NCBI GenBank assembly: GCA_028284905.1
Contig: JANQQU010000034.1
Location: 62,001 to 126,000, forward strand
Origin: Calditrichia bacterium
GTDB taxonomy: Bacteria > Calditrichota > Calditrichia > RBG-13-44-9 > J075
Length of the DNA: 64,000 bases
Direction: 5' to 3'
Shown: piece by piece, positions 1-64,000 of the stretch
How the letters are laid out: every line of letters begins with the position of its first letter
Numbering within the stretch: position 1 is the stretch's first letter
Translations under genes and position numbers: made by a program
The notes under the pieces: generated by a model
What the model saw: only the letters and a program-made list of their open reading frames with translations
Told to the model about the DNA's origin: nothing
Database searches by the model: none

Positions 1-2207
1 GCTTTAATCCGCTCATTCCGGAGGTCATAGTAACTGCTTTCAAAATATTCGATGAGGAAGTTCTCCTGGACAGTGCAGTTTCTCAAAAAAAACATTTCAC
101 TATTTCCCAAAACAACAAGGTTTTTTCTTTCGAATTTTCAGTAACAGATTTTGCAAACGTCCGCAGCAATGAATTTGCCTATATGTTGGAAGGTATTCAT
201 GAAGACTGGATTTATAATGGCAACAAAAATACGGTTTCTTTCACCGGTTTAGCCCGCGGGCGATATTTACTTCGGGTAAAAGGTGCGAATAGCAATGGTA
301 TCTGGAATGAAGTAGGCTCATCCCTCAGAATTACTATTGTGCCCCCGTGGTGGAAAACCGATTGGGCGTACGCTGCATATTTACTGATTGCCATTGGTTT
401 AGTAGGAAGTATTTGGCATTTTCAGGTAAAACGGATTCGAATAGAGGAGCAATTAAGATTTGAACATATGGAAGCGGAAAAACTAAAGGAAGTTGCCCGC
501 TTGAAGTCCCGCTTTTTTGCGAATATTTCCCACGAATTTCGCACCCCTTTAACCTTAATGATCGGCCCGGTCAAACAAATGCTCAATGGTGAATTTCAGG
601 GAGATAGGCAGTCACAATACCAAATGATATTGCGTAATGGGCAGCGGTTACAACGCCTGATCAATCAATTGCTGGACCTTTCCCGCTTGGAAGATGGCAG
701 AATGATATTAAACGTTTCCCGTGGAGACCTTGTTGAATTTTTGAAAAGGATTATAGCTGCTTTTGAGTCGCTCGCCGTGCGAAAAGAAATAGCACTAACT
801 TTTAAAACTCCATCAGAATTGCTACATCTATACTTTGATCCCGATAAACTGGAGAAGGTGATTATCAATCTGCTATCGAATGCTTTTAAGTTTACGGGAG
901 CAGGAGGGAGAATCGATATTCAGTTATCAGTTAACAATGAACAATTATCAATTAACAATGATCGAGCAAGAGATAAAAAACTGACAACTGATCACTGTTT
1001 ACTGATAACTGTCAAAGATACTGGTAGTGGCATTCCTTCAGAAAGTTTACCGCATATCTTCGACCGCTTTTATCAGGTAGATGATTCCCAGACGCGGGAG
1101 CAGGAGGGCAGCGGCATCGGGCTGGCATTGACAAAAGAGTTGGTAGAATTGCATTATGGTGAAATATCCGTTAACAGTGAAGTGAATAAAGGCAGCGAGT
1201 TTATTATCCGACTTCCTTTGGGAAAAGCGCACCTTAAATCGGAAGAAATCAATGAGGTGATTTCGGATTCACCCAGGGGGCAGGTTCGAAGTCGGGTTTC
1301 GGAAGATGAAGAGATGCTCGAACTCTTGCAAAAAACCAGTCACCATTCCAACCCAGTCACTTCATCTGTTCATTCAATAAAACCGCCATCCGAAATCCGA
1401 CCTGCCTCCAGGAGGAATCCGATCTGCCTCCAGAGGGAATCCGAAATCGTTTTAGTCGTTGAGGACAATCCGGACATGCGCCAATATATCCAGCAGTGTT
1501 TGCAGGAAGATTACCGGATCATCAAAGCGGTTAATGGCAAATCAGGATTCCAGAAGGCCTCGGCGATAACCCCGGATCTAATCATTAGTGATGTGATGAT
1601 GCCGGAAATGGACGGCCTGGCACTATGTGAGATGCTGAAAACCGACCAGCGCACCAGCCATATACCGGTAATTCTCTTAACCGCCCGGGCAGAGCGCGAT
1701 GATAAACTGGAAGGTCTTGCGACCGGCGCGAATGACTATCTCACCAAACCTTTCGATGCTCAGGAATTGCGATTGAAGATAAAGAATCTCTTAATTTCCC
1801 GAAAACAACTTTGGGAAAAATTTAAGAACGAAACGGCGCCGGAATTAGCGGATATGCAGTTAACTTCTCTAGACCGAAAATTTTTAGAGCGAGCGATTGC
1901 GATTATCGAAAAACATCTTGATGACGCAGAATTTGAAACAAAAACATTTGCAGAAGAAATCAGCCTCAGCCGAAGTCAATTAAACCGGAAGCTACGGGCA
2001 TTAACCGGACAGTCCACCCGGGATTTTATTCGCACCCTTCGTTTAAAACGGGCGGCGCAATTGCTTCGAAGCCATACCGGAAATGTTTCGGAAATTGCCT
2101 ATCAGGTCGGATTTAATCATCTATCACATTTTGCGAAGATATTTAAAGAGATGTACGGTCAGGCGCCCTCGATTTATGCCGCTCAGTATTCGGAAAAGGA
2201 GCACTGA
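1..2207 (+). CDS. Hybrid two-component system protein (3' part; gene starts upstream of the window)
   Basis: The reading frame is open from the first bases of the window, so this is the C-terminal part of a longer gene. In order it shows the end of a Y_Y_Y domain (about 3-330), one membrane segment (about 355-425), a HisKA dimerisation domain with the phospho-accepting His in SHEFRTPL at 531-533, a HATPase with G-box DTGSGIP, a receiver with the acceptor Asp in ISDVMMP at 1590-1592, and a C-terminal AraC-type helix-turn-helix (about 1900-2200). HTCS proteins sense periplasmic ligands, commonly glycans, and directly activate nearby genes. The missing N-terminus would normally carry reg_prop propellers. 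A repeat-derived insertion (921-1013) lies inside the HATPase domain. The downstream beta-helix genes are possible targets; this is inference. Confidence 0.93.
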   Translation, partial: FNPLIPEVIVTAFKIFDEEVLLDSAVSQKKHFTISQNNKVFSFEFSVTDFANVRSNEFAYMLEGIHEDWIYNGNKNTVSFTGLARGRYLLRVKGANSNGIWNEVGSSLRITIVPPWWKTDWAYAAYLLIAIGLVGSIWHFQVKRIRIEEQLRFEHMEAEKLKEVARLKSRFFANISHEFRTPLTLMIGPVKQMLNGEFQGDRQSQYQMILRNGQRLQRLINQLLDLSRLEDGRMILNVSRGDLVEFLKRIIAAFESLAVRKEIALTFKTPSELLHLYFDPDKLEKVIINLLSNAFKFTGAGGRIDIQLSVNNEQLSINNDRARDKKLTTDHCLLITVKDTGSGIPSESLPHIFDRFYQVDDSQTREQEGSGIGLALTKELVELHYGEISVNSEVNKGSEFIIRLPLGKAHLKSEEINEVISDSPRGQVRSRVSEDEEMLELLQKTSHHSNPVTSSVHSIKPPSEIRPASRRNPICLQRESEIVLVVEDNPDMRQYIQQCLQEDYRIIKAVNGKSGFQKASAITPDLIISDVMMPEMDGLALCEMLKTDQRTSHIPVILLTARAERDDKLEGLATGANDYLTKPFDAQELRLKIKNLLISRKQLWEKFKNETAPELADMQLTSLDRKFLERAIAIIEKHLDDAEFETKTFAEEISLSRSQLNRKLRALTGQSTRDFIRTLRLKRAAQLLRSHTGNVSEIAYQVGFNHLSHFAKIFKEMYGQAPSIYAAQYSEKEH
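921..1013 (+). repeat. Palindromic dispersed repeat inserted in frame within a kinase gene
   Basis: A stretch of CAGTTATCAGT-type and AACAATGA-type units is followed by the inverted form ACTGATAACTGTC. It lies in frame between the last HATPase strand before the G1 box and DTGSGIP, adding about 30 residues rich in QLSVNN and LLIT. A closely similar element occupies the same protein position at 18880-18972. Confidence 0.75.
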
Positions 2208-2208
2208 A

Positions 2209-3348
2209 ATGAGAATGATGTTACTGGTCTTAAGCCTATTTTTCCTAAACACTATTAACGCAAAAACAATTCGGGTCCCGATTGATGAACCAAGGATACA
2301 GGCGGGCATTAATATCGCCAGTAATGGCGATACTATTTTAGTAGCGGAAGGGCGCTATTTTGAAAATATCAATTTCAAGGGAAAAAGTATTCTCGTTGCC
2401 AGCCATTACTTGCTGGATGGCGACAGCAGTCATATTGCCAGGACGATTATAGATGGCAGCCGCCCGACCCACCCGGACAGCGGTTCGGTGGTCTTTTTCG
2501 TTAGCGGGGAAAATATTCAGGCAACTTTGCTGGGATTTACCATCACAAACGGCAGCGGGACAATAACGCTGGTCAAATTTAGAAACGAAGTATACAAAAC
2601 ACGTGGAGGGGGAGGGATTTTCTGTTATAACGCCAGTGCAAGCATTAGAGAAAATTTGATAATAGACAATCATATTGCCGAGGATTATTTTGTTTTTGGA
2701 GGAGGCATCAATGCCCAATCCCAGGACAAAGACACTTTCATTAACATAGAGAACAACAAAATTCTCCACAATTCCGTGCGCGGTAAAAGACAAGCTTGTG
2801 CCAATGGGATACATTTGGTCGGTAATGGCAGGATCGTAGGTAATCTTATTGCTCACAATTTTAGTGATTCAGATTGGCTTGCTAACGGCGGTATTGCCTG
2901 TTGGTCGGAGATTCCCCGGTACATCCTCATCCAGGATAATCGGATTCAGTATAATATTGCCAGTGGAAAAAAACGGGCCGTCGGCGGGGGCATATCAGTT
3001 GAGAGTGCAACTACCGCTATGATTCGCGGAAATTATATTGCCTACAATGAACTTAACGGCCCGGAAGTAACCTCTGGAGGTGGTATCCATCTGGTATATC
3101 GCACCAGCAGCGATACCCTCATCGGCAACACCATTATAAACAACCGGGCAAATATTGGGCAATTTACTCAGGCAAGAGGAGGTGGTATCGGATTAACCAA
3201 CAATAGCAATACCAGCAACCCTCTGATTATGGAAAATATTATTAGCGGTAATCTGGCCATGGTTGGCGGGGCAATTTATAGTAAAAACAGCCGGGTGGAT
3301 ATTCGCTCTAATACCATCAACAACAATACTGACATGCTTTGGAAATAA
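2209..3348 (+). CDS. Exported right-handed beta-helix protein, C-terminally truncated
   Basis: 379 residues with a signal peptide (MRMMLLVLSLFFLNTINA) and repeated beta-helix turns (GGGI..., N.I..N) typical of parallel beta-helix surface proteins. The ATG at 2209 is chosen because AAAGGAG lies just upstream and the signal peptide follows directly. It is a tandem paralogue of the next gene: both share the N-terminal pattern VP.D.P.IQAGI and the phrase DSSHIA/DTSHIA...TIIDGS/TIINGS. It ends abruptly after a turn that matches the paralogue, with an apparent deletion and a shifted frame at LW, and lacks the sorting domain. It is probably a decaying duplicate, but might still be exported. Function unknown; such folds often bind or cleave polysaccharides. 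Confidence 0.8.
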   Translation: MRMMLLVLSLFFLNTINAKTIRVPIDEPRIQAGINIASNGDTILVAEGRYFENINFKGKSILVASHYLLDGDSSHIARTIIDGSRPTHPDSGSVVFFVSGENIQATLLGFTITNGSGTITLVKFRNEVYKTRGGGGIFCYNASASIRENLIIDNHIAEDYFVFGGGINAQSQDKDTFINIENNKILHNSVRGKRQACANGIHLVGNGRIVGNLIAHNFSDSDWLANGGIACWSEIPRYILIQDNRIQYNIASGKKRAVGGGISVESATTAMIRGNYIAYNELNGPEVTSGGGIHLVYRTSSDTLIGNTIINNRANIGQFTQARGGGIGLTNNSNTSNPLIMENIISGNLAMVGGAIYSKNSRVDIRSNTINNNTDMLWK

Positions 3349-3540
3349 GTGTCTGATTTTTTCCCAATTGCAAAACCGAATCCGCTCTCCTGCGGCTTCA
3401 TCACTCGCTAAATGCGCCTCCTCCGTCAACATTTGCTTCACCAGCGTTAGAAATCATCTTTCTGAAATCCTATGTTAAAATTAGGAATTCCTGTTCTACA
3501 ACTATTTTGTGTTGTTTAAATCGAACAAAGGAGAATAAAG

Positions 3541-5349
3541 ATGAAATCTTTGTTAACAATCTTTTCCGTGTTGGTTTTTATCAGCAATCTTTCTGCGGAT
3601 ATCATTCACGTTCCTTTAGACCAGCCAGGCATCCAGGCTGGTATCATTGCCGCAGCGGATGGTGACACTGTGCTAGTAGCGGACGACATCTATTACGAAA
3701 ACATCAATTTTCTTGGGAAGGCGATTACCGTTGCCAGTCATTTCCTGTTGAATGGAGATACCAGTCATATTGCCAATACCATTATTAACGGCAGTCTACC
3801 AGGCAATCCGGGCATCGGCTCGGTAGTTACCTTCAATTCCGGTGAAGATACCACTTCAGTGTTGAGCGGTTTCACTATCACTGGTGGTAGTGGCACCATA
3901 ACAGAGTATGTCTGGCGGGGACAGCAATACTCGATTCGGGCTGGCGGCGGTATTCACTTCTATTTTGCCGGCGGGCGTATTTCTAATAATTTTATTTGTA
4001 ACAACAATATTTCACAATTTCAAACAATTATCGGTGGTGGGGTCTGCGTATCACAAGTGCATGATAGTCCACCATATGTTATCATCGAAAATAATAGGAT
4101 AACAAACAATAGTATTAGCGGTTCGGAAGTTTATGGCAGCGCCATTTCATTACCAAATGGCAGAATTATCGACAATGAAATATCTCAAAATATCAGCCAA
4201 GGAACTGCATTTGTCTATGGTGCGGTAATTTGCGCTGCAGATGATGATCTCTCACAGAGCGTCCTACTAGAGAACAATTCCATCACTCATAATATGATAG
4301 ATGGAGCAAACGCCTATGGGGCCGGCCTTTCTGTTGAATGGAAGATCAATGCTTCGATTATTGATAATGAAATCTCATATAACGAAATCGTTAATGCTAC
4401 TACACGCAGTATCGGCGGCGGCATCACTGTTAATGGTACAAGTGGCAACATCATTATTGACAAGAATAAAATCAGTAGAAACATAATGCATGAAAACAAC
4501 TCATTCGGTGGTGGTATTAACCTTTGGTCCGGCAATGCTTTCTCCAATATCAAAATCCAGATTACCGATAATGTTATATTCGAAAATCAAGCTGACTCCG
4601 GTGCTGGCATTAACTTTCGAAATAGTATAGCAGAAGTAATCAACAACACGATTGTGAACAATGTTACCGGCCTATCTGGCGGGGGGATACGAATTGAAGG
4701 CAATGTGGCTATAGCTAACATCATCAATTCAATTCTCTGGAATAACGGAACGCTCAGCGGTATTCCACAAATAGTGCTTCTTGAGGAAGGGAGTACAAAT
4801 GTCCGGTATAGCAATATTGAAGGGGATTGGGAGGGAGAAGGAAATATCAATCAGGATCCACTCTTTGCTGACAGTCTGTTTCAATTATCAAATAACAGTC
4901 CCTGTATTGGAGTGGGAGTAGATTCAATTCAAATTGATGGTGCTTGGTTTTATGCATCCTCCTATGATTTTCATAGTAATTTGCGTCCCAGCCCTGCCGG
5001 CTGCTCGCCGGATATTGGCGCGCTGGAATCACCACTATGCACCCCTGGACCGGGAGCGATTGTTTCGCTTCCTGGTACACAACCTCATGCTTATGAATTG
5101 TATCCAAACTACCCTAATCCTTTCAACCCCAGCACCACCATCGAATTTACCTTGCAAAAATCCGGCTGGGTAACCCTCACTATCTACAATGCTCTTGGAG
5201 AAGCTATAGCCGAACTGGTAGCGGAGAATTTAAGCGCTGGCAGTTATAAATACGAATGGAATGCCGCCGGGCTGGCCAGCGGTATATACTACTATCGTCT
5301 GGAAGCCGGAAAATTTACTGAGACGCGAAAATTAGTCTTGATGAAATAG
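3541..5349 (+). CDS. Beta-helix surface protein with Por/T9SS-type C-terminal sorting domain
   Basis: 602 residues. A signal peptide (about 1-20) is followed by a right-handed parallel beta-helix of many GGGI/N.I.N turns (about 40-440), and a C-terminal domain of about 80 residues beginning ELYPNYPNPFNPSTTIEF and ending RKLVLMK. That C-terminal signature is the type A sorting domain that directs passage through a type IX-like secretion system. AAAGGAG lies 8-14 bases before the ATG. It is the intact member of a tandem pair with the gene just upstream. No catalytic residues could be assigned, so an enzymatic role (lyase or hydrolase) is possible but not shown. Confidence 0.88.
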   Translation: MKSLLTIFSVLVFISNLSADIIHVPLDQPGIQAGIIAAADGDTVLVADDIYYENINFLGKAITVASHFLLNGDTSHIANTIINGSLPGNPGIGSVVTFNSGEDTTSVLSGFTITGGSGTITEYVWRGQQYSIRAGGGIHFYFAGGRISNNFICNNNISQFQTIIGGGVCVSQVHDSPPYVIIENNRITNNSISGSEVYGSAISLPNGRIIDNEISQNISQGTAFVYGAVICAADDDLSQSVLLENNSITHNMIDGANAYGAGLSVEWKINASIIDNEISYNEIVNATTRSIGGGITVNGTSGNIIIDKNKISRNIMHENNSFGGGINLWSGNAFSNIKIQITDNVIFENQADSGAGINFRNSIAEVINNTIVNNVTGLSGGGIRIEGNVAIANIINSILWNNGTLSGIPQIVLLEEGSTNVRYSNIEGDWEGEGNINQDPLFADSLFQLSNNSPCIGVGVDSIQIDGAWFYASSYDFHSNLRPSPAGCSPDIGALESPLCTPGPGAIVSLPGTQPHAYELYPNYPNPFNPSTTIEFTLQKSGWVTLTIYNALGEAIAELVAENLSAGSYKYEWNAAGLASGIYYYRLEAGKFTETRKLVLMK

Positions 5350-5370
5350 CATCTGAGGAGAGGAGTGACA

Positions 5371-5419
5371 AAGAGTGTGCTATTGGGAATTGTTGAATAA
5401 TCACCCGATAGCCTCTCTT
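5371..5419 (+). terminator. Stem-loop terminator after the beta-helix gene
   Basis: GCTATTGGG (5379-5387) pairs with CCCGATAGC (5404-5412), with an outer AAGAG/CTCTT extension. It starts about 20 bases after the stop codon. There is no clear U-tract, so it may be a weak terminator or an RNA-stabilising hairpin. Confidence 0.5.
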
Positions 5420-5493
5420 ATATGTTTGCTTCTTACAAAGTTCAATTCACATTAACGCAATATGTCTTTTGCAAAAAGAAGTTTGGAGGAAAT

Positions 5494-7647
5494 ATGAGAT
5501 CGATAACATTTGTATATTTTTTCCTGTTGTTCATCCTTTTTTCAGACACCGCAAGCATGGCACAATCTGGTTGGCAGTGGCAAAACCCAAAACCAACCGG
5601 TAGCCTGCTTTTTGCCGTCTCGTTCATCGACGCTAACACTGGATGGGCTGTTGGAGAAGCTGGGAACTTCCTACGCACTAATGATGGTGGATCTACCTGG
5701 GTTAGCCAGCATATTGAAATGATAGATCCGCTAGCTAATCTATACGCTATTTCGTTTTCTGATGCTAATACCGGCACTGTTGTTGGAAAGAATGGCACAA
5801 TTATGCGAACAGTGGATGGAGGCGTTTCCTGGAGTGACCAACATTTTGGTGGATATAGTAATTATAGCGACGTCTACTTTGCAGACGCAAACAATGGGAT
5901 AATTATTGCAGATTCTAAATTTTATCGCACCAGTGATGGGGGAGTAAATTGGACAAGCCAAAACAGCGGAACGACTGCCTGGTTAAATCGATTCTCCTTT
6001 ACGGATACAAGTTCCGGCACTGCCGTAGGAGATTCCGGCACGATCCTTCGCACCAATGACGAAGGAGATAACTGGGCAATCCAGAATAGCGGAACAATAA
6101 AAGTACTCAATGATGTCAATTTCATCGATACTAATACCGGTACAGTCGTTGGGGAATCCGGTACCATTCTACGAACTATCGACAGCGGGATTACCTGGCT
6201 TAGCCAAAACAGCGGAACGACTAAATCGCTAAATGGCGTTTACTTCAGGGATGCTAATACTGGCATCGTAGTGGGAGACAGCGGCATTATACTTCACACT
6301 ACTGACGGAGGAGTCAACTGGAACCACAGAGATAGTGGTACCACAGAAACTTTGAGGGACATTTCTTTTCATGACGCTAATCATGCGATTGCCGTTGGCG
6401 GTCCCTATTTCGATGGCACCCCAACATTGCTGCGTAGCGCCGACGGGGGCGTCACCTGGGTCAATCAAGTTGACCTGGCAACAGCTAACCACCTTTATGA
6501 CATTTTTTTTACCGATGAGAATACCGGGTTTACGGTGGGGAACTCTGGTACCATTTTGAGTACTACCGACGGAGGGAGTAACTGGATCGCCCAGAACAGC
6601 GGTACAATGGAATCATTACAGGGCTTATACTTTAGTGATGCTAATACAGGCACAGTAGTTGGGGCGAATGGAACGATACTGCAAACTGACGATAGTGCGG
6701 TCTCCTGGATTTCCCGCAATAGCGGAATAACAGAGACCCTAAGAAACATTTATTTTCACCACAACTACGGATGGGCTGTCGGTGATAGTGGTGTAATCTT
6801 ATCTACCATTGATGGCGGGGCTACCTGGAATAGTCAAGTCAGCGGAACAGAATCTGAACTTCAAGACGTCATTTTCAGGGATGAAAATACCGGTATTGTC
6901 GTTGGTCTTTCGGGCACCATATTGGGCACCACTGATGGGGGAAATACCTGGATCGACTCGTCAGACATTCAATATAATTTCGGAAAAATTTCTTTCATTG
7001 ATCAAAATCAGGGTTGGGCGGCAGGATATGAGCATATCTTGCATACAACCGATGGAGGGCTTACTTGGTACAAGCAAAAGGGAGAAGACTATCAGCGCTT
7101 CCTGGATGTGTCTTTTGTAGATGCCAATGTGGGATTTGTTGTAGGACGTGAGTGGCGATGGATCAGTAATTCTTGGGCGATTATATTGCATACCTATGAC
7201 GGTGGGAGTACCTGGGAATACCAGGATCTTTCAATAAAAAAGGTGCTTAATGCGGTCTTTTTTGTCAATGCCAACACTGGATGGGCAGTGGGGGATTTTG
7301 GTACTATTTTGCGCACTTCCAGTGGCGGGGTGGTATCGATTGAAGACCGCGATCTCCCCCTAACACCGAGGGAGTTTGATTTGGGCCAAAACTACCCCAA
7401 TCCCTTCAACCCGGAAACAAAGATCCCTTATTATCTACCCCATGCCACCGAGGCTACAATTGTTATCTACAATATCCTCGGGCAGCGAATCAACACCTTG
7501 TATACCGGACCACAAACCGCCGGAAAAAAACTAGCCGTTTGGGACGGCCGAGATCAGATAGGGAATGTGGTCAGTTCGGGGATTTACATTTATCAGCTTC
7601 AGACTGAGAAATTCGTTCAGAGTCGCAAAATGCTGTTGGTTCGCTGA
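5494..7647 (+). CDS. Ycf48-like beta-propeller surface protein with T9SS-type sorting domain
   Basis: 717 residues. An N-terminal signal peptide ending near SMAQS is followed by about thirteen repeats of the form F.D.NTG..VG..GTIL.T.DGG..W..Q.SGT, the pattern of Ycf48/HCF136 and BNR-like propellers. The last ~80 residues (NYPNPFNPETKIPY...SRKMLLVR) form a Por-type sorting domain. The ATG at 5494 is preferred over upstream in-frame starts because GGAGG sits at 5485-5489 and the signal peptide begins there. In this setting the repeats are likely an adhesive or binding surface scaffold rather than a photosystem factor, which is the namesake role of the family. Confidence 0.9.
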   Translation: MRSITFVYFFLLFILFSDTASMAQSGWQWQNPKPTGSLLFAVSFIDANTGWAVGEAGNFLRTNDGGSTWVSQHIEMIDPLANLYAISFSDANTGTVVGKNGTIMRTVDGGVSWSDQHFGGYSNYSDVYFADANNGIIIADSKFYRTSDGGVNWTSQNSGTTAWLNRFSFTDTSSGTAVGDSGTILRTNDEGDNWAIQNSGTIKVLNDVNFIDTNTGTVVGESGTILRTIDSGITWLSQNSGTTKSLNGVYFRDANTGIVVGDSGIILHTTDGGVNWNHRDSGTTETLRDISFHDANHAIAVGGPYFDGTPTLLRSADGGVTWVNQVDLATANHLYDIFFTDENTGFTVGNSGTILSTTDGGSNWIAQNSGTMESLQGLYFSDANTGTVVGANGTILQTDDSAVSWISRNSGITETLRNIYFHHNYGWAVGDSGVILSTIDGGATWNSQVSGTESELQDVIFRDENTGIVVGLSGTILGTTDGGNTWIDSSDIQYNFGKISFIDQNQGWAAGYEHILHTTDGGLTWYKQKGEDYQRFLDVSFVDANVGFVVGREWRWISNSWAIILHTYDGGSTWEYQDLSIKKVLNAVFFVNANTGWAVGDFGTILRTSSGGVVSIEDRDLPLTPREFDLGQNYPNPFNPETKIPYYLPHATEATIVIYNILGQRINTLYTGPQTAGKKLAVWDGRDQIGNVVSSGIYIYQLQTEKFVQSRKMLLVR

Positions 7648-7697
7648 ATTTTAACTGATCAAATTTTGTCAAAATTTTCATCGTTTTGATATCTGAT

Positions 7698-7741
7698 GTT
7701 GGCTGTAAAAGACCCTAAATTATGGATCTTTTGCAGCCAAC
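7698..7741 (+). terminator. Long stem-loop after the propeller gene
   Basis: GTTGGCTGTAAAAGACCC pairs with GGATCTTTTGCAGCCAAC through 16 Watson-Crick and two G-U pairs around a short loop. It lies 50 bases after the stop codon. There is no downstream poly-U, so the role as a terminator is inferred. Confidence 0.5.
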
Positions 7742-7853
7742 ATTAAAAGGTTTTTAAAGCGCTGTATTCCTCTTCTTGCCCACTAATCTTTATCATGTTT
7801 TATAGAAGCTAGCATACAGGCCAGACAGTATCCTCAATTTGTAAAATTTTCTA

Positions 7854-7882
7854 TTGCGCTTCGCCGCCAAACGATGTATACT
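7854..7882 (+). promoter_or_regulatory. Sigma70-like promoter of the thrS leader
   Basis: A -35 like TTGCGC (7854-7859) and a -10 like TATACT (7877-7882) are separated by 17 bases. This would start transcription near 7889, about 40 bases before the threonine-rich leader peptide. Confidence 0.6.
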
Positions 7883-7930
7883 GTGCATTGTAAAAATAGT
7901 CATACATGAACAATTTCTTCAGCACAATAC

Positions 7931-8008
7931 ATGTTAGCAAAAAAAATGATACTGAATACGACAACCACCAGCACCACGACGACGACCGTTACCACTTTAA
8001 GTGGTTGA
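7931..8008 (+). CDS. thrL: Threonine-rich leader peptide of the thrS attenuator
   Basis: 25 codons from ATG at 7931 (or 20 from the in-frame ATG at 7946), of which 11 are Thr codons at 7958-7996, including runs of four and five (one Ser between them). The stop TGA is at 8006-8008. The run of Thr codons just upstream of threonyl-tRNA synthetase, followed by an antiterminator and a terminator, matches the design of amino-acid attenuator peptides such as thrL of enterobacteria. A ribosome stalled for lack of charged tRNA-Thr would leave 8006-8013 free. Weak point: no Shine-Dalgarno sequence is visible before either ATG. The peptide itself need have no function. Confidence 0.82.
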   Translation: MLAKKMILNTTTTSTTTTTVTTLSG

Positions 8009-8075
8009 GGCTGATGGTATTGATATAAGTTTTACTCAAAAACCGGCCTCAAAAAATGTGGCCGGTTTTTTTTTT
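7991..8075 (+). promoter_or_regulatory. Transcription attenuator (pause hairpin, antiterminator, terminator)
   Basis: Three alternative structures are visible. A hairpin ACCACTT/AAGTGGT (7991-8005) overlaps the last Thr codons. TGAGGCTG (8006-8013), which starts at the leader stop codon, can pair with CGGCCTCA (8044-8051) using one G-U pair. This would block the terminator stem AACCGGCC/GGCCGGTT (8041-8048 with 8060-8067). Low Thr-tRNA should therefore favour read-through into thrS, and normal leader translation should favour termination. Confidence 0.8.
8037..8075 (+). terminator. Rho-independent terminator of the thr leader
   Basis: An eight-pair GC-rich stem (8041-8048 with 8060-8067), flanked by A and T runs, is followed by ten T residues (8066-8075). 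This is a canonical intrinsic terminator lying 200 bases before thrS. Confidence 0.9.
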
Positions 8076-8107
8076 GGAAATATTAGTAGAGGTACCTCTA
8101 AAAATTA

Positions 8108-8216
8108 GCTACGGATCAACACCGATTTACACTGATTTAAAAAGACTTTTGATCGTTTTTCAGTGAATCCTTTTTCAGATCTGTGTGGATCCGTGCAAAT
8201 CAGTGGCTTTAATAAA
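8108..8216. repeat. Inverted-repeat element of the ATCAGTGGC family
   Basis: TAGCTACGGATCAACACCG...ACTGATTT on the left and GTGTGGATCCGTGC...AAATCAGTGGCT on the right form imperfect inverted arms around a short centre. The same family recurs, split by another repeat, at 36519-36782. It lies between the attenuator terminator and thrS and carries no gene. Confidence 0.6.
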
Positions 8217-8280
8217 AAAGATTCTGTTACTGAAGCTAAAAATTTAAGAGATTTCGCAGACAACTTTGGAGGCAATAAAA

Positions 8281-10116
8281 ATGCAAACCTTACCGGAAAA
8301 TGACAAAAACAGTAAGCTTTACAAACAACGGCATTCACTCTCACATATTCTTGCGCAGGCTGTGCAGCAGATTCGCCCTGGCGCCAAGCTTGGCTTTGGC
8401 CCCCCGGTCGATAACGGATTCTACTACGATTTCATTCTGCCGGAGCCAATTACCGAAGAAGACTTTCCCGATCTGGAAGCGCGCATGCGGAAAATTATTG
8501 CCGATAAGCAAGTATTCGAACGAGAAGACCTTTCGGTTGCCGATGCCATCTCTCGTCTGGAATCCATGGAAGAACCGCACAAAATTGAGTATGCGAAAGA
8601 GCTGGTGGAAAAACAGAATCTCGACTCACTCAGCTTCTACACCAACGGCCCGTTCGTTGATATGTGCGAAGGTCCGCACGTAGAGAATAGCCGGCATATT
8701 CCCGCTGATAGCTTCAAGCTGAGCAGTATCGCCGGTGCCTACTGGCGCGGCGATGAAAAGAATGTGATGATGACTCGCATCTACGCCTTCGCTTTCGAGA
8801 ACAAGAAAGAACTGAAGCAATATATCGCCAAGCGGGAACTGGCCTTAAAGCGCGACCACCGCAAACTCGGCGCCCAGTTGGAAATTTACGTCATTGATGA
8901 TGAAATCGGGAAAGGCTTACCCTTGTGGCTCCCGAATGGCAGCGTGATTCGCAGCGAGCTGGAAAAACTGGCCTATGAGTTGGAGTTCAAGGCCGGTTAT
9001 CATCAGGTCGCTACACCGCATATCACCAAGGAAGGGCTCTACAAAACTTCCGGGCACCTCCCCTATTACAAAGAATCGATGTATCCTCCGATGCAATTGC
9101 ATGAGGATGGCGGCGAAGTACAGGCAGTGCCGATTGCCGGCGAAGGGGAAGAGTCCTATTACCTGAAGCCGATGAATTGCCCGCATCACCATAAGATTTA
9201 TGCTGCAAAGAAGCGTTCTTACCGCGATCTACCTATTCGTCTGGCTGAATATGGCACTGTTTATCGTTACGAAAAATCCGGCCAGCTGCAGGGGCTTACC
9301 CGGGTGCGCGGCATGACTATGAATGACGCCCATATCTATTGCACCAAAGAGCAGGTGAAGGATGAATTTAAAGCGGTGATGGACTTGCACCGCCAGCTCT
9401 ATGAACTGTTTGACTTTTCCGATTATTACATGCGCCTCAGCGTCCGGGGGGACGAAGATGCCCGCGGGAAATACGTCGACGATCCGGAAGCATGGGATTA
9501 CACCGAGCGCGTCGTGCAGGAAGCGATGGATGAGATGGAGCTACCTTACGTCACCGTCAAAGGGGAAGCGGCTTTCTACGGACCGAAAATCGATATCCAA
9601 TTCCGCACTGTGATCGACCGGGAATTTACTGTTTCTACCAATCAGTTGGACTTTGCAGTACCGCCGCGTTTCGACCTCAGCTATACCGGCAGCGATGGGG
9701 CGGAATATACCCCGTATGTAATTCACCGTGCGCCGTTAGGCACGCATGAACGTTTTATCGCATTTCTCATCGAGCATTACGGCGGCGCCTTCCCGACCTG
9801 GTTGGCACCTGTGCAAGTGCGCATCCTGCCGGTTGGTGAAGCCTTTATGGATTACGCCAGGAAACTCAATGCAGAACTCCGGGGCAATCTCATTCGCGCC
9901 GAAGTAGATGACTCCAATGAAACGCTCGGGAAGAAGATCCGCACGAACACCACTCAGAAAGTGCCGATTATTCTCGTGGTTGGTCAGAAAGAGCAATCCG
10001 AAGCATCCGTCACTGTCAGACGCTACGGCATAAAGCAGCAGGAAACTTTAAAGTTCTCTGAATTTAAAGACACTGTGATAGACGAGATTCGCACCAGAAG
10101 GCATGTGAAAGCATAA
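8281..10116 (+). CDS. thrS: Threonyl-tRNA synthetase lacking the TGS domain
   Basis: 611 residues. It charges tRNA-Thr with threonine in the cytoplasm. The N2 editing domain begins almost at once, with HSLSH (H18, H22) and CEGPH (C129, H133). The class II core follows: C300 in MNCPHHH (zinc/substrate ligand), motif 2 RYEKSG...RVRG near 328, motif 3 HRAPLGTHERF near 482, then the anticodon-binding domain. Usual bacterial ThrRS is about 640 residues with an N-terminal TGS domain that is absent here. ATG at 8281 is chosen because GGAGG sits at 8268-8272; a TTG at 8266 would overlap that site and add only five residues. It is the first gene of an operon with sua5 and is controlled by the upstream threonine attenuator. 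Confidence 0.96.
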   Translation: MQTLPENDKNSKLYKQRHSLSHILAQAVQQIRPGAKLGFGPPVDNGFYYDFILPEPITEEDFPDLEARMRKIIADKQVFEREDLSVADAISRLESMEEPHKIEYAKELVEKQNLDSLSFYTNGPFVDMCEGPHVENSRHIPADSFKLSSIAGAYWRGDEKNVMMTRIYAFAFENKKELKQYIAKRELALKRDHRKLGAQLEIYVIDDEIGKGLPLWLPNGSVIRSELEKLAYELEFKAGYHQVATPHITKEGLYKTSGHLPYYKESMYPPMQLHEDGGEVQAVPIAGEGEESYYLKPMNCPHHHKIYAAKKRSYRDLPIRLAEYGTVYRYEKSGQLQGLTRVRGMTMNDAHIYCTKEQVKDEFKAVMDLHRQLYELFDFSDYYMRLSVRGDEDARGKYVDDPEAWDYTERVVQEAMDEMELPYVTVKGEAAFYGPKIDIQFRTVIDREFTVSTNQLDFAVPPRFDLSYTGSDGAEYTPYVIHRAPLGTHERFIAFLIEHYGGAFPTWLAPVQVRILPVGEAFMDYARKLNAELRGNLIRAEVDDSNETLGKKIRTNTTQKVPIILVVGQKEQSEASVTVRRYGIKQQETLKFSEFKDTVIDEIRTRRHVKA

Positions 10117-10130
10117 GGCTTGACAATGCC

Positions 10131-11216
10131 ATGCAAACTCGTGTATTAACTGTTGGCAACGCGCCCGAGACCGATAAAAATATTATAGAAGCGGCAAACT
10201 ATCTCCGTGCCGGAAAGCTGGTTGCTTTTCCGACGGAGACAGTTTACGGTCTCGGGGCGGATGCCACAAACGCCACAGCCGTAGAGGCGATCTTCAAAGC
10301 AAAACGGCGACCGGCGGACAATCCCCTCATTGCGCACGTCGCCGATACAGCACAGCTCCTGGAAATTTGTCACTACCCGGAACCAAGGGCAGCAGCGCTA
10401 ATTAAAGCATTCTGGCCCGGTCCGCTTACTTTGGTTTTACCCGCTACCGACCTTGCAAAAAAAGCGCTTACCAGAGGGTTGGATACCGTAGCAGTTCGCA
10501 TGCCCGCCCATCCGATTGCACTCGCTCTTATCCGCCAGACCGGACGTCCGATTGCCGCGCCCAGCGCGAATCTTTCCGGAAAACCGAGCCCAACATCCGC
10601 CCAGCATGTCCTTGAAGATTTTGCTGGATACATTCCCCTCATTCTCGATGGCGGTCTCTGCGAAGTTGGTATCGAGTCGACAGTGTTGGATCTTTCTCAG
10701 GAAACGCCACTCATCTTAAGGCCCGGACAAATTACCGAAGCGGATATTGCTGCAGTTATTGATATTCCCACCCAACAGCAAAGCAACAGTGAGGAGGCGA
10801 AGAAACGCTCGCCGGGTACCCGTTATCGCCATTATAGCCCGAGAGCGGCAGTCTTTGTCATTGGCCCGCAGGTTAGCCATCAATCTGCCAGTGATTTGGT
10901 TGCCGGCCTGGTAGCATCCCGTTCTAACAGTATTCGGATCGGATATATCGGCTGGCGGGAAGCATTGTTAACACATCCTCAGATTTTCTTGAAAAAGGAA
11001 CTTTCCAGGAATGCAGCTGATGATTTAGCGTACCATCTTTATCGGGATTTACGGGCATTCGATGCGCAGTCGGTCGATGTTATTATTATCGATGGTGTTG
11101 CAGCTGCCGGCGTTGGTGTTTCCGTGATGGACAGGCTTCGACGGGCGGCGACGTATGTCTTTGAGGATGATTCGGCGCTTCAGCTGTTTTTGATTTCTCT
11201 GCAACCCCGGAGGTGA
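10131..11216 (+). CDS. sua5: L-threonylcarbamoyladenylate synthase (Sua5 type)
   Basis: 361 residues. It converts threonine, bicarbonate and ATP to threonylcarbamoyl-AMP, the first step of t6A37 modification of ANN-decoding tRNAs. The YrdC-type domain occupies about 1-215, with FPTETVYGLGADA, KAKRRPADNPL (the KxR substrate motif) and PSANLSGKPSPT. The linker carries SPGTRYRHYSP, and a C-terminal Sua5 domain (about 240-361) distinguishes it from short TsaC. It starts 14 bases after thrS, so the two are almost certainly co-transcribed. Both enzymes consume threonine for tRNA function, which makes shared control by the thr attenuator sensible. Confidence 0.95.
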   Translation: MQTRVLTVGNAPETDKNIIEAANYLRAGKLVAFPTETVYGLGADATNATAVEAIFKAKRRPADNPLIAHVADTAQLLEICHYPEPRAAALIKAFWPGPLTLVLPATDLAKKALTRGLDTVAVRMPAHPIALALIRQTGRPIAAPSANLSGKPSPTSAQHVLEDFAGYIPLILDGGLCEVGIESTVLDLSQETPLILRPGQITEADIAAVIDIPTQQQSNSEEAKKRSPGTRYRHYSPRAAVFVIGPQVSHQSASDLVAGLVASRSNSIRIGYIGWREALLTHPQIFLKKELSRNAADDLAYHLYRDLRAFDAQSVDVIIIDGVAAAGVGVSVMDRLRRAATYVFEDDSALQLFLISLQPRR

Positions 11217-11262
11217 AAAAATACCCCCGGGTTATGCTATGTAACCGCTTTGCGGTAAAATG

Positions 11263-12231
11263 CTAAACTGCCAGTACCACATTTCCTTTTTTATGGCCTT
11301 TATCGACATATTGATGGGCGGCAACTGTTTCTGTCAACGGATACTGGCGATCGATCACTGCTTTCAACTTACCGGCAGCCAGTAATTCCTTCAGATAATG
11401 CATGTCTTTTTTGTTCGCCATAGCGACACCGGCAATGATCTGTTTCCCACCGACAATTTTCGTCCAGAGCATCTGCAGGTACTGCGGTATCGAAGCGACT
11501 GCCAGCAGGCAGCGTCCGTTAGTGGCAAGCACCTTTTTACAACGGGCGACATCGACTTTGCCAACGGTATCGTAAATAACATCATAGGTCTCATCGCCTT
11601 CACTGAAATCCGTTTGGGTGTAATCAATTACCTTATCCGCACCGAGCGATTTTACCATCTCCAGATTGGCGGTGCTGCAAACGCCGGTTACTTCTGCCCC
11701 GAAATGCTTCGCCAACTGGACAGCGGCGGTTCCCAGCGCACCGGAAGCACCATAAATCAGTATCTTTTCCCCGGCCTTTATCTTCCCAAAATTGCGGAGA
11801 TAGATTAGGGAAGAGATGGTTCCAAAAGGAACGGCAGCGGCCTCCTCAAAGCTGATATTAGCCGGTTTGAGCACCACCGGCCCATCTTCCGGCATGGTCA
11901 CATACTCGGCATAACAGCGTTGATTTTCCCGCGCGCCAAAGACTTCATCACCGACCTTAAACGCTTTCACATCTTTACCGACCGCCTCAACGATGCCGGA
12001 GAAATCCCTGCCCAACACTTCATTGCGCGGTTTACTGATACCAAAAACCAGGCGGGTAATTGTCCGGAAGCCCAACGGCACTCGCATCGCCCGCAAGCGG
12101 GAATCGCCGGAAGTTACCGTCGTGGCGTGAATGTTTACTAATATCTCGTTATCGCCGGGAAGCGGTTTGGGAATGTCTGCTAATTTCAATACGTCCGGCG
12201 CACCATATTCGTGATAAACAATTGCTTTCAT
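11263..12231 (-). CDS. Zinc-independent MDR alcohol dehydrogenase / quinone oxidoreductase-like
   Basis: 322 residues of the medium-chain dehydrogenase superfamily. The GroES-like N-terminal half has GRDFSGIVEAVGKDV, and the Rossmann half has the NAD(P)-binding stretch GASGALGTAAVQLAK. Catalytic-zinc Cys/His ligands of classical ADHs are not evident, pointing to the NADPH:quinone reductase branch that reduces quinones or enones. ATG at 12231 follows AAGGAGA. An 84-codon gene ends 30 bases upstream on the same strand, so they probably form an operon. The substrate cannot be predicted. Confidence 0.88.
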   Translation of the reverse strand: MKAIVYHEYGAPDVLKLADIPKPLPGDNEILVNIHATTVTSGDSRLRAMRVPLGFRTITRLVFGISKPRNEVLGRDFSGIVEAVGKDVKAFKVGDEVFGARENQRCYAEYVTMPEDGPVVLKPANISFEEAAAVPFGTISSLIYLRNFGKIKAGEKILIYGASGALGTAAVQLAKHFGAEVTGVCSTANLEMVKSLGADKVIDYTQTDFSEGDETYDVIYDTVGKVDVARCKKVLATNGRCLLAVASIPQYLQMLWTKIVGGKQIIAGVAMANKKDMHYLKELLAAGKLKAVIDRQYPLTETVAAHQYVDKGHKKGNVVLAV

Positions 12232-12261
12232 AATGTCATCTCCTTTTAACAAATTTTCTTG

Positions 12262-12516
12262 CTATAAAACTGTGGACAGTTTTAGTTGATCATTTTCCGT
12301 ATCTAACTCATTTCTATCATCAGGCGCTGTGGATGCTGCATCGACGACAAAGTATGTTTTTTCGCGGGTGTGATAATCATAGCAGGTAACCAGCATCTGG
12401 CCGTTTTCCAGTAAAAGATAAAGCCATAAAGCGTTTGCCAGGGAATAGCCGCTATGATCAACAACTTCATAATTCCAGGTGAGTTGTTCCGCTGTTGCTC
12501 TGCTAATTTCCGGCAT
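12262..12516 (-). CDS. Small conserved-looking hypothetical protein
   Basis: 84 residues, no signal peptide or membrane segment, not recognised. It is mildly acidic, with an aromatic-rich centre (WLYLLLENGQ, CYDYHTREKTYFVV) suggesting a small beta-sheet domain. GAAGGAAT before the ATG supports translation. It probably forms an operon with the downstream dehydrogenase. Direct repeats resembling MalT boxes lie about 105-125 bases upstream of its start. Confidence 0.65.
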   Translation of the reverse strand: MPEISRATAEQLTWNYEVVDHSGYSLANALWLYLLLENGQMLVTCYDYHTREKTYFVVDAASTAPDDRNELDTENDQLKLSTVL

Positions 12517-12610
12517 TTCTAAATTCCTTCTTTATTTCAATTGGTAACAACTTCGTTAATCATTACAGAGGTAATTTAACGGATTGAAGAACTTTCCACA
12601 ATCGCTCGAA

Positions 12611-12642
12611 GGATGTAATTGGGGGTGTAATTTGGGGGTGTA
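12611..12642 (+). promoter_or_regulatory. Direct repeats GGGGGTGTA, candidate site for the adjacent MalT-like regulator
   Basis: GGGGGTGTA occurs at 12621-12629 and 12634-12642, 13 bases apart, preceded by the related GGATGTAATT at 12611. E. coli MalT binds G-rich asymmetric direct repeats. The site lies between the MalT-like gene and the start of the 84-codon gene/dehydrogenase unit. Confidence 0.4.
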
Positions 12643-12676
12643 GATGGGCAGTGGCAGTGGCAGTTAATCACTTAAA

Positions 12677-15415
12677 TCAGAGCAGCTTTAGCTCATTCGC
12701 GCGGGCAACCGCTTCCGTACGGGTGCTGACGGCCATTTTACCATAAGCATTGGCAATATGCCGTTTGACGGTGTATAAGCTGATAAACAATTGATCGGCA
12801 ATCTCCTGGTTACGCATACCAGCGGCAATCAGGCGAAGGATTTCAATTTCCCGGTTGGTGAGCGGATCGGCAAGTGCATTGGCAGAAATATCAGTCGTTG
12901 ATCTGGTGGGAGATGGGCCAGCATCAAATGCTGCCAGCAAGCGCCGGGTGTACTCACCGGAAATACCTGCAGCGGCTGCCTGCCGGAGCAAATCGCGCAT
13001 CTTCACGCCTTCTTTCCGGAAGGTTCGTACATAGCCTTCCGGTGCCGCCAGGGTTAACGCGCGTTCCAACGGCACCAGGGAGAGAGATGCGTCTCCCCCG
13101 ACCTGGTAAGCGAGCGCCTGCTGAATCATAATTTCGATGCTGCTTCCGGTCCGTTCTTTCGCTTCGGACGCTTGAAGTAGCCGATCCAGCAGGGCAATAA
13201 CGGCATCGAGCTGGCGGTCATCTCGCTCCTCAGCATACCGCGCAATATAAAGTTTGGCCAAAGTTATATGCTCAAATTCACGGAGGAAAGTGACTTCATC
13301 ATTGACGGCAATTCCCTGCTGCGCCGCCCAGCGTTCTGCATCGGCAATTCTTCCGGTTTTAATCCATAATTGCGCCTGCAGGGCAGCAACCGGGCGGACG
13401 CAAGGTACTGCATCCGGGACAAAGAGGTCATCCGCTTCAGCGAGCAACGCGCTGGCATCATCCAGGCGATTTTCATCTTCCGCCATCTGCGCCTGCAGCA
13501 CCAACCAACGGTATTGATTTTCGGTCAATGCTGCATCCATACCAAAGGCCTGCCCCCGAGCAAGCCAGTCGCGAGCCTTTTCCTGTGCATTTTGTTCATT
13601 ATATAATTCTGCCAGTCCCAGACAGAGATCGGCAGTGCCGCGGATAACTGCACCCTTCCAATTCTCAGCCAGTTTCATCGATTGTTGATAAAGGCCGATC
13701 GCATCGCGCAGCCGTCCCTGCCCGATACAAATATCAGCGAGGACGTGAGTGCCGGAGATTTTGTAATGAGGAATGCCAGCCCCTTCAATCAACCCCAATC
13801 CGCCGGCGAAAGATTCGTACGCTGCTTGCAAATCCCCACGACTCCAGGAGGCCAGTCCCAACAAGGCTGTTGCCCCTCCCCGCCAGACGTATTCCTCCTC
13901 GGGCAGTATTTCCAGCGCTTCCCGGGCATAGCGGATCGTAGCGGCTGCATCATTACTGGCCTGGGCATAAAAGGCCCGAGCCGTCGCAATAAGTGCCGGC
14001 AGTGTGCGGAATTGCTTTTCATCGGTAACGACCATATTTTCTGTATCATTAGCGGAAAGGTATTTTTCCGCATTGAGCAGCCATTGTTCACCGGCACTCA
14101 GATCCCGGGTGTCCATTGCGGACCAGGCGGCCCAAATGCTCAACACCGGTCGCTTCAGAATGATTTCGTCTGGAATTTTTCGCAGCCAGCCATATAAAGT
14201 ACTGCTATGAGCAGTAGAAAACATTCTCGGCGCCGCAAGCTCTACCAAACCGGCAACCCGCTGAAAATCTCCAGCCGTTGTGGCATGGTGAATCGCTGCG
14301 GCGCTCTCGTTTTGCCCTTCGTACCAATCAGAGGCCCGCAGGTGTAACTTGCCCGGTAAATCCGGGAATTCCATTTCCAGGCGGGTCCGGAGCATATCAG
14401 CAAACAGATGATGATAGCGATACCACTGGCGCTTGTCGTCCAGAGATATGATGAACAAATTTTCCCGTTCCAGTGTTTCTAAAAGCGCCTTGCTATTTTC
14501 CCCGGCCGTAACCGCATCACAAAGCGGCGCGCTGAGGCGATCGAGGATGGCTGTTTGCAGTAAAAATTGCCGGACATCATCCGATTGGCGCAGCAGCACT
14601 TCTTCTACCAGGTAATCGAGAATGTAGCGATCATCCCCGGAAAAAGTATCGATGAAACCAGCGACATCCTCCCGCCCCTGCAGAGACAGTCCAGCTAACT
14701 GCAAGCCAGCGATCCATCCTTCGGTTCGGGTTGCCAAGGCGGCAATGCCATCTTCAGCCAATGTCAGTCCCATGGATTGACGGAAAAAATCGTTGACCTC
14801 ATCGGTTGTAAAGCGCAAGTCACCAGATCGTAACTCCAGCAATTCTCCCTTTGCGCGCAGGCGACTCAGTGGTAGCAGTGGATCTACCCGACTGGCCAGC
14901 ACCAAATGCATCTGAGCCGGTAAATGATCCAACAGGAAAACGACGCCCTGGTGGATCTCCGACGCTTCGATCAGGTGAAAATCATCGAGAACTATTATGT
15001 ATTCTTCTTTTCCGGTATTCACTTCATTGATCAGGGAAGTCAGGATGGTTTCTATTGCCGCCGGTTGTGGGGCTTGCAACAACAGCAATGCACTTTCCCC
15101 AATATCAGGTTGAATTTTCTGTAGCGCTTTAATAAAGTAAGTCCAGAAAAATACCGCATCATTATCATTACTATCCAGGGATACCCAGGCAACAGTATTT
15201 TCGGGGGCATTGAGATCCGCAATCCATTCCGCTAATAACGTTGATTTGCCAAACCCGGCCGGCGCCGCCACTAAAGTCAATTTCCCGTTCATCCCCTGGT
15301 TCATGCGCTGAATTAACCGGGGCCGGGATATTAAACCGGAGCGCCAACGAGGCATATAAAGCTTGGTTTCAATCAGGGGAATGCCGGCATTTTTCTCGCC
15401 GCTCTTTTCTGGCAT
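12677..15415 (-). CDS. MalT-like ATP-dependent LuxR-family transcriptional regulator
   Basis: 912 residues. The N-terminal STAND ATPase has Walker A GFGKST at about 54-59 and Walker B IIVLDDFH. A winged-helix and TPR-rich helical middle (about 300-820) would bind an inducer. The C-terminal LuxR-type helix-turn-helix contains LTNREIEILRLIAAG and LFISLYTVKRHI. Such proteins bind ATP plus an inducer, oligomerise and activate promoters with direct-repeat boxes. ATG at 15415 is chosen because AAAGGAC precedes it; an in-frame upstream start at 15529 would add 38 residues without a ribosome site. It lies upstream of the small-protein/ADH pair on the same strand, which it may regulate. Inducer unknown. 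Confidence 0.92.
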   Translation of the reverse strand: MPEKSGEKNAGIPLIETKLYMPRWRSGLISRPRLIQRMNQGMNGKLTLVAAPAGFGKSTLLAEWIADLNAPENTVAWVSLDSNDNDAVFFWTYFIKALQKIQPDIGESALLLLQAPQPAAIETILTSLINEVNTGKEEYIIVLDDFHLIEASEIHQGVVFLLDHLPAQMHLVLASRVDPLLPLSRLRAKGELLELRSGDLRFTTDEVNDFFRQSMGLTLAEDGIAALATRTEGWIAGLQLAGLSLQGREDVAGFIDTFSGDDRYILDYLVEEVLLRQSDDVRQFLLQTAILDRLSAPLCDAVTAGENSKALLETLERENLFIISLDDKRQWYRYHHLFADMLRTRLEMEFPDLPGKLHLRASDWYEGQNESAAAIHHATTAGDFQRVAGLVELAAPRMFSTAHSSTLYGWLRKIPDEIILKRPVLSIWAAWSAMDTRDLSAGEQWLLNAEKYLSANDTENMVVTDEKQFRTLPALIATARAFYAQASNDAAATIRYAREALEILPEEEYVWRGGATALLGLASWSRGDLQAAYESFAGGLGLIEGAGIPHYKISGTHVLADICIGQGRLRDAIGLYQQSMKLAENWKGAVIRGTADLCLGLAELYNEQNAQEKARDWLARGQAFGMDAALTENQYRWLVLQAQMAEDENRLDDASALLAEADDLFVPDAVPCVRPVAALQAQLWIKTGRIADAERWAAQQGIAVNDEVTFLREFEHITLAKLYIARYAEERDDRQLDAVIALLDRLLQASEAKERTGSSIEIMIQQALAYQVGGDASLSLVPLERALTLAAPEGYVRTFRKEGVKMRDLLRQAAAAGISGEYTRRLLAAFDAGPSPTRSTTDISANALADPLTNREIEILRLIAAGMRNQEIADQLFISLYTVKRHIANAYGKMAVSTRTEAVARANELKLL

Positions 15416-15480
15416 TAAACGTCCTTTATCTCTGATTTCCGATAGTGATGAAATCAATATCGATTGTTCATCTCGTTTTA

Positions 15481-15515
15481 TTGCCCATTTGTAAAATTGC
15501 AAATGGGCAAATGGG
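15481..15515. repeat. CAAATGGGC palindromic repeat, copy A
   Basis: TTGCCCATTTG and CAAATGGGCAA form a hairpin, followed by a second AATGGG unit. It is related to copies at 29054-29104 and 35973-36022. Confidence 0.65.
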
Positions 15516-15700
15516 TATGTGGAAATCAATATATAATCGCGTTAATGAACTTCGCAAACCTATTTCTTTCTTTGCCAAACAGTTTGTTTATTGGATTTGT
15601 TCATTCTCCTTTTCCCACAGGGCAGGTTGATTTATTCCTCCCCCATTTTTATATTTATCTTTAATTTGGTAGCGTTAAAGAAGTAATACTATTCATTCCG

Positions 15701-15789
15701 GTCATTGCGAGGCGTTTTTTGCCGAAGCAATCTCAAACGTGCATACAACATGGAGATCGCTTCGTCGCTGCACTCCTCGCGATGACAGC
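15701..15789. repeat. GTCATTGCGAGG palindromic element, copy 1
   Basis: GTCATTGCGAGGCG and GCCGAAGCAATCTC on the left mirror GAGATCGCTTCG and CTCGCGATGACAG on the right, giving an element of about 90 bp with inverted ends. Copies 2 and 3 are at 36594-36685 and 47838-47926. Similar intergenic elements are widespread in bacteria. Confidence 0.75.
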
Positions 15790-15906
15790 TTTAGCATTAC
15801 ATGTTTAACACTACCTTTAATTTTAGGTGATTGACATTCGCTTGCTTTTCTCACTGAATGCGAACGCCGCCCCCTGTAATTTTTAAAATCAGGTTCAGGT
15901 TTCTAA

Positions 15907-18900
15907 GTGCTTACCAGAATAATCCTTCCATATCAAATTATTATACTTCTTTTCAGCGGGATTTTTTTTAACGGATACGCCCAGGATTTTATTCCAAAAA
16001 TTGAACGTTTCTCACTAAAAGACGGATTACCAACATCCCCGGTTGCCGGTGCCCCGGTTCAGGATCAGCATGGCTTTATCTGGTTCGGCACCTGGAATGG
16101 CCTTTACAAATATGACGGATATACTTTTCAGGGATACTGGCATAATCCCGACGATTCCCTTTCCCTCTCGCATAACTGGGCGATGCCCTACATAACCCGC
16201 GATGGCACTCTTTGGGCGGGCACCGCTGCCGGCCTGGATCGTTTTAATGCCCTCGATAAAACCTTTACCCGCTTCAGCCATGATTCAGAGAATCCGACCA
16301 CCATTGGCAGCGGTAGCGTCGATGTGATTCTCGAGGATAGGCAGAGGCGTTTCTGGGTTGGCACCGCAAATGGTTTTAATTTGATGGACCGGCAATCCGG
16401 GCATTTTACCCGCTATGCTTCCGGAGCATATAATTCCGGTCAGCTGTTTGGCAATCAGGTCCGGGAAATTTTTGAAGATGATCAGGGCACTATCTGGATC
16501 GGGACCGGTAATCCGTTTTCCCATCGCATGTCCGGAGGTTTAAATCGCCTCAATGAATCAAACGAGACTTTCGATCATTTTTTAGTTAACTCTGCGAATC
16601 CGCTTGATCGAAAAAACTTCGTCCAGGCGATTTATCAACCCGGCGGTGATGAGCCCTGGGTCGCCACCTGGCAGGGCGGCCTCTATCGCTTCGACCGCCG
16701 GGAGAGTCGCTTTCTGGCGCTCCCGCCGCTGCAGTATCCGGTTGATGAGAACCGGACAAATTTCCATGGTATCACCTGGATGACCCCACAACCGGGCACA
16801 CCCTATTTGTGGATGGCGACGTTTCGCGGGGGCCTCAATCGATACAATGTTGAAAACGGAGAAAATTCTTTTTATCTCTACGATGCCGATGCTCCTTTTA
16901 CCATCGCAGATGACCGGGTGTGGAGCGTATTCATCGATGCGGACAATTTACTCTGGGTTGGCACTCATAGTGGTTTGAACAAGACCGACCTCTCCGGCAA
17001 ATTCCCTGCTTATCAGCTTAATCTGAAACCAGACGAGGGCGTGACAGACATTCTCGAAGACGAACAAGGTCGCATTTGGCTCGGCACTAGCGATATGCGT
17101 CTGCTTCGCTGGGATCGGGAAAATCAGCAGGTAGATTCTTTTCGCCCACCCGCCGGCAACTGTGCAGTCTGGAATATTCCCGGCAGTGCAATGGCCCATT
17201 CTCAGGATGGTTTACTGCTCTTCGTCAACAACTGCGGTTTGTTTCAATTCGACCTAAAGCGGGAAATCTTTCAACGTCTGCCGGGGTTATCGGGTGCGCA
17301 GCCAGCGATAAACTCCGATCGGCCGATCACAATGCTCGCCGACCGGCATAATACTCTCTGGATTAGCGCTGATCCCCTAACAACAATCGACCTTACTACT
17401 GGAGAAGTCAACCAATACAAACATGATCCCGCAGATGAGAACAGTATCAATGAGAATGATATTGAGACTGTCTTTGAGGATAATGCCGGTAATATGTGGA
17501 TTGGCACTGTTAACGGTCTGGCGCAATTTCAGCGGGAAAGCGGGAAATTTTCCCGGATGTTGGAAATTAAAGATGGGCAAAGAATCGCCGTCACCGATAT
17601 TAGTACAGATTCAACCGGAATCATTTATCTGTCGACCGATACCGACGGTCTGGTGATTCTGGATCCGACTAGTGGAGAAACTGAAAAATTTTCTGTTCAG
17701 GAGGGCATGCATACCAGTTCTTTCTATAATATTATTAATGATCAGATTGGGAATGCCTGGCTTTTTTCCCCAACCGGAATCACACGTTTTAACACAACAA
17801 CAAAAGCGAGCAAGTTTTTTGACCAGAATGACGGTCTGGTAGAAATGACTTATCTCCGGCAAGCCGCTTATTGCAGTAAAAATGGAGATATCCTGCTCGG
17901 TGGCCGGGGGGCGATTAATTTTTTCGACCCGCAAGCCTTCCAGGGCAGCAACAATCCTCCCCGGGTTATTCTCACCGGTCTGCAGATTGCCGGAGAAGCG
18001 CCGGTGACTGGCTCGCAGGTCCGCCTTTTTCAATCATCCGGGGCGGATAATCGGATGACGCTCTCCCATACACAGAATGATATAACGATTGATTTTGTCG
18101 CGCTTGATTATCGCAATCCTCATTTGAATCAATATCAATATCAATTGGAAAATTATGAAAAAGATTGGGTGCAGGCCGGCACACAGCGCAGTGCCCGTTA
18201 TACCAATCTTGATCCCGGTGATTATACTTTTCGTGCCCGTGCGGCTAACAGTAATGGTATTTGGAGTACTGAAGATACTGTTTTTCATTTTCGGATTCTT
18301 AAACCCTGGTGGGCAACCTGGTGGGCGTATCTGCTTTATAGCCTGGTGATCGGCGGTATTATTCTGGCCGCACGAAAATACGAGACCAATCGTATTCGCC
18401 TGAAGAATCAATTACGCCTGGAGCAAATAGAAGCGGAGAAGTTAAAAGAAGTCGATCAAATGAAGTCGCATTTTTTCGCGAACATTTCCCATGAGTTTCG
18501 CACACCTTTAACAGTCATCCTCGGTCAGATAAACGCCGTTACGGAGGCAATAAAAACCCCGAAGGAGCAGGATAAATTAGAAGTAGCGAAGCGAAATAGC
18601 CACCGGCTACTCAATCTGGTCAATCAACTGCTGGATCTCTCTCAGTTGGAATCCGGCGCTATGTCGCTCAACATTACCAGAAGCGATGTTCTCCCTTTTC
18701 TGAAATACCTGCTTTATTCTTTCGAAAGCATGGCGGATGAAAAGAACATTTCTCTTCATTGGGAATGCGAGGCAGCGGAAATCGTTATCGATCATGAACC
18801 GGATAAGCTGGAAAAAATTGTCGTTAATCTCCTCTCTAACGCAATCAAGTTTACACCGGCAGGCGGGAAAGTCAGTCTTCAGTTATCAGTTGTCAGTGAT

Positions 18901-20052
18901 CAGTTATCAGTGAACAATGAGCATTCGGGAGATAGAAAACTGATAACTGACAACTGTTTACTGATAACTGTCAGCGATAGCGGCAGCGGCATTCCCGCAG
19001 AGAAATTGCCCTATATTTTCGAGCGTTTTTATCAGACTCATCAGGATGAATCCAATCCGCAGACAGGCTCTGGTATTGGCCTCGCGCTGGTTAAAGAGCT
19101 GGTCGAACTGCACAAGGGCACAATTTCCGTTGCCAGTGAAATTCAGCGGGGAACAACTTTTACAATAAAGTTACCGCTGCAGCAAACCTCTTTTCAAGTA
19201 ACGGCATCTGCTTCTCAGCCTTTCCAGGAAACCACCGCGACGGAAGTCGAAGGCTCACCTGCGCTTTCCCTTGAATCTGCAGCCGAAACTGAGAGAAAGC
19301 TACCGGAAACCATCATCTTATTGGTAGAAGACAATACCGATATTCGGAATTATATTCGGGAAAATCTGGAAACACATTATCAGATTAAAGAAGCAGCAGA
19401 TGGAGAAGAAGGACTGAAGCAGGCCCGAGCGATCATCCCGGATCTTATTATCAGCGACATAATGATGCCCCGCATGGATGGCTACGAGTTCTCCCGGCAA
19501 ATTCGAGCCGATGAAAAAACCAGCCACATCCCAATAATCATGCTCACTGCCAAGGCAGGCCAAAGCGATAAGATCAGTGGATTGGAGATTGGCGTGGACG
19601 ATTACCTGATCAAGCCCTTCGATGCCCGGGAACTGCAAGTGCGCATCCGCAACCTGATCCAGCTCCGCCGCCAGCTGAAAGAGCGCTTCAGCACTGCGAC
19701 GGTTATTCGCCCGAAAGATGTTTCCGCGGTTTCCGCCGATCAAAAATTTCTGCAACGCATTTTGGATATCATTGAGGCGCAAATGGGCGATGATAGTTTT
19801 AACGTCGAAGTGCTCGCACGGCAGGCGAATATGAGTGAACCACAATTGAATCGCAAACTCAATGCGTTGATCAATCAGCCGCCCGGCAAACTGATTCGCT
19901 CGTTGCGACTACAGCGCGCCGCAGACTTACTTCAGCAAGGTGCCGGTAACGTGGCAGAAATTGCATATGAAGTTGGTTTTACCGATCAGGCGAACTTTAC
20001 CCGCAGTTTTAAGAAACAGTTTGGTGTTACGCCCTCGAAGTATAAAAAGTAA
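15907..20052 (+). CDS. Hybrid two-component system protein (full length)
   Basis: 1381 residues. A signal peptide (about 1-26) precedes two periplasmic reg_prop propellers (about 30-690) with repeated G.IWFGT..GL and WIGT..GL strands. Then come a Y_Y_Y domain (about 720-790), one membrane helix (about 800-822), HisKA with SHEFRTPL (His about 862), HATPase with SGSGIP, a receiver with IISDIMMP (Asp about 1184) and an AraC helix-turn-helix (about 1285-1381). It senses a periplasmic ligand and acts as its own DNA-binding regulator. It starts with GTG and has only a weak ribosome site. The HATPase carries a repeat-derived insert (18880-18972). No obvious target operon adjoins it, so the ligand is unknown. 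Confidence 0.95.
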   Translation: MLTRIILPYQIIILLFSGIFFNGYAQDFIPKIERFSLKDGLPTSPVAGAPVQDQHGFIWFGTWNGLYKYDGYTFQGYWHNPDDSLSLSHNWAMPYITRDGTLWAGTAAGLDRFNALDKTFTRFSHDSENPTTIGSGSVDVILEDRQRRFWVGTANGFNLMDRQSGHFTRYASGAYNSGQLFGNQVREIFEDDQGTIWIGTGNPFSHRMSGGLNRLNESNETFDHFLVNSANPLDRKNFVQAIYQPGGDEPWVATWQGGLYRFDRRESRFLALPPLQYPVDENRTNFHGITWMTPQPGTPYLWMATFRGGLNRYNVENGENSFYLYDADAPFTIADDRVWSVFIDADNLLWVGTHSGLNKTDLSGKFPAYQLNLKPDEGVTDILEDEQGRIWLGTSDMRLLRWDRENQQVDSFRPPAGNCAVWNIPGSAMAHSQDGLLLFVNNCGLFQFDLKREIFQRLPGLSGAQPAINSDRPITMLADRHNTLWISADPLTTIDLTTGEVNQYKHDPADENSINENDIETVFEDNAGNMWIGTVNGLAQFQRESGKFSRMLEIKDGQRIAVTDISTDSTGIIYLSTDTDGLVILDPTSGETEKFSVQEGMHTSSFYNIINDQIGNAWLFSPTGITRFNTTTKASKFFDQNDGLVEMTYLRQAAYCSKNGDILLGGRGAINFFDPQAFQGSNNPPRVILTGLQIAGEAPVTGSQVRLFQSSGADNRMTLSHTQNDITIDFVALDYRNPHLNQYQYQLENYEKDWVQAGTQRSARYTNLDPGDYTFRARAANSNGIWSTEDTVFHFRILKPWWATWWAYLLYSLVIGGIILAARKYETNRIRLKNQLRLEQIEAEKLKEVDQMKSHFFANISHEFRTPLTVILGQINAVTEAIKTPKEQDKLEVAKRNSHRLLNLVNQLLDLSQLESGAMSLNITRSDVLPFLKYLLYSFESMADEKNISLHWECEAAEIVIDHEPDKLEKIVVNLLSNAIKFTPAGGKVSLQLSVVSDQLSVNNEHSGDRKLITDNCLLITVSDSGSGIPAEKLPYIFERFYQTHQDESNPQTGSGIGLALVKELVELHKGTISVASEIQRGTTFTIKLPLQQTSFQVTASASQPFQETTATEVEGSPALSLESAAETERKLPETIILLVEDNTDIRNYIRENLETHYQIKEAADGEEGLKQARAIIPDLIISDIMMPRMDGYEFSRQIRADEKTSHIPIIMLTAKAGQSDKISGLEIGVDDYLIKPFDARELQVRIRNLIQLRRQLKERFSTATVIRPKDVSAVSADQKFLQRILDIIEAQMGDDSFNVEVLARQANMSEPQLNRKLNALINQPPGKLIRSLRLQRAADLLQQGAGNVAEIAYEVGFTDQANFTRSFKKQFGVTPSKYKK
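18880..18972 (+). repeat. Palindromic dispersed repeat inserted in frame within a kinase gene
   Basis: CAGTTATCAGT units followed by inverted ACTGATAACTG units encode residues rich in QLSV and LLIT between the GGKVSL strand and the SDSGSGIP box. It has the same family and the same domain position as the element at 921-1013. Confidence 0.75.
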
Positions 20053-20116
20053 ATCATTCTGTAGATCAATATCAGCTATTGACGTAGTAAAAATTTGACT
20101 CCGCATTACCTATAAA

Positions 20117-20151
20117 AAAACAGCCCCGAAAAATTCCGAGGCTGTTTTTTT
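20117..20151. terminator. Bidirectional terminator between convergent genes
   Basis: ACAGCCCCGAA pairs with TTCCGAGGCTGT, flanked by A-rich and T-rich tracts on both sides. It can serve both the HTCS gene (+) and the OmpH-like gene (-). Confidence 0.8.
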
Positions 20152-20182
20152 ACCTGCATCTATTGGTTGTGCCCAAAATTGT

Positions 20183-20713
20183 TTACTGAGCCCCGTCCTG
20201 AAATTGAATGCCAAGGACCGTTGCTACATCTTTGGTAATATCGACATAATTGACCTGGTCTGCATATAACAGGGCATCGCTCTTCCAAACTGCATGGAGG
20301 CCTTTATTTTTTGCGACCTGATTAATGGCATTATTTACTTTTTCCAGCAGGGGATTTAAGAGTTCAACTTCCTTTTTCTTCAACTCCTGATCATAATTGA
20401 CGACCATCTGCTCATATTGCTGTTGCAACTGCGTTAGTTCCTGCTCTTTTTGTGCTTTCGCTTCCGCTGTCATTAAAGTACGCTGCTGCTGATAAGCGGT
20501 CAATTTATCATTAATTTCTACCTGCTTATTCTGAACATTCTGCTCAAAAGTTTGTCTTTGCGATTGCAGTTGTTTCAGCACTTCTTCATACTCCGGCATG
20601 GAAGCAAGCAGCAAATCGCCATTGGTGTAGCCATTTTTTCCTGTTTGTGCATTTACGGACAGGCCAAGAACAAACAAGAACATAAGTATTAAACTCATAC
20701 TAGAACGTTTCAT
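20183..20713 (-). CDS. OmpH/Skp family periplasmic chaperone
   Basis: 176 residues. A signal peptide ending SVNA-QT is followed by a long charged coiled coil (about 45-130: EVLKQLQSQRQTFEQNV..., QQQRTLMTAEAKAQKEQE) and a C-terminal segment with LHAVWKSDALLYAD. This is the plan of Skp/OmpH proteins, trimeric chaperones that hold unfolded outer-membrane proteins for the BAM machine. ATG at 20713 is preferred because AGGA lies 8 bases upstream; a GTG five codons earlier overlaps that site. It is not next to bamA or lpxD here, unlike in many genomes. The surface-protein-rich neighbourhood fits its role. Confidence 0.88.
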   Translation of the reverse strand: MKRSSMSLILMFLFVLGLSVNAQTGKNGYTNGDLLLASMPEYEEVLKQLQSQRQTFEQNVQNKQVEINDKLTAYQQQRTLMTAEAKAQKEQELTQLQQQYEQMVVNYDQELKKKEVELLNPLLEKVNNAINQVAKNKGLHAVWKSDALLYADQVNYVDITKDVATVLGIQFQDGAQ

Positions 20714-20928
20714 TACTAATTTCCTCACTTTAAATAAGTTTCTATGGTTATTTTATTCAACTCTGTTTATATCAAAAGTTTAATTACTTTCTAAATATTT
20801 TGACCTTGCACACTGCAATAAGTCACTTTCATCCGAGCAACAACAAAAGAATAATTTTCTTAAAACGCAAAAAATATACGTAAACTATCGCAAAAATCAA
20901 CATTTTCAGGACATATTGGGGAGAAGAT

Positions 20929-21405
20929 ATGCAAAATTTGGAAGATAAAGTCGCCTTAACCTACTTTAACCAGCTGGATATGGCGATTTCCGGCTGGATG
21001 GGTCGACGCGGATTAACCGTGCTACGGATTGGATTGGGCATCGTCTTTTTCTGGTTCGGTATACTAAAGTTTTTCCCCGGGGTAAGTCCTGCAGAGGGAT
21101 TGGTACGCAATACCATCTATTTTGTTGATCCTGATTTTTTTCTCCCGATTCTCGCTGCCTGGGAAACCCTCATTGGCATCGGCCTGATCAGCGGAAAATT
21201 TATGCGTACCACTTTACTCCTGCTATTTCTCCAGATGCCCGGCACTGCATTGCCGCTGATTGTTTTACCGGAAGTTGTCTGGCAAGCCTTCCCGTACGGA
21301 TTAACACTGGAAGGTCAGTACATCGTAAAAAATCTGGTGTTGATCGGGGCCGGGCTGGTACTTGGCGGACAAGTACGGAAGCAGCTTCCGAATGAGAATC
21401 AATAA
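20929..21405 (+). CDS. DoxX-like membrane protein
   Basis: 158 residues with four predicted membrane helices (about 28-48, 65-88, 90-112, 125-148). The first contains [20 protein letters not shown], a typical DoxX-family opening. Members are small inner-membrane proteins often linked to redox or quinone metabolism; their biochemical role is poorly defined. GGGGAGAAG precedes the ATG. It is transcribed divergently from the OmpH-like gene, with about 215 bases between them, and appears monocistronic. Confidence 0.82.
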
Positions 21406-21799
21406 GCGGAGAATCTTTTCCGTTTCGCTATTTTATATTTGCGTAAAATGTTTCGCTTCGCTATTTTTTGCAACCAATCGGTAGCGAATGTCACGATTTT
21501 CTTGCCCCCTGCGAATGTTTAGTTTCAGAGTTGGTTTTCATAAAATAATAGCATTTCAGTAACCCGCAGTAAAAGCACCGGCGTATCATAATTATTGGCC
21601 GTTTATTACTGTATTTACGACTTGGGAATTCTCCCGCAATGTCTGTAAATACTGATGCGGTCCCCTTAAGCATTACAAATTTTTTACTTCACTCAGAGAG
21701 AAATATTTTTGCCCAATACTCTACATAGATACGACATTTGTTGTACGGTATTTCGCAACTAACAATGATGATCTTTACTACTAAAAAAGGAGATTTATC
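21406..21799. other. Intergenic region upstream of the surface-protein operon
   Basis: 394 bases without a credible gene. A direct repeat TTCGCTATTTT occurs at 21424-21434 and 21457-21467. It presumably contains the promoter of the operon starting at 21800. No clear -35/-10 pair was identified. Confidence 0.5.
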
Positions 21800-23509
21800 A
21801 TGCCTCTCGAAGCCACCAATGCACTATTTTCCCCCCGCATGTTTTTACCCCGATGCACAATTTTCATGATTTTCTGGATTTCTCTGTTAATGACCCCGAT
21901 TTGGGGACAATCTACACAACAGGAAAAACAGGAAGAAACCCGCTTGCCGGTGTATGAGCAGCAAAATGAAATTTCTACCCGTGCCGGGAAATCGCAGCCC
22001 CGTAATCCCCTTAAAAAGCTTACCCAACAAAATGAAGCACTAAGCATTGTAAACAGTGCCGGCGATACGCTAATGCAGGTGGAAACCGATGGTAAAGTCG
22101 GCATCGGAACAACCAACCCAAATAGTGCATTGGAAGTCAACGGCACTCTATCTGCAGATTTTTTTGTCGGAAATGGAGGCGGCTTAACCAACCTCCCGGA
22201 CAATAGTCCCTGGAATAACAGCGGCAGTAATATTTACTTTAACACCGGCAAGGTAGGTATCGGAGACAACTCTCCGGTCGCGACCTTTACTGTTGGTAAT
22301 GGTGATAAGCTGCAGATTCATGGCAGCGATGGAGATATCGTATTTAAAGATGATCAGGGCTCGTTGCGATTTGCGAACGTTAATGGCAGCAATTCTCCGA
22401 TGATCCATATGTTTCAGTCCGGAACCAATAACTCTACCCGTATGCTTGTCGCCCACTCCCCCAATTTTCCCAGTTGGGGCATTCAATACAACGACACTTC
22501 CGATGCGTTTAACTATATCGGTGATAATCTGCCGATAATGCAAGTACAACTCTCCGGACAACGCCGGATAGGCATTGGTACTTTTTCTCCTGAGTCGAAA
22601 GTGCATGTTCTCAACAACAGTTCTACCGGATTCGGCCATTTAAAGCTTACTGAGGAGCAATTCGATTATTCCCGCATTACCTTTAATAATACCGTACATT
22701 CTCCCTTTTGGGATATTGCCGCCCGCTGCGATACAAATTTGGCGAATGGCCAGTTAAACTTCTATTATAGCGGCGTCGGGGACATCGTTTCCGTAAATGC
22801 CCGCCGGCGGGTAGGTATAAACGATGCCTCTCCCGGCTGGCCGTTGGAGATAAATGGCAACGGACAAAGTAGAACTGTCAATGTCTATAATACTCTTCCG
22901 ACGACGTCTACTTCTACTTTCAATTATGGAGTTCTCGTCAATTTAGGTCAGAGCAATAATAGTGGTTTCCCCCGCTTGTTTAATCTCTATGGATATTCTA
23001 CTGATGCGGACGCCTACCTCAGTTATGGTGTTTACGGTTTGGCCAGTAATGCGTCCAATTTCAATTATGGCGTGTATGGTGTTGCAGCTACCGTCACCGG
23101 CTATGCAGTCTATGGCAGCGGAAATATTTATTCTACCGGGCAATACCTGCCCTCCGACCGAAAACTTAAACGATTAAATCGCAGCTATAGCGAAGGTCTG
23201 CAAACCGTGATGGATCTCCGCCCCACCCGGTATGAGTATGACCGAAACACCTACGATTTTATGAACCTGCCCGAAGGCGAGCAGTACGGATTTATTGCCG
23301 ATGAAGTGCGGGACGTGCTTCCCAATCTGGTAAAACGCTCCTTTCAGGGATATGATGAGCCAACCTCCGATACCCATGAAGGGCAGGGCGTCGAGTTTGA
23401 TGCTGTTAATTACACCAGCCTGATCCCCATCCTGGTTTCCGCGGTTCAGGAACAGCAGGCACAGATCGAAGCGCTGCAAAAGCGTATTCAGGAACTCGAA
23501 AATCGCTAA
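21800..23509 (+). CDS. Exported tail-fibre-like protein with C-terminal S74 chaperone domain
   Basis: 569 residues. A hydrophobic N-terminal segment ending IWGQS is probably a signal peptide with a long n-region. The middle has short beta-rich fibre repeats (VGIGTTNPNSALEVNGTLSA, VGIGDNSPVATFTVGNG). The C-terminus (about 440-569) matches the peptidase S74 intramolecular chaperone: SDRKLKRLN with the Ser-Asp cleavage region, QYGFIADEVRDVLP and a final coiled coil. S74 domains assemble trimeric fibres and then cut themselves off. AAAGGAG precedes the ATG. It is the first gene of a three-gene operon of surface proteins. It could be a trimeric adhesin rather than phage-derived, as no phage genes adjoin. 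Confidence 0.88.
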   Translation: MPLEATNALFSPRMFLPRCTIFMIFWISLLMTPIWGQSTQQEKQEETRLPVYEQQNEISTRAGKSQPRNPLKKLTQQNEALSIVNSAGDTLMQVETDGKVGIGTTNPNSALEVNGTLSADFFVGNGGGLTNLPDNSPWNNSGSNIYFNTGKVGIGDNSPVATFTVGNGDKLQIHGSDGDIVFKDDQGSLRFANVNGSNSPMIHMFQSGTNNSTRMLVAHSPNFPSWGIQYNDTSDAFNYIGDNLPIMQVQLSGQRRIGIGTFSPESKVHVLNNSSTGFGHLKLTEEQFDYSRITFNNTVHSPFWDIAARCDTNLANGQLNFYYSGVGDIVSVNARRRVGINDASPGWPLEINGNGQSRTVNVYNTLPTTSTSTFNYGVLVNLGQSNNSGFPRLFNLYGYSTDADAYLSYGVYGLASNASNFNYGVYGVAATVTGYAVYGSGNIYSTGQYLPSDRKLKRLNRSYSEGLQTVMDLRPTRYEYDRNTYDFMNLPEGEQYGFIADEVRDVLPNLVKRSFQGYDEPTSDTHEGQGVEFDAVNYTSLIPILVSAVQEQQAQIEALQKRIQELENR

Positions 23510-23533
23510 ACGCCAACTGGAAAAGGAGAAGTA

Positions 23534-25861
23534 ATGAAAATCATTATTACTTTTTGCATATGTTTTCTTCTGGCTGCCTCGGCGTTCGGGCAAGTATCTC
23601 TTCGCATCGCTGACGGCACAACACTGGATGTCGCCGGGGCAATGGAGATTGTTTTGAAAGGGAACTGGGAAAATGACGGCACTTTCTCCCCCGGAGAAGG
23701 CATCGTCACCTTTAATGGCAGCGCGGACCAATCCATCGCTGGCAGCAGTGCTGAGAATTATTTCAATATGGCATTGGAAAAATCTACCGGCGCATTAACA
23801 CTGGAAACCGATATCATCATTCATAATTCCCTGATATTAAATGCCGGTCAGATTTTCACTGGAAATCACACCCTTCAGCTAGGTGATTCTTCCGAAGCGG
23901 TTCTGTTGAATAACGGAGGATCTATCAGCGGAAATTTACTTCGTTATATCAATAACATCAGTGGACCGAGGGTGTTTCCGGTCAGCAGCGGCATTTATAA
24001 TCGTCCACTCACGATAGATTTCACGGTGCCACCAAATACTGGCGGCATCATTAATGTTACCCATATAGACCCCGGTGGATTCTCAGCTGCCATCCCTCAA
24101 TTGGACGACAATGGCTATCCGCTGGATCGTCGTTCCGCAATGTACTGGGAGATTTCCATGGAGGGTATTTCCGGAGGCGAATACGACCTCAGTGTCGATG
24201 GCGCCGGACAACCAGGGATCATTCGCAGCAATTACCTGCGGATTCTTCACTCCACTGATGGAAACACATTCAACCTTGTCGGAAATCATCAGGCCGGAGA
24301 CAGTAGCATTGCCCGCCGCAGTGGCATCAGCGGAAGCATTGCTGATCGTTTTTATCTCGGAGGACATCCCCTCGATAATCCTCTGGAGGAAAGTATTGCC
24401 TTCACCCACTCATTCGCTGCCGGTTGGAACCTTATTGGTTTACCACTATTGTTTGCAGATGCCGCCCATCAAACCCTCTATCCATCCGCGGTTGAAGGCA
24501 GTTTGATGGGATTTACCAACGGCGATTATACCACTGTCGATACGCTTCGCCCCGGGGAAGGTTATTTCCTCGAATTTATCCAGCCGGCCAGTACTCCCCT
24601 GCAAGGATATGCCTATAGCGACCTGACTATAGATTTGGAAGCCGACTGGAATTTAATTAGCGCCGGAACCCGAAATGTTTTTGTCGGAGATATTATCGAT
24701 CCGAGTAGCATTATTATCCCCGGCACTATTTATGGTTTTGATGGTGCATATTATCCCACCAACATGCTTGAACCGGGGCAGGCCTATTGGATACGCGCCA
24801 ATACGCCCGGTCAAGTTACCCTGCCAGCGCAACCGACGGCTGTAGCGGATGCACCACAGCGCATCGCGACCTCCCGTTTAAACCTGGATCAATTTACTTC
24901 GCTGCAGATCGCGGATGCCCGCGGTCGTAACCAAACGCTCTACTTAAATGTAGACCTGGCAGAAGCAACTGCTCCGCCGGAAATTTCTTCCACAGAAAGC
25001 AGGGCAGCCCTCCTGCCGGAAGCGGCAGCATCCTTTGCGGCAGAGCAAAACTCGTCTTCTGTTGGCGAACGATCTCGTTCCAGCACAGATTCTCCAGAAA
25101 GCAATGCCCGGCAAGAGCGATTGGAAAGCACAGCCAGGGAGCAATCGAAAAAAGTCGCGGGCGAAACATCGGAGAATTCTACGCCACAAAAAGAAACCGC
25201 GCCTGGCAATATTGAGAATTTCAAACTACCTCCGACTCCGCCGATTGCCTTATCCGGCCTGGATGCACGTTTTGCCGATAATCTCAACTTTAGTGAGTCT
25301 GATGAAGCGGTCATTCACATTCAAGCCAGCGATTATCCGTTAACCATTGATGTTGCCAACCTCGCCGGGCTCCTGGATGACGCGGCGGCGCAATCTCAAT
25401 CGGATGGGGATCGAACAGATCATCCGGAAGCGTTACCAGAGCAAGCTGCATATCGGTATGTCATTACCGAATATAGTGCCGGCCAGAAAGGGGTAGCGCA
25501 TAATTTGGATGAAACCGCCAGCGTGCAAATCAATAATCCACAAGTGAAGACATTACGGATTAGCAAGAAAGCGATCGTTCCAACATCCTTTGCGGTTTCA
25601 CAGAATTATCCGAATCCATTTAATCCCCGCACGGAAATCCGCTATTCCATTCCCCGGGAAGGGAAGGTAGAAATCATCGTTTATAATGCGCTGGGTCAGA
25701 AGGTAAAAACCCTGGTTTCCCGAATAAAAAAAGCCGGCAGTTACCAAACGGTTTGGGATGGCACCAATGCCGCCGGGCAGGCTGTTGCAAGTGGTGTTTA
25801 CATGTACCGGGTTACCAGCGGGAAAAACAAGGCTGCCCGCAAGATGATATTGTTGAGATAG
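23534..25861 (+). CDS. Large exported protein with T9SS-type sorting domain
   Basis: 775 residues. A signal peptide (about 1-20, ending AFGQ) is followed by a beta-rich N-terminal region with LNAGQIFTGNHTLQLGDSS-type strands (about 30-270), a middle region with W-N-L-I/S repeats (AAGWNLIGLPLLF, EADWNLISAGTRN) and a Ser/Glu-rich low-complexity linker (about 480-560). The C-terminal sorting domain begins SQNYPNPFNPRTEIRYS and ends RKMILLR. AAAAGGAG precedes the ATG, which lies 24 bases after the S74 gene, so the two are co-transcribed. Function not recognised; probably a cell-surface or secreted structural protein. Confidence 0.85.
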   Translation: MKIIITFCICFLLAASAFGQVSLRIADGTTLDVAGAMEIVLKGNWENDGTFSPGEGIVTFNGSADQSIAGSSAENYFNMALEKSTGALTLETDIIIHNSLILNAGQIFTGNHTLQLGDSSEAVLLNNGGSISGNLLRYINNISGPRVFPVSSGIYNRPLTIDFTVPPNTGGIINVTHIDPGGFSAAIPQLDDNGYPLDRRSAMYWEISMEGISGGEYDLSVDGAGQPGIIRSNYLRILHSTDGNTFNLVGNHQAGDSSIARRSGISGSIADRFYLGGHPLDNPLEESIAFTHSFAAGWNLIGLPLLFADAAHQTLYPSAVEGSLMGFTNGDYTTVDTLRPGEGYFLEFIQPASTPLQGYAYSDLTIDLEADWNLISAGTRNVFVGDIIDPSSIIIPGTIYGFDGAYYPTNMLEPGQAYWIRANTPGQVTLPAQPTAVADAPQRIATSRLNLDQFTSLQIADARGRNQTLYLNVDLAEATAPPEISSTESRAALLPEAAASFAAEQNSSSVGERSRSSTDSPESNARQERLESTAREQSKKVAGETSENSTPQKETAPGNIENFKLPPTPPIALSGLDARFADNLNFSESDEAVIHIQASDYPLTIDVANLAGLLDDAAAQSQSDGDRTDHPEALPEQAAYRYVITEYSAGQKGVAHNLDETASVQINNPQVKTLRISKKAIVPTSFAVSQNYPNPFNPRTEIRYSIPREGKVEIIVYNALGQKVKTLVSRIKKAGSYQTVWDGTNAAGQAVASGVYMYRVTSGKNKAARKMILLR

Positions 25862-25918
25862 GCAGCCCGATAAAAAACCAAATTAGCAAAAAATGAATGA
25901 TAGTGAGGATCGAATAAA

Positions 25919-27289
25919 ATGATGATTCGATATAACCTTTGCAGTATTATCGTCGCCATGATATTAACTTTCAATATTATGGTTTCTGCCCAGGCATTCT
26001 CCGTAGCAGTAACGATTTCCGATGGAAACAACTCCGATATCTTGCGTGTCGGCGTAGATCCCGCCGGTAGTGATTTCTTCGATATCGGTCTGGATACACT
26101 CGCGCCTCCGGCAGCTCCGCCCGGCGCTTTCGACGCCCGTCTGGAAGGCATCGATGATAATTACATTGTGGACATCCGCACAAATACCGTCAATGAAAAG
26201 ACTTTCAAGGTTAATTATACACCGGCCAATGGTAACGGACCGATTGTTTTATCCTGGGACAATAGTCTCCTCGACGCGCTGGGCGATTTTCGCATTACCG
26301 ATAACATCGATGGGCAGCAATTTTCCCTGGATATGACTACAACCGGAAGCCTCGACGTATCCGCGCATAATTCCCTCGCCAACAGCTTGCGGATATTAGT
26401 ATCTCCCCAGGTCGCGCCATCAATTACGCCAATTTCAAATCTCACTATGAATGAGGGAATTAACCTGAACATTGCCGTTTCTGCCAACGATCCCAATGGC
26501 GATGAAATTGCGCTGTCGGTTAACAATCTTCCTTTCTTCGGCAGCTTTACAGATCATGGCGGCGGCAACGGTACCATGAGCTTTAGCCCGGATTTCGATG
26601 ACAGCGGTCTCTATGAGAATATTGAAATCATCGCTACAGATGACCGCACGCCGCCCCTGGCCGACACGACGAGTTTCTCTCTCACCGTGGAAAATGTAAA
26701 CCGGGCGCCGCAGCTCAACCCGATCAACGACCAGTCCATCCCCGAGGGCAGCAATTTGTTTATTCCGATAATCGCCAATGATCTTGACAGCGATAGCATC
26801 TCCCTGAGTGTCAATAATCTGCCTTCCTTTGGGGCATTGACAGATAATGGCGATGGCAGTGGATCCTTGAATTTTACCCCCGGGTTTAATGATGCCGGCC
26901 AATATACAATTGAGGTAGTGGCAACTGATAATGGCCTGCCGGCGCTCTCCGGCTCGGAATCTTTTTTACTGACGATCAATGATGTCGTCGCTATTGAGGC
27001 GCCAGGTGATCCCACAACTTTGCCGAGCAAGCCGATGCTGCTGGAGAACTATCCCAATCCGTTTAACCCGGCTACTCATATTCGCTATGCCCTACCGGCG
27101 ATGATGCATGTTCACCTTTCCGTATATAACAACCTCGGCCAGCAAGTAGCATTATTGGTTAACGAAAGCAAACCGGCCGGTTATCATACTGCCCGATTTC
27201 AAGCAGACGGACAAGTGAGCGGCACTTATTTTTATCGCTTTCAGGTTACCGGTTTTCAGGAAGTAAGGAAGATGCTGCTGCTACGTTAA
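25919..27289 (+). CDS. Exported cadherin/Ig-like domain protein with T9SS-type sorting domain
   Basis: 456 residues. A signal peptide (about 1-22) precedes an N-terminal domain of about 140 residues. Two tandem Ig/cadherin-like domains follow (about 160-258 and 259-355), each opening NEG.NL.I/PEGSNLFIPI and containing DPNGDEIALSVNNLP or DLDSDSISLSVNNLP with acidic calcium-binding-like residues. The sorting domain starts ENYPNPFNPATHIRYA and ends RKMLLLR. It is the last gene of the 21.8-27.3 kb operon, followed by a strong terminator. Probably an adhesion or matrix protein. Confidence 0.87.
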   Translation: MMIRYNLCSIIVAMILTFNIMVSAQAFSVAVTISDGNNSDILRVGVDPAGSDFFDIGLDTLAPPAAPPGAFDARLEGIDDNYIVDIRTNTVNEKTFKVNYTPANGNGPIVLSWDNSLLDALGDFRITDNIDGQQFSLDMTTTGSLDVSAHNSLANSLRILVSPQVAPSITPISNLTMNEGINLNIAVSANDPNGDEIALSVNNLPFFGSFTDHGGGNGTMSFSPDFDDSGLYENIEIIATDDRTPPLADTTSFSLTVENVNRAPQLNPINDQSIPEGSNLFIPIIANDLDSDSISLSVNNLPSFGALTDNGDGSGSLNFTPGFNDAGQYTIEVVATDNGLPALSGSESFLLTINDVVAIEAPGDPTTLPSKPMLLENYPNPFNPATHIRYALPAMMHVHLSVYNNLGQQVALLVNESKPAGYHTARFQADGQVSGTYFYRFQVTGFQEVRKMLLLR

Positions 27290-27313
27290 CATTTCTGATT
27301 TAGCCAAGATATT

Positions 27314-27355
27314 AAGATCAATTCTGAGTTTCCCAGCAAGCTTAGAATTGATCTT
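27314..27355 (+). terminator. Terminator of the surface-protein operon
   Basis: AAGATCAATTCTGAG pairs with CTTAGAATTGATCTT (15 pairs, one G-U), with a 12-base loop, 25 bases after the stop codon. Confidence 0.8.
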
Positions 27356-27443
27356 ATTTACACTTTCAATACACAATCTCAATAAAAACTGTAGTTTACA
27401 AAACTAATATCAGCATATTTGAAAAAATTAAAAATCTCTTTTA

Positions 27444-27462
27444 AATGAATGAACATTCACTT
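27444..27462 (+). promoter_or_regulatory. TetR-family operator in front of the regulator gene
   Basis: TGAACATTCA (27450-27459), embedded in GAATGAACATTCACTTA, lies just upstream of the tetR start. The same core, inverted, appears at 28073-28082 before the SDR gene. Self-regulation is inferred. Confidence 0.6.
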
Positions 27463-27473
27463 ATTTTACAAAT

Positions 27474-28046
27474 ATGAGAAAGAAAGATGAAAAAAAGCAA
27501 GCTGCGATTATTGAAGCGACAATCCAATTAGTAAACGAAATCGGCTTTGCAGCAAGCTCGGTTGCCAAAATTGCCAAAACGGCGAATGTCTCTCCGGCAA
27601 CTATTTACATCTATCATAAAAACAAAGAAGATTTGCTGGTATCCACCTACATCGATATTAAACATAAAATGGGAAAAGCGATGCTGGCAGATTTCGATAA
27701 TACCTTACCAATTCGCGATACGATGAAAAAAGTGTGGCGAAACACCTTCGCTTACATCTCAGCCAATAAAGCTTACTTTCAGTTTGGCGAGCAGTTTTCC
27801 AATTCCCCTTACAGTAGTCTTATCGACAAAGCAGCAGTGGAAGCGCCTTTTCTGCCACTGCTGGAAACGATGAATAAGGGCATTGAGCAAAAAATTATCA
27901 AAGATGTCCCGAAAGACCTTTTAACTGCGTTTATTTTTCATCCAATCCTGGTTTTATCCAATAAAAATATATGCGCAGGGTTTGAAAAATCATCCGAAAA
28001 CATCGACCTGGCTTTTACCATGGCCTGGGATGCAATTAAGCTGTAG
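27474..28046 (+). CDS. TetR-family transcriptional regulator
   Basis: 190 residues. The N-terminal helix-turn-helix (about 8-50) contains IIEATIQLVNEIGFAASSVAKIAKTANVSPATIYIYHKNKEDLL, described here by its ends only as the TetR_N signature: ATIQLVNEIGF and SPATIYIYHKNKEDLL. The C-terminal ligand domain (about 60-190) is divergent. Such proteins usually repress a neighbouring gene until a small ligand binds. The same 10-base operator core lies before this gene and before the SDR gene that follows, so it likely controls both. The start codon has no obvious ribosome site and sits only 15 bases from the operator. Confidence 0.9.
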   Translation: MRKKDEKKQAAIIEATIQLVNEIGFAASSVAKIAKTANVSPATIYIYHKNKEDLLVSTYIDIKHKMGKAMLADFDNTLPIRDTMKKVWRNTFAYISANKAYFQFGEQFSNSPYSSLIDKAAVEAPFLPLLETMNKGIEQKIIKDVPKDLLTAFIFHPILVLSNKNICAGFEKSSENIDLAFTMAWDAIKL

Positions 28047-28067
28047 ATAAAAAATTTTTACTCAAAA

Positions 28068-28086
28068 AAGAATGAATGTTCACTTA
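28068..28086 (+). promoter_or_regulatory. TetR-family operator in front of the SDR gene
   Basis: TGAATGTTCA (28073-28082) is the inverted copy of the core before tetR and lies 27 bases before the SDR start codon, between the two genes. Confidence 0.6.
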
Positions 28087-28108
28087 ATTAAAATCAAAGG
28101 AGCAAATC

Positions 28109-29026
28109 ATGTCCAAGACAAAATGGGATGCTGAAAATATTGCCGACCAAAGCGGTAGAATTGCTATTGTTACCGGTGCCAGCAGCGGAATTGGTTACGA
28201 AACCGCCCGGGTACTCGCCAACAAAAATGCCAAGGTAATTATTGCCGTGCGTAACCCGCAAAAGGGCGAAAAAGCACTGGAGAGAATCAAGGCGCAAAAT
28301 GCCAATGCCGATGTATCCGTCATGATTGTTGACCTTGCGAACCTCGATTCTGTTAAAAAGTTTGCCGCAGAATACAATAAACAATATAAACAACTGGATC
28401 TGCTGATCAACAATGCCGGCGTAATGGTGCCTCCCTACTCAAAAACCGCCGACGGTTTTGAACTGCAGTTTGGCACCAATCACTTAGGGCATTATGCCTT
28501 AACCGCGCACCTCGTTGATGTGCTGAAAAAAACAAAAGGATCGCGTATTGTTAACGTATCCAGCATGGCGCACAATCGCGGAAATCTCAAGTTTGACGAT
28601 CTCAACTGGGAAAATCGCAAGTACAAGCCCTGGAGTGCTTATGGGGATAGCAAAATTGCCAACATCTACTTCACCCGGGAATTGAAGAAACGCTTTGAAG
28701 CCAATAATATTGATGTCATGGTTACCGCTGCGCACCCCGGCTGGACTGCCACTGAACTGCAGCGAAATACCGGCCTGGCAAATTTTCTCAATAATTTCTT
28801 CGCGCAGGATATTTCCATGGGCGCCTTGCCGACCCTTTATGCCGCCGTGGCCGAGGATGTCAACAGCGGAGATTATTTTGGCCCTTCCGGGTTTATGGAG
28901 ATGAATGGCTATCCGAAGAAAGTAGACAGCAATAAATTGTCGAAAGATGATAAAATTGCCGTAATGCTCTGGGAAGTCTCGGAAGATTTAACAAAGGTTA
29001 GTTATAATCTGCCAGCTACGAATTAG
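28109..29026 (+). CDS. Short-chain dehydrogenase/reductase (retinol-dehydrogenase-like)
   Basis: 305 residues, classical SDR fold. The cofactor motif TGASSGIG is at about 29-36, an Arg in VRNPQKG suggests NADP(H), NNAGVM follows the core strand, and the active site comprises VNVSS with YGDSK (Tyr-x-x-x-Lys). It reduces or oxidises an aldehyde, ketone or alcohol whose identity cannot be read from sequence. AAAGGAG precedes the ATG. It forms a regulated pair with the upstream TetR gene through the shared operator; a drug- or aldehyde-detoxification role is a reasonable guess. Confidence 0.92.
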   Translation: MSKTKWDAENIADQSGRIAIVTGASSGIGYETARVLANKNAKVIIAVRNPQKGEKALERIKAQNANADVSVMIVDLANLDSVKKFAAEYNKQYKQLDLLINNAGVMVPPYSKTADGFELQFGTNHLGHYALTAHLVDVLKKTKGSRIVNVSSMAHNRGNLKFDDLNWENRKYKPWSAYGDSKIANIYFTRELKKRFEANNIDVMVTAAHPGWTATELQRNTGLANFLNNFFAQDISMGALPTLYAAVAEDVNSGDYFGPSGFMEMNGYPKKVDSNKLSKDDKIAVMLWEVSEDLTKVSYNLPATN

Positions 29027-29053
29027 TAGATCAATAAACCTGTGAAGTCTGCT

Positions 29054-29104
29054 GCCATTGCCCATTTGTGAATCTGCAAATGGGCAATGGCAAATGGGCA
29101 AATA
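29054..29104. repeat. CAAATGGGC palindromic repeat, copy B
   Basis: GCCATTGCCCATTTG and CAAATGGGCAATGGC form a perfect 15-base stem, followed by another CAAATGGGCAAAT unit. It lies between convergent genes and may double as a terminator. Confidence 0.7.
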
Positions 29105-29159
29105 GAACGGAGATAAATAAACGATCTGATTGTTACCGGAATAATTTTGACAACGCCTT

Positions 29160-30596
29160 CTAATTGTTAGCAATATTTCTGATCATTTTTCCGAAAACGA
29201 AAAAATGCATCGGAGAAACACTGTACCAATATAGCCTGCCCAATAAACCGTTCGGCCGAAATGTCGCGTTTTGATAAAGCGTCCCTCCTTGCGCATGCGG
29301 TTCAATATGAAACTCCAGCCAGGCGTCTCCAGGCAACTTCATTTCGGCGTAAAGCAGCAAGCGCATATTCTTTTCATCAGCTAATAACACCCGCCAGAAG
29401 TCCAGCGCATCGCCGGGCTCAATGGTATGCTGATTGGTTCTGCCGCGCCGTAATCCCACACCGCCGACCATTTTGTCCAGGTAACCACGAAGTTTCCACA
29501 ACCAGTTCATTCCATACCAGCCCCGTTCGCCCCCAATTGACCAAATGTTCTCCAGTACCTTCGCCGGATCCCGCTGAAATGTCTGCTGCCGTTCATCAGT
29601 TAGGCAACCATAGCTTGGCACCTGGATAAAATCGTTGTAATCACCGTGTAAAGTGCCACTCACCCAGGCATCTTTCCAGCTGGAAACCACACTATTTTCG
29701 GCAATTTTGGAAAATGCCCGTTGAACAGCTTCCTCATATGGCAGGCAACGATGCGGGATTATTTTCTCAATATCATTATTTTTGCAGACAACTTCGTTTT
29801 TCAGACTATCCACCAGGCTTTGGGCTAAAGAGAAGGAAGTAGAGGTCATAAAATACAGCCAGTAGGAGGATAGGCGCGGCGTTAAAACCGGCACATTAAA
29901 AACATACCGCTTAAAGCCCCGCACTTTCGCAAAACGCAACAAGATGTCCCGATAATTGAGAATATCCGGGCCGCCAATATCGAAAGTACGGTCGTAACAG
30001 GCTTCATTACCGATCAGTTTCCGCAGATAATAAAGCACATCGCTGACAGCGATCGGTTGAGTAAGGTTGTTTAACCAGCGTGGGGCGATCATTACCGGCA
30101 ATTTTTCGACCAGGTCGCGAATAATTTCAAATGAGGCACTACCGGATCCGATGATAATCCCGGCCCGCAGTGTGGTTAGTGGCCGTCCACTTGCCCGGAG
30201 CGCATTCTCTACACTATGGCGAGACTGCAAATGTTTCGAAAGGTTATCATCGTTAACAATACCACTCAGGTATATAATTTGGCGGACTTTGGTTTGGCTG
30301 ATGCGCGCAACAAAATTCTCGGCACACTGCTGTTCCAGTAAGGCGAAGTCCGTTCCTGCATGCCCCATCGAATGTACCAGGTAGAAAGCGGCTTCGATAT
30401 CCGCTGGTATCTCATTGAGAGAATCACGATTTAATAAATCACCCTGCACAACGGTTATTTTCTCCCGGAGGGATTTGCTCAACGATAAACGACTTGGGTT
30501 ACGAACCAGGCAAACAACTTCATGGCCATCTTCGATCAGCACCGGTATCAGCCGCTTACCGATATATCCATTTGCACCAGTCAGAAGAATTTTCAT
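29160..30596 (-). CDS. SDR-type NAD(P)-binding protein with C-terminal DUF2867-like domain
   Basis: 478 residues. The N-terminal extended/atypical SDR domain (about 1-300) opens MKILLTGANGYIGKRL (glycine motif TGANGYIG) and includes YLVHSMG and IYLSGIV. The C-terminal ~150 residues, with RGWYGMNWLWKLRGYLDK and GDALDFWRV, match the DUF2867 region that often follows this domain. ATG at 30596 is chosen because the Rossmann strand begins there; an upstream start would add 19 residues. Ribosome site weak. It is divergent from the FAD oxidoreductase gene. Proteins of this architecture lack a defined reaction. Confidence 0.85.
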   Translation of the reverse strand: MKILLTGANGYIGKRLIPVLIEDGHEVVCLVRNPSRLSLSKSLREKITVVQGDLLNRDSLNEIPADIEAAFYLVHSMGHAGTDFALLEQQCAENFVARISQTKVRQIIYLSGIVNDDNLSKHLQSRHSVENALRASGRPLTTLRAGIIIGSGSASFEIIRDLVEKLPVMIAPRWLNNLTQPIAVSDVLYYLRKLIGNEACYDRTFDIGGPDILNYRDILLRFAKVRGFKRYVFNVPVLTPRLSSYWLYFMTSTSFSLAQSLVDSLKNEVVCKNNDIEKIIPHRCLPYEEAVQRAFSKIAENSVVSSWKDAWVSGTLHGDYNDFIQVPSYGCLTDERQQTFQRDPAKVLENIWSIGGERGWYGMNWLWKLRGYLDKMVGGVGLRRGRTNQHTIEPGDALDFWRVLLADEKNMRLLLYAEMKLPGDAWLEFHIEPHAQGGTLYQNATFRPNGLLGRLYWYSVSPMHFFVFGKMIRNIANN

Positions 30597-30780
30597 AGTA
30601 TCAAGCTTTCTAGTCAAATAAACGATATAACACTTTTGCTTAATAACATACAAAGATTCACCATCCCGGGCAAGGCAAAACGCTCAAAACGCTCATTTTT
30701 TAATATTGTGCTGTCTTTACCGATTCCTGATGGTTATATTTTCCGAAAGAACAAAACGCATTTTCCGAGAAGGGACTAAT

Positions 30781-31794
30781 ATGACTTCAGTAAGCAATCA
30801 TCATTGCCTAATTATCGGCGGAGGGATTGCCGGATTATTGGCAGCTACAGTTTTACAAAATAGCGGTGTACGAGTGACAGTTGTAGACAAAGGCCGCGGC
30901 ATAGGTGGCCGCCTGGCGACCCGGCGAATAGGAAACGAGCAGCTCGGTCAGGGTATTTTTGATTATGGCGCGCAATACTTCACCGCCCGGGACTCGCAAT
31001 TCCTTCAATGGGTGAAACAATGGCAAAAGGCCGGGATTGTCCGGGAATGGTCTCAGGGCTTCCACACATTTGATGGCGCCTTAAAAATCGACAAGGAATC
31101 ACGCTATATTGGCACATCGGGGATGCGTGGTATAACCAAACATCTTGCTGCCGGTCTTAACACACATCCGCAAACGCGCGTTACTGCGCTGGCCTTTCAG
31201 GAAAATCAATGGTCGGCAACAACCGAATCCGGCGATAAATTCACTGCTGACAGTATCATCCTTACCCCGCCATTACCGCAAACGCTGCAATTACTGGAAA
31301 CATCGGGGATTTTTTTAGCTGACGATCAGGCAGCACCACTTCAGCAGATAAATTATCATACCTGTATTGCGATGCTCGCTTTACTAAAGTCACCGTCCGG
31401 GATTCCCGAACCGGGTGGCGTTTGGGGCGACGGCCTGCCGATCCAATGGATGGCCGACAACCAGAAAAAAGGGATTTCCCCGGCGCCGGCAATGACGATT
31501 CATGCCAGTCCGGATTTTAGCGCTGCCAATTGGGATAGCGATAAAGCTGATATTGCTGATCAGTTGTTAAGCGCCGCAGACCGTTGGGTTTCCCGGGATA
31601 GCCTCGCCGATTACCAAATTCATAAATGGCGGTATAGCCTCTCAACAGTTTCCCCGGGAATGCCCTATGCGCAACTCGCAACCCCTGCTCCGCTGCTGCT
31701 TACCGGAGACGGATTTAGCAAAGGGCGCGTGGAGGGCGCTGCGCTGGCGGGACTAGCAACTGCGGAAAAATTAATCGAGATTTTAGATTTTTAA
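30781..31794 (+). CDS. FAD-dependent oxidoreductase, renalase/amine-oxidase-like
   Basis: 337 residues. The N-terminal dinucleotide motif CLIIGGGIAGLLAATVL is followed by VVDKGRGIGGRLATRR, where a Gly-Gly-Arg signature contacts FAD, and DYGAQYFTARD. The C-terminal FAD motif LLLTGDGFSKGRVEGAALAG closes the domain. This is the plan of COG3380-type NAD(P)/FAD oxidases related to renalase. ATG at 30781 is chosen because AAGGGA lies 7 bases before it and the Rossmann fold starts soon after. Substrate unknown. The gene is divergent from the SDR-DUF2867-type gene, a pairing that hints at a shared redox function. Confidence 0.86.
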   Translation: MTSVSNHHCLIIGGGIAGLLAATVLQNSGVRVTVVDKGRGIGGRLATRRIGNEQLGQGIFDYGAQYFTARDSQFLQWVKQWQKAGIVREWSQGFHTFDGALKIDKESRYIGTSGMRGITKHLAAGLNTHPQTRVTALAFQENQWSATTESGDKFTADSIILTPPLPQTLQLLETSGIFLADDQAAPLQQINYHTCIAMLALLKSPSGIPEPGGVWGDGLPIQWMADNQKKGISPAPAMTIHASPDFSAANWDSDKADIADQLLSAADRWVSRDSLADYQIHKWRYSLSTVSPGMPYAQLATPAPLLLTGDGFSKGRVEGAALAGLATAEKLIEILDF

Positions 31795-32043
31795 GAGGTT
31801 TTCAGTCTACCGTCAAGTCCCTTCATATCAAAGTCAATTATCTACATCGGAAGAGACACGAATATGCATTATCCGGCCTAGATAATTTAAACAAGCAATA
31901 ACAAATCAATTTATTGAACCGTATATTGGTGAGAGCTGATATCGATAAAATTCGGGATATCCTATGCAATCACCAATACAATCCTCAGAACTTCCACCCG
32001 CGTAACTATTCCCATTTCTAATCTTAAAATGCTTTCTCACACG

Positions 32044-32056
32044 TCACATCATGTGA
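32044..32056. promoter_or_regulatory. Perfect 13-base palindrome upstream of the TonB receptor
   Basis: TCACATCATGTGA is symmetric about its central base, 32 bases before the receptor start. It might be an operator. The half-site order is opposite to that of CRP, so no regulator is named. Confidence 0.35.
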
Positions 32057-32088
32057 ACTATTTATCACACTCATCTGGGGAATAGACT

Positions 32089-34923
32089 ATGAAAAAGATT
32101 CGCTACAATAATCCTGGCTATTTATTGGTACTGTTCATTCTTACTCAAAGCCTCCTCTTTTCCCAGGGGAATATTAGCGGAACGGTTTACAACAGCGATG
32201 GTATAACGCTTTCCGGTGCAAATGTTTGGGTTAATGATGGCTACATGGGCAGCAGCAGCGATTCTCTTGGGCGTTTTACATTATACAATCTACCGGAAGG
32301 CAGCTATCATATTTCTGTCGCTTATCTCGGATACATTACCGAACGGCGCGCTGTCAATATCGATGCCCGTTCATTAACCATCGATTTTATTCTGGATAGT
32401 GACCTCCCCTCACTAGAGACGATCGTCGTAACCGGTGTTTTCAACAGAGATACCAAGCTGAATTCCAGCGTGGCGATATCAACTTTAAACGCGCAACAAA
32501 TTGGAAAACGACAGGCCCGCGGCACCGGCGATTTACTCACCGCCGTTCCCGGCAATGCCATCGATATGAGTGCAGGGGAAGTTGGGGCACAAATTTATCC
32601 ACGCGGACTTTCCACCGGTGCAGTAGCGGATATCGGTTTTAAGTATTCCGCTCTTCAGGAAGATGGATTGCCGATAATGAGCACCCAGCTACAATTTGCG
32701 GTGATAGATATGTTTCACCGCGCGGATGCAACTGTTGCCCGTCTGGAAGCGATCCGCGGAGGGAGCGCCGCGATATCTGCCGCCAATTCCCCAGGCGGTA
32801 TCTTCAACTTTATCTCTCGCAATGGCACTGAAGAATTTTCTGGGGTAACTCAGCTAAGCAGTGGCGTTCAGGGCGATGGTAATCCTTACCTGCGTACCGA
32901 CATAAACCTCGGTGGCCCACTTGGCAAAAGCGGATTATATTACAACATTTGTGGTTTTTATCGCCATGATGAAGGGGCACGCAACCTGCCGTTTCCGGCC
33001 AACAAGGGTGGGCAATTGAAGGGCAATCTGCTCAAGCCTTATCAAAATGGCTCCCTGAAACTCTATGGAAAAGTATTGGACGATCAGGTTATCTTTTACA
33101 AGCAGCTCCCGGTAACCAGTCTGAAAAATCCGCAACCGTTCCCCGGTTTTAACCTCAACAACAGCACGTTGATTGCCGATGTCGCCAACGAAATCCCCAA
33201 TGCTGCCGATCCTTCCACAAATAGAAACTATAACGCCCGGGACGGCATCCAGGTAAATAATTACGCTCTCGGCGCACAGTGGCTGCATGAACTGCCAAAC
33301 GGGTGGCAAGTAAACAGCAACATCAAATACAGCTATTTTGATTTCACTTACAACCAATCCTGGGGGCACAATCTCCTTCCGATCGCCAGCGCGCCAAATC
33401 GGATTCACCGCCTGTCTAATGATGTTTTTAACAGCTACAGTTATCACGATGCGGAAACCGGAGAACTACTCGCCCAATATGAAAACGGGGAACTTATCGG
33501 AGACAATCTTCTTGGCGACAAAGCACTGCTAACCCTCGCGAAAACATCAACCTACCAGGTAAATGATTTTATCGGGCAAATCAGTTTATCCCGCGCCTTT
33601 CGGAATCACCATTTTACAGCCGGGTATTATTTCGGCTATTCCGGCATCGACAATACCTTAAACCTCGATTTTTTGCTGGGAAGATTCGAACCCAATCCCC
33701 GCTTGTTGCGGCTCACTCATCCGAATCCATACGCTAATACTCCCGGACAGCCGGCAACCTTACAATTCACCGATGAAAAAGGCTACTTCGCTTACGGCTT
33801 TGGTACTTTTACCAATTTCAGCGGGCACAGCCTGCTTCAGTCATTTTTCCTTAATGATGTCTGGCAGGCAAATAGCCGCCTCAGCATCGATCTTGGTCTG
33901 CGCTACGAGTATAATCGCCCGGATGGGAAAAAAGAGATTTGGGAAATGTCTGACAAACAGGATCCGCTAAGTGGCATGGCCCTCGGTCAGGATGGTGACC
34001 ATAGCACTTTCTACGATCGTTATTTTAAGGCAGGCAGCGGCGATTTCTTCGACTTCGATTTTCAATATAGCTATTGGTCTGCATCGCTGGGATTGAACTA
34101 TCGCCTGCGCAAGGATCTTGCCCTCTACGGGCGCGCCACCCGTGGCATCAAAGCACCGGAGATGACCTATTACATCAACAATTTTGTTAACAGTGATTTT
34201 CAAAAAGGGTTCGAAGAAGAGATTTTCCAAATGGAAAGCGGGGTGAAGCTCAACGCCCGGCACCTTTCATTTTTTCTAACCGGTTTCTACAGTCGGCTGA
34301 CCAACATCCCTTTCCAGATTCTGGTTGTTAGTGGGGATATCGGGCAATTCACACCGGTAACATTCAATACTGCCCGTACCGTCGGTATGGAACTCGAAGC
34401 AACCCTTAAACCATTGGCCAATTTTAATCTTGACCTCATTGCAACGATACAGTCGCCTCGTTTTCTTGAGTTTAATTATTATAATATCAATCGCACTGGT
34501 AGCGATTTTAGTGATGACTTTATCGAAAAGTTTGACGGAAATACGATTAATGAAGTGCCCTCTTTTAGTCTGGATTTAACCCCATCCTACCGCCTAGGAA
34601 TATTCGATGGCTATCTGAACTGGCGTTTTACCGGAGAGCGTTTCGCGAATCGCCGTAATACGCTTACCCTGCCGGCGTTTAGCCAAGTAAATACCGGTAT
34701 AAATGCCCGGCTGAACGAACATCTGCGACTTTCCGTTCATGCCAACAATTTACTGAACAGCGCAGGCCTGATGAATTTTGAAGGCGTCGGGATCCCCGGC
34801 ACCACCGGTGAAGATATTACCCCGGCGATGATTGAATCCGTTATAGAACCGCAGAACCGCCCCTATTTCGTGCGGCCAATTCTACCGAGGAGTGTCACAC
34901 TTACATTATCAAGCAATTTTTAG
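32089..34923 (+). CDS. TonB-dependent outer-membrane receptor with CarboxypepD_reg-like domain
   Basis: 944 residues. A signal peptide (ending LFSQG) is followed by a carboxypeptidase-regulatory-like beta-sandwich (about 27-110: GTVYNSDGITLSGANVWV), a plug (about 115-235, with ETIVVTGVF and IRGGSAAISAANSPGG), and a 22-strand barrel ending in an aromatic residue (SVTLTLSSNF). It imports an iron complex, vitamin or oligosaccharide using TonB energy. It has no SusD partner next to it and is not in the glucan gene run, so the substrate is unclear. GGGGAA lies before the ATG. The gene appears to stand alone, with a stem-loop downstream. Confidence 0.93.
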   Translation: MKKIRYNNPGYLLVLFILTQSLLFSQGNISGTVYNSDGITLSGANVWVNDGYMGSSSDSLGRFTLYNLPEGSYHISVAYLGYITERRAVNIDARSLTIDFILDSDLPSLETIVVTGVFNRDTKLNSSVAISTLNAQQIGKRQARGTGDLLTAVPGNAIDMSAGEVGAQIYPRGLSTGAVADIGFKYSALQEDGLPIMSTQLQFAVIDMFHRADATVARLEAIRGGSAAISAANSPGGIFNFISRNGTEEFSGVTQLSSGVQGDGNPYLRTDINLGGPLGKSGLYYNICGFYRHDEGARNLPFPANKGGQLKGNLLKPYQNGSLKLYGKVLDDQVIFYKQLPVTSLKNPQPFPGFNLNNSTLIADVANEIPNAADPSTNRNYNARDGIQVNNYALGAQWLHELPNGWQVNSNIKYSYFDFTYNQSWGHNLLPIASAPNRIHRLSNDVFNSYSYHDAETGELLAQYENGELIGDNLLGDKALLTLAKTSTYQVNDFIGQISLSRAFRNHHFTAGYYFGYSGIDNTLNLDFLLGRFEPNPRLLRLTHPNPYANTPGQPATLQFTDEKGYFAYGFGTFTNFSGHSLLQSFFLNDVWQANSRLSIDLGLRYEYNRPDGKKEIWEMSDKQDPLSGMALGQDGDHSTFYDRYFKAGSGDFFDFDFQYSYWSASLGLNYRLRKDLALYGRATRGIKAPEMTYYINNFVNSDFQKGFEEEIFQMESGVKLNARHLSFFLTGFYSRLTNIPFQILVVSGDIGQFTPVTFNTARTVGMELEATLKPLANFNLDLIATIQSPRFLEFNYYNINRTGSDFSDDFIEKFDGNTINEVPSFSLDLTPSYRLGIFDGYLNWRFTGERFANRRNTLTLPAFSQVNTGINARLNEHLRLSVHANNLLNSAGLMNFEGVGIPGTTGEDITPAMIESVIEPQNRPYFVRPILPRSVTLTLSSNF

Positions 34924-34963
34924 TTGATTTATCAGGTTTAGCAAAATTTGTGGAGGTGAAAAT

Positions 34964-34996
34964 ACCACTGGAGGAATTGTTAATTCCGACAGTGGT
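34964..34996. terminator. Stem-loop between convergent genes
   Basis: ACCACTG/CAGTGGT and inner GGAATT/AATTCC form a hairpin of 13 pairs just after the receptor gene and before the end of the minus-strand small gene. There is no strong U-tract. Confidence 0.5.
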
Positions 34997-35004
34997 CAGA
35001 ACAA

Positions 35005-35277
35005 TTATTCCGATTTTTCCGATGCTGCTGTGTAACTTAGGTCCGGGCGCATACTCCCGTTATAATGATCGAACTCGCGCAGCAACTCGCCAAATTTTTT
35101 CCTGAGTGACGCCAGTGCTTCCATTAAAGCAGCACGACGGCTTGTATAATCGGACAAATCCTTAGCGCTACGCACCATCACATAAGTGCCTCCTTCCCAT
35201 GCCCAGGCTACCTTTACAGACGCGATAGCCCCAATTGACATTATTATCTGCCAATACCTTGGAGTGTAACGTTTCAT
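35005..35277 (-). CDS. Small exported or membrane-anchored hypothetical protein
   Basis: 90 residues. A hydrophobic N-terminal segment (WQIIMSIGAIASVKVAWAW) suggests a signal peptide or anchor. The rest is charged and helical (RRAALMEALASLRKKFGELLREFD). An excellent ribosome site, AGGAGGT, precedes the ATG, so it is likely translated. Not recognised. It is convergent with the TonB receptor gene. Confidence 0.6.
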   Translation of the reverse strand: MKRYTPRYWQIIMSIGAIASVKVAWAWEGGTYVMVRSAKDLSDYTSRRAALMEALASLRKKFGELLREFDHYNGSMRPDLSYTAASEKSE

Positions 35278-35495
35278 ATTACCTCCTGGAGTATGTTAGG
35301 AAATGAAAACAAAGACACTGTGAACTAAGGGAAAATCTTGCCGGAAACCTTTATTTTTAGTTGATATTTACAGTAAAGCCAACCAAACAACGCTCACTGC
35401 CCGTTTTCTAACGCAGCGTTTCTCCCCTGCAGTTTTGGTAATTATGAAAATTGTTGTTATTTTCCGGCACACTTATATAACCCAAGGAGAGCATC

Positions 35496-35963
35496 ATGAA
35501 TCGGAATCGTGCAATCAGTATTTGCTTAATGATTTTTGTTTTAGGCTTTAGCAGCATTCTGCTTGGACAGGATAAAGAAGTAGCAGATGTGGAAGCAGCA
35601 TTAAATGCCGCTTTACAAGCTTACAATGCCGGGGAAGTAGAAAAATTTGCCGCCCATTTTCATAGCGATGTACGCGGATATTTCCTGGACGGATCTCCAA
35701 TCAGGGAAGGTATGAGCGTTGACAACGTCCAGGGTTTATTCGACCAGGGTTACAAACCGAATTTGACGGCAGAAACCACTCAGGTCAGCATTCATGGGGA
35801 TATTGCGCTGGTTACGGCAACGATGACCGGAAGCATCACCTGGCCGGGTGGGAAAACCGATAAGGGCAAATGGCGCCATACGGAAGTACGCCAGAAGACT
35901 GACGATGGCTGGAAGGTCATCCACTATCATCTTTCTGCCCAGGCAATGGCTGAACAGCATTAA
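35496..35963 (+). CDS. Exported SnoaL/NTF2-like protein
   Basis: 155 residues with a signal peptide (ending ILLGQ) and a single NTF2-like cone fold (about 30-150): DVEAALNAALQAYNAGEVEKF is the usual opening helix (given by its motif AALNAALQAYNAG), and WRHTEV and DGWKVIHYHLS form the closing strands of the DUF4440/SnoaL type. AAGGAGA precedes the ATG. Family members are small-ligand binding proteins or isomerases; no catalytic pair could be assigned. It probably acts in the periplasm. A thioesterase gene starts 83 bases downstream, with a repeat between them. Confidence 0.8.
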   Translation: MNRNRAISICLMIFVLGFSSILLGQDKEVADVEAALNAALQAYNAGEVEKFAAHFHSDVRGYFLDGSPIREGMSVDNVQGLFDQGYKPNLTAETTQVSIHGDIALVTATMTGSITWPGGKTDKGKWRHTEVRQKTDDGWKVIHYHLSAQAMAEQH

Positions 35964-35972
35964 AGATAAAAA

Positions 35973-36022
35973 ACAAATGGGCAAATGGGCAAACCTGCTC
36001 ACTTGCATATTTGCCCATTCTT
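35973..36022. repeat. CAAATGGGC palindromic repeat, copy C
   Basis: CAAATGGGCAAATGGGCAAA, followed by ATTTGCCCATTC, forms a hairpin between the SnoaL-like gene and the thioesterase gene. Confidence 0.6.
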
Positions 36023-36045
36023 CATCCCTTTTACGGAGTTTATGC

Positions 36046-36492
36046 ATGGATTTGGAGATTCACTATCGCCGCCTGGAAAAAATGTATGGCGCCGCCCCGA
36101 TCAATGGTATTTATCAACCAACGATGACTGTCAGTAAAGGCAAGGCGGTTGTCGAGATGATGCTCTCGGAACAGTTCCATCACGCTGCCGGGGCAGTGCA
36201 TGGATCGGTGTATTTCAAGATGCTCGATGATGCTGCTTTCTTTGCCGCCAATTCGCTGGAGCGCGAAGTTTTTGTCCTCACTACCTCCTTTACGACATAT
36301 CTTACCCGCCCGGTAAAAGAAGGTAAGCTACGCTCCGTAGGACGGGTGGTGAACCAGAACCGTAGCCAGTTTATTGTCGAGGCGATCGTCTATGATGCGC
36401 GGGAGAAAGAAATCGGGCGAGGCAACGGCATTTTTGTGCGTAGCAAGCTGCTGCTGGCGGATACGCCTGGCTACCAGTTGGCGATTGATTAA
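36046..36492 (+). CDS. PaaI-type hotdog-fold thioesterase
   Basis: 148 residues, single hotdog domain. The motif HHAAGAVHGSVYFKMLDDAAFFAA corresponds to the family's HNxxGxxHGG/D region (shown here by AGAVHGSVYFKMLDDAA), with LTTSFTTYLTRPV as the paired strand. Such enzymes hydrolyse acyl- or aryl-CoA thioesters in the cytoplasm. ATG at 36046 is chosen because GGAG lies 8 bases upstream and the fold begins at once; a longer in-frame start would run into the preceding gene. The preferred acyl-CoA is not predictable. Confidence 0.87.
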   Translation: MDLEIHYRRLEKMYGAAPINGIYQPTMTVSKGKAVVEMMLSEQFHHAAGAVHGSVYFKMLDDAAFFAANSLEREVFVLTTSFTTYLTRPVKEGKLRSVGRVVNQNRSQFIVEAIVYDAREKEIGRGNGIFVRSKLLLADTPGYQLAID

Positions 36493-36518
36493 CGGGATGG
36501 TAGCAAACGATTAGGGTT

Positions 36519-36782
36519 GGCCACTGATTTGCACAGATTACACGGATTTTAAAGGATTGGAAATTTTAAGTAGTGATCTTGAATGTTGTTATTGTTGTCA
36601 TCGCGAGGCGCTTTTTGCCGAAGCGATCTCTTGGTTGAATGCAACATAAAGATTGCTTCGGCAAAAAACGCCTCGCAATGACAAGCGAACAATCATTAGC
36701 ACTTTAACAGAAGCAAACTATTTCAATCTTTGCTTGTTTAGTGTTTTCTAAAATCGGTGTGAACCAGTGCAATCCGTAGCTC
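36519..36782. repeat. ATCAGTGGC-family inverted-repeat element, split copy
   Basis: Left arm GGCCACTGATTTGCACAGAT and right arm AAATCGGTGTGAACCAGTGC match, in inverted form, the arms of the element at 8108-8216. Their separation is enlarged by the internal GTCATTGCGAGG element. Confidence 0.6.
36594..36685. repeat. GTCATTGCGAGG palindromic element, copy 2
   Basis: GTCATCGCGAGGCGCTTTTTGC on the left (read as GTCATCGCGAGGCG plus TTTTTGC) mirrors GCAAAAAACGCCTCGCAATGAC on the right (ends CGCCTCGCAATGAC). It is a near-perfect inverted repeat of about 92 bp. Confidence 0.75.
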
Positions 36783-36898
36783 TAATATCATTTTATTTCA
36801 ACAAATTAGTTCGCCTGGTTTAAGCTTTAAAAATCTTTAATCAACTTTTTTGTCTCAACTCGATACTTCCAATGAAGCTCAATTAAGGAGACAACTTT

Positions 36899-37834
36899 AT
36901 GAAGCAGTTTAAAGCATTTATAATTACGTTAATGGCTATAATCTTGATCGTATCCACGCAGGAGAGCGTTGCTCAGGACTATGCACCTTCTGCAGAATAT
37001 GCCTCACTTTTAGGCATTGGATTTTATAATATGAATGGCGGTTTTATGGTGGACAAATTGCAGCTGGTTTTCCCGCCGTCTACTGATCAGCCTGTGGAAT
37101 TTGCCATTAGCACAACCGATGGGAACAAAGTAGTTTCGCTGCCAATGCGCATCGAGCGCTGGGATGGCTATCCTGCATTTGCCGGCCTTCGGGCGCCGAG
37201 TGGGCATCCTGGTATCGTCCGGGTGGAACAGCCAGGCGATTATATCATGAGCATTAGCGTTGCCGGAAAAGCAGTGACGACATTGCCATTTAGCCTAAAG
37301 GTGGAAAGCAGCGGCGATCCTTTCAATCCGCGGAAAAATTTTACCCGGGAAGGTCCCTGGAGTTCTCTGGGATTTCTCGGCGACAATATGGATAAGCCGG
37401 ATTCTCAGCTACTTTTTTACTGGTGGAGTAATAGTCGCGAGCTGCCAAACAATTTGAAGTCTGCCAGCTGCACCGCTTACATTATGCGGAATGGAAAAGA
37501 AATCGCCAGAAGCAAAGGAATATCAGTCAGCGGCACAAAATGGCGATTTCTGCGCGTGGCTTTCAGCCAAAAAACCAGCAGCGGGGAATTCAGCTTCACC
37601 AAGGCGAAGCTTTGCGAGAATGATGGTGAATACCAGATTGTCATAAAGGCAAAAGATGCTGTGGTCAAAACATTTACAGCAACAGTTTCCGGCGGGGAAA
37701 TTCAACGACTGGCGCGAAATAACCTAAATACCGAACCGCACACCGATTTTATCTCTCCCCGCCTGATCGATATGAGAGATGGCTACGGCGGCCGTAATTT
37801 TATGGTTGATGCCTATTGGGTGACAACGGAGTAA
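36899..37834 (+). CDS. Exported hypothetical protein
   Basis: 311 residues. A signal peptide (about 1-25, ending SVAQD) is followed by a two-part, beta-rich mature region: about 30-135 resembles an Ig-like fold (FPPSTDQPVEFAIST, RVEQPGDYIMSISV), and about 140-290 has WSSLGFLGDN and LLFYWWSNSRELP. AAGGAGA precedes the ATG. The family was not recognised. It probably works in the periplasm or at the surface. The AlkD-like gene begins 50 bases downstream and may be co-transcribed, though the link would be accidental. Confidence 0.72.
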   Translation: MKQFKAFIITLMAIILIVSTQESVAQDYAPSAEYASLLGIGFYNMNGGFMVDKLQLVFPPSTDQPVEFAISTTDGNKVVSLPMRIERWDGYPAFAGLRAPSGHPGIVRVEQPGDYIMSISVAGKAVTTLPFSLKVESSGDPFNPRKNFTREGPWSSLGFLGDNMDKPDSQLLFYWWSNSRELPNNLKSASCTAYIMRNGKEIARSKGISVSGTKWRFLRVAFSQKTSSGEFSFTKAKLCENDGEYQIVIKAKDAVVKTFTATVSGGEIQRLARNNLNTEPHTDFISPRLIDMRDGYGGRNFMVDAYWVTTE

Positions 37835-37884
37835 TTAGTCATCGAGGAAAATATTCTAACAGCAACATTTAAAAGGATGACGCA

Positions 37885-38583
37885 GTGACAGCAGCGCAAT
37901 TTGTCGAGACATTATCCCGCTTGAAGTCTGAGCAAGAATTAGAAAAGATAAAAAAGTTCTTCAAAGGAAATGACGGCAAAACAAAAACACTGGGCGTAAA
38001 ATTCGGAGATGTTTTCAAAACTGCGAAGGCATTTAGCGAAATGCCCCTGGATGAAATCAACATATTGCTCGACAGTGATTATTATGAAATTCGTATGGGC
38101 GCTGTCAGCATTATGGATTTTCAGGCAAAACATAAAAAGACCAGTGAAGCTCAGCGTAAAGCACTTTTTGAGCTATATCTTAATCGGCATGACCGCCTGA
38201 ACAACTGGGATTTTGTTGATCGGGGTTCTTATAATATTATCGGGGAATATTTGCTCGATAAACCGCGGGACATTTTATACCAATTGGCAAAGTCCGATAA
38301 TGTTTGGGAACGACGAACAGCCATCGTCAGTACTTATGCCTTTATCAAGAGAAATGAGTTGGACGATACGTTCCGCATTGCTGAAATACTGATTCATGAT
38401 GAAAGTGAATTCATCAATAAAGCGGTAGGAAGTTGGTTGCGGGAAGCCGGCAAAAAAGATGTAGCAAGATTAAAAGCATTTCTCAATCGTCACGCCGCCG
38501 ATATGCCCAGGGTAACGTTGCGATATGCCATCGAGAAATTTGATAAACCGACGCGAGAACACTATTTGAAAATGAAGCAGTAA
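37885..38583 (+). CDS. AlkD-like HEAT-repeat DNA glycosylase
   Basis: 232 residues, all-helical HEAT-like repeats. The family active-site region is clear: NNWDFVDRGSYNIIG has W108 and D112 at the same spacing as the catalytic Trp and Asp of Bacillus AlkD, and WERRTAIVSTY supplies the DNA-backbone Arg pair. AlkD removes bulky or cationic alkyl purines without flipping the base. Start is GTG at 37885, supported by AAAAGGAT 8 bases before it. No other repair gene is nearby. Confidence 0.85.
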   Translation: MTAAQFVETLSRLKSEQELEKIKKFFKGNDGKTKTLGVKFGDVFKTAKAFSEMPLDEINILLDSDYYEIRMGAVSIMDFQAKHKKTSEAQRKALFELYLNRHDRLNNWDFVDRGSYNIIGEYLLDKPRDILYQLAKSDNVWERRTAIVSTYAFIKRNELDDTFRIAEILIHDESEFINKAVGSWLREAGKKDVARLKAFLNRHAADMPRVTLRYAIEKFDKPTREHYLKMKQ

Positions 38584-38615
38584 ATTTGCGATGTTTACTT
38601 GAAATATCAACGACA

Positions 38616-38659
38616 TATGTGGGAGAGTGGCGTAAAATTCCGCACCGATCTCCCACATA
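38616..38659. terminator. Bidirectional stem-loop between convergent genes
   Basis: TATGTGGGAGA (38616-38626) pairs with TCTCCCACATA (38649-38659), with additional GTG/CAC pairing inside. It lies between the AlkD-like gene (+) and the transporter gene (-). Confidence 0.7.
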
Positions 38660-38676
38660 CTTTCTTACTAAAAATA

Positions 38677-40149
38677 TTAAGCAGGTTCACTAACACCCTT
38701 ACCGCGTCGCTGCTCCAGTTCCGCACGAACTTCATGCGCTCTCTCTTCCGTTAGCGGGAAAGTGTAGATAGCCCAGATGGCAATAAAAGAAGAGATGATC
38801 GGAATACCGGCATCAAACAGGCGCAGGAGAAAAATCGTAGTTTCGCCCTGGTTGCCTTCCAGCGCAACATCAAAACCGGTCGCATTGAGCAAAAATCCGC
38901 CACCAGCGAGGGCAGCTGCCATCCCCAGCTTTACCATCCACCAGAAAATCGAGCCATACATCCCCTCGCGGCGTTCGTAGGTTTCCAGTTCATCCGCATC
39001 CACCACATCGGCAATCATTGAGGGCATCAATACAAACAAACCGCCAAGGGCAAAGGCGAGAAATGGTGCCGGCACAACGACCAGCCAGGGCATTTCCGGA
39101 TTATAGCAAATCCATTTCAATGCATAGCCGACAATGGATAAACCGGTAGAGACAAAAAATGCCCGGCGCTTACCAATTTTTGTTGCCAGCCAGGTGACGA
39201 AGATGATTACCAGAAATGTACAAATAGAACCGACGGTGCCGGCATATCCGGCGAATTCTGCACCCAGGGTTTGATCCCCGGCAAATACGTAATAGATGAT
39301 CACATAGTACTGGAATGAAGAAATGAGCATAAAACCGTTAAAAACCAGGAACGTGGCAAGACATAGCCGCAGGAAAGATCCGGATTTTAAGGTGTTAAAA
39401 AAGCCCTTGAAAAACTCGGAGAAAAACGAGCCAACAGATCCCTTTTCTCCTTCAGGCTGAGTCGTTTTCTCTTCCGGCCGGGAAATTTCCTGAAAGCGTT
39501 CCCGGAGAAAAACCGCCGGGATAATGCCAATACCAATAACGATCACCGCGATAATAATCGCCAGGCCGGCTGCCCCTTCGACCTGATTATCGAAGAATTT
39601 ATCATAGGTCATGATCCACAAAAACCAGGGAGCCACCAGATAAGGCAGCTGCCCGATAAAGTTCTGAACGCCCATCAAACGGGTGCGTTCGTGATAATCC
39701 GGCGTCAGCTCGTACCCGAGCGCTACCCAGGGTGTAGCAAAAACGGTATATGCCAAATAGAATATTAGTGACCCCACCAGAAAGTAGACAAAGTAGAAGG
39801 TTTCGCTCTTGTCCCCGGGCAATTGCCAGAGAAAGATGTAGACGATACCGGAGATGATCGCTCCCCAGAAAATATAGGGTCTTCTTCTGCCCCACTTGGA
39901 TCTCGTGCGGTCGGAGATAAAACCCATTAACGGATCCGTAAACGCATCCATTAAACGGGGAATACCGCCGAGCAGACCGACCAGCGCAGGATTCATTCCC
40001 AGTCCCAAATTCAGCACAATCATCATACCACCTATGGCTGCACCCAACAAATTATTTACAAAAGCACCTAAACCATAAAACAGCTTCTGAGAGAACGGAA
40101 TACGATCTTCCTGAGCGGTCTCATAGTGTTTGATATTACTATTCTGCAT
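38677..40149 (-). CDS. GPH-family sugar:cation symporter (MFS)
   Basis: 490 residues with 12 predicted membrane helices. GPH/MFS hallmarks include PRLMDAFTDPLMGFISDRTRSKWGRRRPYI (key part DPLMGFISDRTRSKWGRRRP), LGYELTPDYHERTRLMG and the second-half repeat TWLATKIGKRRAFF. GPH carriers import oligosaccharides or glycosides with sodium or protons. Here it would take up beta-glucan oligosaccharides across the inner membrane. The ATG at 40149 is preferred over one 47 codons upstream because only this frame start directly precedes the conserved amphipathic region. It is the last gene of the glucan run and a paralogue of the carrier at 50593-52059. Confidence 0.92.
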   Translation of the reverse strand: MQNSNIKHYETAQEDRIPFSQKLFYGLGAFVNNLLGAAIGGMMIVLNLGLGMNPALVGLLGGIPRLMDAFTDPLMGFISDRTRSKWGRRRPYIFWGAIISGIVYIFLWQLPGDKSETFYFVYFLVGSLIFYLAYTVFATPWVALGYELTPDYHERTRLMGVQNFIGQLPYLVAPWFLWIMTYDKFFDNQVEGAAGLAIIIAVIVIGIGIIPAVFLRERFQEISRPEEKTTQPEGEKGSVGSFFSEFFKGFFNTLKSGSFLRLCLATFLVFNGFMLISSFQYYVIIYYVFAGDQTLGAEFAGYAGTVGSICTFLVIIFVTWLATKIGKRRAFFVSTGLSIVGYALKWICYNPEMPWLVVVPAPFLAFALGGLFVLMPSMIADVVDADELETYERREGMYGSIFWWMVKLGMAAALAGGGFLLNATGFDVALEGNQGETTIFLLRLFDAGIPIISSFIAIWAIYTFPLTEERAHEVRAELEQRRGKGVSEPA

Positions 40150-40192
40150 GAATCTAACCCTTACTTTATGTGGCGTCTCTAAAACCTCTGGA

Positions 40193-40214
40193 TTTCCGAA
40201 ATCGATTTCGGAAA
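40193..40214. promoter_or_regulatory. 22-base perfect palindrome upstream of the symporter
   Basis: TTTCCGAAATC and its exact inverse GATTTCGGAAA abut, with a central CG as in LacI-family operators. It lies 44 bases before the symporter start and is flanked by TAAAACCT direct repeats about 41 bases apart. Confidence 0.5.
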
Positions 40215-40290
40215 CAGCCCTAAAACCTGAGGATTTTGTTATCCCAAAAACAACTGGCACTAAATTTAGATCGATCTTATAAGAGTGCAA

Positions 40291-40341
40291 AATACAGCAG
40301 ATTTATGAAAAAAGCTAACGAGTCAATAAATCTGCTGTATT
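40291..40341 (-). terminator. 16-pair stem-loop downstream of the GH17 gene
   Basis: AATACAGCAGATTTAT and ATAAATCTGCTGTATT pair perfectly. On the minus strand the stem ends in UAUUUUGC, 22 bases after the GH17 stop. It probably separates expression of GH17 from the symporter. Confidence 0.75.
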
Positions 40342-40362
40342 ATCAGGTACGAATCACTGCCC

Positions 40363-41475
40363 TTAGTGAGTCGCTTTCAAATAATTTTCGAAGGATGCTT
40401 TCGGGGTTCGATTCTCATAAAAGACGCCCCAATGCTTTTCCACTTCATTCGCGCCGGATGCTTCGCCACCGCCCTTCCAGGGTTCATCGAATGCCTCAAA
40501 GAGGAAGGTGGTAACTTTATTTTTGTTTACCCATTCATTATGCAGCATCAAGTATTTTCCCTGGGCGGCAACGCTAACCTCTCCTTTGATGAGCGTTCCC
40601 TGCTCACCCGGTCCCGTTTTATCGGCATTATAAGTCGTTGCCCAACCGGTTTCGCCCAGAACAATCTGGGTTTCCGGATATCTGCTTTGGATATCTTTAT
40701 AAGTGCTGTCCATCCAGGGAATAGCGATATCCAGCGTTTTTCCGTTCCAGAGTGGATAAATATGAGTAACGATAAAATCCAGTTCTTCCGCGACTGGTTT
40801 TGCCTCCGGTTTATTCCAGAAATTATAATCGTCAGCAATCGTTACCGGCAAGGAGGTATTGTTTCTCAACGTCCGGATATAACGAATCTGCTTTTCGGTA
40901 TTCATCTTATGCCAGGACCAGAACACTTGCGCTTCATTACCAACATTTACGCCGATAATAATGTCCTTGTATTCGTTGGCTAACTCGATGCCCCGTAAAA
41001 CATTTTCGATATTTTCTTCTCGCTGACCTTCTTCCTTATCTTCGTTGGCCAGCCAGACGCCGAGCATCATTTTGATGGGCAGATTGTTTTCCCGGATCAC
41101 TTCCAAAACACGCTCAGAGTCATCATCGGCGTTATACACCCGGATGAGCTGCCAGTGGTCCACCAATATATTTAAATCTTCCAAAATTTCTGCTTTGCTT
41201 GGTCCTTTCTCTCCCGGTGCCTGGCCTTTACGGTAACACCCGTAAGAAATTGCATTTCCAATCCATTCCCCGTTTAGATAAGGGTCAAATTTTCGTTCTG
41301 TAAATGGGGTTTCCCGCTCGGGAGTTACCCCTGCCTCAAGATTCTTTTCTATATCTTCCATGACTATCTTTTGTTCACTTATCTTCAAATTTGGTTCATC
41401 CGTCTCCTTAATACATGACCACAATACTCCTGCCGTGAGTATTGAAACAACTAGTAAAGAAATAGTTTTTCGCAT
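40363..41475 (-). CDS. GH17-like beta-1,3-glucanase lipoprotein
   Basis: 370 residues. A lipoprotein signal with Cys21 (GVLWSC) places it on a membrane surface, probably outer. The TIM barrel carries the GH17 pair: acid/base E181 in VGNEA and nucleophile E275 in GETGW. GH17 members of bacteria cleave or transglycosylate beta-1,3-glucans by a retaining mechanism. GAAGGAAT precedes the ATG at 41475. It lies between a GH16 gene and the GPH symporter in the glucan run and would trim laminarin fragments before uptake. A second GH17 without a signal is at 46236-47132. Confidence 0.88.
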   Translation of the reverse strand: MRKTISLLVVSILTAGVLWSCIKETDEPNLKISEQKIVMEDIEKNLEAGVTPERETPFTERKFDPYLNGEWIGNAISYGCYRKGQAPGEKGPSKAEILEDLNILVDHWQLIRVYNADDDSERVLEVIRENNLPIKMMLGVWLANEDKEEGQREENIENVLRGIELANEYKDIIIGVNVGNEAQVFWSWHKMNTEKQIRYIRTLRNNTSLPVTIADDYNFWNKPEAKPVAEELDFIVTHIYPLWNGKTLDIAIPWMDSTYKDIQSRYPETQIVLGETGWATTYNADKTGPGEQGTLIKGEVSVAAQGKYLMLHNEWVNKNKVTTFLFEAFDEPWKGGGEASGANEVEKHWGVFYENRTPKASFENYLKATH

Positions 41476-41583
41476 AATTATTCCTTCTATACCCGTCATA
41501 CTCTCCGCCTATAACATCGGAAAGTAAAGAGGGGAGCTTAAGATTTTAATTTCATTTATGCAAATTTTATGTCCGGAAAATGA

Positions 41584-42792
41584 TTAAATTTTACCAACCG
41601 ATACATATTCGATCTTAATAGACTGATTATGGATTTTTGTCCGGCCTTCCCCGAGAATATAGGATTGGCAATTCAACAATGGTTGATCGCTATCGTCAAA
41701 TTTTGCACCGGCCCACTTCCCGCAGAGGGTAATATTGAAGATCATTTTCATATTGGTAAAGGTGCAGGTATTGCTGTTCGCACAGCTGTTACACTGCCAA
41801 TCCTGGTGCGAAGCGTTGTCGCATTCCGCATCGGTTTCCAGCAAACGGACGGTATTTTTCAGGTTGTCGCCTCTCCATTTTTCCGGATCGGGCTGATCGC
41901 TTAAGGGACCGTTTTCGCCGCGCACATCTTCGTCCGGCGTCCAATAATAAAAGCGAATCTGATTTTTTTCCCAGATACAGGCAAAGGTTCCTTCTACAGA
42001 CGCCACTTCATAGTATTGACCGCTGCATCCGGGATTCGGATCGCCTTCCCGCGCATTGGCGCAATTAATAATTTTGCCATCCCCGTTCCATTCGGAATCG
42101 CACATCTGCGGGCAAGTGTGGATGGTATTATGAACTTTATTTTCCCCATTAATATTCTCGATGATATCGAGCTCTCCGGCACCGGGCCAGTCGGTGGGAT
42201 TAACCGCAGAAGGAGTATTGTAGAAAAATCCCTTCCCGGAATAGCCATCCAAACCGGTATTAGTTTCCACCTTACCGATATTCTGATAAGTCCACTGATC
42301 CTCATGACCACCATTCAACCACCAGGCCGGCCAAACCCCTTTCTCCGAAGGCAGCTTTCCTTTAAAGACAAAAAGCAGGCGTTGATTATTCTCGTCCAGA
42401 TTATAAAACGGCCGGGAAGTCATCCGGAAAGAATCAAACATGACATCATCTTTTCTTTCCTTAATATAGAGGTAAAGGCCATCGCCATTTACCAGCTTCA
42501 ACATGTCTTCGTTGACCCACTTCACCCGATCGTAGACAACATCGCCAGCGGTGGGATCATCATGGGGAAAAGTGGTAAAAAAGAGATCTTCCACATCGGA
42601 GACTTCATAGCTGCCTTTGAGAAAGTCGAGCTTGAAGTAATGATTTTCCGCAGTCTCCAGCGTCAGCCCTTCCGCCGCCGGAACGCTTTCTTCTGCTGCT
42701 CCTTTCTCCTCACCGCAGGCATAAAAGAGCACTGCAGCTACAAGCAGCAAAAATATCGCTACAAATATATTCCTATCGAAATTTTTCGTCAT
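41584..42792 (-). CDS. Cysteine-rich GH16-type beta-glucanase lipoprotein
   Basis: 402 residues. A lipoprotein signal with Cys26 (LFYAC) is followed by a GH16 jelly-roll. The catalytic motif is GELDIIEN, with nucleophile E207 and acid/base E212. The surrounding GVWPAWWLNG, HNTIHTCPQMC and IINCANAREGDPNPGC give many cysteines, unusual for bacterial laminarinases and closer in look to fungal/eukaryote-type endo-1,3(4)-beta-glucanases. It should cut beta-1,3 or mixed beta-1,3/1,4 glucan at the cell surface. CGGAG precedes the ATG. The IS110 element begins about 110 bases upstream of its start and may have displaced its promoter. Confidence 0.87.
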   Translation of the reverse strand: MTKNFDRNIFVAIFLLLVAAVLFYACGEEKGAAEESVPAAEGLTLETAENHYFKLDFLKGSYEVSDVEDLFFTTFPHDDPTAGDVVYDRVKWVNEDMLKLVNGDGLYLYIKERKDDVMFDSFRMTSRPFYNLDENNQRLLFVFKGKLPSEKGVWPAWWLNGGHEDQWTYQNIGKVETNTGLDGYSGKGFFYNTPSAVNPTDWPGAGELDIIENINGENKVHNTIHTCPQMCDSEWNGDGKIINCANAREGDPNPGCSGQYYEVASVEGTFACIWEKNQIRFYYWTPDEDVRGENGPLSDQPDPEKWRGDNLKNTVRLLETDAECDNASHQDWQCNSCANSNTCTFTNMKMIFNITLCGKWAGAKFDDSDQPLLNCQSYILGEGRTKIHNQSIKIEYVSVGKI

Positions 42793-43027
42793 ATTCTTAC
42801 TCCGGATTTTCTATGCCGTTTATTAATAACTCACACCGTTATATTTGGCGAATCATTTTATAAATAAAATATTCAGCAAAACCCACATTCATCCTGAGCC
42901 TACTATGTATAAAATCAAGATGATTATCATTTCGACGCAATCTGTGGCGAAATGATAAAAAGAGTCTCTGCTATTGTAATACCATGATATTTGCAACGAT
43001 TAATCACCGGTCCCTTGTTTAAGACAT

Positions 43028-43172
43028 CCTACTATTCGTGGTCTATCTAGTTTATTGATAGCCGACATTTTTCTGTTTCGTTTTATAAACAAGTGGCGCC
43101 GCACACTGTCGAACAAGCTCTATTCTTCCTACTAAACTGAAGACACTTAAGCTCAAGGATCGCGGTCACCGA
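43028..43172 (-). ncRNA. Candidate bridge RNA of the IS110/IS1111-type element
   Basis: Read on the transposase strand from 43172 downwards. A stem GGTG-A-CCGC (43170-43162) with GCGGCGCC (43102-43095) encloses a loop containing ATCCTTGAGCTT (43160-43149), a TCTTC/GAAGA hairpin and TTCGACAG (43113-43106). The first guide can pair with target AGGCTCAGGAT (one bulge, one or two wobbles). The second equals the other target half CTTCGACAG over eight bases. Further on, a GATAG/CTATC hairpin lies between GAAAC (43079-43075) and ATAGTAG (43035-43029). The latter equals the element end plus core. RNA ends are not known. Confidence 0.55.
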
Positions 43173-43214
43173 TTTCAATCTTTGACAAGGACACTCGATA
43201 AATGATCGATATGA

Positions 43215-44279
43215 TCAGGCTTCGGTCGCGTATTTGACATTATCCAACAGACATCGTCTGAGCCTGATAGCCAGACTCCTGGCCACAGCAACAATGGCTT
43301 TTTTCCCATTCGTTCCCTTGGCTCGGATGCGCTCATATTTAGCACGTAAATGCGGGTCATAACGAATAACGGTCCAGGCGCTTTCCACAAGCACTCCTCT
43401 TAGATAGGCGTTTCCCTGGCGGGTAATATTGCCTAATCGGGTCTTTTCTCCCGAGGAATGTTGAGCAGGGCTAAGTCCCAGATAGCTGCCGAACTGATCA
43501 TTACTGGCAAAACGGCCGAAGTCATATATTTCCAGAAGAAACGTCATCGCGGTTATTAAACCAACGCCTTTCAGGCTTGTGAGAATCTCGAAATGGCGGC
43601 AGTAATTTTTACTTTTGGCTAATTCACGAAGATAACGAGTTACCTCTGTGAGGCGACTACGAATGTCCTGGTAGGTCTCCAATAAACAGTCCAGGGTAAA
43701 GCGGTCGGATGTATGCTCAAATTGTAATTCGCTCAGCCACTGCCGGTCTGCACCATTCCATTTCCAGCGAATATGAGCCGGGCGGCGAATACCATGCAAA
43801 TGCAGAAAGGAGTTAATCTCATTCTTTATACGATTCTGTTTACGCATTAATGTAGACCGGCAACGAATTACTCGCCGATCTGCTTCAATCTCTGCGGGCG
43901 GCACACTCACCGCCTTCAGCAGATTCGCTGAGAGATAACTCGCCAAAGCTTTCGCATCCCGGCGATCGGTTTTCACCTTGCTTGTCGTCTTCGGGATCAA
44001 GGCCGGGGGAGTTACCACACAATTATAACCATCGGCAATTAATCGGCGATAAAGCCAAAAGCCACTAAACCCAGCTTCATACACTAAACGGATTTCACGA
44101 GCACTGGCGTAGTCTTTCAATAAATTCTTTAAACGGCCATAATCTGATGCGATATTGTTGGTTTCCACAACTTCTCCATCACATTGAATACATATCGACC
44201 AGGAATCCAAATGAACGTCGATACCGATAAATACACTTTTGTTACGAATGAATAATGCAATATCTTTTACATAACGCAT
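43215..44279 (-). CDS. IS110-family DEDD/serine recombinase (transposase)
   Basis: 354 residues. The N-terminal RuvC-like DEDD domain (about 15-170) has GIDVHLDSW, VYEAGFSG and KTDRRDAKAL supplying the acidic residues. The C-terminal Transposase_20 domain (about 230-310) has LTSLKGVGLITAMTFL and SSGEKTRLGNITRQGN, where the catalytic serine is expected. ATG at 44279 follows AAGGAG. The reading frame is intact, so the element may be active. The ribosome site lies in the 3' arm of a strong hairpin (44281-44342). It interrupts the glucan locus between the GH16 and GH30 genes. Confidence 0.95.
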   Translation of the reverse strand: MRYVKDIALFIRNKSVFIGIDVHLDSWSICIQCDGEVVETNNIASDYGRLKNLLKDYASAREIRLVYEAGFSGFWLYRRLIADGYNCVVTPPALIPKTTSKVKTDRRDAKALASYLSANLLKAVSVPPAEIEADRRVIRCRSTLMRKQNRIKNEINSFLHLHGIRRPAHIRWKWNGADRQWLSELQFEHTSDRFTLDCLLETYQDIRSRLTEVTRYLRELAKSKNYCRHFEILTSLKGVGLITAMTFLLEIYDFGRFASNDQFGSYLGLSPAQHSSGEKTRLGNITRQGNAYLRGVLVESAWTVIRYDPHLRAKYERIRAKGTNGKKAIVAVARSLAIRLRRCLLDNVKYATEA

Positions 44280-44280
44280 T

Positions 44281-44342
44281 GGAGACTCCTTGCTATGAAT
44301 TAACTTTTTTCTCTTACACTTTAAATTTATAGCAAGGACTCC
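44281..44342 (-). promoter_or_regulatory. Hairpin sequestering the transposase ribosome site
   Basis: On the minus strand GGAGTCCTTGCTAT (44342-44329) pairs with ATAGCAAGGAGTCTCC (44296-44281), leaving a 2-base bulge. The 3' arm contains AAGGAG and ends one base before the ATG, so folding should hide the start of translation. Confidence 0.7.
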
Positions 44343-44521
44343 ATTTTTTTCAAACATAGAAACTGTCGAAGGATGAACAGTTCGCAAAACTGTTGAGATA
44401 GATCGTATTTATAGCAACTATCCGTGCTTATTCCCAGGGTTATTATCCGAGAATTTTTCACCCTTCGACAGGCTCAGGATGAATGGGAATGGTCCTATTA
44501 GAAAATATAGCACTAAATTTC

Positions 44522-46198
44522 CTACAGCTGCACCCGCACCGTCTGCACTGCATTCGCATCTATCGTAACCGCTGCATAACGGTCGCCAATCTGCAGGTTG
44601 TAAGTGATTGGCGCCTTGGTGGTGTTCAGCAATTGAACGCTCAGGAGATTATCACTATTGACTGTTGCGCAGGCGTGAAGGTCATCCGAGCCGAGGTTCG
44701 CGAGCGTTTTTTCGGTTTGCACTGCTTTGTCCCCGGGGCGAATCGTCCGGCTAAATTGGGACAATACGTGATAGATCGGGGTGTAATAAACATGCTTCGA
44801 TTCGGTGTCGATCATAATCGGTGCGCCACAGAAATTACCAACATGATTGGGGCCGCCATTATGGTCGAGAATAATATTCCAATCCACCCAACCGCGCATC
44901 CAATGGTCCAGGCTGACGATGATGTTACGCGCATAGCGATGCACCGGTGTATAGATCGGATGATCTTCCGCAGCTATCCCCTCCCAGGTAACTGAGTAAG
45001 CCCAGTCAGTCGCATTGTCATTCCACCAGAACTCATCATTATCAAACCAATCTTTTTCCTGAAAACGCTCCGGATCGGTGACCCCATTCTCCGGTGCCGG
45101 CTTGCCAAGATCGTCGATACAGCCTTCAGTATGAATAATCGCAAATCCAGGGAATTTTGCATTAACTGCGTCAAATTTTTCTTCAAACACTTTAAAAGTG
45201 CTCGCATACCAATGGACGGCAACACCGTAGAGATAAGGCGCTGTTTCCGGGTCCGCAAACATCAAATCGGTCCAATGCTCCAAACCATCGCGATTCTGAT
45301 CGTATGCTAACAACTTGATTGCATCATAGCCGCCGGCCTTTAGTTTTGGCCCAAGGTGCGCTTTGATAAATTCATTCTGCGTTTCCGGGGAGAAGTGCAT
45401 GCTTTCCCACTGACCATTATTGCCATGGGGTTCGTTCACCGGCGTTAATCCCCAAACATCCACGCCTTCGGCTTTGTAGGCATCGAGGTATTTGACGAGA
45501 TAATCCGCATAAACGGAAACACATTCATCCTTTAACGATCCACCGGTGCCCTGCCAGTTGTTCTCCGGAGCACCGGGAATATACCATTCTTCGATATCTT
45601 TCATCCAGGCAGGTGCCGTCCAGGCGGAAGCGATAATGCGCAATTCCTTGTCCGCTTGTCCGTTTTTAATGGCCAGGGCTTCCTGAATCATTGGCAGCAG
45701 GTCGTAGCTTTCATCAACGAGATTGGGATGATTGGCTTTTTTGAATCCGGCCTTATCCGGGGCAAGCGTGAAGCTTTCCAGCGCGGTGTCTCCCTTTTTA
45801 TCGACATAGGAGTATTTGCCGTAAACGCAAAAATCGCAGGCACCGATATGGGTTCTGGTTAAAGAAAAGTTAGCGCCACTTTCGCCGTAAATTTTCTCCA
45901 TCACTTCCTGGCGTTTTTCCTTCTCCAGATGCGCCAGCACATAGGCAGAGGACTCGGTAAAAGAAGTACCGATGCCATCAATGGTTTGTTTAACAACTTC
46001 CGGCTTTACCCGAATCACCACACCTTCGGCAGTGCCATCCTGGAAAGAGACATTCTCCTTAGTGGCAATTTTATCGCCGCCTTCTGAGGTAGAGAGAATT
46101 TCCGTGGTTGTGGCTAGTTTTGATTTATTTTCTGTAGTACAGGCACTCATAACAATTACCATAAAAATGAACATCAGGATTTGAATACTCTTTTTCAT
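44522..46198 (-). CDS. GH30-family glycosidase lipoprotein (likely beta-1,6- or beta-1,3-glucan active)
   Basis: 558 residues. A lipoprotein signal with Cys20 (VMSAC) precedes a GH30 TIM barrel plus beta-sandwich: QTIDGIGTSFTESSA opens the domain, the acid/base is E256 in PVNEPHG, the nucleophile is E358 in IIHTEGC, and PIYHVLSQFSRTIRPG leads into the C-terminal beta domain. GH30 members include beta-1,6-glucanases and beta-glucosidases (subfamilies 1 and 3). In a laminarin locus the beta-1,6 branch-cleaving role is most attractive, but the subfamily was not proven. GGTGGGG lies before the ATG. The cytoplasmic GH17 gene ends 37 bases upstream, so the two are probably co-transcribed. Confidence 0.9.
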   Translation of the reverse strand: MKKSIQILMFIFMVIVMSACTTENKSKLATTTEILSTSEGGDKIATKENVSFQDGTAEGVVIRVKPEVVKQTIDGIGTSFTESSAYVLAHLEKEKRQEVMEKIYGESGANFSLTRTHIGACDFCVYGKYSYVDKKGDTALESFTLAPDKAGFKKANHPNLVDESYDLLPMIQEALAIKNGQADKELRIIASAWTAPAWMKDIEEWYIPGAPENNWQGTGGSLKDECVSVYADYLVKYLDAYKAEGVDVWGLTPVNEPHGNNGQWESMHFSPETQNEFIKAHLGPKLKAGGYDAIKLLAYDQNRDGLEHWTDLMFADPETAPYLYGVAVHWYASTFKVFEEKFDAVNAKFPGFAIIHTEGCIDDLGKPAPENGVTDPERFQEKDWFDNDEFWWNDNATDWAYSVTWEGIAAEDHPIYTPVHRYARNIIVSLDHWMRGWVDWNIILDHNGGPNHVGNFCGAPIMIDTESKHVYYTPIYHVLSQFSRTIRPGDKAVQTEKTLANLGSDDLHACATVNSDNLLSVQLLNTTKAPITYNLQIGDRYAAVTIDANAVQTVRVQL

Positions 46199-46235
46199 AA
46201 CCCCACCATTAGCGAAAATGTAACAATTAATCAAA

Positions 46236-47132
46236 TTAACGGTACTTCAGATTGCCATTTATATCCCACAATCCCCAATAGGCACCAACATCACCTTCTG
46301 AGGCAACTTTCCAGAGTTCATCAAAGCTGGAGAAGTAGAACACTTCTATATCATCCTGCTCCGCCCAGGTATAGGTATTGATAAAATAGCGCATCGCATT
46401 TTCATAAGAAGGAACGGCGCCTCTGTCCGGAGTTCCTTTATTGGGCCAGCCGGTTTCGGAAATGATCACTTTTTTTCCTTTTCCGGCGTTAAGGGCAGTG
46501 TAATACATACTTTTCAGATACGCCAACGAATGCTCCAGCGGATACCCCTCCCAGAAGGGATAACAATTTGCCAGAACGATATCACAGGCATCGGCGATGC
46601 GCGGGTGTACCGCAAATTCGTAGTAGGCATCGACATAGCCAACCGGGATACCGGGGATTTCCTTTTTCACTCGATCCATGAATTCGATTATCTGATCTTC
46701 ACTTAAGTCACCGCGCAGCAATACTTCATTACCAACCGCAACGATATCCGCATGGCCGTCTTTGGCAACTCTCAGGACGCTTTCGATCTCTGCTTCATTT
46801 TTTTCCGGATCATCACCGAGCCAGGCACCGACCATTGTCTTTATCCCATTTTCGTGCGCAATCTTCGGGATTAACTCATTACCATCCGTACAGGAAAAAG
46901 AGCGGATCCATTTTACATAAGGCTTGATGACCTGCATGCGTTCTTCGATTTGTGCCGCACTAATTTGGGATCCCGGTGCCTGATCATCCAGGTAAACGCT
47001 AAAGGAAATACCGTGGATGCCATTTTCGAGAATTTGCAGAAATGCCGCTTCCAACTCTTTTTTACTCATTTTTGAGAAATCCAAACCGGCCAGTGAACTT
47101 CTCATACGATACTTACTAGACATGCTAGACAT
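46236..47132 (-). CDS. GH17-like glycosidase without signal peptide
   Basis: 298 residues, a bare TIM barrel with no export signal. The GH17 catalytic pair is E136 (AVGNEVLL) and E226 (ISETGWP). It ends with an aromatic-rich strand (FYFSSFDELWK, GAYWGLWDING). Lacking a signal, it probably acts in the cytoplasm on imported beta-1,3-gluco-oligosaccharides, next to the phosphorylase, by hydrolysis or transglycosylation. AGAGG precedes the ATG. A UspA gene ends 23 bases upstream, suggesting one transcript. An unconventional export route cannot be excluded. Confidence 0.87.
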   Translation of the reverse strand: MSSMSSKYRMRSSLAGLDFSKMSKKELEAAFLQILENGIHGISFSVYLDDQAPGSQISAAQIEERMQVIKPYVKWIRSFSCTDGNELIPKIAHENGIKTMVGAWLGDDPEKNEAEIESVLRVAKDGHADIVAVGNEVLLRGDLSEDQIIEFMDRVKKEIPGIPVGYVDAYYEFAVHPRIADACDIVLANCYPFWEGYPLEHSLAYLKSMYYTALNAGKGKKVIISETGWPNKGTPDRGAVPSYENAMRYFINTYTWAEQDDIEVFYFSSFDELWKVASEGDVGAYWGLWDINGNLKYR

Positions 47133-47155
47133 GTTAAACCTCTTTCATCTCTTAC

Positions 47156-47635
47156 TTATTTATGCCTGGTTACCAGAACGGGAATTTTCGAACGGCGAAT
47201 CACACCGTTAACGGTGCCACCGAGCATGGCATCTTCCAAAACACCACGTCCTTTCAGCCCCATTACGATTAAATCGCAATTCTTACTTTTTGCAACCTGA
47301 AGAATTTTTTTTACCGGATTGCCTTTTTCCACGACGACATTTTCAACATCAATCGCTTCACCATCGTATTCGGATTGGGCAATTTCCTCCATTCGTTTTT
47401 TGACTTCTTCGTAGTAATCCTTATTTACAGAAAACCATTTTTGTGCCGCCACGGACCGCTCAACACCGAAATCAAACGCAACCATATCCTTGAACTCCTG
47501 CACAACGTGGAGCAAAGTCAATTTTGCGCCGAATTGTTTTGCAAAACCGGCGGCATAGGCAAACGCACACCGTGCATCTTCCGAGTTATCTGTCGCATAT
47601 AAGATATGCTTCACCTGAATATTGGCAAGTTTCAT
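47156..47635 (-). CDS. UspA-family universal stress protein
   Basis: 159 residues, a single Usp domain. HILYATDNSEDARCAFAYA forms the first strand and helix, LTLLHVVQEF the second strand, and VMGLKGRGVLEDAMLGGTVNGVIRRSKIPVLVTR the ATP-binding end (G-x2-G...G-[ST]-V-N, here GLKGRGV and LGGTVN). ATP-binding Usp proteins modulate stress or energy responses as dimers. ATG at 47635 is preferred over a start 11 codons earlier because GAGAGA precedes it. Its position within the glucan run, just ahead of GH17 and GH30, may be accidental or may tie energy status to the pathway. Confidence 0.9.
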   Translation of the reverse strand: MKLANIQVKHILYATDNSEDARCAFAYAAGFAKQFGAKLTLLHVVQEFKDMVAFDFGVERSVAAQKWFSVNKDYYEEVKKRMEEIAQSEYDGEAIDVENVVVEKGNPVKKILQVAKSKNCDLIVMGLKGRGVLEDAMLGGTVNGVIRRSKIPVLVTRHK

Positions 47636-48038
47636 AAATGTCTCTCTTTCAATTATTCGTATAAACACTTAATTCATTCAACCAATCTGTTTCGATTAAA
47701 TGATTGGTATAGATTTAGTCCGGACTTTTAAAAACCTGTTCGCCAGGCGGCTGAATTTTTGCCATATCACTATTTTACAAGCATCCACATTCGCGACTTT
47801 TTTAGAAACCAAGGTCAATTTTAATCCTATTAACATCGTCATTGCGAGGCGTTGTTTGCCGAAGCAATCTCACATGGTGTAGCTCATAAAGAGATTGCTT
47901 CGGCAAAGTGCTGCCTCGCAATGACAGCAAAGGCAAGATTACCTTTTTTCACGATCCTCCCTAATGATGACCAGCCGGCAACTTACCGGACTGGTCATCA
48001 GATCAGCAAAAATTACAAACTGATAATTCTCGCTTCAT
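47636..48038. other. Intergenic region with a dispersed repeat
   Basis: 403 bases between the T9SS-type binding protein gene and UspA. They hold the GTCATTGCGAGG element at 47838-47926. The hairpin GATGACCAGCCGGC...GCCGGA/CTGGTCATC follows at about 47965-48000 and likely terminates the upstream transcript in one direction. Confidence 0.5.
47838..47926. repeat. GTCATTGCGAGG palindromic element, copy 3
   Basis: GTCATTGCGAGGCG and GCCGAAGCAATCTC on the left mirror GAGATTGCTTCGGC and GCCTCGCAATGAC on the right. It is the third copy of this family in the window. Confidence 0.75.
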
Positions 48039-49388
48039 TTATTTCATCAGTATCATCTTCTTCACTGCAGTAAACTCGCCAGCAGTAAGTGAGTAGATGT
48101 ACACACCGCTCGGCAGATCTTTTGCGTCGAACGTATATTCGTAAGTACCGGCATTCTGGAAACCGTTCAGCAAGGTTGCTACTTCCTGACCGAGCACATC
48201 GTAGACCTTCAGGGTCACATTATTGGCTGTCGGCTGGCTGAAGCGAATGGTCGTGGACGGGTTGAACGGATTTGGATAGTTCTGCTCCAGTGCATAGGTC
48301 GTCGGGGTAATCTCATCAAGTTCTTCGATAGAAGACGCCGTAGAATTAAAGAAGTAGAGATTATCGAGATAAATATCGCCATTACCATCGAACTTAAACT
48401 GGAAAACATCCTCTAAGTTGACCGTCGGCGTAAAGGTGGACAGGGGAATATCTACGCTCACCCAAGTATTGGTCGCACCGGGAGGTACCAGCAAGTGTTC
48501 CACTTCATTTGGTCCGGGGCTAATTACCCAGATGCCCAGATCAGTAGAGTTCGCAGTCCAGAAATCTACGTGCACATGGGTCATGCCGGCGGCGGTCAAA
48601 TTTTGGTTCGCGAGAAATTGAGTCCCCTGGTAATCCAGTCCTGCATACTTCAGGGTATTATTGCCGTCGATCAATACTTCAGAAACCACCGTGCCCTGTC
48701 CCCAATTCGGATTGAGCTCTCTGTCAATATCGGTATAAGCATCGCTGAATACGGAAATAACAGCATTGGCAGGCCATGTCGGTGTCGGCGCAGCAACAGT
48801 CGGCTCCGAACCACCACCGCTGCCGTCAGAGAATGTAATGTTGTCAAAATAGCAAACATTATCCTGGGTTCTGCCATCCAAGTCGAAATCCGGGAAAATA
48901 ATGATTTGGTCCTGGCCAATAGTTGTCGAATCGCCAATTCTACCGGAAAAATCAAAGGTCAATTCTTCCCATTGATTAACTACTGTGTTCGGCACCTTAA
49001 TTTCCTCCAGCGCCGCACCATCCGGCCGAGCAAATTTAATACCGACATCACTAATCACCGGTTTCCAGACCATTATTTTAACGATGCTGTTTGCTTCACT
49101 TAATGAAAAAGTACCTATGTCCGAACCATGCATAGATTCAGTACCGGCCCAGGGATTTCCTGTTTGCAGTGCGGTAAATTTAGCCACCGTTGCGGAAGTA
49201 TTAATGTTCGGATCCGGATTGGGAATAATTTCCAGCGCCGGGTTTGTGTCATTCTCGAAAACAGCCCAGGTCCAATCCGCGCCATGGCCACCGGTTTCGA
49301 AATCGATCGGGGCATTTTGTGCAAATACGATGCTGCTCATTGCAATCATGCAAAAGATTGCCAGCAAATTAGTAAAGCTCTGTTTCAT
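48039..49388 (-). CDS. Secreted glucan-binding-like protein with T9SS-type sorting domain
   Basis: 449 residues. A signal peptide (ending VFAQN) is followed by a CBM-like N-terminal beta-sandwich (about 25-190: IDFETGGHGADW, CYFDNITFSDG) and one module (about 200-350) of the type VISVFSDAYTDID...NPNWGQ...LDYQG, the same module found twice at the end of the 965-residue lipoprotein nearby. The sorting domain follows (EQNYPNPFNPSTTIRFS...KKMILMK). GAGGTGAA precedes the ATG. It probably binds beta-glucan outside the cell and is exported by a type IX-like pathway. No catalytic residues are apparent. Confidence 0.87.
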   Translation of the reverse strand: MKQSFTNLLAIFCMIAMSSIVFAQNAPIDFETGGHGADWTWAVFENDTNPALEIIPNPDPNINTSATVAKFTALQTGNPWAGTESMHGSDIGTFSLSEANSIVKIMVWKPVISDVGIKFARPDGAALEEIKVPNTVVNQWEELTFDFSGRIGDSTTIGQDQIIIFPDFDLDGRTQDNVCYFDNITFSDGSGGGSEPTVAAPTPTWPANAVISVFSDAYTDIDRELNPNWGQGTVVSEVLIDGNNTLKYAGLDYQGTQFLANQNLTAAGMTHVHVDFWTANSTDLGIWVISPGPNEVEHLLVPPGATNTWVSVDIPLSTFTPTVNLEDVFQFKFDGNGDIYLDNLYFFNSTASSIEELDEITPTTYALEQNYPNPFNPSTTIRFSQPTANNVTLKVYDVLGQEVATLLNGFQNAGTYEYTFDAKDLPSGVYIYSLTAGEFTAVKKMILMK

Positions 49389-49530
49389 TGTTTCACCTCA
49401 ATATTTAACAGTTGGTTTTTAATTGCTTTAACGATCGGCGCTTAGTTTCACCCCCTTTTAGCACCCAATTATTTGATTTGTACATGTTTGATTATTTTGC
49501 TTCGCCATAGACATCCCTCAAACAGTACCA

Positions 49531-50559
49531 CTACTTTGTCAGATATTCGACGGCAACATCCCGGTATCCCCAGGCGCGCAGTTGCCGTGACCAGCCGCCG
49601 AGGTTTTCTTTCCAGACCGGGATCAGTTTCATCTGATTGTATTCATCGACTTCCTTTTCCAGGTGAATTTTATCAATGATTTTCTGCACCGGTACCTCTC
49701 CCCAACGAAAGGTCGGCTGCCCGAGAAAGACATCGACAATGCCCTTATCGATGTAGCCCAGTTGCATCGGCAGGGCATCTACCGCGACAATATTGACCTT
49801 ACCCGGGGACATCTCATTCAACAATGTTTCATCGAAAAAGGGCCAGCCGCCGACCATTGCCCAGCCTTTCAGATTGGGATATTCCGCGCTGATCCGCTTC
49901 ATTTCCGCAACGGCTGCTTCCGCGGTTTCCACATGATAGAAAGGGCCGACAATCTCGATACCACTATATTTTTCAGCAGCTTTCATTACGCCTTTCACCC
50001 GTTCCTGCAGGTTCGGTGCGTTCTCATTACCACCGAGAATGGCCACCTGGCCGCTTTCTCCCATCACGGACACCAGCCGGTCCAACACATTTTCCCCGAT
50101 CTCGGCATTGTTCGGCCCATAAAAAGCAAACCGCTTTGAGGACGGGGCATCACTGTCGAAGGTCATTACCGGAACGCCGCTCTCTACCGCGGTATTGATC
50201 GCAGCAGTGAGAATAGAATCATCCGAGCAGGAAACGATAATGGCATCTGTACCATCTTCAACGGCATTAAGAATGCGCTCCGCCTGCTCTTGCGGATCTT
50301 CCTCCTTGGGAGTACGCCAATCGATTTTCACCGAAATCTTACTGTATTTATCGGAGAGATCTTCCGCGGCGGCTTCCGCGCCGATCCGGGCAGATTGAAA
50401 TACCGGGTTCGAAGCGCTCTTCGCAATCATGGTGATGGTAATTTTTTTAGCATCAGCCGGTTCGATGCCGGCCAGTTCTTCAGTGAGATCCTGGCAGGCC
50501 ATCAACGATAAAAACAGGCTGATGAAGCTAATTCGAATAAATATTTTCCACATTTTCAC
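49531..50559 (-). CDS. Periplasmic sugar-binding lipoprotein (Peripla_BP_4/LacI type)
   Basis: 342 residues. A lipoprotein signal with Cys22 (LSLMAC) precedes the two-lobed type I periplasmic-binding fold: TITMIAKSASNPVFQSARIGAEAAA opens lobe one (ITMIAKSASNPVFQSA), and VPVMTFDSDAPSS and GGNENAPNLQERVKGV follow. This family binds monosaccharides or short oligosaccharides for ABC transporters or for sensor kinases. GTG at 50559 is chosen because AGGAGG lies 8 bases upstream; the ATG two codons later is too far. No ABC permease or ATPase gene is anywhere in the locus, so it is an orphan. It may present ligand to the HTCS or to a carrier encoded elsewhere. The GPH symporter gene ends 33 bases upstream. 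Confidence 0.9.
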   Translation of the reverse strand: MKMWKIFIRISFISLFLSLMACQDLTEELAGIEPADAKKITITMIAKSASNPVFQSARIGAEAAAEDLSDKYSKISVKIDWRTPKEEDPQEQAERILNAVEDGTDAIIVSCSDDSILTAAINTAVESGVPVMTFDSDAPSSKRFAFYGPNNAEIGENVLDRLVSVMGESGQVAILGGNENAPNLQERVKGVMKAAEKYSGIEIVGPFYHVETAEAAVAEMKRISAEYPNLKGWAMVGGWPFFDETLLNEMSPGKVNIVAVDALPMQLGYIDKGIVDVFLGQPTFRWGEVPVQKIIDKIHLEKEVDEYNQMKLIPVWKENLGGWSRQLRAWGYRDVAVEYLTK

Positions 50560-50592
50560 GATTCTTTCCTCCTTTATGCTGAAGGCAAATGC

Positions 50593-52059
50593 TTACGCCG
50601 TTGCCGGTTCTGCCCCTGCTTTTTCGCGGCGGGCATCCAGCTGTGCGCGAATTTCTTCCGATTTTTCTTCGGTGATCTTAAATGAAGCGACGGCCCAAAT
50701 AGATAATCCTGCCGCGACTGCCGGAATTATGACATCATATACTTTCATCCAGAAGAAGGTCGATTCCGTTTGTGCGCCCCCGAGGGCAACATCGAAGCCG
50801 GTAGCGTTCAACAGATAACCGGAAAGGAAGAAAGCGAGGGCCATACCCAACTTTACCATCCACCAGTAAATGGAGCCGAACATACCTTCCCGGCGCTCGC
50901 CGGTTTCCAGTTCATCCAAATCGCAGACATCGGCGACCATCGATCCCATCAGGGTAAAGAGTGCGCCCATGCCGACCGCCATTAGCGGGGCAACCAGCAG
51001 AATTTTCCAGGGAACCATCGGGTCGTAGCAAAACCATTTTAGTAAACTGCCGACCAATGTCACGGCTGTTGCAAGCATAAAGGTCATGCGTTTTCCCAGC
51101 CGGGAAGACAACCAGGTAACCACAACAATAGCCAATAAAGTGGCAATGGTATTAATGGTACCATAGATGCCCATGTATTGCGCCCCCATGTCATTATCTC
51201 CGCCACTGACATAGAAGATCATAATGTAGGAGCTGAAAGCGCCGACGAGCATAATGCCATTAAACAGAAAGAAAGTACCGGCACACAATTTTAAAAATTC
51301 ACGCTGTTTTAATGTGGTGACGAGCCCTTTCATAAACATGGAAACATTGTTTTTCAGGCCGGCCAGCAGCGATACTTTTTCTTCATCGCTATCATCATCG
51401 CCAGCGATAAACTTTTCCCGTAAAAAGAGCGCCGGCATAATTCCGACAACCGCAACGAATATCCCGATGACAATCGCCAGCGTGCGCGCCCCTTCAACGG
51501 AATCGGAAAAGAGACGGTCGTTTTCCATAATGGCGTAGAACCAGGGCAGGGTGATCCAGGCAAATTGCCCCATAAAGTTCATCACACCCATTAAGCGGGT
51601 CCGCTCATGATAATCGGAAGTTAACTCGTAACCGAGGGCAACCCAGGGCGTTGCAAATACGGTGTAAAACATGTAAAAAATAATTGAGCCGGCGAGAAAG
51701 AACCAAAAATAGAACGATTCGCTGTGGCCTTCCGGCAATTGCCACATCAGGGCAAAAACGAGCCCGACACCAAGGGCGCCGATAAAGATATAGGGGCGCC
51801 GGCGTCCAAAGCGGGAACGGGTTTTATCAGAAACATACCCCATCACCGGGTCGGTTAATGAATCCGTCAAACGGGGGATCGCCTGCAGCAATCCCACTAA
51901 TGCAGGATTCATTCCCAGGCCAACATTCAGAACAATTGACATAAAGCCAATAGCCGCTCCCAATAGATTGTTTACAATCGACCCCAGTCCATATGCGATC
52001 ATTTGTCCTGCGGTCAGGCGATCTGACGCAGCTGTTACATGTGGTTTATTAGCACTCAT
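50593..52059 (-). CDS. GPH-family sugar:cation symporter (MFS), second copy
   Basis: 488 residues with 12 membrane helices. It is a clear paralogue of the 38677-40149 carrier: both share NLLGAAIG, VGLGMNPALVGLL, DRTRS/DKTRS..GRRRPYIF and LGYELTSDYHERTRLMG. A role as inner-membrane importer of beta-gluco-oligosaccharides is inferred from context. GAGAGGTTAGG precedes the ATG. It lies between GH16 (upstream) and the binding lipoprotein (downstream, 33 bases), so it belongs to the same transcript. Two carriers in one locus suggest uptake of products of different length or branching. Confidence 0.92.
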   Translation of the reverse strand: MSANKPHVTAASDRLTAGQMIAYGLGSIVNNLLGAAIGFMSIVLNVGLGMNPALVGLLQAIPRLTDSLTDPVMGYVSDKTRSRFGRRRPYIFIGALGVGLVFALMWQLPEGHSESFYFWFFLAGSIIFYMFYTVFATPWVALGYELTSDYHERTRLMGVMNFMGQFAWITLPWFYAIMENDRLFSDSVEGARTLAIVIGIFVAVVGIMPALFLREKFIAGDDDSDEEKVSLLAGLKNNVSMFMKGLVTTLKQREFLKLCAGTFFLFNGIMLVGAFSSYIMIFYVSGGDNDMGAQYMGIYGTINTIATLLAIVVVTWLSSRLGKRMTFMLATAVTLVGSLLKWFCYDPMVPWKILLVAPLMAVGMGALFTLMGSMVADVCDLDELETGERREGMFGSIYWWMVKLGMALAFFLSGYLLNATGFDVALGGAQTESTFFWMKVYDVIIPAVAAGLSIWAVASFKITEEKSEEIRAQLDARREKAGAEPATA

Positions 52060-52113
52060 CCTAACCTCTCTTGAAATTTTGTGGCAGTTGAGATTCCAGC
52101 TTTGCTAATGCGT

Positions 52114-52935
52114 TTATTCTGCAGCTTCATACACCCGGACATAGTCCACCAGCATGGTTTGCGGGAAAACAGTGCTCAGGTTAGGTGAACCGACGTAATT
52201 ACCGCCGACGGCCAGGTTGAGTATGATATAGAACGGATGATCGTAGACCCATTCTCCGGGAACGCCGTCTGAGCGCACGGTTTGATAGAGTGCATCATCT
52301 ACGTACCAGCGAATCTCATCCGCTTCCCACTCCACTGCAAAAACGTGAAAACCGGTATCGAAGCGATCATTTACCGCCTGGTAACTGGTAGTCACCGGCT
52401 GCCCGCCGGAATAGCCGGGGCCATGCAAACTGCCATGAATAATTGTCGGTTCCTGTCCGCGATATTCCATTATGTCAATTTCTCCGCACTGCGGCCAGCT
52501 GACCTCATCGATATTGGCGCCGAGCAGCCAGAATGCCGGCCAGAGTCCCTGTCCCCAGGGGAGTTGCATGCGTGCTTCGAAGCGCCCGTAGGTCCTTTCG
52601 AAGCGGTTTTTGGTGATCATGCGGGCAGAGGTGTAATTACGACCGGAGAAGGATTCCGCGCGGGCAACTATTGCGAGATTGCCGTTGCCGTCGAGTGAGG
52701 CATTTTCCGGTCGGTCAGTATCATATTCCAGCTGGGCATTTCCCCAGTCGGTGCCGATGTCGAATCCCCAACGGGTCGCATTCGGCGACTGGCCAGCGGG
52801 ACCATCAAAATTATCTTCCCAGACGAGGCGCCATTCACCTTCATCAGCCTCGGAGCTGGAGCTGCAGCCGGCGAGGATCATGACAGCTACTATTAATACT
52901 GCAATTTTTAAGCGAATTAAGTAATTCCGGTACAT
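52114..52935 (-). CDS. GH16 laminarinase lipoprotein
   Basis: 273 residues. A lipoprotein signal with Cys24 (ILAGC) and a short Ser/acidic linker precede a single GH16 domain. The catalytic motif GEIDIMEYRG has nucleophile E152 and acid/base E157. LVWEDNFDG, GQGLWPAFWLLG and NLAVGGNYVG are typical of bacterial endo-1,3-beta-glucanases (GH16 subfamily 3). It should cut laminarin on the cell surface. AAAGGGA precedes the ATG. The large glucan-binding lipoprotein gene lies just upstream, and the GPH symporter gene starts 55 bases downstream. Confidence 0.94.
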   Translation of the reverse strand: MYRNYLIRLKIAVLIVAVMILAGCSSSSEADEGEWRLVWEDNFDGPAGQSPNATRWGFDIGTDWGNAQLEYDTDRPENASLDGNGNLAIVARAESFSGRNYTSARMITKNRFERTYGRFEARMQLPWGQGLWPAFWLLGANIDEVSWPQCGEIDIMEYRGQEPTIIHGSLHGPGYSGGQPVTTSYQAVNDRFDTGFHVFAVEWEADEIRWYVDDALYQTVRSDGVPGEWVYDHPFYIILNLAVGGNYVGSPNLSTVFPQTMLVDYVRVYEAAE

Positions 52936-52994
52936 AGAATCCCTTTCTATTTGGGTACAAAATCCAAAAAGTAAATGGTTGATTCCTTTGTATC

Positions 52995-53030
52995 CATCGT
53001 GAAGGATTTCGCTGAAAATCCTTCACGATG
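52995..53030. terminator. 15-pair stem-loop between the binding-protein and GH16 genes
   Basis: CATCGTGAAGGATTT pairs perfectly with AAATCCTTCACGATG. It sits upstream of GH16 on the minus strand. There is no poly-U, so it may stabilise or process the transcript rather than end it. Confidence 0.55.
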
Positions 53031-53127
53031 CTAAATTTCTTGTGAGGCAATCAAGTTTTCAAACTGGTGCTCAACCTGTGATTGGGCAGGAAAGCACCTT
53101 ATTTCTGTGGGCGTCATCAGTTGTATT

Positions 53128-53162
53128 CGAACCCCGAATTCACGTTAGGTATTCGGGGTTCG
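53128..53162 (-). terminator. 12-pair stem-loop after the modular lipoprotein gene
   Basis: CGAACCCCGAAT pairs with ATTCGGGGTTCG, 12 bases beyond the stop codon at 53174. The GC-rich core suggests a terminator or an mRNA 3' end stabiliser. Confidence 0.6.
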
Positions 53163-53173
53163 TTTGGCAATTA

Positions 53174-56071
53174 CTAGTTCTTATAGAAATAAAGATTGTC
53201 GATCCAGATATCGCCATCGCCATCGAACTTGAACTGGAAGACATCGGCCAGGTCAACCGGATCAAACGCGGAGAGCGGAATATCCACGCTCATCCAGGTA
53301 CCGCTTGCTGCCGGTGGCACCAGTAAGTATTCTTGTTCCACCGCCGGGTCGCCGGGGCTGATAATGAAAATACCGAGGTCGGTAGAATTTGCTGTCCAGA
53401 AATCGATATGGAGGAATTCCATACCGGCAGCGCTCAGGTTCTGATTCGCAGCCAGTTCGATTCCCTGGTAATTCAATCCGGCATAACTGATAGTATTGTT
53501 ACCGGAAATCAGCACCTCGGTCATTACCGTTGCCTGTCCCCAATTAGGGTTGAGATTGCTATCAATATTAGTGTAGGCATCGCTGAAAACAGAGATGACA
53601 TTACCAGCAGCAGCGGTCGGATCCGGGGCCGGGCCAGCCGGCTCAGTGGGATTCGTACCACCGGATTTGTAGAAGTAGAGATTATCGATCCAGATATCGC
53701 CATCGCCTTCAAACTTGAACTGGAAGACATCAGCGAGATCAACCGGATCAAAAGCGGAAAGCGGAATATCTACGCTTACCCAGCTGCCGCTTGCTGCGGG
53801 CGGGACCAGAACGTATTCGGTTTCCACCGCCGGGTCGCCAGGGCTAATCAGGAAGATACCGAGATCGGTAGAATTCGCTGTCCAGAAATCCACATGGAGA
53901 AATTCCATACCGGCAGCGGTCAGATCCTGATTCGCGTTTAATTGAATACCCTGATAATTCAAGCCGGCATACTTCATGGTATTGTTGCCGGAAATCAGTT
54001 CCTCGGTAACTACCGTTGCCTGTCCCCAATCCGGGTTCAGATCTCTGTCAATATCGGTGTAGGCATCACTGAAAACAGAGATGACATCACCGCTTGCAGC
54101 GGTCGGGTCTGGCGCCGGAGTGGTCGGCCCAACCGGAGGCGTTACTTCTCCGTCGTAGAAGTAGACATTATCGACGTAAACCGTATTCGGATCGCCGGAA
54201 AGCACCATTTGCGCAAGATTGGCGCGATTCGCCAGGCCGGCGAAATCACTCAGAGGCACATCAATGCTTACCCACTGTTCCGTTGCCAGCAACGGCGCGG
54301 TAAACGTCAATTCGTGGCTGGAATCATCGCCGCCATCAAAAGCGCCATCGGGGCCGAAATCGACAAGTAACACTTTAAATGCTGCCGGTGCTGCCGTAGG
54401 ATCCGGGGTCCAGATATCGATATGGAAACGGTTCATTGCGGTGGCGTCGATGGTTTCCGTGGCAAACTCGATACCCACGAAATTGAGCGCAGTATAGCGC
54501 TTCACATCATCACCAGCAACCTGAATATCGTCTACATTGGCAGTGGAGAATTCCCAGCCGGTATCCCAGGTATCGACGTTAACGTCGTTGTATGCGTTAC
54601 TGAACATGGAAATGACATTCGCAGCATCAACCGTTGGGGTCGGGGCCGGCACTGTCGGTGCTACCGGAGGCGCAACTTCTCCGCTATAGAACAAGACATT
54701 GTCCACATAAACGGTGTTCGGCTCGCCAGACAATACCAATTGGGCAAGATTCGAACGATTGGCTAGGCCAGCAAAATCGCTGAGCGGTACATCAATGGTC
54801 ACCCATTGTTCCGAGGCCAGCAGCGGTGCAGTAAAACTCAATTCATGGCTGGTATCATCGCCGCCGTCAAAAGCATTATCCGGACCGAAGTCGATCAGCA
54901 ACACCTTGAAAGAAGCCGGTGCAGCAGTGGGATCCGGGGTCCAGATATTCATATGGAAACGGTTTGCCGAGGAGGCATCGATGGTTTGGGTCGCGAATTC
55001 AATACCGACAAAGTTGAGATCGGTATACTTCTTCACGTCATTACCGGCAATCTGGATGTCTTCCACGTTAGCAGTGGAGAATTCCCAGCCGGTATCCCAG
55101 GTATCAATCGGGACATTGTCGTATGCATTACTGAACATGGAAATAACACTATCAGCAGCGATGGTCGGGGTCGGGGCCGCAGCAGTCGGACGCGGGGCAG
55201 CCGGAGTGACATTGATAGTAATTATGTCGGCCACTTCCACGTTACCAAGCTTCACGGTAATTTCTGCAGAACCAACACCTGTTCCGGTAATAGAACCATC
55301 ATCACCAATACGTGCGACAGCATCATTGGAAGAAACCAGGGTGAAATAACCCGGTGCGGCGTTAACGGTAATGTCTTTGCCGTTCACGTTATAGATAACT
55401 CCAGTAACGCCGGCGCTAATTACTTCGCCAACTTCACCGGTAATGACATTCGAGATTACCACAGCGCGCGGCTGGGCGATCGTTCCCAGTTTCTCGAACT
55501 TCACTTCGTCCAACCAAACCTGAAAGCCTAACTCTTCGAATGCGCCAACTGAATACTGAAACAGACCTTTTTCCTGGGTCAGTCGACTGGCGTCGGGAAT
55601 CGGAACAATATACTTTTGCCAGGTTGTAGTTAGTACAATGTCGGATCGGGAAGCATCATAAGCAGAGTTCCCGGAATTGTCGTTACCAAATCCGGCCAGG
55701 CCAAACGGGGCGTTCACACTGGCTCTTGCCCAAAAAGTAAGCGCGTCATAACCGGATAAATTACGGGGACCGGGCGCAACAAATGCACCGCCGGAAAAGA
55801 AGCCGGAGGGATCGCCCACACTGGGCACGGTAATGCGCAGGGAAGCCTCTCCGGAATACTTTACATCCGTATCCCCGCTGATCGCATCCAGTTTAGTATT
55901 CAGGAACGCCTGATAATCCAGGCCGCCGCTAATACCATCGAGAAAAATATCGCCATTTGTCGGAAATTCGGCCGGTTCCAGCAGATCAAGATCTCTCTCA
56001 CAGCTGGTGAATCCGGCAATAGCTAACAGTAAAACCACTTTTATGAGGCGGTAGAAAATTTTAACATTCAT
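53174..56071 (-). CDS. Modular glucan-binding surface lipoprotein with four tandem CBM-like modules
   Basis: 965 residues. A lipoprotein signal with Cys24 (GFTSC) anchors it. Residues about 30-195 form a CBM-like sandwich (GLDYQAFLNTK, YDALTFWARASV, GFQVWLDEVKFEKL). About 200-290 is a BIG2-type Ig domain (VIYNVNGKDITVNAAPG, ITGTGVGSAEITVK). Two near-identical modules follow at about 299-465 and 478-642 (VISMFSNAY...DTWDTGWEFSTANV), and two of a related kind at about 653-800 and 815-965 (VISVFSDAY...NP.WGQATV). No catalytic site is visible. It may take the place of a SusE/SusF-type glucan-binding protein. GGGAGG precedes the ATG. Confidence 0.88.
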   Translation of the reverse strand: MNVKIFYRLIKVVLLLAIAGFTSCERDLDLLEPAEFPTNGDIFLDGISGGLDYQAFLNTKLDAISGDTDVKYSGEASLRITVPSVGDPSGFFSGGAFVAPGPRNLSGYDALTFWARASVNAPFGLAGFGNDNSGNSAYDASRSDIVLTTTWQKYIVPIPDASRLTQEKGLFQYSVGAFEELGFQVWLDEVKFEKLGTIAQPRAVVISNVITGEVGEVISAGVTGVIYNVNGKDITVNAAPGYFTLVSSNDAVARIGDDGSITGTGVGSAEITVKLGNVEVADIITINVTPAAPRPTAAAPTPTIAADSVISMFSNAYDNVPIDTWDTGWEFSTANVEDIQIAGNDVKKYTDLNFVGIEFATQTIDASSANRFHMNIWTPDPTAAPASFKVLLIDFGPDNAFDGGDDTSHELSFTAPLLASEQWVTIDVPLSDFAGLANRSNLAQLVLSGEPNTVYVDNVLFYSGEVAPPVAPTVPAPTPTVDAANVISMFSNAYNDVNVDTWDTGWEFSTANVDDIQVAGDDVKRYTALNFVGIEFATETIDATAMNRFHIDIWTPDPTAAPAAFKVLLVDFGPDGAFDGGDDSSHELTFTAPLLATEQWVSIDVPLSDFAGLANRANLAQMVLSGDPNTVYVDNVYFYDGEVTPPVGPTTPAPDPTAASGDVISVFSDAYTDIDRDLNPDWGQATVVTEELISGNNTMKYAGLNYQGIQLNANQDLTAAGMEFLHVDFWTANSTDLGIFLISPGDPAVETEYVLVPPAASGSWVSVDIPLSAFDPVDLADVFQFKFEGDGDIWIDNLYFYKSGGTNPTEPAGPAPDPTAAAGNVISVFSDAYTNIDSNLNPNWGQATVMTEVLISGNNTISYAGLNYQGIELAANQNLSAAGMEFLHIDFWTANSTDLGIFIISPGDPAVEQEYLLVPPAASGTWMSVDIPLSAFDPVDLADVFQFKFDGDGDIWIDNLYFYKN

Positions 56072-56144
56072 GTCTTACCTCCCGATACATAATTTTGTTT
56101 TTATAAGTAAATTTTATCATCGCACTTAATTCCTTATTTTCTTT

Positions 56145-59100
56145 TTACATACCGATGTTGAAATGAAGGTAAGTTCTAATTTCCCATTCACTGCCATTGG
56201 AGAATCCATCCGCAGTCGGCACACATTCCAGAACGCCGATGTCATTTACTGCTTGGGTGGGGCAATAGCGGGGAGAATTTTCATCCAGCGAACGCCAGGT
56301 AAAACGAACACCGAGACGAGTTTGCGGAATATCATGCCATTGCGGGCTGCCAACAGTCGTCGAAAAATCTGCCATGAGCTGTACCGGATAGGTCAGGTTA
56401 AAGTCACGATGGAAGTCGTAGGGACCCCAATCGTTAATTTTTGCCATAGCAGTCATTTTGTAGTCACCCAAAATCATGCGAAGATCGCCACCATAGCGCT
56501 TCACCAGGCGGGGATCGTCACCATTCGGCTCGGCATTACCGGCGAAAAGATTCGCGATGAGGCCCTGTCCCGGGGTGGTTTTGGAGATGATACGGGCATG
56601 CGCTTCCCAGAGATCGCGTGCCGGAGGGGCACCGGGGAAAGCAAAGGTAGTACGGCCATCACCAAGAATACCAATCGCAGCATCCTGAGAGGTCGGCTGG
56701 TTACGATATACAAAGCCAACGCTGGCGGCCAGGGAAGCATCTTCGGCCATGTCGTTGTCCCAGGCATACATCCAGCTACCCGGCGTCGGGTCGTAAGTAA
56801 TCAAGATTTCACCAGCGGTTGTTTCGCGGTTGCCACGAACAGCAAAGGGATCGTCCAGAACGTTACGGGGTCTGCCCGGTGCTTGTACATCACTGGGAAT
56901 AGGACCTTCGATCGGCTTCTGATAAAGGAAGTTCGGGGCAAATTGCCAGCTGCCCTTATTGTAAGTGAAACCGGAGAGTACATTCATCTGGTTACCGCTA
57001 CCGCTGTCCTTCAAGCGCCAGCCGGTAAACGTCTGAGTAATGTCCGCACCACCGCGGGCAACGAGGCCCTGTGCTGCCGCAGAAGCATACCAGTTAATCG
57101 CTCCTTTGGACAAGGTCAGTTTCAGCTTTCCACCAAAAGTATCTTTGGTTTCAATATCATCCTGTAAAACCCGGTAGTTGCCGGTGGTGCCGTCTACTAA
57201 CTGGAAGGATTCTCCTACCCAGTTATCACCGGACCAGATACCACCAAGATCTACGCCAAAACCGGCCAGCTTGGTTTCCACATGCAAGGTTGCTCTGCGG
57301 GTCGGTGGAATCGGTACCGCAAAGGAGCTCACTGCCGGTGCCTGCTCATCAAGGTCTTCATGGAAGATACCGGTAACATCCATGCCAGCAATCTTACGAG
57401 TATATTTCAATAATACTGCCGGGTTAGCGCCCCACCAGAGTTCCGGGCCAAACGCGACTTTTAAACCATTAAAGGATCTCTTTCCGTGAAGTTCCATACC
57501 CACCGGAGCGATACCGTTGTAGAGATCAATATTCGGGCCATAATTCGCTTCCGGATATAATCCGAAGAAGTCGCCTTCGTATCCCCAGTGATAGTGACCG
57601 GTGCGATAAAAACCATCCAGATCGAACAGGCGGCTTTTCCAGCTAACACTGGCCTGATGAACTCTTACCCGGTTCAACGAGCTCAAAGTCAGGTTGCCTT
57701 CGTCCGTCCGTACTTGTCTGGAGCGGCCGGTATTCTCATAGAAGATTTCATCGATGGGATTTTCCGGAACATTTCCAAGCACGTTAAAAGAAACGGTACC
57801 ACGTACACTATTGGTTGGATTTGCTTCAATATCTGTATAGAAAGACTGCATATGCCCGAAACCGAGTTCGTTCGGATACTCACGCACATCCGGATCGGGA
57901 TTGTCGGGAGTGGTAATCAAATCGCCACCGGTGCTGAAAGAAGTAAATTCGAAACGCGCACCGCTAATGCGCACTTTACCAGACTGCTGGCCGAGCAGCG
58001 CGGCACGGTCGCCTCTGGCTTCCAACACGGCATCCATCAACAGAATATTATCAAAATGTCTTTTCAGGTTATCCGCGGAAGAACCAGCGACATATGGATT
58101 ATATGAGTGGGCTTTCCGCAATGCATAATAAGCCGCACGGGGATAGAGCTGATACAGTCCGCTCGCATCGGTCGGCCCTTTTGCACAGATACCGAACCAC
58201 TCTTCGTTCATATTGTTTTCGCCCTCCGCGAAGTCGAAACGGTAACCACCGTTCGCCCAGGAAGCGTTGTTATCATGAACGTCAAGATTTTCCGTCTGGC
58301 CATACTTCCACCAGCCATCGCTGAACTGGAAAGTAAAACCACCGATGGAGTTGCCCACTTTGCCGAGACCGGCGGCATTGGCATAAATCTCTTCCCAGTT
58401 CTCAACCATGTAACCCGCCTGGGCATACTGGTCTTCTGCATTAGAAATAGCATTAAACGCATCCGAGCCAAATTCAGTGAAAAGGATCGGCTTATTCAGC
58501 TTGTCTTTCGTTACCTGGAAAGCATCGCCGAAAGAGTAACCGCGATACATGTTGGTGCCGTAGATGTCCACATCCTTACACTCTTCCGCAATAATGTCGA
58601 TAAAAAGCATGTCGCCATTACACATCGCTACCGGTATATCGGAGTCGATTGCTTGCATTGCGACAGCGGCTTCATTAAACAGCTTGTACATATGACGGGC
58701 GCGTATGGTCGATTTCCGGTCCTGCATCGGAATATCTTCCGTTTCCGCACCTTCCCAGAAGAGACCGTAATTGTTCTCGTTACCGAGCAGATACATCAAA
58801 ACGCCGGGAACGCCTTTGAACTCGTTCACCATTGCTTTTACTTCCTTTAGCAACAGTTCGCGAACTCTCGGATCGGAATACTCTGTGTTGCTAACGAAAG
58901 TGCCGTCCAACGGCAGTCCGTAACGGCCAAAAGAATGGTTGAGCATTGTATAAACGCCATAATTCTCGTACATGTAGGTGACCCACTTTGGCTGAACACC
59001 AGTGTAGACACGTACAGCATTTACACCCATACTTTTTAGCAGGGACATTTCTGCATCCAGTGCAGCTTTAATTAAATCATCCGGTTGATTCCATAAACTA

Positions 59101-59324
59101 TAGGAATAGTTGGTACCAATCGGGAAATAATCCCAGTTCATACCATTCACCATGAAATCTTTACCTCCGACCTGAAGCTTAATGCCGGAGGCATCCGAAA
59201 CGATGGTTACTTTTTCGGCCTGCGCCAGGGCATTACTTGAACTGGCGAGCAGCATCATTACAACGATTGCCGCCAGCCAGAAACCTGAGACCAAACGAGT
59301 TAACTTACTTTGGGATATAACCAT
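56145..59324 (-). CDS. Clan GH-A glycosidase fused to an outer-membrane beta-barrel
   Basis: 1059 residues. A signal peptide (ending ALAQ) is followed by a TIM-barrel glycosidase (about 40-410): GMNWDYFPIGTNYSYS, MGVNAVRVYTGV, candidate acid/base E183 in YLLGNENNYG and nucleophile E284 in FTEFGSDAF, spaced as in clan GH-A enzymes (GH2/GH5/GH72-like; exact family not settled). From about 450 onward the sequence alternates in short amphipathic strands with Gly/Asn/Asp turns and ends RTYLHFNIGM, like an outer-membrane barrel closed by a BAM signal. The inferred role is a glucan-cutting porin. AGGAGG precedes the ATG. The phosphorylase gene lies 79 bases upstream and the modular lipoprotein gene 73 bases downstream. 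Confidence 0.82.
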   Translation of the reverse strand: MVISQSKLTRLVSGFWLAAIVVMMLLASSSNALAQAEKVTIVSDASGIKLQVGGKDFMVNGMNWDYFPIGTNYSYSLWNQPDDLIKAALDAEMSLLKSMGVNAVRVYTGVQPKWVTYMYENYGVYTMLNHSFGRYGLPLDGTFVSNTEYSDPRVRELLLKEVKAMVNEFKGVPGVLMYLLGNENNYGLFWEGAETEDIPMQDRKSTIRARHMYKLFNEAAVAMQAIDSDIPVAMCNGDMLFIDIIAEECKDVDIYGTNMYRGYSFGDAFQVTKDKLNKPILFTEFGSDAFNAISNAEDQYAQAGYMVENWEEIYANAAGLGKVGNSIGGFTFQFSDGWWKYGQTENLDVHDNNASWANGGYRFDFAEGENNMNEEWFGICAKGPTDASGLYQLYPRAAYYALRKAHSYNPYVAGSSADNLKRHFDNILLMDAVLEARGDRAALLGQQSGKVRISGARFEFTSFSTGGDLITTPDNPDPDVREYPNELGFGHMQSFYTDIEANPTNSVRGTVSFNVLGNVPENPIDEIFYENTGRSRQVRTDEGNLTLSSLNRVRVHQASVSWKSRLFDLDGFYRTGHYHWGYEGDFFGLYPEANYGPNIDLYNGIAPVGMELHGKRSFNGLKVAFGPELWWGANPAVLLKYTRKIAGMDVTGIFHEDLDEQAPAVSSFAVPIPPTRRATLHVETKLAGFGVDLGGIWSGDNWVGESFQLVDGTTGNYRVLQDDIETKDTFGGKLKLTLSKGAINWYASAAAQGLVARGGADITQTFTGWRLKDSGSGNQMNVLSGFTYNKGSWQFAPNFLYQKPIEGPIPSDVQAPGRPRNVLDDPFAVRGNRETTAGEILITYDPTPGSWMYAWDNDMAEDASLAASVGFVYRNQPTSQDAAIGILGDGRTTFAFPGAPPARDLWEAHARIISKTTPGQGLIANLFAGNAEPNGDDPRLVKRYGGDLRMILGDYKMTAMAKINDWGPYDFHRDFNLTYPVQLMADFSTTVGSPQWHDIPQTRLGVRFTWRSLDENSPRYCPTQAVNDIGVLECVPTADGFSNGSEWEIRTYLHFNIGM

Positions 59325-59378
59325 AAGATCCTCCTAAATGAGTAATTTATTAAGCAGAAAAGTGCCAATTTTTTTAAG

Positions 59379-59403
59379 ATCGGAGGATCTGTAGATCCCC
59401 GAT
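59379..59403 (-). terminator. Stem-loop between phosphorylase and barrel-fusion genes
   Basis: ATCGGAGGATC and GATCCCCGAT pair with one bulge around a 4-base loop, directly after the phosphorylase stop codon. It may tune the ratio of the two gene products rather than stop transcription fully. Confidence 0.5.
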
Positions 59404-62400
59404 TTATGCAGTAATGGTTACTCGTACTTGCTTAACATTGCCGTCCCGTTGAAAAATCGAACGACTTAACGCAGCACCAATTTCATAAGCGGTCATTTCG
59501 TTTTCTCTACCGTCGCTACCGGTAACGAAGACGCTTTTCTCATTCGCTAATACAAAAACAAAGGGCACCTGGCACATGGTAAAGGCCAGGGTACCGGCAT
59601 CAAGCGCTATAGATTGTTGCTGATTATTTACATCGTAATAGGTAAACGTTTGCGGTGAAGACAAGAATTCTTCCTTGCTTAACAGCGCCGGATTGAATCG
59701 GATTTTGCCATCTTGAATAACAATCCCGAATTCACCAAAGCGAGAGAGGATGTCCTCTTTCACCTGGCCGGTCATACCCGGTTGCTGGGCGCCGCTGTGG
59801 CCCGGCGTGTGGGAATAGGCATCGGTACTGAATGCGCCGTAAACTTCCGGACTTTTGTGGATGCCAATCCCTTCCCGAATGTCGTAGTAATGCGCGCGCA
59901 GTGCCGCTAAACTTTCCGCACTGGCGCCCGCTTCAATCGCCCAGAAAAAGGTGTCCTGAACTGCCAGTAAAAGCTTGGATACCATATGCCAGTAGATTGA
60001 ACCCAGCCCTTCATACTTATAGAAAGTGCCGGACCTGCCGGTAAAAGATTGATGGTCAAATATTTTTTCGTAAATTTCGAGAGTGCTGCTTATTTCTTCA
60101 TCGGTAATTTCTGATCCACCCGCTCTCAATTCAATCAGTGTTTCTTTCAACAAACGGGCATTATGCATATTGCTGTTAAAATGCCAGGTGCCGGATGCGC
60201 CTTTAATGAGCACACTTTCGTTGTTGAGAACAGCACTGTCTGCGGAAAGACCGGATGCCTGAATCATTTTTTCCGGAATATTATTCTTTTCAGTGAAGCG
60301 GGGCAGATTCCGGTTCGGGTAAAGCAAATAGCTATGTTGATCTTCCCGATACAGGATGCTTTTCCGCAGGGATGCCAGCAATGCGTTTGCAGCTTCCGCG
60401 GTCAGATAACCGGAACTCAGCACTGCTACCTGCCCTTCGAGCATTTCGTACAGGCGGCGAATGGAAACAGCATCTTTCTCACGTAAATCGATCAGATTAT
60501 AAGCGTGATAAAGATTATCTTCCCGCTGATTACTTGCGATCGAATGATCGATATATTTCATCCCCAATTCCAGGAAGGAGAGTATATCGCTAATAGCCAG
60601 CGGCTGTTTCTTGCCACTAAATCCCGCTTTATAAAGGGTCATTCGATAATCACTACCAGCCTCTCCAAAATGATCAAGAAATTTCTTTCGCTCTTTGTCG
60701 TCGAAATCGCCGGTGAGTAATCCCTGAAATTTTTCCAGGCCATCTTTTAACTGGTTAAAGAAAGTGAGGACCTCTTCGGAGATTTCCACCCGCCCGGCAT
60801 CTGCGGACTGAAAAAACGCTTGCGAGAATTCGAAAAAACGTCTCAGGTAGCACAAGGTCACCATCGATGCGCCATAGCCGACCAGGGCATTATTGGCATC
60901 GTTCCACTCCGGGCGCTGGGTATTCATCCAGATACCGGCGCCGGGCACGAAATTCGACATCTTTACCAAAACGGGTACCAGCAACTTTTCCAGCAGGCTA
61001 ACGTGGTAAATTTCTCCGTTTGCCAGGGCAAGATACTTACCGTCCTCGCCAATCGCTTCTACCCGCTCCTCAATCCATTCATTCAATTCAGCATCGAAGT
61101 CGATGGTATCATGCGGATTTTCAAGCACTGCTGCATAGGATTTAATCCTGTAGGGGACATTCGCATAAGCAAAGACCTCTTTGCCGAGCAGCGATTGAAG
61201 TTTGCCAGGATGATATTTATGGGAAAGCTCCAGTAACTTCAGGAGATAAATAATTTGGTGGTCGCCCCAGTAGCCGATATATGACCAGGGATCGGCCGGG
61301 TCAATAATTTCCCAGTCAAATCCATCGCGAATTACCCGATAAGGATTATATCCATCTGCAGTGGAGGCGCTCAGGAATTTACTGATCATATTTTCCAGGT
61401 ATTCCGGATAAGAAAGTGCCAGTGCTTCCCAATTCTGAAAGATGTCCCGCCAGTTCCCCTGGTAATCCAGTTTTTTATTACCGAATTCATCTCTCAAATC
61501 GATGGAGAATTGATTCCAGGGACGGCTGGGATCGCCGTGGCGACGGCTAAATATCAGTGGCAGGTATTGCACATAAAGTCGCTGCAGATCCCGGTCTGCT
61601 GTCGAAAGGCGGCTTGCCAAATCATTAAAATTGAATTGCTCAGGTAATTCATCAAAAACGGTCGCAAATTTTTCCGCCGTGGCCTTGTTCGCTGTCTGAA
61701 TAAACTTTTGGAAATCATGCTTATCCACAACATAGCCATCGTCAAAAATGCCCCCACGCATAATGTTATAAAGCGTATTGGAGAAATGACGAAAAACATT
61801 CCGCGGATCTGCGGTCAGCTGACCGCCATCGGCTTGCGCGATTTTGATACTAAGGCGATCGCTATCCGCATTTATTTCCTCCTCCAACCGTGCAGCCAGG
61901 TCCTCATCCGAGGCTAACAATTTGGAAAGAGAGGCGACATCTTTATGGGTTTTATTAAGATCCGCGACAATGTACCAGTCTTTTTCACCGTTAGGGGATA
62001 ACGCAAATTCTCCCTGCAGAAAATAGGCACCGCGGAGGGCACGTACGTCTTTTTCAGTATGAACGTCCCGCCCATTACGGAAGGCATCCAGTTGCCCGGA
62101 TGACAGAAGGACCTTGGCATTCTCCATTCCACAGGACCAAACAGCATTCGCTTTTAGCGATTCACTCGGCTCAGCTTCATCCGTAGGCACGGAGCTGAGC
62201 ATAAAAATGGCGAGGCGACTGTCGCCTATTAATTCGTTTTTCTTATACCCATCTACCAGGGTACTATACTCTAACTGAAATTTTCGCTCCACCATTGCCG
62301 GCAGAACATTTTGAATACCGTCAAGCATGCTGATCGCGACAGTGACTTCATTGAGATTAACAACTCGCGACTTTTTCACAAAGCCAAAGGCATCACAGTT

Positions 62401-62856
62401 TTTCCAGGCGTATTGAAAGCTGAGACCCAAATCGTGGTTGACTTCCTCAAAGACCAGTTTATTACCAACGATGTTTTTGTAGATATTCCGGGTGCAGCTA
62501 TAAACACCTTCGTACCTGGCGGAGAAGGGCTCCCATAAGAAAGTTTTCCCACCCTTTTTTACCAGCACGATTGTTTTGCCGCCGGTAATCTCATCGGAGT
62601 CATAAATTCTGTCATCAGTGTAATAAGGGAAGATTGCATTGTCGGGATTACGACGTCCCGCTGTTAAGGCGCCGTTGCTCGATATGAACATCCAGAGATC
62701 CGAGTCGCTGACGATATTCATAAAAAAGGGCGGCATTGCATCAAAGTTGGATATTTTGAAATATGCTTCGTTGGCAAGTGTAACGATTTCGCCTGCTACG
62801 GTTTTAGCTGCCGTCTGGAGCGTGCTGCTACCTAAATAAATCTGTGTCGTATTCAT
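59404..62856 (-). CDS. GH149/GH161-like beta-1,3-glucan (oligo)phosphorylase
   Basis: 1150 residues with no signal peptide, so cytoplasmic. The N-terminal beta-sandwich (about 1-330) resembles GH94-type phosphorylases. The (alpha/alpha)6 barrel holds the candidate general acid D653 in QRPEWNDANNALVGYG, the equivalent of the DWND motif, plus GDPSRPWNQFSI, YQGNWRDIFQNWEAL and a C-terminal phosphate-side HTPGHSGAQQPGMTGQV. The length (~1150) suits GH149 (beta-1,3-oligoglucan phosphorylases) better than GH94 (~800), and GH161 is the alternative. The reaction would be beta-1,3-glucan(n) + Pi giving glucan(n-1) + glucose-1-phosphate. It is the first gene after the HTCS gene, with HTCS-like direct repeats and a palindrome upstream. 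Confidence 0.87.
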   Translation of the reverse strand: MNTTQIYLGSSTLQTAAKTVAGEIVTLANEAYFKISNFDAMPPFFMNIVSDSDLWMFISSNGALTAGRRNPDNAIFPYYTDDRIYDSDEITGGKTIVLVKKGGKTFLWEPFSARYEGVYSCTRNIYKNIVGNKLVFEEVNHDLGLSFQYAWKNCDAFGFVKKSRVVNLNEVTVAISMLDGIQNVLPAMVERKFQLEYSTLVDGYKKNELIGDSRLAIFMLSSVPTDEAEPSESLKANAVWSCGMENAKVLLSSGQLDAFRNGRDVHTEKDVRALRGAYFLQGEFALSPNGEKDWYIVADLNKTHKDVASLSKLLASDEDLAARLEEEINADSDRLSIKIAQADGGQLTADPRNVFRHFSNTLYNIMRGGIFDDGYVVDKHDFQKFIQTANKATAEKFATVFDELPEQFNFNDLASRLSTADRDLQRLYVQYLPLIFSRRHGDPSRPWNQFSIDLRDEFGNKKLDYQGNWRDIFQNWEALALSYPEYLENMISKFLSASTADGYNPYRVIRDGFDWEIIDPADPWSYIGYWGDHQIIYLLKLLELSHKYHPGKLQSLLGKEVFAYANVPYRIKSYAAVLENPHDTIDFDAELNEWIEERVEAIGEDGKYLALANGEIYHVSLLEKLLVPVLVKMSNFVPGAGIWMNTQRPEWNDANNALVGYGASMVTLCYLRRFFEFSQAFFQSADAGRVEISEEVLTFFNQLKDGLEKFQGLLTGDFDDKERKKFLDHFGEAGSDYRMTLYKAGFSGKKQPLAISDILSFLELGMKYIDHSIASNQREDNLYHAYNLIDLREKDAVSIRRLYEMLEGQVAVLSSGYLTAEAANALLASLRKSILYREDQHSYLLYPNRNLPRFTEKNNIPEKMIQASGLSADSAVLNNESVLIKGASGTWHFNSNMHNARLLKETLIELRAGGSEITDEEISSTLEIYEKIFDHQSFTGRSGTFYKYEGLGSIYWHMVSKLLLAVQDTFFWAIEAGASAESLAALRAHYYDIREGIGIHKSPEVYGAFSTDAYSHTPGHSGAQQPGMTGQVKEDILSRFGEFGIVIQDGKIRFNPALLSKEEFLSSPQTFTYYDVNNQQQSIALDAGTLAFTMCQVPFVFVLANEKSVFVTGSDGRENEMTAYEIGAALSRSIFQRDGNVKQVRVTITA

Positions 62857-62922
62857 CTGATGAGTCCCGTAAATAAGTTTTCATTGAAGTGTTTAAGTTC
62901 CAATATAAGCTGCGACAGCGCT

Positions 62923-62932
62923 AAAACGTTTT
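62923..62932. promoter_or_regulatory. Palindrome AAAACGTTTT upstream of the phosphorylase gene
   Basis: A 10-base perfect palindrome with a central CG, 67 bases before the start codon, of the shape used by LacI-family operators. No LacI-type regulator gene is in the window, so support is weak. Confidence 0.3.
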
Positions 62933-63042
62933 CGAAAAATTGAAAAAACACTTCATCAGAAATACTAACCAGCGTTAGCAGGCGACCAACTGGTTTTAAC
63001 CACGATTCATAATACAAAAAGAATCGTTTGTGGTCTCGGCCG

Positions 63043-63072
63043 ATAGTAACAAAATGACGGACTATAGTAACA
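63043..63072. promoter_or_regulatory. Direct repeats ATAGTAACA, 21 bases apart: candidate HTCS site
   Basis: ATAGTAACA occurs at 63043-63051 and 63064-63072, each followed by NNNTG, giving two equal half-sites on the same face of the helix. AraC-type output domains bind such direct repeats. The site lies about 190 bases before the phosphorylase start. Confidence 0.55.
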
Positions 63073-63140
63073 TTCTGTAGTCTATCAGGATAAAAATGGT
63101 ATGAAAGGGAGGCGCTAATTTCAAGTAGTTAATGGTGCCA

Positions 63141-64000
63141 TTAATTTTTGGTCGCCATAAACTCCGAAGGGGATTTTTGGTAGTGTTTCCGGAAACAACG
63201 GGCAAAGTAGGTAAGATCATTGAAGCCGACCTCATAGGCCACTTCGGTAATAGTCATACGTTTCTCTTGCAGTAACTGAGCGGCTCTTTTCAAGCGGATG
63301 GTACGGATAAATTCGTGAACGGTTAGGTTTGTCAACCCGCGCAGTTTACGATATAACTGCATTCGGCTCATGCCAATTTCTTTACTTAACGATTCTGCAT
63401 TTAAGTCATTATCATCAATACGGGTTTCGATTGTCTGGATGACTCGCTGGAGAAATTTCTCGTCAACATCTTCAATTTCCACCCGGGTCGGTTCCAGCAT
63501 AATCTGCCGGCCGTACTTTTCTTTTAACTGCCGGCGGGTTTTCAGGAGATTGGTAATTTGAATATCCAGCTCATCAATGCTGAAGGGTTTGGGCAAATAG
63601 GCATCTGCCCCCTTGCGCAAACCTTCTATTTTGATGTCATGAGAATTGTAAGCGGTCAGGAGGATAATCGGAATATGGCTGGTTTTTTCATCTTCTTTCA
63701 GCTGATTGCAAAGTTCGATACCACTCACTTCCGGCATTTTCACATCAGAGATCACCAGGTCCGGCACAAGCTTGGTCGCTCGTTTGATGCCGTCCTTACC
63801 GTTTTTCGCAGAAAAGATCCGGTACTTGAACTGGAATGAATCCTTCATAAAGCTGCGGATTTCCACATCGTCTTCCACTATCAAAACAACCGGCATGTCG
63901 TTATTCACTGTTTCCGTCTGGGCTTCCCCGTTGCTATTTTCCAGTTCAACGGAATCATCATTTTCGAAGGGCTCAGTATCGGATGCGCTAAATTCTTCGA
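63141..64000 (-). CDS. Hybrid two-component system protein of the glucan locus (3' part; continues past the window)
   Basis: The frame stays open to the window end, so only the C-terminal ~285 residues are seen. They comprise an acidic linker (DTEPFENDDSVELENSN), a receiver opening VVLIVEDDVEIRSFM with acceptor Asp in VISDVKMPEVSG, and an AraC-type helix-turn-helix (RMQLYRKLRGLTNL and EVAYEVGFNDLTYFARCFRKHY). The layout matches the ends of the two other HTCS proteins in this window. Upstream of and on the same strand as the glucan genes, it is the natural activator of the locus. A GTG that could start a separate response regulator exists at 63908, but the continuous upstream frame argues for the fusion. 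Confidence 0.9.
   Translation of the reverse strand, partial: EEFSASDTEPFENDDSVELENSNGEAQTETVNNDMPVVLIVEDDVEIRSFMKDSFQFKYRIFSAKNGKDGIKRATKLVPDLVISDVKMPEVSGIELCNQLKEDEKTSHIPIILLTAYNSHDIKIEGLRKGADAYLPKPFSIDELDIQITNLLKTRRQLKEKYGRQIMLEPTRVEIEDVDEKFLQRVIQTIETRIDDNDLNAESLSKEIGMSRMQLYRKLRGLTNLTVHEFIRTIRLKRAAQLLQEKRMTITEVAYEVGFNDLTYFARCFRKHYQKSPSEFMATKN

Follow-up and report, generated by a model that had tools for sequence, protein, structure and literature searches.

Threonyl-tRNA synthetase genes (thrS) are commonly regulated by T-boxes or by translational autocontrol. The thrS gene in the 64,000-nucleotide stretch of Calditrichia bacterium DNA analyzed here (the window) is preceded by a short threonine-rich reading frame and a terminator hairpin, an arrangement that raises the question of whether the gene is controlled by the translation of a leader peptide. 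An initial annotation, made from the sequence alone, had read this region as a complete ribosome-mediated threonine attenuator and had called such a switch unusual for this gene. Here, we address whether the elements of an attenuator are present, whether they are predicted to switch at the appropriate codons, how the arrangement is distributed among relatives, and which other explanations could account for it.

Putative regulatory elements upstream of thrS

The features of the locus and their coordinates are summarized in Table 1.

Table 1. Features of the thrS-sua5 locus, with positions in the window.
Feature	Position	Strand	Basis or remark
Candidate sigma-70-like promoter: TTGCGC (7854-7859), 17 nt spacer, TATACT (7877-7882)	7854-7882	+	By eye
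Leader ORF, 25 codons (11 Thr) and TGA	7931-8008	+	Read from sequence; composition test
Alternative leader start, ATG 7946, 3' of an A-run	within 7931-8008	+	
Control codons ACG ACA ACC ACC AGC ACC ACG ACG ACG ACC GTT ACC ACT	7958-7996	+	
Predicted 1:2 protector helix: 7964-7967/8015-8018, 7969-7972/8010-8013 and 7975-7976/8006-8007	7964-8018	+	Fold of whole leader
Predicted hairpin enclosed by the 1:2 helix	7991-7996/8000-8005	+	Fold of whole leader
Predicted 2:3 antiterminator	8005-8052	+	Folding; 5' arm includes leader stop codon
3:4 intrinsic terminator, T-run 8066-8075	8038-8075	+	Sequence and folding
Dispersed-repeat copy, imperfect palindrome, -32 kcal/mol, without T-run	8101-8218	+	Between terminator and thrS
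thrS, threonine--tRNA ligase, TGS-less type; Shine-Dalgarno GGAGG 8270-8274, ATG 8281	8281-10116	+	Profile matches
sua5, L-threonylcarbamoyladenylate synthase (threonylcarbamoyl-AMP synthase)	10131-11216	+	TIGR00057 and Sua5_C

The leader frame encodes the peptide MLAKKMILNTTTTSTTTTTVTTLSG. Given the window's own threonine frequency (6%), the probability of finding at least 11 Thr in 24 codons is 4e-8. The leader is the sole case of at least eight Thr per 14 codons in all six frames of the window, and no such run occurred in 30 dinucleotide-shuffled windows. Throughout the genome (8.55 Mb) the pattern ACNACNACNNNNACNACNACN is found four times, the leader included; two of the three other sites were inspected, one of which lies inside a Tyr-rich coding frame and the other in a frame that lacks leader anatomy. 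On the basis of the composition test, the uniqueness of the run in the window and the genome-wide pattern count, we rejected a chance run of Thr codons. The locus thus contains a short ORF with a run of cognate codons, as is characteristic of ribosome-mediated attenuators, and the leader with its 11 Thr codons stands as it was originally described. The residue that is enriched in the leader matches the product encoded downstream, a threonine--tRNA ligase.

A promoter had also been assigned upstream of the leader. The two hexamers are indeed visible by eye, but the match is weak, with 8 of the 12 consensus bases, and a consensus promoter scan detected no promoter at this site. No Shine-Dalgarno sequence precedes ATG 7931, which had been recognized from the start, and the same holds for ATG 7946, where the upstream region is A-rich. 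In this respect the leader differs from thrS and from the majority of the long ORFs in the window, which have a Shine-Dalgarno sequence. Several of the His leaders that precede hisG in the same class also lack one, however, which weakens the objection.

The terminator stem (8038-8051 paired with 8057-8070) has a calculated stability of -18.4 kcal/mol, which none of 200 shuffled sequences equaled. Together with the ten Ts, it constitutes an intrinsic terminator between the leader ORF and the first gene, in agreement with the GC-rich hairpin proposed in the initial annotation. In the antiterminator, 8005-8012 pair with 8045-8052, and the helix is extended by pairing of 8016-8018 with 8042-8044. 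The antiterminator uses bases that also take part in the 1:2 helix or in the terminator, and these pairings are mutually exclusive. Mutual exclusivity had been proposed before on the basis of a slightly different register (8006-8013 with 8044-8051), and the two registers are equivalent. Folding of the entire leader predicts two elements that had not been listed previously, a protector or pause helix 1:2 (7964-7976 with 8006-8018) and the hairpin that it encloses (7991-8005).

The dispersed repeat located between the terminator and thrS is probably not part of the switch. Matches to the repeat, whole or in part and with 69-90% identity, are found at 15 other places in the genome.

The product of thrS, which is the only thrS gene of the genome, matches TIGR00418 at 652.8 bits (cut-off 383.65). 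The Pfam domains are limited to tRNA_SAD, the class II core and the anticodon-binding domain, and the N-terminal TGS domain is absent.

Predicted switching behavior

We modeled the ribosome on the leader as masking all RNA as far as 13 nt 3' of the first A-site base, and exposed the transcript only to 8052. For all A-site positions within the Thr run (first Thr codon at 7958, last at 7994), the model gives a probability of ~0.96 that the terminator 5' arm is sequestered. After the last Thr codon the probability decreases to 0.64, 0.48, 0.33 and 0.16 at TTA, AGT, GGT and TGA, respectively. In the same model, sequestration in Escherichia coli thrL is 1.0 along the Thr codons, 0.61 at the last of them and 0.01 at the stop codon. 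The switching point of the thrS leader is located just 3' of the last Thr codon, and the shape of the profile matches that of E. coli thrL. When the terminator was kept fixed and the rest of the sequence was shuffled, the observed switch was reached in none of 1000 cases. In the model, therefore, the 5' arm of the antiterminator is masked when the ribosome occupies the leader stop codon, and free when it is stalled at the control codons.

Equilibrium folding gave a different picture, in that the terminator prevails wherever the ribosome is placed (P at least 0.996). The terminator also wins everywhere in E. coli thrL at equilibrium, and hence this result does not discriminate. Because the terminator is favored at equilibrium throughout, the switch must be kinetic, in the thrS leader and in E. 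coli thrL alike.

Provided that the region is transcribed and the leader translated, and that translation is coupled to transcription, the response in vivo would be as follows. When Thr-tRNA is plentiful, the ribosome would reach the leader stop codon and cover the 5' arm of the antiterminator, which would allow the terminator to form and end transcription before thrS. A shortage of Thr-tRNA would instead stall the ribosome in the Thr run and leave region 2 free. The 2:3 antiterminator could then form while the 3' arm of the terminator is still to be transcribed, leading to read-through. Without translation, the 1:2 helix would be expected to compete with the antiterminator.

Leader peptides and thrS genes in related bacteria

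Attenuation by leader peptides appears to be a normal mode of regulation in this lineage, because hisG is preceded by a short His-rich frame and a terminator at 18 of the 26 loci from the same class (L129-L154), among them that of a member of the same family (G001). In the genome studied here, two tandem His leaders, each with a terminator, lie upstream of a tRNA-His(GTG) gene, which is in turn followed by hisG (L002:1341-1760; contig C25, ~14.3-14.8 kb). The hisG His-leader regulon of the class merits description in its own right.

Among the other thrS upstream regions scanned, roughly 190 in number, the combination of Thr leader and terminator did not occur. The scan comprised 29 relatives, 80 database thrS loci and a wider sample from a search of 385 genomes, and the estimate of 190 takes into account that some loci overlapped, that some contigs were short and that the orientation of eight loci was uncertain. 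A Thr-rich frame with a terminator before thrS in another genome (G128, L259) proved to be false, as it lies within a genuine Gly-rich gene that is read in another frame. Within the comparison, which extended to the level of the family but not of the genus, the nearest thrS is that of G003 (same family, 57% identical), and it is preceded by neither leader nor terminator. A Thr leader was also not found at the thrABC operon, either in the genome studied here or in G003.

A maximum-likelihood tree separates the thrS sequences of this genome and of G003 from those of other class members, and places the two in a well-supported clade together with sequences from Bdellovibrionota, a PVC bacterium and a Gracilibacterium. 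Because of this position in the tree and the absence of the attenuator from G003, we consider it probable that the thrS gene was displaced, and that the switch was subsequently gained in the lineage of the genome studied here. Alternatively, the switch may have been lost in G003. As this thrS lineage is patchily distributed, the case may illustrate how an essential gene, once displaced, comes under a new regulatory switch.

Two further observations concern these genes. The clade of TGS-less thrS genes is spread patchily (Bdellovibrionota, PVC, Gracilibacteria) and differs from the thrS that is usual in the class. A palindromic element, CCCCCTTT...AAAGGGGG, precedes both thrS (L005:1311-1360) and hisG (L153:1258-1297) in G003, at the positions where the genome studied here has attenuators.

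Interpretation of the thrS leader

The complete anatomy, the thrL-like switching point, the negative outcome of the shuffles and the frequent occurrence of His leaders in the class support the threonine attenuator that was initially proposed. We consider it highly likely that the leader is a classical ribosome-mediated transcription attenuator, which responds to the supply of charged tRNA-Thr and governs the expression of thrS, and probably also that of sua5.

The sua5 gene starts 14 nt after thrS and is presumed to be on the same transcript, an adjacency that was not seen in the other thrS loci examined. If so, charging of tRNA-Thr and its t6A modification would be linked under one sensor, and a low level of Thr-tRNA would lead to transcription of both genes, and to more charging and more t6A synthesis. 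ThrRS and Sua5 each also consume threonine.

As the operon also makes Sua5, the attenuator reading could be extended, in that the control codons might report the decoding quality of tRNA-Thr (the state of t6A37) besides its charging, and feed back on decoding capacity via ThrRS and Sua5. We regard this extension as speculative and rather doubtful. There is a precedent for a Thr leader that responds to tRNA modification: in the E. coli thr operon, tRNA-Thr without the N6-methylation of t6A relieves attenuation via the ACC codons of ThrL (PMC4132733). The close spacing of thrS and sua5 is consistent with the extension, as is the abundance in the leader of ANN codons (19 of 25), the class decoded by t6A-bearing tRNAs. 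However, the excess of ANN codons beyond those for Thr is weak (7 of 13, P = 0.02), the pairing of thrS with sua5 was seen at none of the other loci examined, and the genome contains a second gene with a Sua5/YrdC domain (212 aa). If the extension were correct, a single leader of Thr and ANN codons would drive the production, from one operon, of ThrRS, which charges the tRNA, and of Sua5, which makes threonylcarbamoyl-AMP.

The terminator might instead belong to the upstream gene, with the Thr-rich frame being an accident of an AC-rich stretch. Such a coincidence would fit with the absence of the leader from the relatives scanned and with its lack of a Shine-Dalgarno sequence, and the terminator on its own is unremarkable, but the terminator is located 390 nt beyond the upstream stop codon (at 7647). 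The number of Thr codons, the codon-aligned switch that shuffling did not reproduce, and the match between the leader amino acid and the downstream gene also argue against it, and make this explanation very improbable. We find it slightly harder still to believe that a real terminator hairpin is controlled by something other than ribosome stalling, such as a tRNA sensor of the T-box kind or, as in E. coli, the binding of ThrRS to its own leader: these are the familiar modes for thrS, but the Rfam T-box model gave no match up to E = 5, the hairpins lie ~200 nt 5' of the thrS start and behind the dispersed repeat, away from the ribosome-binding site, and the Thr run would be left without explanation.

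Comparison with known systems

The thrS leader matches the Rfam family Thr_leader (RF00506) with 29.3 bits (E 0.0025 in an 800-base search), which is below the gathering threshold of 55 bits, and no other Rfam leader reached its cut-off in the region upstream of thrS. Matches to STnc370 and similar families were below cut-off, mainly overlapped the terminator, and were discarded. Weak matches to Thr_leader elsewhere in the genome correspond to ordinary terminators (L001 and L003) and to the pair of His leaders (L002).

In the open literature searched, a leader-peptide attenuator of thrS is undescribed, and the main texts of two studies that report such leaders for other synthetase genes (PMC1262725; PMC2965389) do not mention thrS. 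An earlier prediction may be contained in the most pertinent survey, which lies outside that literature (Lopatovskaya et al., 2010; doi 10.1134/S0026893310010164).

Two other forms of thrS regulation differ from the one proposed here. The T-box leaders of Firmicutes also regulate thrS, but the leader described here does not contain a T-box. E. coli ThrRS, which is cited as self-regulating (PMC2965389), exerts translational autocontrol, whereas the element described here is not located at the thrS ribosome-binding site.

Leader-peptide attenuation is known or predicted for the synthetase genes pheST, leuS and trpS (PMC1262725), and for hisS/hisZ (PMC2965389). E. coli pheM-pheST resembles the thrS leader in that an aminoacyl-tRNA synthetase gene is attenuated by a leader peptide, but it differs in amino acid (phenylalanine), organism and leader sequence. 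Likewise, the attenuators of leuS and trpS in Streptomyces and the His leaders of the hisS/hisZ paralogues in bacilli are predicted cognate leaders before synthetase genes, although for other amino acids.

The closest parallel in mechanism is E. coli thrL of the thrLABC operon (RF00506). Both leaders encode a Thr-rich peptide whose stop codon lies at the 5' arm of the antiterminator, and both show the same predicted switching profile and the same equilibrium behavior. Unlike thrL, the leader described here precedes thrS (and sua5) rather than thrABC, and it scores below the Rfam cut-off. Threonyl-tRNA synthetase would thus be placed under classical leader-peptide attenuation, in a class where His leaders before hisG are seemingly widespread; the mechanism is old, and the target, thrS and perhaps t6A synthesis with it, is new.

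Follow-up and report, generated by a model that had tools for sequence, protein, structure and literature searches.

Laminarin is among the largest fixed-carbon pools in the sea and, to our knowledge, its uptake by Bacteroidota has been explained almost entirely by the TonB-driven SusC/D systems. The locus described here raises the question of how a beta-1,3-glucan could enter the cell by means of an operon whose sole outer-membrane barrel is the second half of a glycosidase. The gene lies in a stretch of 64,000 nucleotides from a Calditrichia bacterium, which was analysed as a whole and is referred to here as the window. An original prediction, made from the letters of the window, had proposed that one polypeptide carries a signal peptide, a catalytic TIM barrel of clan GH-A and about 600 residues of barrel-like strands. 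The features of this gene are the following:

56145..59324, minus strand: fusion of a GH-A glycosidase with an outer-membrane beta-barrel, 1059 aa, stop codon included in the coordinates
59223..59324, minus strand: Sec-type signal peptide, residues 1-34, recognized from the sequence
58095..59219, minus strand: catalytic TIM barrel, residues 36-410 (Pfam, profile against the PDB, Foldseek)
58776..58778, minus strand: E183, predicted acid/base, with N182 just before it; invariant, aligned with the GNE motif of GH158
58473..58475, minus strand: E284, predicted nucleophile; invariant, aligned with the TEFG motif of GH158
57975..58094, minus strand: helical linker, residues 411-450 (AF2 helices at 417-425 and 429-447)
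56151..57974, minus strand: outer-membrane beta-barrel, residues 451-1058, about 24 strands (AF2, Foldseek, alternation, barrel scan, conservation)

A glycosidase and an outer-membrane beta-barrel on one chain

The open reading frame is real and its 1059 codons run without interruption on the minus strand, a strand that had not been given at the outset. The anticipated signal peptide is present and is of the ordinary Sec type, and a lipobox, searched for with a simple pattern, is absent in 107 of 112 fused homologues and matched in 5.

The C-terminal part of about 610 residues has no meaningful match in Pfam, NCBIfam or the sequences of the PDB. Structure prediction of the full chain by AF2, based on an alignment of 80 locus proteins, reaches a mean pLDDT of 78 and a pTM of 0.58, the placement of the two domains relative to each other not being given by the model. 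In this prediction the C-terminal half is barrel-like, with about 24 long antiparallel strands counted between residues 451 and 1057, or 26 if the short hairpin at 706-723 is considered as part of the wall. A model obtained from the single sequence (pLDDT 30) was discarded. In the comparison of the fusion model with the PDB by Foldseek, matches to the enzyme dominate, and the outer-membrane proteins MOMP of Campylobacter (E 1.4e-8) and PfeA, a TonB receptor (E 2.3e-8), are also retrieved; in the viral library the matches include models of an OmpC-type porin, of SusC and of a phosphate-selective porin. Moreover, the hydrophobic alternation between inside and outside of the strands amounts to 1.28, compared with 0.71 +/- 0.10 after shuffling of the residues of each strand. 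A sequence-only barrel scan, which is independent of the model, assigns to the C-terminal half a z of 3.4 (family median 4.2). Barrels of SusC score 2.4-2.9 and the genome's own TonB receptors -0.4 to 3.6, so that this half stands level with SusC and with most of these receptors, whereas the soluble proteins encoded in the operon score from -1.6 to 1.6. The predicted structure, the Foldseek matches, the alternation and the scan agree, in other words, on the stretch of barrel-like strands that had been proposed. The length of the strands, the pattern of their turns, the alternation and the matches of Foldseek led to the rejection of a soluble beta-sandwich array, the competing fold named in the original prediction.

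General features of outer-membrane barrels are present, namely amphipathic antiparallel strands (clearly so for the last one, 1044-1057), short turns and long loops on the other side. The BAM-type terminus that had been claimed was, instead, not found: the chain ends in M, 102 of the 122 fused ORFs have K, N or M as their last residue, with no F, W or Y among them, and the usual aromatic C-terminal residue is thus missing here and in these family members. SusC and the TonB-dependent transporters are large outer-membrane barrels of 22 strands. The fusion has no Pfam match to the N-terminal Plug (PF07715) of the SusC/TonB type or to CarbopepD_reg, and in 33 homologues the C-terminal part matches none of the autotransporter models of Pfam.

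The catalytic half and its relatives

The GH-A TIM barrel and its two candidate catalytic glutamates were located at the positions first indicated, E183 in the context LLGNEN and E284 in the context LFTEFG. Both residues are invariant across 80 full-length homologues and still invariant in distant relatives with 24-32% identity. Pfam recognizes Glyco_hydro_2_C (PF02836) at residues 89-295, with 32.4 bits against a cut-off of 21 (7e-8). A profile of the domain compared with the PDB retrieves, at the top, the GH158 endo-beta-1,3-glucanases (9oro, 9e-13; BuGH158, 6pal, 9e-11), followed by GH2 barrels and by GH72-type 1,3-beta-glucanosyltransferases, and in the profile alignment the catalytic pair of the fusion falls on that of GH158. 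Specifically, the catalytic residues of BuGH158, which are N136-E137 and E220 (PMC7157763), correspond to N182-E183 and E284 of the fusion. Foldseek on the fusion model also places GH158 first, with Gas2 in complex with laminaripentaose among the matches. On the basis of these profile and model comparisons, the nearest solved relatives of the predicted catalytic domain are the GH158 endo-beta-1,3-glucanases, with which it has in common the clan GH-A TIM barrel and, as judged from the alignments, probably the N-E acid/base and the E nucleophile.

The enzyme is, however, neither a canonical GH2 nor a plain GH158, and consequently the domain is not assigned to a CAZy family. In canonical GH2 enzymes two beta-sandwich domains precede the TIM barrel; in the fusion these N-terminal sugar-binding and Ig-like domains are absent according to Pfam and AF2, and the signal peptide runs into the TIM barrel. 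In GH158 a C-terminal Ig-like domain is packed on the TIM barrel (PMC7157763), whereas in the AF2 model of the fusion this domain is absent and the helical linker and the barrel of about 24 strands are found instead. In addition, the single sequence yields no match to GH158, a similarity that appears only with the profile. GH72 (PF03198) is matched weakly by 9 of the 29 family members, and no such match is listed for the protein of the window.

The operon and the repeated loss of the barrel

The neighbouring genes of the operon are the following:

59404..62856, minus strand: GH149 beta-1,3-glucan phosphorylase without signal peptide, upstream gene (NCBIfam NF058639, 1678 bits)
53174..56071, minus strand: putative surface glucan-binding lipoprotein with repeated CBM-like modules, lipobox FTSC
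52114..52935, minus strand: GH16 lipoprotein, endo-beta-glucanase (Pfam; conserved gene order)
50593..52059, minus strand: MFS sugar transporter of the inner membrane (Pfam MFS_2, 1e-57)
49531..50559, minus strand: periplasmic sugar-binding protein (Pfam Peripla_BP_4)
48039..49388, minus strand: T9SS-exported protein with a CBM-like module (Por_Secre_tail)
46236..47132, minus strand: GH17 without signal peptide (Pfam)
44522..46234, minus strand: GH30, beta-1,6-glucosidase type, with lipoprotein signal (Pfam, 4e-58)

The fusion is separated by 79 bases from the GH149 gene and by 73 bases from the gene of the CBM-like lipoprotein. Next come GH16, the MFS transporter, the sugar-binding protein, the T9SS CBM-like protein, a universal stress protein, and then GH17 and GH30. 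The CBM-like lipoprotein has no match in Pfam or the PDB, and its gene adjoins the fusion in almost all fused loci; the T9SS-exported protein clusters with the 965-aa CBM-like protein through the shared CBM-like module. The block formed by fusion, CBM and GH16 recurs through the fused loci, with GH149, GH30, MFS and GH17 nearby. Glucan enzymes and a transporter are therefore co-located in conserved order, and the union of glycosidase and outer-membrane barrel within a beta-1,3-glucan operon is genuine. The TonB receptor nearest to the fusion in the window is found about 21 kb away (32089-34923), and the genome encodes elsewhere 55 TonB-receptor plugs and one SusD. Scans for promoters and terminators showed no excess over shuffles, and a PADLOC search was empty.

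The SusC/SusD laminarin loci of B. uniformis (1,3GUL; PMC7157763) and Formosa (PMC6246565) likewise include an outer-membrane barrel in the operon, together with a surface binding protein, GH16, other beta-1,3-glucan enzymes, an MFS transporter and a sensor regulator, all of which are common to the operon described here. The fusion barrel differs in that it has no match to a TonB plug, no accompanying SusD and a glycosidase on the same chain.

The relationship between the two arrangements is illustrated by nine genuine orthologues without barrel, 422-479 aa long. For those that were directly compared, identity to the enzyme half of the window protein is 52-62%. In three of them (L130, L132 and L176) SusC-SusD heads the same operon, in the place that is taken in fused operons by the fusion, at the beginning of the run of CBM and GH16 genes. 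At a fourth barrel-less locus (L129) a SusC-type receptor is found 8.7 kb away. No SusC/D lies within 10 kb at L131, L133 and L134, although in the last of these a laminarin cluster with SusC/D is located at a greater distance on the same contig, and the loci L135 and L136 are cut by contig ends. When fused loci with good flanks are compared with barrel-less loci that meet the flank rule, SusC/D occurs within 10 kb in 5 of 81 and in 3 of 5 cases, respectively (Fisher p 0.005, with few barrel-less loci). In a tree-aware comparison, which controls for ancestry, the association of SusC/D with barrel loss is not significant, the three independent pairs leaving it underpowered.

The barrel-less forms occupy scattered positions among the fused proteins in the tree, with five changes counted; L133 and L176 have long branches and an uncertain place. 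The barrel-less L130 is sister, with strong support (98*), to the fused L192, which has both the fusion and SusC/D and hence looks like an intermediate state. Moreover, in the barrel-less gene of L135 the same frame goes on after the stop with an untranslated relic, in which strands one and two of the barrel can still be recognized (E 5e-10), and the GH149 gene comes next. The nested positions in the tree and this relic lead to the rejection of the barrel-less form as the ancestral one. Orthologues with separate parts and no barrel had been indicated as evidence against the fusion; enzyme-only orthologues do occur, but they appear to be derived by loss of the barrel and, accordingly, the fusion is not refuted by them. 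A lipobox or lipoprotein signal is found in six of the nine barrel-less orthologues, against the 5 pattern matches among 112 fused homologues. The barrel looks, in summary, like a functional stand-in for SusC/D. The idea that the role of SusC is merged with that of an enzyme thus receives comparative support from the scarcity of SusC/D at fused loci and from the repeated loss of the barrel; the part of the idea that located the enzyme at the surface is not supported, for the reasons given below.

Sidedness of the barrel and its possible roles

Four loops of the barrel half stand out by their conservation:

57504..57602, minus strand: loop L3, residues 575-607, containing GHYHWGYEGDFFGLYPEANYGPNID; 93% mean conservation, proposed glucan-binding loop
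57420..57440, minus strand: loop L4, residues 629-635, LWWGANP; 99% mean conservation
56991..57068, minus strand: loop L7, residues 753-778; 90% mean conservation
56391..56429, minus strand: loop L11, residues 966-978, WGPYDFHRDFNLT; 95% mean conservation

These loops, 90-99% conserved, contain many aromatic and charged residues, and in 21 of 24 strands conservation is higher at the residues that face the lumen than at those that face the lipid (mean 0.81 vs 0.66, p 3e-4). A conserved lumen face with conserved loops is what would be expected of a substrate-handling channel, rather than of a mere anchor. The two ends of the barrel also differ in the length of their turns. On the enzyme's side, after even strands, the turns have a median of 2 residues, against 27.5 for the loops at the other end (p 1e-4); every turn of 2-3 residues is found on the enzyme side, and the long loops at the far end. 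It is the periplasmic side that short turns mark in outer-membrane barrels. Following this rule, the enzyme domain would most likely be located in the periplasm, under the pore, at the periplasmic and not the surface mouth of the barrel, so that the surface enzyme originally imagined at the mouth of the pore would have to be moved to its exit.

We infer, with fair confidence, that the fusion is an outer-membrane glucan pore with its own trimming enzyme, standing in for SusC/D. The barrel would lie in the outer membrane and bind beta-1,3-glucan chains through its conserved loops, the chains being supplied and shortened by the surface binding lipoprotein and by GH16. The GH-A domain, on its helical linker and most probably periplasmic, would cut or transglycosylate the incoming chain at the exit, which may help to keep uptake one-way. 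GH30 would strip the beta-1,6 branches, the MFS transporter would carry the oligosaccharides into the cell and GH149 would phosphorolyse them. Where SusC/D is present the barrel would be dispensable, and it has been lost several times. A more far-reaching possibility, which we put forward tentatively, is that of a TonB-independent and hydrolysis-driven importer, in which the wide barrel would admit beta-1,3-glucan and the attached periplasmic glycosidase would pull it in by cutting at the exit. Such an importer would be an alternative to SusC/SusD in records of Bacteroidota, Calditrichota, Ignavibacteriota, KSB1, Gemmatimonadota and Acidobacteriota. A coupling of cutting to uptake has been proposed for the MFS-GH17 fusion of marine Flavobacteriia (PMC6246565), which resembles the present one in joining a transporter and a beta-1,3-glucan hydrolase on one chain; it belongs to the inner membrane, whereas the fusion described here is assigned to the outer membrane.

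The same architecture could also serve surface display, in the sense that the barrel would be mainly an anchor or translocator, similar to that of an autotransporter, with the enzyme displayed outside and the glucan entering elsewhere, for example through a TonB receptor. Type V autotransporters have in common with the fusion a signal peptide, an N-terminal enzyme as passenger and a C-terminal barrel, the genome is rich in TonB receptors, and the lipobox of six of the nine barrel-less orthologues looks as if anchoring needed to be replaced. We nevertheless regard this role as unlikely. Autotransporter barrels have 12-16 strands, a number far exceeded by the approximately 24 strands and 610 residues of the fusion barrel, which is about twice the size; in addition, the latter is nearly as conserved as the enzyme (mean pairwise identity of 65% vs 70%), with the conservation on the lumen face and the loops, and it is partnered with an uptake operon in which there is no other outer-membrane barrel.

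Less probable still is that the barrel acts as a specific but passive porin for glucan oligosaccharides, the fusion merely joining the two parts while cutting and import remain uncoupled. The evidence of barrel, operon and conservation would fit this function equally, and enzyme-only versions do exist; however, the barrel without the enzyme was not found in 395 Bacteroidota genomes, an indication that it requires the enzyme in cis. Finally, a channel exporting or secreting a glucan, which the enzyme would trim in the periplasm in the manner of exopolysaccharide systems (export porins with periplasmic hydrolases are known for alginate, cellulose and Pel), would fit the predicted topology, but it is very improbable, as the operon contains no glycosyltransferase and as GH149, MFS, GH17, GH30 and the sensor/AraC-type regulators point to breakdown.

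If the fusion is indeed a glucan pore provided with a trimming enzyme, the enzyme-tailed barrel would represent a second outer-membrane route and a new way to import an algal sugar. It would also account for glucan entry in GH149-type clusters without SusC/D; GH149 gene clusters lacking susCD have been recorded since 2018 (PMC5827456). No description of an outer-membrane barrel joined to a glycosidase for the uptake of glycans was found in the open-licence literature. The gene itself seems nonetheless to have been listed before: a 'GH2 beta-glycosidase' is reported at the corresponding position of a Muricauda laminarin locus (PMC13188888) and a 'GH0' at that of bloom laminarin loci (PMC10108472), the texts on these genes making no mention of a barrel. 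As both their position and the kind of operon agree, these genes are very probably members of the fusion family or its barrel-less form, a judgement based on position and gene order. Accordingly, the original statement that no enzyme of this layout had been described holds for the barrel and less so for the gene, so far apparently filed as an ordinary sugar-cutting enzyme, the second half of which is a large outer-membrane barrel. In one bloom study the GH0 genes of laminarin loci were in the top 10% expressed of their genome (PMC10108472), and the proposed pore could thus be checked in existing proteomic and transcriptomic data.

With regard to distribution, relatives of the fusion are encoded in at least 587 candidate stretches in a scan of GTDB species genomes, far more than chance could account for, the best 80 of these matching essentially the whole length of the protein with 61-79% identity, and 33 nearly full-length fused copies are present in the 395 Bacteroidota genomes. 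Among the matches listed are records of Calditrichia, KSB1, Ignavibacteriales, Gemmatimonadetes, Thermoanaerobaculia and Neomarinimicrobiota. In the phylum of the window itself strong matches are found in only 4 of 40 genomes, and this patchy distribution suggests that the gene has been transferred.

Barrel loss and decay of the fusion gene

In L135, a homologous locus whose enzyme lacks the outer-membrane barrel, a remnant of the first two barrel strands (3438-3620) lies in frame 3′ of the stop codon of the shortened enzyme gene and immediately precedes GH149. This relic is barrel loss caught visibly. At another locus, the copy of the enzyme/barrel fusion (L142:1271-3225) is broken by stops and its barrel is truncated; that is, it is a fusion gene in decay.

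Relatives of the enzyme and an apparent second type of fusion

Distant relatives of the enzyme (L138:8713-10134 and L141:9131-10528) are located in a different gene cluster; in L141 the TIM barrel is preceded by a CarbopepD_reg-like domain, with a GH16 nearby. Compact relatives of about 350 aa (L137:9145-10203 and L140:9550-10545) adjoin GH149, GH17 and GH30, and the former matches the GH72 glucanosyltransferase model slightly under its cut-off, hinting at transglycosylase activity. In addition, in operons of the same kind (L135:8617-10968, L013 and L080), one chain apparently carries both MFS and GH17, an inner-membrane counterpart to the outer-membrane fusion.

Genes beyond GH30 and CBM-like module

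Beyond the GH30 gene, the window contains:
43215-44387, IS110-type transposase gene, between GH30 and more same-strand genes
past the transposase gene, same strand, 402 aa protein, unknown
40363-41499, same strand, past the transposase gene, second GH17-like gene
from 38677, same strand, past the transposase gene, MFS-like ORF

Given this position of the transposase gene, a longer glucan operon may therefore have been split by an IS110-type insertion.

A CBM-like module of about 150 aa is repeated in the operon lipoprotein (53174-56071) and in the T9SS-exported protein (48039-49388). With no match in Pfam and no meaningful one in the PDB, it probably represents a beta-glucan-binding family as yet unassigned.
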